From Candidatus Bathyarchaeota archaeon (lineage in GTDB: Archaea; Thermoproteota; Bathyarchaeia; Bathyarchaeales; Bathyarchaeaceae): a stretch of DNA of 16,529 nt. The notes under the pieces were generated by a model. That model saw only the letters and a program-made list of their open reading frames with translations, was not told the origin of the DNA and did no database searches. The position numbers and the translations under genes were made by a program. Numbering within the stretch: position 1 is the first letter of the stretch; the number at the start of each line of letters is the position of its first letter. The DNA lies in the NCBI GenBank assembly GCA_029883255.1, contig JAOUJL010000018.1:1-16529 (forward strand), written 5' to 3'. Positions 1-16,529 of the stretch are shown here, piece after piece.

Positions 1-24
1 GGTGAGGATAGATTCGTCAAGGCT

Positions 25-417
25 ATGTTGATGAAAAGTTGGCTTATAGCTGTCCCAATTGCAGGCTTTATGACAGTATTTGCTTCAATATTGGGATCGC
101 AAACCGACACTATTTCCTTGCTGATTACTACAGGATTAATGATGTTAATTGCCGCAGCGAACGTGGTTTTCGTTCTGGGCCTTTTCCTTCTGAATCCAGC
201 CTTCTCTTTGAAATCAGTTAGGCTTGGATTGAACGTCTTCATAACGATTCTTGTCTCAGTCGTCCTATTTGCAGTCTCTATGTTCATTTTGATGGCGGGA
301 CATTTAGATCCATTTGATGGCATCTTATATGTACAGATATTGCAAGTCGTATTGAGCTGGTGTCTCGGAGGTGTCTTTCTGTACATTGGAAAAAGAAAAC
401 TGCATAGAATGGAATAG
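25..417 (+). CDS. Small four-helix membrane protein, unknown, possibly cut at the left edge
   Basis: The 130-residue product is almost entirely hydrophobic. Four likely membrane helices lie near residues 5-25, 31-55, 66-90 and 100-121, and a short basic tail (KRKLHR) follows. I recognise no enzyme motif and no family. I chose ATG at 25, with a weak AAGG about 3 bases before it; in-frame ATG at 31 is another option. The frame stays open to base 1 (GEDRFVKA precedes the Met), so this may be the C-terminal part of a larger protein starting outside the window. The compact all-helix layout resembles the other small membrane proteins here (2238-2468, 2483-2845, 7545-7781), but no clear sequence relation to them is visible. 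Confidence 0.6.
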   Translation: MLMKSWLIAVPIAGFMTVFASILGSQTDTISLLITTGLMMLIAAANVVFVLGLFLLNPAFSLKSVRLGLNVFITILVSVVLFAVSMFILMAGHLDPFDGILYVQILQVVLSWCLGGVFLYIGKRKLHRME

Positions 418-512
418 AACGTGTTCAAAAGCACCAGACTTATAACATTGAACCTTCCATCCCTTCGAACACACTCGGATGCGAATGCAAAATAAGCAAC
501 AAACGTAATGTT

Positions 513-743
513 GTGTTGTGTCTTGACTCTGAACTAGTAGAAAAGACACGTGAACTAGGCCTTAATCTTTCAAAAACTTTTGAGAACCACTTGAAACACT
601 TGATTAACCATTTTCAAAACGTGAATATGATAAATAACGTCGGAGACTCAATGATTGGTAGCCCGGGAGAGATTCGAACTCTCATGTCTAGCGTCTTGTT
701 ATTAGGAATTAACAGAAACATGTATTCGACTTTCCGAGTTTAA
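513..743 (+). pseudogene. Decayed CcdA/ribbon-helix-helix antitoxin-like frame
   Basis: Residues 3-34 read CLDSELVEKTRELGLNLSKT and then a helix, FENHLKHLI. This is the pattern of short archaeal CcdA-like type II antitoxins: a strand, a helix 'LVEKxxELGxNLS', and a second helix 'xFExxLKxLI'. The family's N-terminal strand normally starts several residues earlier. In this frame those codons (NKRNVV) are present at 498-512 but have no ATG, GTG or TTG; GTG at 513 is the first start. After residue 40 the frame reads GSPGEIRT, the usual translation of an antisense tRNA T arm, so the native C-terminus is lost. No toxin gene follows. I infer a decayed antitoxin joined to a tRNA-like sequence. A functional GTG-started antitoxin with a longer tail cannot be excluded. 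Confidence 0.45.
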
Positions 744-764
744 ACCCGAGTGTGGATCTAGGCT
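656..764 (-). tRNA. tRNA-like sequence: clear T arm, acceptor 3' half and encoded CCA; rest degenerate or intron-bearing
   Basis: On the minus strand a perfect T arm is visible: GAGAG, loop TTCGAAT, CTCTC (683 down to 667). It is followed by acceptor half CCGGGCT, discriminator A and an encoded CCA ending at 656. The best 5' acceptor partner I find is AGCCTAG at 764-758, which gives 6 of 7 pairs with one A-C mismatch. Between them I cannot build a normal D arm or assign an anticodon. A 9-bp hairpin (GTTTcTGTTA with TAACAAGAC) fills the anticodon/variable region and could be an intron or a long variable arm. It is either an intron-containing archaeal tRNA that I cannot fold by eye or the 3' remnant of one left by integration. 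No isotype is claimed. Confidence 0.35.
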
Positions 765-841
765 AGGGCGCCATCACTTTTCAAGTTAACGGTTCCAGAA
801 GGCATATGAGAAGGTTTCGGTTAATAATTTCATGATAAAGG

Positions 842-2197
842 TTGAAGCTTTCTTGTCGGCGGAAAGGTAAAGGTTCTCCAAGCGTCTGGTTACGTGATGT
901 TTTAAAAAACTCGAGTTTTGCGTCGGATGTAAATTACGATGAAGATTTCATCGTTGCTAAGGCTTCGAAGAGTGGCTTATGCGTGGCATGCAAAGGTTCG
1001 AAACTTCTCTGCGGCAAAACCCGATGTCCAATAATCGTTAAAGTCAACTATTTCCTGAAGAGTGTACCATTAATGCAGAGCGAAGACATCGCTGGAGCGT
1101 CACCTCCAAGCGTTTTTGTCGGGAGAATCGGTTACCCGTACGTTTATGCTGGACCATTGGTGCCACCCGTACAAGAAGACACAAGCCTTTACGATCTGCC
1201 AGAATTCTGGTTCGGAAAAACAATAGACGAGATAGTTGGTTTCCGTTCAATGCTTATCCGCGGCAAACACCACGTGCATGTCCGGAAATTCGAGGAAGCC
1301 GGAAAAATAATCGAGAAAACCCGAGAGTTGGCCTTGGCCGTCAAGCCCGTGGATGTCGAGTTAATGCTGAAAAGGAAGCCCCGGGGCTCCATAGTCCTGG
1401 ATGATGCGGTTCAACCTTTTGGGCCTTCAGCGCCGATCCGAGACCTAAGGGTTGGCAATGCTCGCTGGGACCATCACATAGAAAGTGCCTATGAAGACAC
1501 GGATTTAAAGGCTGCCGAGGCTGTTCAGGAGCTTTACACTAAAGGAGTTTTAGTCACTAAAGTTCAGAGGGCCTTCAGTGTTGGTGCCTTTGGCTTAAAG
1601 AAGAATAGGAGGCTTGTGCCAACTCGCTGGAGCATAACAGCTGTGGACAGCATACTCTCAAAAGAACTGATTAAAAAGGTGAAGACGTTTCCAGAAATAA
1701 GCGAATATCGGGTTTATGAGTCCTGCTATCTAGACAACATCTTTGAGGTTCTGATGATTCCAAGGGCATGGAGCTACGAGATCATAGAAGCATGGTATCC
1801 CGGCACTGTTTGGAATCCCGATGGCGGAGGCGTTTTCTTGTATTCAGACTGGGAAAGCTATGATGGAAGAACAACCTATGCAGAGATAGGAGGATGCTAC
1901 TATGCTGCACGGCTGGCAGTGTGCGAACAACTCGTAAAAGAGAGACGGCAAGCAACCCTAATCGTTTTGCGGGAAGCCAGACCAGGCTACATAATGCCAG
2001 TTGGTGTCTGGAATGTTAGAGAAAACGTTAGGAATGCCATGCGACAGAAACCCTTTACCTTTAACACTTTAGGAGAAGCCTTAAAATGGATCGCAAGTCG
2101 ATTCCAGATCCCGCTGCAACAATGGATAATGCGAAGTGAACTTTTGAAAAACACCCTTTTCCAAAAGAGAATCACAGATTTTCTGCAGAGAGCATAG
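842..2197 (+). CDS. nre: Nre family DNA-repair protein with PCNA-interacting tail
   Basis: The 451-residue length and sequence match the archaeal Nre (NreA/NreB) family, which is linked genetically to repair of mitomycin-type DNA damage and binds PCNA. An N-terminal Cys4 zinc site is visible as C47-x2-C50-x6-C57-x4-C62. The core carries family-like stretches such as VFVGRIGYPYVYAGPLVPP and FWFGKTIDEIVGFRSMLIRG. The last residues, Q441-K-R-I-T-D-F-L448, form a PIP box (Q-x2-h-x2-a-a), the known docking site for the sliding clamp. TTG at 842 is the start, with an AAAGG-like stretch immediately before it. It stands alone on the plus strand, about 40 bases ahead of a small membrane protein. I cannot tell NreA from NreB without alignment. 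Confidence 0.9.
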   Translation: MKLSCRRKGKGSPSVWLRDVLKNSSFASDVNYDEDFIVAKASKSGLCVACKGSKLLCGKTRCPIIVKVNYFLKSVPLMQSEDIAGASPPSVFVGRIGYPYVYAGPLVPPVQEDTSLYDLPEFWFGKTIDEIVGFRSMLIRGKHHVHVRKFEEAGKIIEKTRELALAVKPVDVELMLKRKPRGSIVLDDAVQPFGPSAPIRDLRVGNARWDHHIESAYEDTDLKAAEAVQELYTKGVLVTKVQRAFSVGAFGLKKNRRLVPTRWSITAVDSILSKELIKKVKTFPEISEYRVYESCYLDNIFEVLMIPRAWSYEIIEAWYPGTVWNPDGGGVFLYSDWESYDGRTTYAEIGGCYYAARLAVCEQLVKERRQATLIVLREARPGYIMPVGVWNVRENVRNAMRQKPFTFNTLGEALKWIASRFQIPLQQWIMRSELLKNTLFQKRITDFLQRA

Positions 2198-2237
2198 CCT
2201 GAGGAGCCGATAGTGTTATTTTTCCATTTTAAATATT

Positions 2238-2468
2238 ATGATGCGAGAGAAAGCGATGCCATATTTTACTCCTAAACAACGCTTCAAGATAGCTCTCGGA
2301 GGCTTCATGTCATTAATGGGATTCATAATCTTAGCCCTCATAGTTCTTGTAATCACAGAGACGATAGATACTGAAAACATTTTACAACCCGGATTATTGG
2401 TTGATTTCATAGTAGTTATAGGAGTTTTGGATGTTCTCGCAGGAATTCTGTTGCTTCGCTTGAAATAA
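2238..2468 (+). CDS. Small two-helix membrane protein, unknown
   Basis: The 76-residue product has a short polar N-terminus (MREKAMPYFTPKQRFK) and two predicted membrane helices: about residues 17-39 (ALGGFMSLMGFIILALIVLV) and 53-74 (LVDFIVVIGVLDVLAGILLL). It ends in a basic LRLK. No known family is recognised. The start is ATG at 2238, with another ATG directly after it; I see no convincing Shine-Dalgarno, and an AT-rich stretch (TTTTTCCATTTTAAATATT) precedes it. It lies 40 bases after nre on the same strand and converges with the minus-strand gene ending at 2483, only 14 bases away. Its last helix has the pattern G-x3-(V/I)-x-(A/S/G)-G-x-LL also seen in 2483-2845 and 7545-7781. Confidence 0.6.
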   Translation: MMREKAMPYFTPKQRFKIALGGFMSLMGFIILALIVLVITETIDTENILQPGLLVDFIVVIGVLDVLAGILLLRLK

Positions 2469-2482
2469 CCTCTTAAACTTAG

Positions 2483-2845
2483 TCACTCGCTTCCCATTAA
2501 AAGAAAGCCGCCAACAATGTTTATTATACCTACAAAGACCCACAATACGAAACCTAAATATGCCGCTTCGGGCGACATCGTCATCCAGCCCACCTGACCG
2601 GTTACTGTTACGTAGGCCAAAAGACACAGAAGCAGAAATCCAGCCGCTAATAATGAAGCACTGAAGTATGTTCCAACTTTACGTGAAATTTTGAGAACAC
2701 CGAACCTCTCCTCCTCCAAAGCTTTTTCCGTAGCCTTTTCAGCCTTTTTTTCAGGAGGAGTAACAGGTTTGGACGGGGCTCGTACCATGATCTCCTTTTT
2801 CTCTTTCTTCTTGGTCATGAAGAACGCCCACGAGATTGATTTCAC
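2483..2845 (-). CDS. Small membrane protein with charged Lys/Glu-rich N-terminus, unknown
   Basis: The product is 120 residues from GTG at 2845, or 111 from the in-frame ATG at 2818 that begins MTKKKEKKEIM. A highly charged, proline-containing head (KPVTPPEKKAEKATEKALEE) of about 50 residues comes first. Two membrane helices follow near residues 62-82 (SASLLAAGFLLLCLLAYVTV) and 95-117 (YLGFVLWVFVGIINIVGGFLLM). The layout suggests a cytoplasmic coiled or disordered head on a helical hairpin anchor. A possible TATA-like AATAAAG lies about 20 bases upstream of the GTG. The C-terminal helix shares the G-I-I-N-I-V-G-G-F-LL pattern with neighbouring small membrane proteins. I do not recognise the function. 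Confidence 0.6.
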   Translation of the reverse strand: MKSISWAFFMTKKKEKKEIMVRAPSKPVTPPEKKAEKATEKALEEERFGVLKISRKVGTYFSASLLAAGFLLLCLLAYVTVTGQVGWMTMSPEAAYLGFVLWVFVGIINIVGGFLLMGSE

Positions 2846-3027
2846 CTAAAAGTGTAAAGTCTTTATTGTTAAACTTTCCTATACGTTGAATACTTTAATT
2901 TTCCATCTGTTCCTTTACCAGCTTCGTATCTTTTGCCGTGTCTTTACATGGCTCGTTCTTCGTTCGGTATGTTTCGAGCTTTGCTTAATCTAGAAACTAT
3001 AGGTTTATATGGGAGCAATTTCGCAAG

Positions 3028-3036
3028 TTATAAATT
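3028..3036 (+). promoter_or_regulatory. TATA box for the coiled-coil gene
   Basis: TTATAAATT is centred about 29 bases upstream of the TTG start at 3061. Archaeal transcription usually starts about 25 bases after the TATA centre, so the message would be leaderless or nearly so, consistent with the lack of a strong Shine-Dalgarno. A second TATA-like TTTATAT lies at 3004-3010. Confidence 0.45.
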
Positions 3037-3060
3037 ACCCTTAGTTTTAAAATTATCGGA

Positions 3061-4710
3061 TTGGATTACAAACGGTGGGAGAGCATGCTTCAAAAAGTCA
3101 TAAAGTCTATTCTTCCGTTCTCTACTTTGTCTCAGAATCGTGTGGAACTGTTCCCAAAAGAGACTGAGAGGGCTGCGATTTTCTGTTTAGCTGAGCTGGA
3201 GAGGGCGAAGGGTGGGGGGCTTGTAATGAAGCAGCCTCCCGAAAAGTTGGTGTTTATTGCAGAGGTTTGCTATCCTTTTTGGCTGGTTACCCTAGACAAG
3301 ATGGGTCTTCTTTTTGATGGATTAAGCACCACTTCACACCCGTTAACTTATTTGACTGTACCAGACGTGCAGGTTTTTCTTGATAGTGTGAATAGAAGTT
3401 CCCGGACACGTCAAGCTTACATGGCTTTTCTCTCAGAGAATCTTAACTACTTTCAACTTTCAGGTAACGAAGAGAGAAAAGTGATAGACGGGCTCATTAC
3501 AGATCCAGAATTCCTTCACGAATTCACCTCGTATCTATCTAAAGCTACAACAATTAAAACATCCTTACCCGATATGGTGGTGGTTTCACCTACTCTAGAC
3601 GAATCCTCAATTTTCTCCATTATAGAAGAGCTTCAGAGCTTAAAATCAAAATTTGCAGAAGAAGTTGACGCCCTTTACACGAGCATGAAGTTCATCAGCG
3701 CAAAAACTGGGAACTTTGTGAAGGTGACTCGTAACGAAATAAAGGAAATCGAAGAAAAGTTCAGTAAGGAAATTGAAGAATGCGATGCTTCCATCGCGGA
3801 AAAAGTTGATGAGATACGAAGAAATTATGATGAAAAGGTGACGAAATTCTCAAAAAAGGTTCAGAAAGAGCTTCTCAACTTGCGAAAAGGAAAAATCAAG
3901 CTTGAAAAAACAAATGAACAGCTGGTTGCTGAAATTGAACACTGCGAAGCAGAGACAAAAACTCATGCAATTAACAAGGATAGTATTGGTGAGCGCAAAT
4001 GGAGGGAGGAGAGAGACAAACTCAAGAAACGACTCTCTGAAAACGAAGCAGAGATCAAAGAACTTGTCGAAAAAATAAAAGAAATCAAAGATGAAAAGAA
4101 AATAAAAATTTTCGAGCTAAAATCGGAATGCGACACCAAAATTAAGGAAGCTGCAAGGGATTTGGTGGAAATTGAGTCTTCACGAGACGCCAAAATCAGG
4201 ACCCACGAGGAGGAAATGCAAAAGCTTGAAGAGCAAACTTCCAGCATAATTGGGCAAATCGACGAATTGGCGAAGCTGAGGGAAGCATCGATAGCTGAAT
4301 TCGACAAGCTTGGCGTTCAGCAAAAACGGAAAAAACACAAACTAATTTACATGCCTTTCTACCTAGTATGCTTTCAGTTCAAATTAAGAAAGCGTTATGT
4401 GCATTTTCCACCGTCAATCGTTGACAGCATAAGTTTTTCAGTGAAATTCAAAGGAGCGTTGGGTAAGGCGAAAATTAAGCAGCTGCTTCAGCCACGTTCC
4501 AAAACAATAGTTTCGCTTCTGAACAAGTTCCCCCTTTTAATGCAGCAGAATGCCGTGTTTAACCGAGAAATGAATGAGGCTTGCGCAAAAGCTAACATAC
4601 TGCGAACAAAAAACTTACGCGAATCAATTAGAAACGGACTGGAAAGAATCAGAGAGGAAGGCTGGTTTTCAGAGAAGGAATATGGATCTTTCAGCCAAAT
4701 GTTAACGTGA
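3061..4710 (+). CDS. Large coiled-coil protein, function unknown
   Basis: The 549-residue protein has three visible parts. Residues 1-185 are mostly helical and globular (e.g. LERAKGGGLVMKQPPEKLVF, YPFWLVTLDKMGLLFDG). Residues about 190-425 are a long Lys/Glu-rich coiled coil with heptad-like spacing (FSKEIEECDASIAEKVDEI, KLKKRLSENEAEIKELVEKI). Residues about 427-549 form a compact tail starting KLIYMPFYLVCFQFKLRKRY and VHFPPSIVDSIS, followed by helices. No membrane helix, Walker motif or catalytic signature is seen, so it is more likely a structural or tethering protein than an SMC ATPase: there is no ATP-binding head. TTG at 3061 was chosen because the TATA box at 3028 fits it. It is a single-gene unit between a divergent membrane gene and a low-content gap. 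Confidence 0.75.
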   Translation: MDYKRWESMLQKVIKSILPFSTLSQNRVELFPKETERAAIFCLAELERAKGGGLVMKQPPEKLVFIAEVCYPFWLVTLDKMGLLFDGLSTTSHPLTYLTVPDVQVFLDSVNRSSRTRQAYMAFLSENLNYFQLSGNEERKVIDGLITDPEFLHEFTSYLSKATTIKTSLPDMVVVSPTLDESSIFSIIEELQSLKSKFAEEVDALYTSMKFISAKTGNFVKVTRNEIKEIEEKFSKEIEECDASIAEKVDEIRRNYDEKVTKFSKKVQKELLNLRKGKIKLEKTNEQLVAEIEHCEAETKTHAINKDSIGERKWREERDKLKKRLSENEAEIKELVEKIKEIKDEKKIKIFELKSECDTKIKEAARDLVEIESSRDAKIRTHEEEMQKLEEQTSSIIGQIDELAKLREASIAEFDKLGVQQKRKKHKLIYMPFYLVCFQFKLRKRYVHFPPSIVDSISFSVKFKGALGKAKIKQLLQPRSKTIVSLLNKFPLLMQQNAVFNREMNEACAKANILRTKNLRESIRNGLERIREEGWFSEKEYGSFSQMLT

Positions 4711-4771
4711 AACATCTGCTCAGAAAAGCTTCTCAATTGCAACTTCCAGATCTACCTTTTCTAGGTTTAAC

Positions 4772-4936
4772 GTGTTTGAGACAGCAACGTTGGTTTTGTT
4801 GGTAGGTAGTGGCATACTTATTCTTGGAGTGCTCACTAGCTACCTTTTGACTGAACAGGCTTGCTGGTTTTTTAGATCTTCTTCAGCACTTTTCTGCTCT
4901 CTAACAACTCTTGACGGCTTGGAGCTTCGCTTTTAA
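4772..4936 (+). pseudogene. Possible remnant of a one-helix membrane protein
   Basis: Within the 297-base gap between the coiled-coil gene and the 298-residue membrane gene, a GTG-started frame encodes 54 residues. It opens with a convincing membrane helix (FETATLVLLVGSGILILGVL) and then degrades into Ser/Leu-rich sequence without obvious structure. The frame is open further upstream to a TAA next to the end of the preceding gene but has no other good start, and no Shine-Dalgarno is visible. I read it as a possible decayed or truncated gene. The rest of the gap shows nothing I can name. Confidence 0.2.
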
Positions 4937-5007
4937 GTTCTTCTCCTTCACACTTTTGGGTAACATCTTGCGTCTGTCGCGCACACTTCTATTTCAACTC
5001 ATCATGT

Positions 5008-5904
5008 TCATAAGCACAGGTCAACCTTCAGATGAGTCAAGTATCCTATCAAACCGTATAATGGAACAGAAACAATCTCAGTTATGTCTCCAATTGAGAT
5101 TGGAAGATCCCCGAATGCAAAAAAGCTCAATGTAAAAAGAAAAATCAGGTATATTGCTAATGATTTGAAGTTATGGAAGTTTTCGGTTGTCTTCCATCTC
5201 AACCGTGTCCCCAGAAAAAAAGCCCCAATGAACAGTGGAGCAAACAGCAGAAGAGCATACTTCTTGTACCATGGCAAGTCTCCAGTTGTGTCTCGTGTAT
5301 CATGATAAGTCTTCCTTCTAAAGATGGAAGGCAAGTCTGGAAGGAAATTGCTGTAGAAGAAAATCAATATGCCCAAAAACATAGAGTCCAGAGCATTCTC
5401 TCGGAAGAAATAGAGATCCGCACAAACATAAAGGAGGCTTGCTGGTAAAATTATCCATTTGAACACTTTAATCATAAGGTCAACATGCTGTAAAGTTTCA
5501 CTCTTCATAGACCAAACGGCGAGTTTTGACCTAACCTTTCGATTTACGCTCTTGAAGTAGCGCAACACAGAGCCATAAAGGATGTCATACGTTAATCGCG
5601 ACAAAAAGCCATAAAACCCTTTCACTTCTTGATAGTTTAGCCTTGGCTTCAAATATGGGTAAACCTTTTCCCGAACAGAATACCCGATGAAGGGTATCCA
5701 CACAAGGAGCAAAATCTCAGTCATGGCAGTGACGTATAGTCCACCGTTCCAAGCGTAGTAAGGATTTGGAAGCTCCCCCTCTGACCCTTTGAACCATTCA
5801 CAGTATCTACGGTATTCCTGAAGGGTGTAGTAAAAGGTGATTCCCCAGATTATTGTGGCTATCAAAAGCACTGTAAAAGCCAATTTAAACTTAGATGTTT
5901 CCAT
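5008..5904 (-). CDS. Polytopic membrane protein with YdjM/DUF457-like C-terminal half
   Basis: The 298-residue protein has about seven hydrophobic segments: near residues 7-27, 56-76, 148-165, 172-188, 217-233, 246-265 and 278-291. In the C-terminal half three membrane-edge motifs occur in the order expected for YdjM/DUF457 'metal-dependent hydrolase-like' membrane proteins: P189-D190-L-P192, F-H244-N-x-K-S, and G-Y-x-x-H291-x3-D295. That assignment is inference, because the family's usual HRG-x-H is altered to FHN. The N-terminal half (to about 145) contains polar loops and basic stretches and is unfamiliar. The start is ATG at 5904, preceded by AGAGGA at a 5-6 base spacing, a good ribosome site. 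It is transcribed alone, away from the APC permease. Confidence 0.7.
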   Translation of the reverse strand: METSKFKLAFTVLLIATIIWGITFYYTLQEYRRYCEWFKGSEGELPNPYYAWNGGLYVTAMTEILLLVWIPFIGYSVREKVYPYLKPRLNYQEVKGFYGFLSRLTYDILYGSVLRYFKSVNRKVRSKLAVWSMKSETLQHVDLMIKVFKWIILPASLLYVCADLYFFRENALDSMFLGILIFFYSNFLPDLPSIFRRKTYHDTRDTTGDLPWYKKYALLLFAPLFIGAFFLGTRLRWKTTENFHNFKSLAIYLIFLFTLSFFAFGDLPISIGDITEIVSVPLYGLIGYLTHLKVDLCL

Positions 5905-6034
5905 TCTTGTCCTCTCGCGTGCGTCTTGTTCTATTTCTACTCTTCACTCAGGGCTGAGCGGTGACACCTTCCAAAGTATTTAACTCTGGCTTAAATTTAA
6001 CATTTTCATTTAAGCCACTTAACGCGTGCTCTTT

Positions 6035-7531
6035 TCAACCATGTGTAGTAGCGTTTAAGATGCCTGCTATGATGGAGATTGCACTGATAACGAGTATGAC
6101 ATAACCGGGCACATATGGAAAAATAGGTGATATGAAACCGGCTTCCGCTAAACAAGTAAGCAACGCTAGGGAAATGCCCATGCCTAAGACTGCTCCTCCC
6201 ACAGCGATCTGTAGACGATGACGTCCCATCATTCTGAGGTAATACGTCATTAGGACTATCGCCGTTAGTCCAACTCCAGATATCAGTGCACCTACGGCGT
6301 TGATGTCCCCAAGGAACGTGGGAAATACCAAAAGTGCAACGGACATGATGACCCCGGCGATGGGCGTGAAAGGGTACAATGGGGTCTTGAATGGTCTTTC
6401 CATATACGGCTTTTTCTCTCTAAGCTTTAAAAGGGAAAGATTAACCAAAGCAAAAACTATGAGCGATGCGAAGCTTGCTGCGTATCCGAGGAACTCTATG
6501 GCTTCAATTGCGCTCAAAAGCACTACGAAAAGTGAACCAGTGGTGATTGCAACGTAAGGAGTTCCGAAACGTCGATGAATCGAGAGCAAAGCTTTAGGCA
6601 GGTATCCATCTCTGCTCATTCCACGGGCGATGCTTGATTGAACCGTTAAGGATGTGCTTAGAGCGGATAAGCATGCCACCATCCCAGCAATCGCAAACAA
6701 GACTCCACCGGCATCACCCATGATTTGTTCAGCCGCAAAGTTGAGAAACGGTGCCATTGGACGAGTCTCTTCCAGTGGAACGACACCCGCAGCTACGTAA
6801 GCAATACTAACGTAGATAGGTATTATTAATAATGCCGACAAAAGTATGCCTTTAGGGACATTTCTCCCCGGGTATTTTAGGAGAGCAGCACCTGCTACAA
6901 GGGCTCTCATCCCGAAAAACATGGGAAACATGTAGACGGTAGCTGCAAAAACCCCGGACATACCTTCGGGCAGATGTTTTGGAAGAACTTCTAACGGAGT
7001 TAGTCCACGCAATATTCCGCTAGCAATGAGAATGGCGAATATTGCTATGAAAACGACAACTATTGTAGCTCCGAGTTTTTTCACTCCTTTAATGTCTGAT
7101 GCCGCGAGAACCAAGACCACTATTACAGCGATTAATGGCGTTTGAGTTGAAACAAAACTTTCAACAGTGGGCGCGACAACCGAAAAAAGATATGCGAGTT
7201 GCTGAGTGAAAACCACGGCGGCCAGTGCTGCTGCGAATACGCTGGCGAGCCATCTGAAACAGCCGGATATGAAGGCGATGAATCCGCCGTAAGCAGTCTT
7301 TATGTAAGTGTATTCACCGCCCACTTTAGGCATGGCTGCACCGAGTTCACAGTAGCTAAACATGGTTAGCAGATTTATCAGTCCGGCTAGCAAGAGAGCT
7401 AGTATTATGCTGGATCCAGCTAGATGGAAGTAGGCATAATCTAAAAGCACAAAAATTTCGAAGCCTATGGCACCGCTTAATCCCATTATTAATGCATCAC
7501 GCAATCCGAGTTCCCTTTTTGTTTTCAACAA
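6035..7531 (-). CDS. APC superfamily amino-acid permease
   Basis: The 498-residue product is a polytopic transporter with roughly 12-14 membrane helices, the usual APC size. The N-terminal family signature is clear: LGLRDALIMGLSGAIGFEIF (the glycine-rich unwound first helix) and then the loop SYCELGAAMPKVGGEYTYIK, typical of APC transporters. Further on, SIARGMSRDGYLPKALLSIH and RRFGTPYVAI give the conserved 'ARxxxxDGxLPxxxxxxxxxxxTP' segment. It probably imports or exchanges amino acids or related amines; the substrate cannot be read. Start choice: TTG at 7531 is preceded by GAGGGAG six bases upstream, whereas the nearby ATG at 7535 is in another frame. It follows the 78-residue membrane gene by 13 bases, so the two are probably co-transcribed. 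Confidence 0.9.
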   Translation of the reverse strand: MLKTKRELGLRDALIMGLSGAIGFEIFVLLDYAYFHLAGSSIILALLLAGLINLLTMFSYCELGAAMPKVGGEYTYIKTAYGGFIAFISGCFRWLASVFAAALAAVVFTQQLAYLFSVVAPTVESFVSTQTPLIAVIVVLVLAASDIKGVKKLGATIVVVFIAIFAILIASGILRGLTPLEVLPKHLPEGMSGVFAATVYMFPMFFGMRALVAGAALLKYPGRNVPKGILLSALLIIPIYVSIAYVAAGVVPLEETRPMAPFLNFAAEQIMGDAGGVLFAIAGMVACLSALSTSLTVQSSIARGMSRDGYLPKALLSIHRRFGTPYVAITTGSLFVVLLSAIEAIEFLGYAASFASLIVFALVNLSLLKLREKKPYMERPFKTPLYPFTPIAGVIMSVALLVFPTFLGDINAVGALISGVGLTAIVLMTYYLRMMGRHRLQIAVGGAVLGMGISLALLTCLAEAGFISPIFPYVPGYVILVISAISIIAGILNATTHG

Positions 7532-7544
7532 GCATAACTCCCTC

Positions 7545-7781
7545 TCAACGTGACTCTAGCCATTCCTGAACAAGGAGTAATCCGCTTATGATTGAGAAGA
7601 ACCCGAAAACGAGGAGAGTTAATAAATAAACGTAGCTGAATCTTGCCGCCGCGTTTAACCATGTTTGAACATCAAAAAAGTTGAAGTAAAGAAGACAAGC
7701 AAAGATGACTATTAACACAGCTATTATGCTTTGTACAATACCAACTATAACCGTAAGAGCTCTCCTATCTTCCATTAGCAA
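7545..7781 (-). CDS. Small two-helix membrane protein, leader gene of the APC permease operon
   Basis: The 78-residue product has two membrane helices, about residues 9-31 (LTVIVGIVQSIIAVLIVIFA) and 50-71 (YVYLLTLLVFGFFSIISGLL), and ends QEWLESR. The start is either TTG at 7781 or ATG two codons in, at 7775. An AT-rich TATA-like stretch (AATATTTATTTATTA, 7807-7821) lies about 30-40 bases upstream. The gene ends 13 bases before the permease start, and the permease Shine-Dalgarno falls in that gap, so an accessory role for the transporter is possible but not shown. The second helix has the same G-x3-I-x-S-G-x-LL pattern as the small proteins near 2.2-2.8 kb. Confidence 0.65.
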   Translation of the reverse strand: MLMEDRRALTVIVGIVQSIIAVLIVIFACLLYFNFFDVQTWLNAAARFSYVYLLTLLVFGFFSIISGLLLVQEWLESR

Positions 7782-7897
7782 ACGCCGACCAGACCCTTTT
7801 CTGTCAAGTAATAAATAAATATTGTTTTAGGTATTCACCTCAACAAATACACACCTAGTCTTCAGTAACATCAGAACGGGTTGTCAACTTTGTGATA

Positions 7898-7929
7898 GCG
7901 CGCGCGCGTTAAATATACGAAGTATCTTA
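7898..7929 (+). repeat. Alternating GC tract followed by AGTATCT (left flank of two-gene unit)
   Basis: Eleven bases of perfect GC alternation (7898-7908) sit in an otherwise AT-rich intergenic stretch. AGTATCTTA follows at 7921-7929, twelve bases after the tract. The same combination occurs in the same orientation at 10162-10184 and inverted at 10268-10286. Confidence 0.5.
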
Positions 7930-7966
7930 ATTATGCCAAAGACGTGTAGTCCAAAATGAAATTCGC

Positions 7967-8800
7967 GTGTCAATACTAAAATGGTGGCAAAGTATGGAAA
8001 GAAAAGATTATTTTTACCCTGATATTGATGACAAAATAACAGCGTCTTTAATGAAAGAAAGAGAGCCTTTCGAAGGGTATTGGGAGAAAAGTGAAAAAAA
8101 AGTTTTAAATTTGATCAAGGAGTCTATTCAAGAACACGTCAAGAAAACTGCGGACTCTTGGTTTCTTGACGCAGGCTGCGGAACAGGCAGATTGTTGCCT
8201 AAATTTGAAAGACACTTTAACCATATTCTTGCAATCGATCCCGATCCCACTCAAATTAAAAAAGCGAAGAGTCTTGTCAAAAAAGGTGGATTTGCACACA
8301 AAGTTGTGTTTCAAGTGACTTCGATAGAGAAACTTGATTGGAGAAAAGAAAGTATCGATGTCATTCTGTGCAGTCATATACTCCAGCATGTACAAACAGA
8401 TTCTGTTCCCTTGATATTGCGGAAATTCGAGGAACTTACAAAAAAAGAAGGTCTACTTTTCATAATGGCAACTCATTCAAGAGAGAAATGTGACTATTAT
8501 GTTAAAGAATACTTGGAAAATTCTAAAGTAGTTGAAGAAAGAATTGAAAAGGAGGAATTCAATTCTCTTATCTTCAATGAAAAGAACATTCTTCCACTTC
8601 GTTTTTTTTCACGGAAGAGCATTATAAAAGAATTGGAGAACTCGGGTTTTGTCTTACTAGATTTTAGATCTTTCCATGTGCTAGGTAAAGCGTCATTCCT
8701 AGACAAGATAATTGATAGAGACCGCCTAGTGAACTCTGTAGATTTCCTGAAGACAAGACTAGGTAGAGACATTCTCGTCACTAGTAGAAAAACTAGTTAA
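7967..8800 (+). CDS. Class I SAM-dependent methyltransferase
   Basis: The 277-residue protein carries a Rossmann-fold methyltransferase core. Motif I is FLDAGCGTGRL (D68-A-G-C-G-T-G74), an acidic residue ends the second strand (AIDPDP, D91), and motif IV-like DVILCSHILQHV (131-142) follows. The core resembles the UbiE/Methyltransf_11 type. Residues 175-277 form a helical, charged C-terminal part that probably sets substrate choice; no target (DNA, RNA, lipid or small molecule) can be deduced, and there is no DNA-methylase NPPY/DPPY motif. The start is GTG at 7967; in-frame ATG at 7994 (MERKDYFYPD) is an equally plausible start, and no Shine-Dalgarno decides it. The next gene starts 50 bases downstream on the same strand. 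GC-alternating repeats flank the pair. Confidence 0.8.
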   Translation: MSILKWWQSMERKDYFYPDIDDKITASLMKEREPFEGYWEKSEKKVLNLIKESIQEHVKKTADSWFLDAGCGTGRLLPKFERHFNHILAIDPDPTQIKKAKSLVKKGGFAHKVVFQVTSIEKLDWRKESIDVILCSHILQHVQTDSVPLILRKFEELTKKEGLLFIMATHSREKCDYYVKEYLENSKVVEERIEKEEFNSLIFNEKNILPLRFFSRKSIIKELENSGFVLLDFRSFHVLGKASFLDKIIDRDRLVNSVDFLKTRLGRDILVTSRKTS

Positions 8801-8850
8801 ATAGAAGAAAATTCAATTCTGTTAGGAGTAGGTCAACTGAGGCATTATCG

Positions 8851-10155
8851 TTGGAAACTCCACCAGAATTATCGACAGAGAGTCTCCTAGAGTTTAATGA
8901 TGTTCGTTTGGCTTTTCTGAGCGTTTTTCCACTGACTGTCAATGAAAGCATTACTAGAGAGCAAGCAATTGAGATATTGAAAGAAAAAGGCATTAACACT
9001 GAATGGAAGATTCCATATTCAAAAGACTTCAAGGTAGCGGAAGAATTTCTCCTGCCGAGGAGAATTACTGATCAATATTTCCGTTTGAAGTTAAATGATT
9101 TTGAATTATCCTTTGTAAAAATGTTGCAAGAAAAACCAATTGACATCAGACTCTTAGCTAGTGTATTCTTGACAATCTACCCGAAGGTTGGTGTGGGTGT
9201 TCTGCTATTTAGTGTAAGATTAAACCATGGTAGTGTTGATGACTTAGTCTTTCTCCAACAAAGTCTGTATGGTAGAACCAAACTCGGCATAGTTCTTTCT
9301 CCTCCATTCAAAGAAGTACAAAAAAGCAATATCTCATTGGAAGAAGTCGCACAGAAGCATATTAATTTGATTTTATCTGCCTTTAGCATTCCTATACAGA
9401 ATCCTAGAATTTTACGGGCTAGGTGTGTGGAAATTCGTAGCTTGTCTGACTTTAAACTCAGAGATCCTACGGAATTATTTGAAAAATTTCCCAACCAAAC
9501 ATATGGATTGCTTGTTGCTGATGAAGGTTGGAGGTTTGTTCCACCAGAAACAGCAAAGGGAAGAATGCAACTTAAGTGGAGAACCAGAAACTTTCTGAGC
9601 GTACTTGCTTTGGCTCAATGTGTAATCTTTGTGAATTTTCAAGAGAAGGAGACATATACACAGTACCAGGCATCACAAAAGCAAATAAGAGAGAAATACG
9701 GACACGAAGTCGAGGAATACTTCACTTACTCTCCTGAAATTGCTGGACTTAATCACGGACCATTATTTATGTTAGAAAATGCTTCTGTTCAGCGTTTCAT
9801 AATAGAACAAACTGAAGAGCAGATCATAGAGACGCCACTGAAAAGCATTAAGGAAATCTTGATTTCAAGAGAGAAGCTTTTAGATGTCCTTTCAAGGTTG
9901 TCATGCATAAAGATACCTGAAATAGGTCTGTTGGGACAAAATGTTCAGGATGCAATGAGAGTCTCAAAAGGCATCGAAGAGTCAGAGAAAAAACTGGAAG
10001 AAGTTGAGCGCACACTTTTGATAAGATATAACCAAAGAATAAACCTCGGAATAGTCATCTTAACTGTCGTAAGCCTAGGAGTTGGAATTCTAAGCATACT
10101 AATAGATATGGGTTTATTGAATCTTTTATTGAATATTATTGCAAACAGTAGTTGA
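8851..10155 (+). CDS. Unknown protein with C-terminal membrane anchor
   Basis: The 434-residue protein has a large soluble part (1-395) and a C-terminal hydrophobic region that can hold one or two membrane helices (INLGIVILTVVSLGVGILSI near 397-416, then LLNLLLNIIA). A charged helix (EESEKKLEEVERTLLIRYNQ, about 373-392) precedes the membrane part, an arrangement reminiscent of CorA/RMD1-like proteins, although the CorA GMN motif is absent. Other stretches, such as NFLSVLALAQCVIFVNFQEK and PEIAGLNHGPLFMLENASVQ, look conserved but I do not recognise them. TTG at 8851 is preceded by GAGG about nine bases upstream. It probably shares a transcript with the methyltransferase 50 bases upstream. Six bases after its stop a GC-alternating tract begins. 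Confidence 0.7.
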   Translation: METPPELSTESLLEFNDVRLAFLSVFPLTVNESITREQAIEILKEKGINTEWKIPYSKDFKVAEEFLLPRRITDQYFRLKLNDFELSFVKMLQEKPIDIRLLASVFLTIYPKVGVGVLLFSVRLNHGSVDDLVFLQQSLYGRTKLGIVLSPPFKEVQKSNISLEEVAQKHINLILSAFSIPIQNPRILRARCVEIRSLSDFKLRDPTELFEKFPNQTYGLLVADEGWRFVPPETAKGRMQLKWRTRNFLSVLALAQCVIFVNFQEKETYTQYQASQKQIREKYGHEVEEYFTYSPEIAGLNHGPLFMLENASVQRFIIEQTEEQIIETPLKSIKEILISREKLLDVLSRLSCIKIPEIGLLGQNVQDAMRVSKGIEESEKKLEEVERTLLIRYNQRINLGIVILTVVSLGVGILSILIDMGLLNLLLNIIANSS

Positions 10156-10161
10156 TGAAAG

Positions 10162-10286
10162 GCGCGCGCTTGTACAGTATCTAACTTACACGAAACAAGT
10201 AGGTTTTAACCTAAAAAACTGTGTCTAATTTGTGTCTACATATACTGACTGATACCCTACCTAACCCTAGATACTGTCGCGCGCGC
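10162..10286. repeat. Inverted repeat of GC tract plus ACAGTATCTA, arms about 20 bases, 84-base centre
   Basis: The left arm is GCGCGCGC (10162-10169), TTGT, ACAGTATCTA (10174-10183). The right arm is TAGATACTGT (10268-10277) followed by CGCGCGCGC (10278-10286). The 10-base cores are perfect complements; the only difference is the 4-base versus 1-base linker to the GC tract. The centre holds a small palindrome TAGGTTTTAACCTA (10200-10213) and a direct repeat TGTGTCTA (10220-10227, 10231-10238). The element lies between two converging genes and its right arm overlaps the tail of the broken NERD gene. It could be a bidirectional terminator, a protein-binding site or the edge of a mobile unit. 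Confidence 0.6.
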
Positions 10287-11010
10287 TAAATTTTGACCCC
10301 CCACATTCGCGTGCACGTTTAGAATTTCTTTGCTCATTAACTCAATTTCTTGAGCGGATAGACGTCTTGTTTCTTGGGTTATGTAATTGGTCAATTCATC
10401 AATCTTTAGAACTTCAACGTTGGATGGGGTTTTGCGCTTAATCTAATTCTACTTTTTTGTTAGCGAAAACTACAACCCCTTGAACCCAAGGAAGTTTTGA
10501 TACAAAAATCCCAGAAGCCTTAATGGCCTTATAGACTCTCGAAGTGTTGACGCGTGCTTGTGTAAAAGGGTTTTGACCTATACCTGTCCAACTATCTTCA
10601 TAGCAAATAATCTTGCCACTGTGGTTTTTGGTTTCCAATACAAATATTCCTGTTGGTCCCAGAACAATATGGTCAATGTTGCTTCTTTTACCCGCAACAA
10701 GCTGAACATCATTGATGAGAAAATAGTCGTCGCTCAAAGTTGAAGAAAGAACTTTGGTAACTTGTTTTTCTCCTTCAAAGCCTCGCTGGTAGCCACGATG
10801 CAGTCGGTAGAAAACTAGCACCCCAATTAGCGGAAATATCATTACTAACACACGAGCGGTGTCGTACCGCCCTAGGTCAATATAAAGAGGCAAAATTGGG
10901 TCAGTGGTAAGAAATATGACAACAAAGACAAATAGACACAAGACCCCCAAAATTAAGTACTGGTACGCTTTTCTTTTCAGGTAAGTTCCTGACAACTTCA
11001 AAATCTTCAA
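10257..11010 (-). pseudogene. Membrane-anchored NERD-domain (nuclease-related) protein, frameshifted
   Basis: From TTG at 11010 the intact frame gives 190 residues ending at TAA 10440-10438. Two membrane helices (about 18-36 and 52-69) are followed by a NERD domain: GFEGEKQV (G80-E81), NIDHIVLGPTGIFVLETKNH (D113, E126-x-K128, a PD-(D/E)XK-like site) and QNPFTQARVN. The domain is cut soon after WVQGVVVFANKKVELD. One base further on, the next frame continues the family sequence as RKTPSNVEVLKIDELTNYIT and runs 59 residues to TAG at 10259-10257. A single extra base near 10437-10441 (reading GAT AAG instead of GATTAAG) would restore about 250 residues. This is either a real disabling mutation or a sequencing error. 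NERD proteins are thought to act on nucleic acids and occur in defence contexts. Confidence 0.8.
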
Positions 11011-11094
11011 GTTTACAGCGACCTTCTTATATCACGCACTGCATCATTTCATATTATATTATACCATACTGCAGCTCTTCATGTCTATTAGGTC

Positions 11095-11104
11095 TTTATA
11101 TAAG
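11095..11104 (+). promoter_or_regulatory. TATA box before the GNAT remnant
   Basis: TTTATATAAG lies about 24 bases before the GTG at 11123 and about 36 before the ATG at 11135. This is good archaeal TATA spacing and suggests the acetyltransferase gene once had a working promoter and a very short leader. Confidence 0.5.
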
Positions 11105-11122
11105 GGACGTGTCTAGAGTTTT

Positions 11123-11256
11123 GTGGTTTCCAAGATGATTGAAGGTAAGAAAGTTCGTTTGCGTAGTTTTGAGCTTTCAGATTTAGATGAGATCATGAAG
11201 CATTGGAATAATATGGAGCTTAGCGCACGCGTAGACATCCTTCTCCCGTTTCTCAA
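11123..11256 (+). pseudogene. Truncated GNAT acetyltransferase (N-terminal fragment)
   Basis: From ATG at 11135 (or GTG at 11123) the protein starts MIEGKKVRLRSFELSDLDEI and continues MKHWNNMELS. This is the classic opening of RimJ/RimL-type GNAT N-acetyltransferases: first strand 'xxxRLRxxxxxDxxxIxxWxNxxEL'. Family members run about 160-190 residues and carry an acetyl-CoA loop (R/Q-x-x-G-x-G/A). Here similarity stops after about 30-40 residues. The frame stays open to 11512, but only by reading the complement of a better-looking minus-strand gene (11257-11466). The acetyl-CoA-binding half is missing, so the protein cannot work as a GNAT enzyme. I infer a deletion or recombination joint between about 11225 and 11256. 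Confidence 0.7.
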
Positions 11257-11466
11257 TCACGTTTCCTCGCTCGTTGGGTTCACGATATATGACAAATACT
11301 TGCCGTCTTCTTGCTTGCGTGTTGTTAGGTACAACCTCTTGAATCTGCCACGTCTTTGGTTACGTTTGAGAGCCGTTCTTATCGTGGATGGAGAACCTTC
11401 TTCTTGCGTAAGTACCAACGCTTTCCCGAGTGGAATGCTCGCGAAAATTTGCGCGCGCACGACCAT
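11257..11466 (-). CDS. Small basic protein, possibly DNA-binding, unknown
   Basis: From ATG at 11466 the frame encodes 69 residues; TTG at 11508 would give 83. The sequence is well balanced and looks like a real domain: FASIPLGKALVLTQEEGSPS, TIRTALKRNQRRGRFKRLYL, then TTRKQEDGKYLSYIVNP. A helix with S-T-I-R-T-A-L-K-R followed by two basic strands resembles a small winged-helix or recognition-helix arrangement, with the strand pair as the wing; this is inference from pattern only. It lies antisense to, and more convincing than, the downstream reading of the GNAT remnant. The first codons contain a GC-alternating tract (11451-11458). No neighbour suggests a role. Confidence 0.45.
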   Translation of the reverse strand: MVVRAQIFASIPLGKALVLTQEEGSPSTIRTALKRNQRRGRFKRLYLTTRKQEDGKYLSYIVNPTSEET

Positions 11467-11600
11467 TAAGAAGTTGTTTAACTCGAATAAAACTTTAACT
11501 TTCTGCAAATAAAAAAGTCAAATGGCACATGAAATAGCGTCCATAAATGTTATGCAGTAATCATGGTAATCAAGAAAGCTGCAATAACTACATGCGCTAG

Positions 11601-12413
11601 TTAATCTTCCCCACATATTTCCTCGGGGTTTATAGAGATCAAACCACTTATACTAGTTATGTACCTACCTGATCCTGTAAGTTCATATTCATTTTCTCTA
11701 CCTAATTTGATCTTATTGATATATCCTGCATTTTCAAGTTTGTGCAAAACATTTCTATTCAATCTCATTATTATGGAAGTTTTTTCAGATCTGCCAATAC
11801 CAAAATAATCTACATTAAACCCATTAACTTTTGATTTAGACAAAAATTGGATAATATCAATTGTCCTCATTTTATTCCTCTTAGAAATTTCTACTAATAC
11901 CTTTAATCCTAATTCGTTTGGCATTAAGATCTTAAAGTTCTCAAGGAAATCAACGACTCTATTATCACATATTGTAATCCCGTGCTCTTCTCTTTCTAAT
12001 TCAGTTGTTGAGTACCTGTCAGCCTTGACATAATATACCTTGACGTCATGAAACATACCTGCCAATGTGGCTCCCACGGATGTAAGCCTGCCACCAGAAG
12101 ACATATTAATATAAACATTATTACCCCGAGCTTTTTCTTTGCATATTAGATTACTAATTTTTCTCATTACATCCAACAGATCAATGAGCTTTGTGTCTAT
12201 TACGATGACTTCAATATTTAGTAGTTTAAAAAAATCTTTCACTTTTTCAGCTTTTTCCATATGTTCTTCCGTCATATGCGGAGGAGCGTATCCTGATGAT
12301 TGAGTTGTCAGTAAATAGACGCGATTGGGTCTGAATCCTTCTCTTCCTTGGAAGGGAATTACAGCACGATCAAACTCAATGCCTAAGGGAATTATGTGGA
12401 CGATTTCTTCCAA
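11601..12413 (-). CDS. CARF-like sensor / winged-helix regulator (DUF6293, HFX_2341-like)
   Basis: The N-terminus (EEIVHIIPLGIEFDRAVIPF, then NRVYLLTT) matches the HFX_2341/DUF6293 type of archaeal regulators related to Csa3. It has a Rossmann-like CARF-type domain, and INMSSGGRLTSVGATLAGMF holds the S/T-G-G loop that in CARF proteins contacts cyclic nucleotides or similar ligands (about residues 103-119). The C-terminal half (about 165-255) reads as a winged helix: LGLKVLVEISKRNKMRTIDI, IMRLNRNVLHKLENAGYI, KLGRENEYELTGSGR. I chose TTG at 12413 because AGGTG lies six bases upstream; GTG at 12422 would overlap that site. It is divergent from the ubiquitin-like operon, with TAACG repeats in between, and is a candidate regulator of it. 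The ligand is unknown. Confidence 0.75.
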   Translation of the reverse strand: MEEIVHIIPLGIEFDRAVIPFQGREGFRPNRVYLLTTQSSGYAPPHMTEEHMEKAEKVKDFFKLLNIEVIVIDTKLIDLLDVMRKISNLICKEKARGNNVYINMSSGGRLTSVGATLAGMFHDVKVYYVKADRYSTTELEREEHGITICDNRVVDFLENFKILMPNELGLKVLVEISKRNKMRTIDIIQFLSKSKVNGFNVDYFGIGRSEKTSIIMRLNRNVLHKLENAGYINKIKLGRENEYELTGSGRYITSISGLISINPEEICGED

Positions 12414-12423
12414 GTTTAACACC

Positions 12424-12458
12424 TAACGTGATAACGATGTTAACGATTATAACGTGAT
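12424..12458. promoter_or_regulatory. Tandem TAACG iterons, putative operator
   Basis: Four near-identical units start at 12424, 12432, 12441 and 12450: TAACGTGAT, TAACGATGT, TAACGATTA, TAACGTGAT. The spacing is 8, 9 and 9 bases. They fill the gap between the divergent CARF-like regulator and the membrane/ubiquitin-like operon. A TATA-like ACTTAATAG (12462-12470) follows on the operon side. A related TTACGGTGAT lies at 12471-12480. Tandem sites in a shared control region fit binding by the adjacent winged-helix protein; that link is inference. Confidence 0.55.
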
Positions 12459-12506
12459 CATACTTAATAGTTACGGTGATATGCATATTAGGGAGGTATA
12501 TCGAAA

Positions 12507-12806
12507 ATGAATAAGGATGAGCACGTCCTTGGTGCGCTCATCTCTAATTTCGTCTATTGGATGATTCCCCTTCACAATGGCATCGCCGCACTATTGATCA
12601 GCAGCATCTTTGCACTTTGGGGTGGATTAGCTCCAGATGCGCTGGAACCTCCAACTTGGCGGGGCCACAGAGGAGGTTGGCATTATTTTGCTGGACCTAT
12701 TAGTATCCTTCCCGCAATATTCTTCGTCAACTCGGACTTGATACTGTTCGTCATTGGCGCTTTTTGTGTTGGTTATTTTTCACATTTTATTTTGGACATA
12801 CTATAG
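12507..12806 (+). CDS. Small YdjM/DUF457-like membrane protein, first gene of the ubiquitin-like operon
   Basis: The 99-residue protein shows YdjM/DUF457 motifs in order: H6-x-x-x-G-A near the N-terminus, G-L-A-P43-D44 after the first helices, H54-R-G-G-W-H59 in the loop, and G-Y-F-S-H93-x3-D97 at the end. In larger relatives these His and Asp residues are taken as metal ligands of a membrane-embedded hydrolase-like fold. Here the chain is short and stops at the final motif, so activity is uncertain. ATG at 12507 is preceded by a strong GGGAGGT nine bases upstream. Its TAG stop directly abuts the Shine-Dalgarno (GGGGGTGAT) of the ubiquitin-like gene. This spacing indicates one transcript, though a functional link to the conjugation genes is not proven. 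Confidence 0.75.
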   Translation: MNKDEHVLGALISNFVYWMIPLHNGIAALLISSIFALWGGLAPDALEPPTWRGHRGGWHYFAGPISILPAIFFVNSDLILFVIGAFCVGYFSHFILDIL

Positions 12807-12817
12807 GGGGTGATAAA

Positions 12818-13066
12818 TTGAGTGAGGAGAAACAAATGGAAGGGAAAGGCAAGTTCTATACGCTCTTCATCGACGACGTGGAATACCGTGTGGATAAACA
12901 AGAGTTAACTGGTAAAGAGATAATGGATTTGGGCAGTATACCTTACGATGTAGGTTTATTGCTAATTCTTGAGGACGGTACGCAAGTACAAGTTGGTGAA
13001 GACGAAGTAATAGAGCTGAAGCCCGGTAGGCGATTCAAGAAAGCCCCAAGGTTCAAACGAGGTTAA
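12818..13066 (+). CDS. Ubiquitin-like protein, single multiubiquitin-type domain ending in Gly
   Basis: The 82-residue protein has one beta-grasp domain of the multiubiquitin (Multi_ubiq) type. Strands FYTLFIDD and VEYRVDKQEL form a hairpin, the helix lies around TGKEIMDLGS, then LLLILEDGTQVQVGEDEVIE, and the tail is LKPGRRFKKAPRFKRG. The chain ends exactly at Gly82, so the C-terminus is ready for adenylation without proteolytic trimming; many bacterial relatives have several tandem domains or a tail. TTG at 12818 was chosen because GGGGGTGAT lies 3-6 bases upstream; an ATG further upstream at 12764 overlaps the previous gene. The E2 gene starts 2 bases after its stop. It would be the modifier attached to targets by the downstream E1 and E2. 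Confidence 0.85.
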   Translation: MSEEKQMEGKGKFYTLFIDDVEYRVDKQELTGKEIMDLGSIPYDVGLLLILEDGTQVQVGEDEVIELKPGRRFKKAPRFKRG

Positions 13067-13068
13067 GA

Positions 13069-13461
13069 ATGTTGCAGAGAAAATTAGCTGAAATTGAGCT
13101 ACTTGAGAAGAAATATGGCAAAATCGAACATGAGCCAAGCTTAGAGTGGATTATCTTTAAAGAATTCAAACTACCTAAGGGCTGGAATCGTGCCACAACT
13201 GAAATCTTAATTATGATCCCTCCAGGTTACCCAGTAACTCCGCCAGACAATTTCTACGTGCCAGTTGGGTTTAGACTTGAATCTGGCGCCATGCCTCAAA
13301 GCTATAGTGAAAACCAAAATCATTTGGGGCGGCAGTGGGGTGTTTTTTCAGTTCACATTCAAAAAGAGACCTGGTCTCCTTCTACCGACTTACTGAGTGG
13401 TGACAATTTACTCACTTACATGATGGTTGTTGTTGAAAAGAGATTAGAGGAGGCCAATTAA
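13069..13461 (+). CDS. E2/UBC-fold protein (prokaryotic E2 family E-like) with Ser at the catalytic Cys position
   Basis: The 130-residue protein follows the UBC order. An N-terminal helix (LQRKLAEIELLEKKYG) and strands are followed by MIPPGYPVTPPDNFYVP, the E2 'P-x-x-Y-P-x-x-P-P' turn. Then comes NENQ/NH near 82-85 and G91-V-F-S94-V-H-I97, which lines up with G-x-I-C-L-D-I of classical E2s, followed by W102-S-P104 and a C-terminal helix. The protein contains no cysteine at all; Ser94 occupies the active-site position. Oxyester-forming E2s have been reported in diverged bacterial ubiquitin-like pathways, so Ser94 may be the acceptor. ATG at 13069 uses the GAGGT at the end of the upstream gene. 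The E1 gene begins at the very next base after its stop. Confidence 0.8.
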   Translation: MLQRKLAEIELLEKKYGKIEHEPSLEWIIFKEFKLPKGWNRATTEILIMIPPGYPVTPPDNFYVPVGFRLESGAMPQSYSENQNHLGRQWGVFSVHIQKETWSPSTDLLSGDNLLTYMMVVVEKRLEEAN

Positions 13462-14874
13462 TTGAATAAGATTGTGATTCCAAAATCAATATGGGAAAGA
13501 GCTAAAGTCTATCTGCAAAATGACAATTGTGAAAGTTTCTTATTCTTTTTCTGTGGAATTAATAAGACTTTGAAAAGTGTAACCTTCTTAGTAAGGGATT
13601 TCATCAGAGTACAAGAAAAAGATATTGCAGTATCTGATGATTATTCTACACAGGTTGAATTGAATGCTTTATTAGATATCACCAATAGGGCTCATCAAGA
13701 AAATGTGGCAATTGTGGAAGCTCATAATCATCCTTTTTCAAGAGAGCATGTTACTTTTTCATACACTGATCATGAGGGTTACAAGGAGTTTGTGCCTTAC
13801 ATTTTAGATTATTTGAAAAAGCCATATGGAGCTACTGTATGGAGCAGCGAATCTGCAGATGGAATGATGTGGACACAATCGTTTACTGGCTGTGAAGAAA
13901 TTCATCAGATTAGAATACTTGGTAAGAATATCACAAATTATTCGACGTCATCCAATCGAGAAGCATCAAAGGCAAAATCAAATTCACTGAATCGGGCCCA
14001 TAGGCAAGTATTAGCACTGGGTGAATCAGGACAAGAGCAAATTGGTCGTAAATCTGTAGCGCTAATAGGATTAGGTGGTATAGGCTCACATGTAGCACAA
14101 CAACTAACCTATCTTGGCGTACGTGATTTCGTATTAGTTGACTTTGATATTATTCAGACTGAAAACCTGAACAGAATCGTTGGAGCTTATCCACGCGACA
14201 TTGGCAAATCGAAAGTGGAAATTGCAGCTCGAATGATCAAATCAATAGCCGGAAATGAGAAATCACGAGTAGTCCGGTTAGAAAAGAATCTTCGACACGA
14301 AGATGTGTTGAATCATATCAAAAGCTGTGATGTAATCTTTGGTTGTGTCGATAATGACGGTGCGAGACTGATCCTAAACGAACTAGCTTTAGCATATATG
14401 GTTCCATATTTTGATTCAGCCTTTGGCATACATGCGGAAAACAGAGTTATTGAAGAGGCGGGCGGTAGAGTTATTCTTGTTTTGCCTGATGAACCATGCC
14501 TGCTGTGCTGCAAAGATATCGACATATCAGAAGCTTCATATTTCCTAGCATCTCGCAAAGAACAAGCATTTCGAGAAGAGAGAGGTTATGTATCCGGCGC
14601 CCATGTTCCTTCACCTTCCATTATCTCTCTTGATGGGATAATTGCTTCAATTGCGGTAACTGAATTTACAGCACTAATCACAGGTTTTCGAGAAGCTCTA
14701 CAATATTCATCATACGATTTTTTAAAGCAACAACTAAACAAAAGGATTGTGAAGAAGAACACGAATTGCATCCATTGCAATTTGGCCGGTTTTGGTGATG
14801 ACTCAGACATAATGAGATATGCAATTCAGAGCAATGTTGAAAACAAAATAGCGGTGAACTCTTTTGCCGAATAA
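13462..14874 (+). CDS. JAB/JAMM peptidase - ThiF-type E1 adenylyltransferase fusion
   Basis: In this 470-residue fusion, residues 1-150 are a JAB/JAMM isopeptidase with the zinc set E24 (CESFLFFFCG), H88-N-H90, S100-x-x-D103. Residues about 180-440 are an E1/ThiF/MoeB adenylation domain: G203-x-G-G-I-G-S-H (ATP loop), V-D227-F-D229, ENLNR, D-x-G-K249, and G-C-V-D297-N. A structural zinc site is formed by C346-x2-C349 and C436-x2-C439. There is no Cys between 351 and 435, where E1-type enzymes usually carry a catalytic Cys; SPSIISLDG lies there. One chain thus both activates the ubiquitin-like protein and can remove it. TTG at 13462 directly follows the E2 stop, with AGAGGAGG eight bases upstream inside the E2 gene. 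Confidence 0.9.
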   Translation: MNKIVIPKSIWERAKVYLQNDNCESFLFFFCGINKTLKSVTFLVRDFIRVQEKDIAVSDDYSTQVELNALLDITNRAHQENVAIVEAHNHPFSREHVTFSYTDHEGYKEFVPYILDYLKKPYGATVWSSESADGMMWTQSFTGCEEIHQIRILGKNITNYSTSSNREASKAKSNSLNRAHRQVLALGESGQEQIGRKSVALIGLGGIGSHVAQQLTYLGVRDFVLVDFDIIQTENLNRIVGAYPRDIGKSKVEIAARMIKSIAGNEKSRVVRLEKNLRHEDVLNHIKSCDVIFGCVDNDGARLILNELALAYMVPYFDSAFGIHAENRVIEEAGGRVILVLPDEPCLLCCKDIDISEASYFLASRKEQAFREERGYVSGAHVPSPSIISLDGIIASIAVTEFTALITGFREALQYSSYDFLKQQLNKRIVKKNTNCIHCNLAGFGDDSDIMRYAIQSNVENKIAVNSFAE

Positions 14875-15229
14875 ACGTGTGCATTTGAAATTTGACGAAT
14901 ATCTGAAAGACCATGGCATTATTCGCAGTTATACCTACGCTGATAGTGTCCATGATCGAATGGATAGAGGCATAATAGTTTTGGGTTCAGAGCATAGGGA
15001 TATAGACTTCTATCATTCAGAAAAGGGAATAAGAGAATGGCTAAGAGGATTTTCTCATCTTGCCTACCAAGAAACCTTAACGGATTACCTCAGAGTTGCT
15101 TTAGGTCATTTAGCATTAGACGGCATGGCATCTCGCTATGAATTTGAAAATGAATATGGGTTAATGAAATCCGCCTATCGAAGTTTCATACAACAAGGAT
15201 ACCATAGGAAATATTTCCTAGAACGATGA
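14864..15229 (+). CDS. Unknown 121-residue His/Asp-rich protein, last gene of the ubiquitin-like operon
   Basis: The gene overlaps the end of the JAB-E1 gene by 11 bases. Its TTG start at 14864 has GGTGA six bases upstream within that gene, so translational coupling is likely. The protein is helical and soluble. Possible metal or catalytic residues are H30-D31-x-x-D34, G41-S-E-H44-R45, H51, and H82-x3-D86 in ALGHLALDGM; the last resembles the H-x3-D of metal-binding helices. I do not recognise the family. Its position suggests a dedicated partner of the conjugation system: an effector, an adaptor or a preferred substrate. No E3-like RING or other ligase motif is visible. Confidence 0.65.
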   Translation: MPNKRVHLKFDEYLKDHGIIRSYTYADSVHDRMDRGIIVLGSEHRDIDFYHSEKGIREWLRGFSHLAYQETLTDYLRVALGHLALDGMASRYEFENEYGLMKSAYRSFIQQGYHRKYFLER

Positions 15230-15321
15230 AAAATGAGCAAACTTCTATGTAGGCTTCAAGTGAGAAATGTGGAAAAGTTAAAGCAAAACCGAAGATAGTG
15301 AAACTCTAGCAGATGAGGTAA

Positions 15322-15492
15322 CTACTCAAGTTTTCTTTTGCACATGGGACATTTTATTGGGTATTCAAACTTACTCATGCTGATTCCACAGAGAAAGCAG
15401 ACACAGATCTTGCAGTGAGGGCAATACCAGTTTGCCCCAGTAATCCTTTTACCACACATTGAGCATGATTTAATCAGGCATTCATTGGACAT
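15322..15492 (-). CDS. 56-residue double zinc-ribbon protein
   Basis: Translation of the minus strand from ATG at 15492 to TAG at 15324-15322 gives 56 residues with ten cysteines: C5, C10-x2-C13, C24-x2-C27, C30, C32-x2-C35 and C48-x2-C51. The spacing makes two zinc ribbons, the first from C10/C13 with C24/C27 and the second from C32/C35 with C48/C51; segments include SCSMCGKRITGANWYCPHC and KCPMCKRKL. A GGAAGAAGA stretch precedes the start. Such small double zinc ribbons usually bind nucleic acid or protein partners; no specific role can be given. The coding pattern is very unlikely to arise by chance, which supports a real gene despite its size. Confidence 0.7.
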   Translation of the reverse strand: MSNECLIKSCSMCGKRITGANWYCPHCKICVCFLCGISMSKFEYPIKCPMCKRKLE

Positions 15493-15549
15493 ATTCTTCT
15501 TCCAACTGAGTCAACATAAGCGTTGGTCTCTTCTCGTAGTGTTTGCATT

Positions 15550-15693
15550 CTATTTTTTTTTATGAATGAGATAATACTCGACAAACTGTTCATTAGAGAT
15601 TTTGCATTTCCACTTTTCCTCAAATAGCCAATCAGACTTAGTTGCAGGTTTCCAAGACTTGATCAAGTTGCAACAGTTGAAACATCTAACCAT
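15550..15693 (-). CDS. 47-residue Cys-containing protein with strong ribosome site
   Basis: ATG at 15693 has a perfect AAGGAGG 7-8 bases upstream, the best Shine-Dalgarno in this part of the window. The product starts MVRCFNCCNLIKSWKPATKS and continues with DWLFEEKWKCKIS, ending YYLIHKKK. C4-x2-C7-C8 and C30 could form part of a zinc knuckle, with a fourth ligand from C8 or a His. The family is not recognised. It lies 57 bases upstream of the double zinc-ribbon gene on the same strand, and the two are probably one transcript. Confidence 0.6.
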   Translation of the reverse strand: MVRCFNCCNLIKSWKPATKSDWLFEEKWKCKISNEQFVEYYLIHKKK

Positions 15694-15913
15694 TGATAAT
15701 CCTCCTTCACAGGGGAGCCAGGAGAAATAAAGAAAAATCTCCCGCTCTCCACCCCACAGTGGACAACAACTCCAGTGTCTTTCGGGGATAGAAGACTAAA
15801 GCTGTAATCTTTTAAGACCCTCGATGAAACAGACTTGCCGATAGTTCAGACTGTAGAGTGAAAGTAAATCTATAACAGCATGCATGAAACAAAAGAATTG
15901 ATAAGAATCGGAA
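15694..15913. other. Gap with a possible minus-strand terminator-like hairpin, no gene seen
   Basis: No convincing frame lies here; the longest minus-strand ATG frame gives about 29 residues without features. On the minus strand GGAGA, a T-rich loop (TTTTTCTTTATT) and TCTCC form a 5-bp hairpin at about 15717-15741, just upstream of the 47-residue gene at 15693. It could be a weak terminator or part of that gene's leader. Confidence 0.25.
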
Positions 15914-16057
15914 TTAAAGTTTTTTCATCCAAGCTTTCTTCTTGCCACATCTTAGACAACGCTTCTCCCAGTCCCTTACATTAGAACCCTGATAGTGAAT
16001 GAATCTAGGTTTACTCCACTTATGAATGCCAATCTTGCATAGCCATCTTTTAGACAA
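15914..16057 (-). CDS. 47-residue zinc-knuckle protein, phage-type
   Basis: From TTG at 16057 the sequence is MSKRWLCKIGIHKWSKPRFI, then RDWEKRCLRCGKKKAWMKKL. The ligands C7-x4-H12 and C34-x2-C37 form the 'LCxxxxHxW...RxCxRCG' pattern of tiny prophage and archaeal mobile-element proteins, similar in style to DUF1660. The frame stays open upstream to a TTG at 16123, but that part is antisense to the helicase remnant and contains a GC-rich joint (GCGCACGCGC). I therefore prefer the shorter start, which has AAGG about 11 bases upstream. Together with the genes at 15550-15693 and 15322-15492 it forms a run of three tiny Cys-rich proteins on the minus strand. Confidence 0.55.
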   Translation of the reverse strand: MSKRWLCKIGIHKWSKPRFIHYQGSNVRDWEKRCLRCGKKKAWMKKL

Positions 16058-16086
16058 AAGGATCCAAACCTTAGGTACAGCGCACG

Positions 16087-16407
16087 CGCTCAACCTCAAG
16101 ACATTTCGATACAGAGCGCCCAACGATTTTCATTTACGATAGTTACGAGGGTGGAATCGGAATATCCGAGAAGCTCTACGAGTTGGTCGAGAAACTGTTT
16201 GCAACGACACTGCGATTAATAAGGGACTGCGAATGCGAAGAGGTTTGCCCATCCTGCATATACTCACCAAAATGCGGAAATGAGAACGATCCTTTAGACA
16301 AAGAAGCTGCAATCATCATATTGGTCGGACTCCAAGAAATCATGAAAACAAGAAAAGCCCGAAAAGGTGAGCCAGATGTTACCGAATTGCGCACAAAATT
16401 ACTTTGA
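16087..16407 (+). pseudogene. C-terminal remnant of an MrfA/YprA-type DEAD-box helicase (DUF1998)
   Basis: The plus frame reads RPTIFIYDSYEGGIGISEKL, then LRLIRDCECEEVCPSCIYSP, KCGNENDPLDKEAAIIIL and ends at TGA 16405-16407. This is the hallmark of the DUF1998 C-terminal domain of MrfA/YprA helicases: 'FiyDsypGGiGlaek' followed by the four-Cys cluster C-x-C...C-P-x-C...C-G. The full enzyme is roughly 750-1,000 residues and repairs mitomycin-damaged DNA in bacteria. Here the frame closes upstream at a TAG (16072-16074), and the zinc-knuckle gene on the other strand begins just beyond, so only about the last 100 residues remain. TTG at 16183 could restart translation, but a functional protein is unlikely. 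The joint lies near 16075-16095 in a GC-rich stretch. Confidence 0.85.
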
Positions 16408-16445
16408 TGTGAATGGTGTTGAGAAATGGCGCGCGTACTTTTGCT

Positions 16446-16529
16446 TTATGTTTCAGGAAGCTTTATGATTACTTTGCCGTTCGGTAGATTTGCGACGAAC
16501 TCCCATCCTTGTTCTAAGTAGCTTTCAAC
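16446..16529 (-). CDS. C-terminal tail of a minus-strand gene leaving the window
   Basis: The minus strand from the right edge encodes VESYLEQGWEFVANLPNGKV, then IIKLPET and TAA (16448-16446). The 'LIExGWEFVxxLPNGKxIxK' pattern resembles the tail of some archaeal tyrosine recombinases and related proteins (helix, then a strand pair); only 27 residues are visible, so the family is a guess. It converges with the helicase remnant, with a GC-alternating tract (16429-16435) between the two stops. Confidence 0.55.
   Translation of the reverse strand, partial: VESYLEQGWEFVANLPNGKVIIKLPET

Follow-up and report, generated by a model that had tools for sequence, protein, structure and literature searches.

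A Bub-type ubiquitin-like conjugation operon in a Bathyarchaeota archaeon, probably controlled by a divergent CARF-wHTH regulator

The Bub pathway for conjugation of ubiquitin-like proteins (Ubl) is set out in Ye et al. (2026) and Gong et al. (2025), as cited in PMC13373217 and PMC12687455, and in the papers accessible to us Bub systems are described from bacteria. In that group an inducible regulator often heads the operon, either CapW or CapH+CapP (219 of 544) or CapK+CapS (59 of 544; PMC13373217, in part). For archaea, the accessible part of PMC2948915 (2010) states that no E2-like protein had been detected by that time, and mentions a methanogen with a Jab-E1 fusion. Our literature search, covering the accessible parts of papers, found none that connects Bub to CARF or to archaea. 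Within the accessible text of PMC13373217 itself, archaea occur in one reference only and CARF nowhere.

The DNA analyzed here (the window) is a 16,529 nt stretch from Candidatus Bathyarchaeota archaeon (GCA_029883255.1, contig JAOUJL010000018.1, positions 1 to 16,529, forward strand), and the archaeal host of the operon was confirmed. A preliminary description had noted five genes on one strand. The ORF listing, spacing and overlap agree with this: the second ORF (12764–13066) contains the Ubl gene, the other four have the coordinates given below, the intergenic gaps are 11, 2, and 0 bases, and the last gene pair overlaps by 11 bases. Overlooked at that stage was a divergent CARF-wHTH gene 84 bp upstream of the operon. 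We consider it likely that the window represents an archaeal Bub-type Ubl conjugation operon controlled by this regulator. The features are as follows:

11601–12422, minus strand: CARF-wHTH regulator (HFX_2341_N + DUF6293_C), divergent to the operon
12424–12453, plus strand: operator-like array with TAAC at 12424, 12432, 12441, and 12450 (steps of 8, 9, and 9)
12507–12806, plus strand: 99-aa membrane protein, YdjM-like, assigned to the operon by spacing only
12818–13066, plus strand: single-domain Ubl, BubA-like, 82 aa, with a TTG start at 12818 and the Gly82 codon at 13061–13063
13069–13461, plus strand: Cys-less E2-fold protein, BubB-like
13348–13356, plus strand: S94-V-H96 of the E2, candidate active site from the alignment
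13462–14874, plus strand: JAB(JAMM)-E1 fusion, BubCD-like by structure match, with ThiF
13723–13770, plus strand: JAMM core, H88-x-H90 ... S100-x2-D103
14068–14088, plus strand: E1 nucleotide motif GLGGIGS, residues 203–209
14864–15229, plus strand: 121-aa protein with an all-helical model, overlapping the JAB-E1 gene by 11 bases, candidate partner

The three core genes are a Bub set, and their archaeal form is new. We defined the Bub core as a Ubl of the Multi_ubiq group, an E2 fold of the BubB kind without a catalytic Cys, and a JAB fused to an E1 as in BubCD. All three are found in the window, the JAB half by its motif and below the Pfam cut-off. The Ubl ends in Gly82 without a tail, matches Pfam PF14452 Multi_ubiq with 28.2 bits (cut-off 24.5) and shares 76% identity over 72 aa with a Ubl of L007. 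The E2-fold protein matches PF14462 Prok-E2_E with 67.6 bits (cut-off 25). Profile searches, the check proposed in the preliminary description, placed both proteins in their suggested folds, and for the E2 the best PDB match, BubB, agrees. Among solved structures, BubB and BubCD are by far the nearest, which together with the shared gene order bears out the suggested kinship with Bub.

The E1 part of the fusion matches Pfam PF00899 ThiF (131.7 bits, cut-off 28.1) and BubCD 9ea4 (E 2.5e-23 over residues 193–411), and retains a CxxC pair that is absent from the BubCD alignment. A Pfam search with the JAB half gave no family above cut-off. Its JAMM residues H-x-H and S-x2-D align in all six JAB-E1 proteins compared, and the JAMM pattern is present in 8/8 archaeal JAB-E1 homologs; ThiF match, BubCD match and motif together support the JAMM-E1 fusion. 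Ubl, E2, and JAB-E1 follow each other in the same order in the window, in four bacterial loci and in archaeal genomes. As homologs keep this order in the four bacterial loci, chance is an unlikely explanation for the core three. Relatives of these genes are found in records from Nitrospirae, Omnitrophota, Holophagales, and Actinomycetota, and the proposal of a lineage-specific form was not upheld.

The proposal of a complete five-gene operon was not upheld either: co-occurrence holds for the Ubl, E2, and JAB-E1 genes but not for the two unknown partners. A tblastn search (E 0.01) against the four bacterial loci and 11 archaeal E2 places gave no match to the 99-aa or the 121-aa protein at these 15 loci, of which the G629 contig ends behind JAB-E1 and several other contigs are short. 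The 99-aa protein has only weak matches to Zn_dep_PLPC and YdjM in Pfam; as nine protein clusters of 99–102 aa exist, including the window's own, the gene is probably not broken. The 121-aa protein has no Cys and no family in Pfam (none even at E 1), PADLOC or NCBIfam searches, and structure comparison of its model gave no clear fold match. In four other archaeal genomes members of its family stand alone, with no Bub genes. Of 90 genomes from the family to which the nearest genome belongs, four have the 121-aa family and none has the E2.

The E2 of the window contains no Cys at all. Residues F93, S94, H96, and W102 are invariant in 36 of 36 aligned E2 homologs, where F-S-x-H is kept and a catalytic Cys is missing. 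At the corresponding site BubB reads W-S-R-H, retaining both S and H. Serine-ester chemistry is known for Bub. The same operon might instead use its E2 as a non-catalytic E2/RWD scaffold, with target amines attacking the E1-made Ubl-AMP directly and no E2-bound intermediate. The lack of Cys fits this account, and for want of it the E2 group was judged likely inactive and RWD-like (Iyer 2006; PMC1779556, in part). However, a pure scaffold need not retain the four invariant residues or the S and H seen in BubB, and we regard this account as rather unlikely, even if the invariance argument is tempered by the E2 proteins of G457 and G317, in which S-x-H is missing. An E2 that lacks Cys but has an invariant Ser and His bears on how ubiquitin-like proteins might be transferred without thioesters.

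The divergent gene matches PF19810 (103.3 bits, cut-off 30) and PF22665 (55.6 bits, cut-off 27), and with HFX_2341_N and DUF6293_C both above cut-off it falls among the HFX_2341-like CARF-wHTH proteins. It also matches PADLOC CARF3 (275.9 bits). An assignment to Csa3 was rejected (TIGR01884, 27.1 bits vs. a cut-off of 60.2). The 84 bp gap between regulator and operon is filled by the four TAAC repeats, and TTAAC-N5-TAAC at 12440–12453 is the sole match of this pattern in the window. An equally long TAAC chain arose in 0 of 5000 simulated gaps, with pattern and steps chosen after looking. TTAA(C/T)-N5-TAAC, an operator pattern first picked out by visual inspection of the very gaps in which it was scored, occurs in four of the five other CARF-Bub gaps, the 32-bp gap of G083 being without it. 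It also flanks the Bub-less CARF gene of G141 on both sides, at a locus not used in forming the pattern. TAAC chains in the other CARF-Bub gaps have no more than two units, a length reached in 69 to 226 of 5000 simulations. In G667 the site falls within the CARF ORF as called, but it precedes an internal Met with which the starts of the other CARF proteins align.

The CARF gene could also be an unrelated neighbor, with the Bub operon constitutive or otherwise regulated. The family does occur without Bub, with matches in 71 of the 151 genomes that make up family f29, and the window protein is closer to the Bub-less CARF of G141 (41% identity) than to the CARFs beside Bub (27–30%). The window's subtype includes two more archaeal operons, and neither has a CARF alongside; the CARF of G275 was found elsewhere on the same contig, and at G574:C5 only 547 bp lie upstream of the operon. 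Against an unrelated neighbor stand the repeat array in the gap, the low number of G001 relatives with a match to the window's CARF (2 of 60), and the related CARF genes that lie upstream in divergent orientation at five of the 11 further archaeal E2 places. One of these, in G083, has both HFX_2341_N and DUF6293_C, and the other four were recognized as CARF homologs by blastp. We judge a chance neighborhood to be distinctly improbable. A gene for a TIR protein follows the operon at four of the five CARF-bearing places, and a TIR homolog is the next gene at 5/11 of the other archaeal E2 places. In G083 the CARF, TIR, Ubl, and E2 genes all score above their Pfam cut-offs.

In the CARF-controlled reading, the regulator would occupy the TAAC array and be switched by a nucleotide-like ligand, as expected from the CARF class. 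With the operon on, the E1 half of JAB-E1 would adenylate the Ubl at Gly82. The Cys-less E2 would then either accept the Ubl on Ser94, with His96 assisting, or position the Ubl-AMP, and pass the Ubl on to targets, from which the JAMM half would take it off again; maturation of the Ubl would not be required here. Both the 99-aa membrane protein and the 121-aa protein would be local, exchangeable accessories, and the TIR protein may be likewise in sister operons. A small-molecule alarm may in this way turn on protein tagging. The locus is probably a Bub variant under CARF control, perhaps with a role in defence or stress response, and genes near the G083, G595, G634, and G574 operons have defence-library matches.

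More tentatively, the archaeal branch of Bub as a whole could be wired to a nucleotide alarm, with the CARF-wHTH protein on its TAAC array triggering Ubl conjugation and an interchangeable gene next to the core (for a TIR protein, small membrane proteins or the 121-aa helical protein) encoding an effector or target. A Cas10 palm was above cut-off in 0/9 other genomes examined, so no type III CRISPR source of the ligand was seen in these, and the ligand would have to be made elsewhere, perhaps by the TIR proteins.

That the genes instead serve a ThiS/MoaD-like sulfur-carrier pathway (cofactor or tRNA thiolation) is highly improbable, since the matches of the E1 part to ThiF/MoeB models are far below NCBIfam cut-offs in all 25 listed of 28, no rhodanese or cofactor gene is among the five, an E2 and a JAMM are present, and BubCD is the best PDB match for the E1. 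The Caldiarchaeum-type cassette has a Cys E2 and a separate JAMM, neither of which was found in the window. It shares an archaeal Ubl and E1 with the window, but works by an E1/E2/RING cascade (PMC5654768, in part). SAMP/UbaA likewise has an archaeal Ubl and E1, but functions without an E2 (PMC11354881, in part), and the UbaA model reaches 64.7 bits against a cut-off of 450. The difference from both archaeal systems claimed at the outset thus stands, with an E2 present that lacks Cys and a JAMM that is fused. The window E1 and E2 are separate genes, unlike the E1-E2 fusion Cap2 of Type II CBASS. Bil (BilABCD) has a complete Ubl, E1, E2, and JAB set like the window, but with a two-domain Ubl, a catalytic-Cys E2, and separate JAB and E1 genes (PMC11354881, in part); with the latter two missing here, membership was rejected.

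Type 6e (Iyer 2006; PMC1779556, in part) has a Ubl of the same poly-Ubl group, an inactive E2/RWD-like protein and a JAB-E1 fusion. Its row in Table 1 gives bacteria only, with Ubls mostly of two or three domains, and lists a metal-binding protein Y. No gene with the corresponding C-x3-C-x(35-38)-H-x2-C pattern was found, and because the 121-aa protein has neither Cys nor a Pfam match, we filed the window as a Bub core and not as strict 6e. Bub, known from the Citrobacter BubB and BubCD structures, has the same Ubl, Cys-less E2, and JAB-E1 in the same order, but is bacterial, often carries CapW, CapH+CapP or CapK+CapS where the window has a CARF-wHTH protein, and includes a DUF6527 gene that is absent among the window's five. 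The window places a complete Bub core in archaea, beyond SAMP and Caldiarchaeum-type systems, and if the CARF link is true, it would join nucleotide signaling with ubiquitin-like conjugation, two branches of prokaryotic immunity that are usually studied separately.

The five genes that the preliminary description had read as a ubiquitin-like conjugation operon are all encoded by the plus strand. They are separated by 11, 2 and 0 bases, the last two overlap by 11 bases, and a regulator gene is found 84 bp upstream:

12507-15229, plus strand: operon for a 99-aa membrane protein, Ubl, E2, JAB-E1 fusion and 121-aa protein
11601-12422, minus strand: divergent CARF-wHTH regulator (HFX_2341_N and DUF6293_C above the Pfam cut-off; PADLOC CARF3, 275.9 bits)

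The proposed placement of the three core proteins was borne out by Pfam, as the Ubl (PF14452, Multi_ubiq), the E2 (PF14462, Prok-E2_E) and the E1 part of JAB-E1 (PF00899, ThiF) all score above the cut-off. The 99-aa protein has weak matches only and the 121-aa protein has none. Gly82 is indeed the last Ubl residue when TTG 12818 is the start. The core of the operon is very likely Bub, the bacterial ubiquitination-like pathway.

Four confirmed Bub loci were found in the named genome collection, from Nitrospirae (L007), Omnitrophota (L008), Holophagales (L009) and Actinomycetota (L010). The expected co-occurrence of the core was seen in all four, with the same Ubl-E2-JAB-E1 order (the Ubl ORF of L009 is visible in one of two locus analyses only). 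L007 has two Ubl genes (5076-5999), both with an R-G end and one preceded by an extra N-terminal region. On a Bradyrhizobium plasmid, genes are annotated as multiubiquitin, E2/UBC and ThiF, and a DUF6527 gene lies near. JAB-E1-like genes also occur on haloarchaeal Natribaculum plasmids (28.2% and 27.3% identity), in N. luteum downstream of two genes with Prok-E2_E scores of 18.1 and 17.0 bits (cut-off 25); this set is possibly a diverged archaeal relative of Bub. On the N. luteum megaplasmid it lies beside MoxR and vWA genes (L058 5689-8749).

The JAMM residues align in all six JAB-E1 proteins compared, apart from the Pro, which is absent from L010, and the JAMM pattern is found in 8/8 archaeal homologs. 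The E1 motifs in the window are GLGGIGS, VDFDIIQTENLNR and GKSK. C295, C346, C349 and C436 are conserved in 6/6 aligned proteins and C439 in 5/6; C346, C349, C436 and C439 look like a putative zinc site. The window shares C350 with L009 only, and has no further Cys between it and C436. The window's E2 has no Cys at all, as is the case for 43 of 61 E2 homologs, and in the remaining 18 no Cys position (own numbering) is common to more than five. From these patterns, a thioester route for Ubl transfer is unlikely. Left as routes would be an ester on Ser94 or a transfer straight from Ubl-AMP, and Ser94 chemistry is plausible. F93, S94, H96 and W102 are invariant in all 36 aligned rows and in a broader E2 set (22/22). 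S-x-H is kept by 9 of 11 archaeal E2s (window's E2 included, G584 left out), the position reading L-S-F-Y in G457 and L-C-H-Q in G317.

The E2 profile matched 1/250 genomes of the class, 3/398 of the phylum, 8/151 of the family of G275 (f29), 1/38 of the order of G083 and 0/90 of the family of G001, these samples overlapping one another. G001, the nearest genome among those compared, matches window positions 1-1576 at 100% up to its contig end; its remaining matches are short (72-100%), and the window's E2 was not found in it. G001 probably belongs to the same species or one very close to it, with the remainder missing from the assembly.

Eleven distinct archaeal E2 places were identified (G083, G275, G317, G457, two in G574, G584, G595, G629, G634 and G667), of which G584 shows no related genes around it and is probably spurious. 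An E1-like gene lies downstream at nine, being a full-length JAB-E1 homolog at eight and 252 aa long in G457; G629 is truncated by the end of its contig. The Ubl was identified by blastp at five places (G083, G574:C5, G595, G634, G667) and by eye in reading frames at three more (G275, G574:C26, G629), while the short genes at this position in G317 and G457 have no Ubl match. A divergent upstream CARF gene is present at 5/11 (G083, G574:C26, G629, G634, G667). At 5/11, a homolog of the TIR protein seen in G083 comes next (G083 itself, G574:C26, G595, G634, and G667 as an N-terminal piece only), and the TIR domain is above the Pfam cut-off in both proteins tested (G083 and G634; 30 vs 28 bits).

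The CARF (divergent)-Ubl-E2-JAB-E1-TIR operons are L011 5362-9026 (G083), L031 2020-5619 (G574), L033 32-3239 (G667, TIR cut short) and L034 6870-10508 (G634). Their Ubls have a Y-G end, followed in G083 by a five-residue tail. Second TIR-like genes lie beside two of them, at L034 10576-11502 (TIR_2, 58.9 bits) and L031 191-967 (PADLOC ThsB model, 36.2 bits). A tree was built from 13 JAB-E1 proteins, leaving out G457 and the haloarchaeal ones; in it the five from TIR-type operons form one clade (support 100/96). Those of the window, G275 and G574:C5 cluster with bacteria (89/92), without resolution of the inner branching. Membrane-like genes (by eye) lie behind both other archaeal operons of the window's subtype (L019 6710-7351 and L030 2572-4085), with no blastp homology to the 99-aa protein.

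Of the claim that the 121-aa and 99-aa proteins are Bub partners, the 11-base overlap of the 121-aa gene stands and suggests co-translation with JAB-E1 in the window. Partnership elsewhere found no support, tblastn at E 0.01 giving no match to either protein at 15 loci (4 bacterial, 11 archaeal E2 places). Relatives of the 121-aa protein make up 93 protein clusters, one of them under the name Candidatus Bathyarchaeia, and the protein is present in 4/250 genomes of the class, the same four among 90 of the family. Their contexts contain no E2, no JAB-E1 and no Ubl except for a 36-aa match in L014 (E 0.002), where the matched protein looks AbrB-like by eye. Across 79 aligned rows, L14, H30, G81 and H82 never vary, and the six-helix model has no clear fold match.

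The window CARF shares 27-30% identity with five Bub-side CARFs and 41% with a Bub-less CARF of G141. A CARF of this kind is matched in 71/151 genomes of the family of G275, mostly once each, and the window's CARF itself in only 2/60 relatives of G001. Four divergent CARF neighbors among nine E2 places in the former family look like more than chance, by estimate and not by computation. The remaining two archaeal operons assigned to the window's subtype have no CARF neighbor, although on one of their contigs only 547 bp lie upstream. CARF likely controls the Bub operon.

The 84-bp gap between CARF and operon has TAAC at 12424, 12432, 12441 and 12450. This chain is the window's longest on both strands, and its length was equaled in 0/5000 first-order simulations. 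Other gaps have chains of at most two; for those with two, 69 to 226 of 5000 simulations reach that length (46 and 226 for the two gaps of G141). The window's only copy of TTAA(C/T)-N5-TAAC or its complement lies in this gap; the pattern is also present in the CARF-Bub gaps of G574:C26, G629, G634 and G667 (edge set 48 bases inside the CARF ORF as called), and is absent from the 32-bp gap of G083. It was reached by 9 to 26 of 2000 simulations per gap, figures that flatter the pattern since it was formed by viewing the same gaps with edges set by hand. The Bub-less G141 locus (13.2 kb), independent of the pattern-making, has two sites, which flank the CARF gene: the first lies directly upstream, the second in the gap that follows the gene. 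In eight further CARF loci from f29 there is no site. Because 4 of the 13 sites counted over non-redundant loci totaling 333,988 bases fall in CARF-Bub gaps and 2 at the CARF of G141 (7 elsewhere), the array seems to go with the window's CARF group. The position of this putative operator fits control of the operon.

A defense role of the Bub operon is plausible. All six hand-picked neighbor genes of sister operons matched PADLOC models: PDC-S41/Nhi/AbiO-like in G083, PDC-S01 and an AriA/PtuA-like ATPase in G595, two TIR proteins in G634 and a ThsB-like TIR protein in G574. Defense context inside the window itself is thin. It consists of a NERD-domain gene (Pfam; 10438-11010, minus strand) that is weakly PglW-like (26.2 bits), a weak ZorA match (3061-4710, 18.1 bits) and an MZB (MrfA Zn-binding) fragment at 16129-16407 (51.8 bits, only a short piece in frame), with which a YprA/MrfA-type helicase gene ends; nine of the window's proteins were scanned against PADLOC. 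An archaeal Nre gene was identified with Pfam, and together with the Bathyarchaeia name among relatives of the 121-aa protein it would suit an archaeon of that class.

Within the portions seen of the literature searched, the two key Bub papers apart, there is no account of archaeal Bub with CARF and TIR, and against these sources their joining is new. Compared with the known pathway, BubB has W-S-R-H at the site corresponding to S-x-H, and the BubCD alignment lacks the first pair of the putative zinc site (C346, C349), kept by the window's E1. Directly upstream in L010, Pfam marks a gene for an M78 (IrrE) peptidase (54.4 bits) and, more weakly, one for an HTH protein (18.5 bits, cut-off 27); the pair resembles the CapH+CapP regulators of bacterial Bub as described in PMC13373217.
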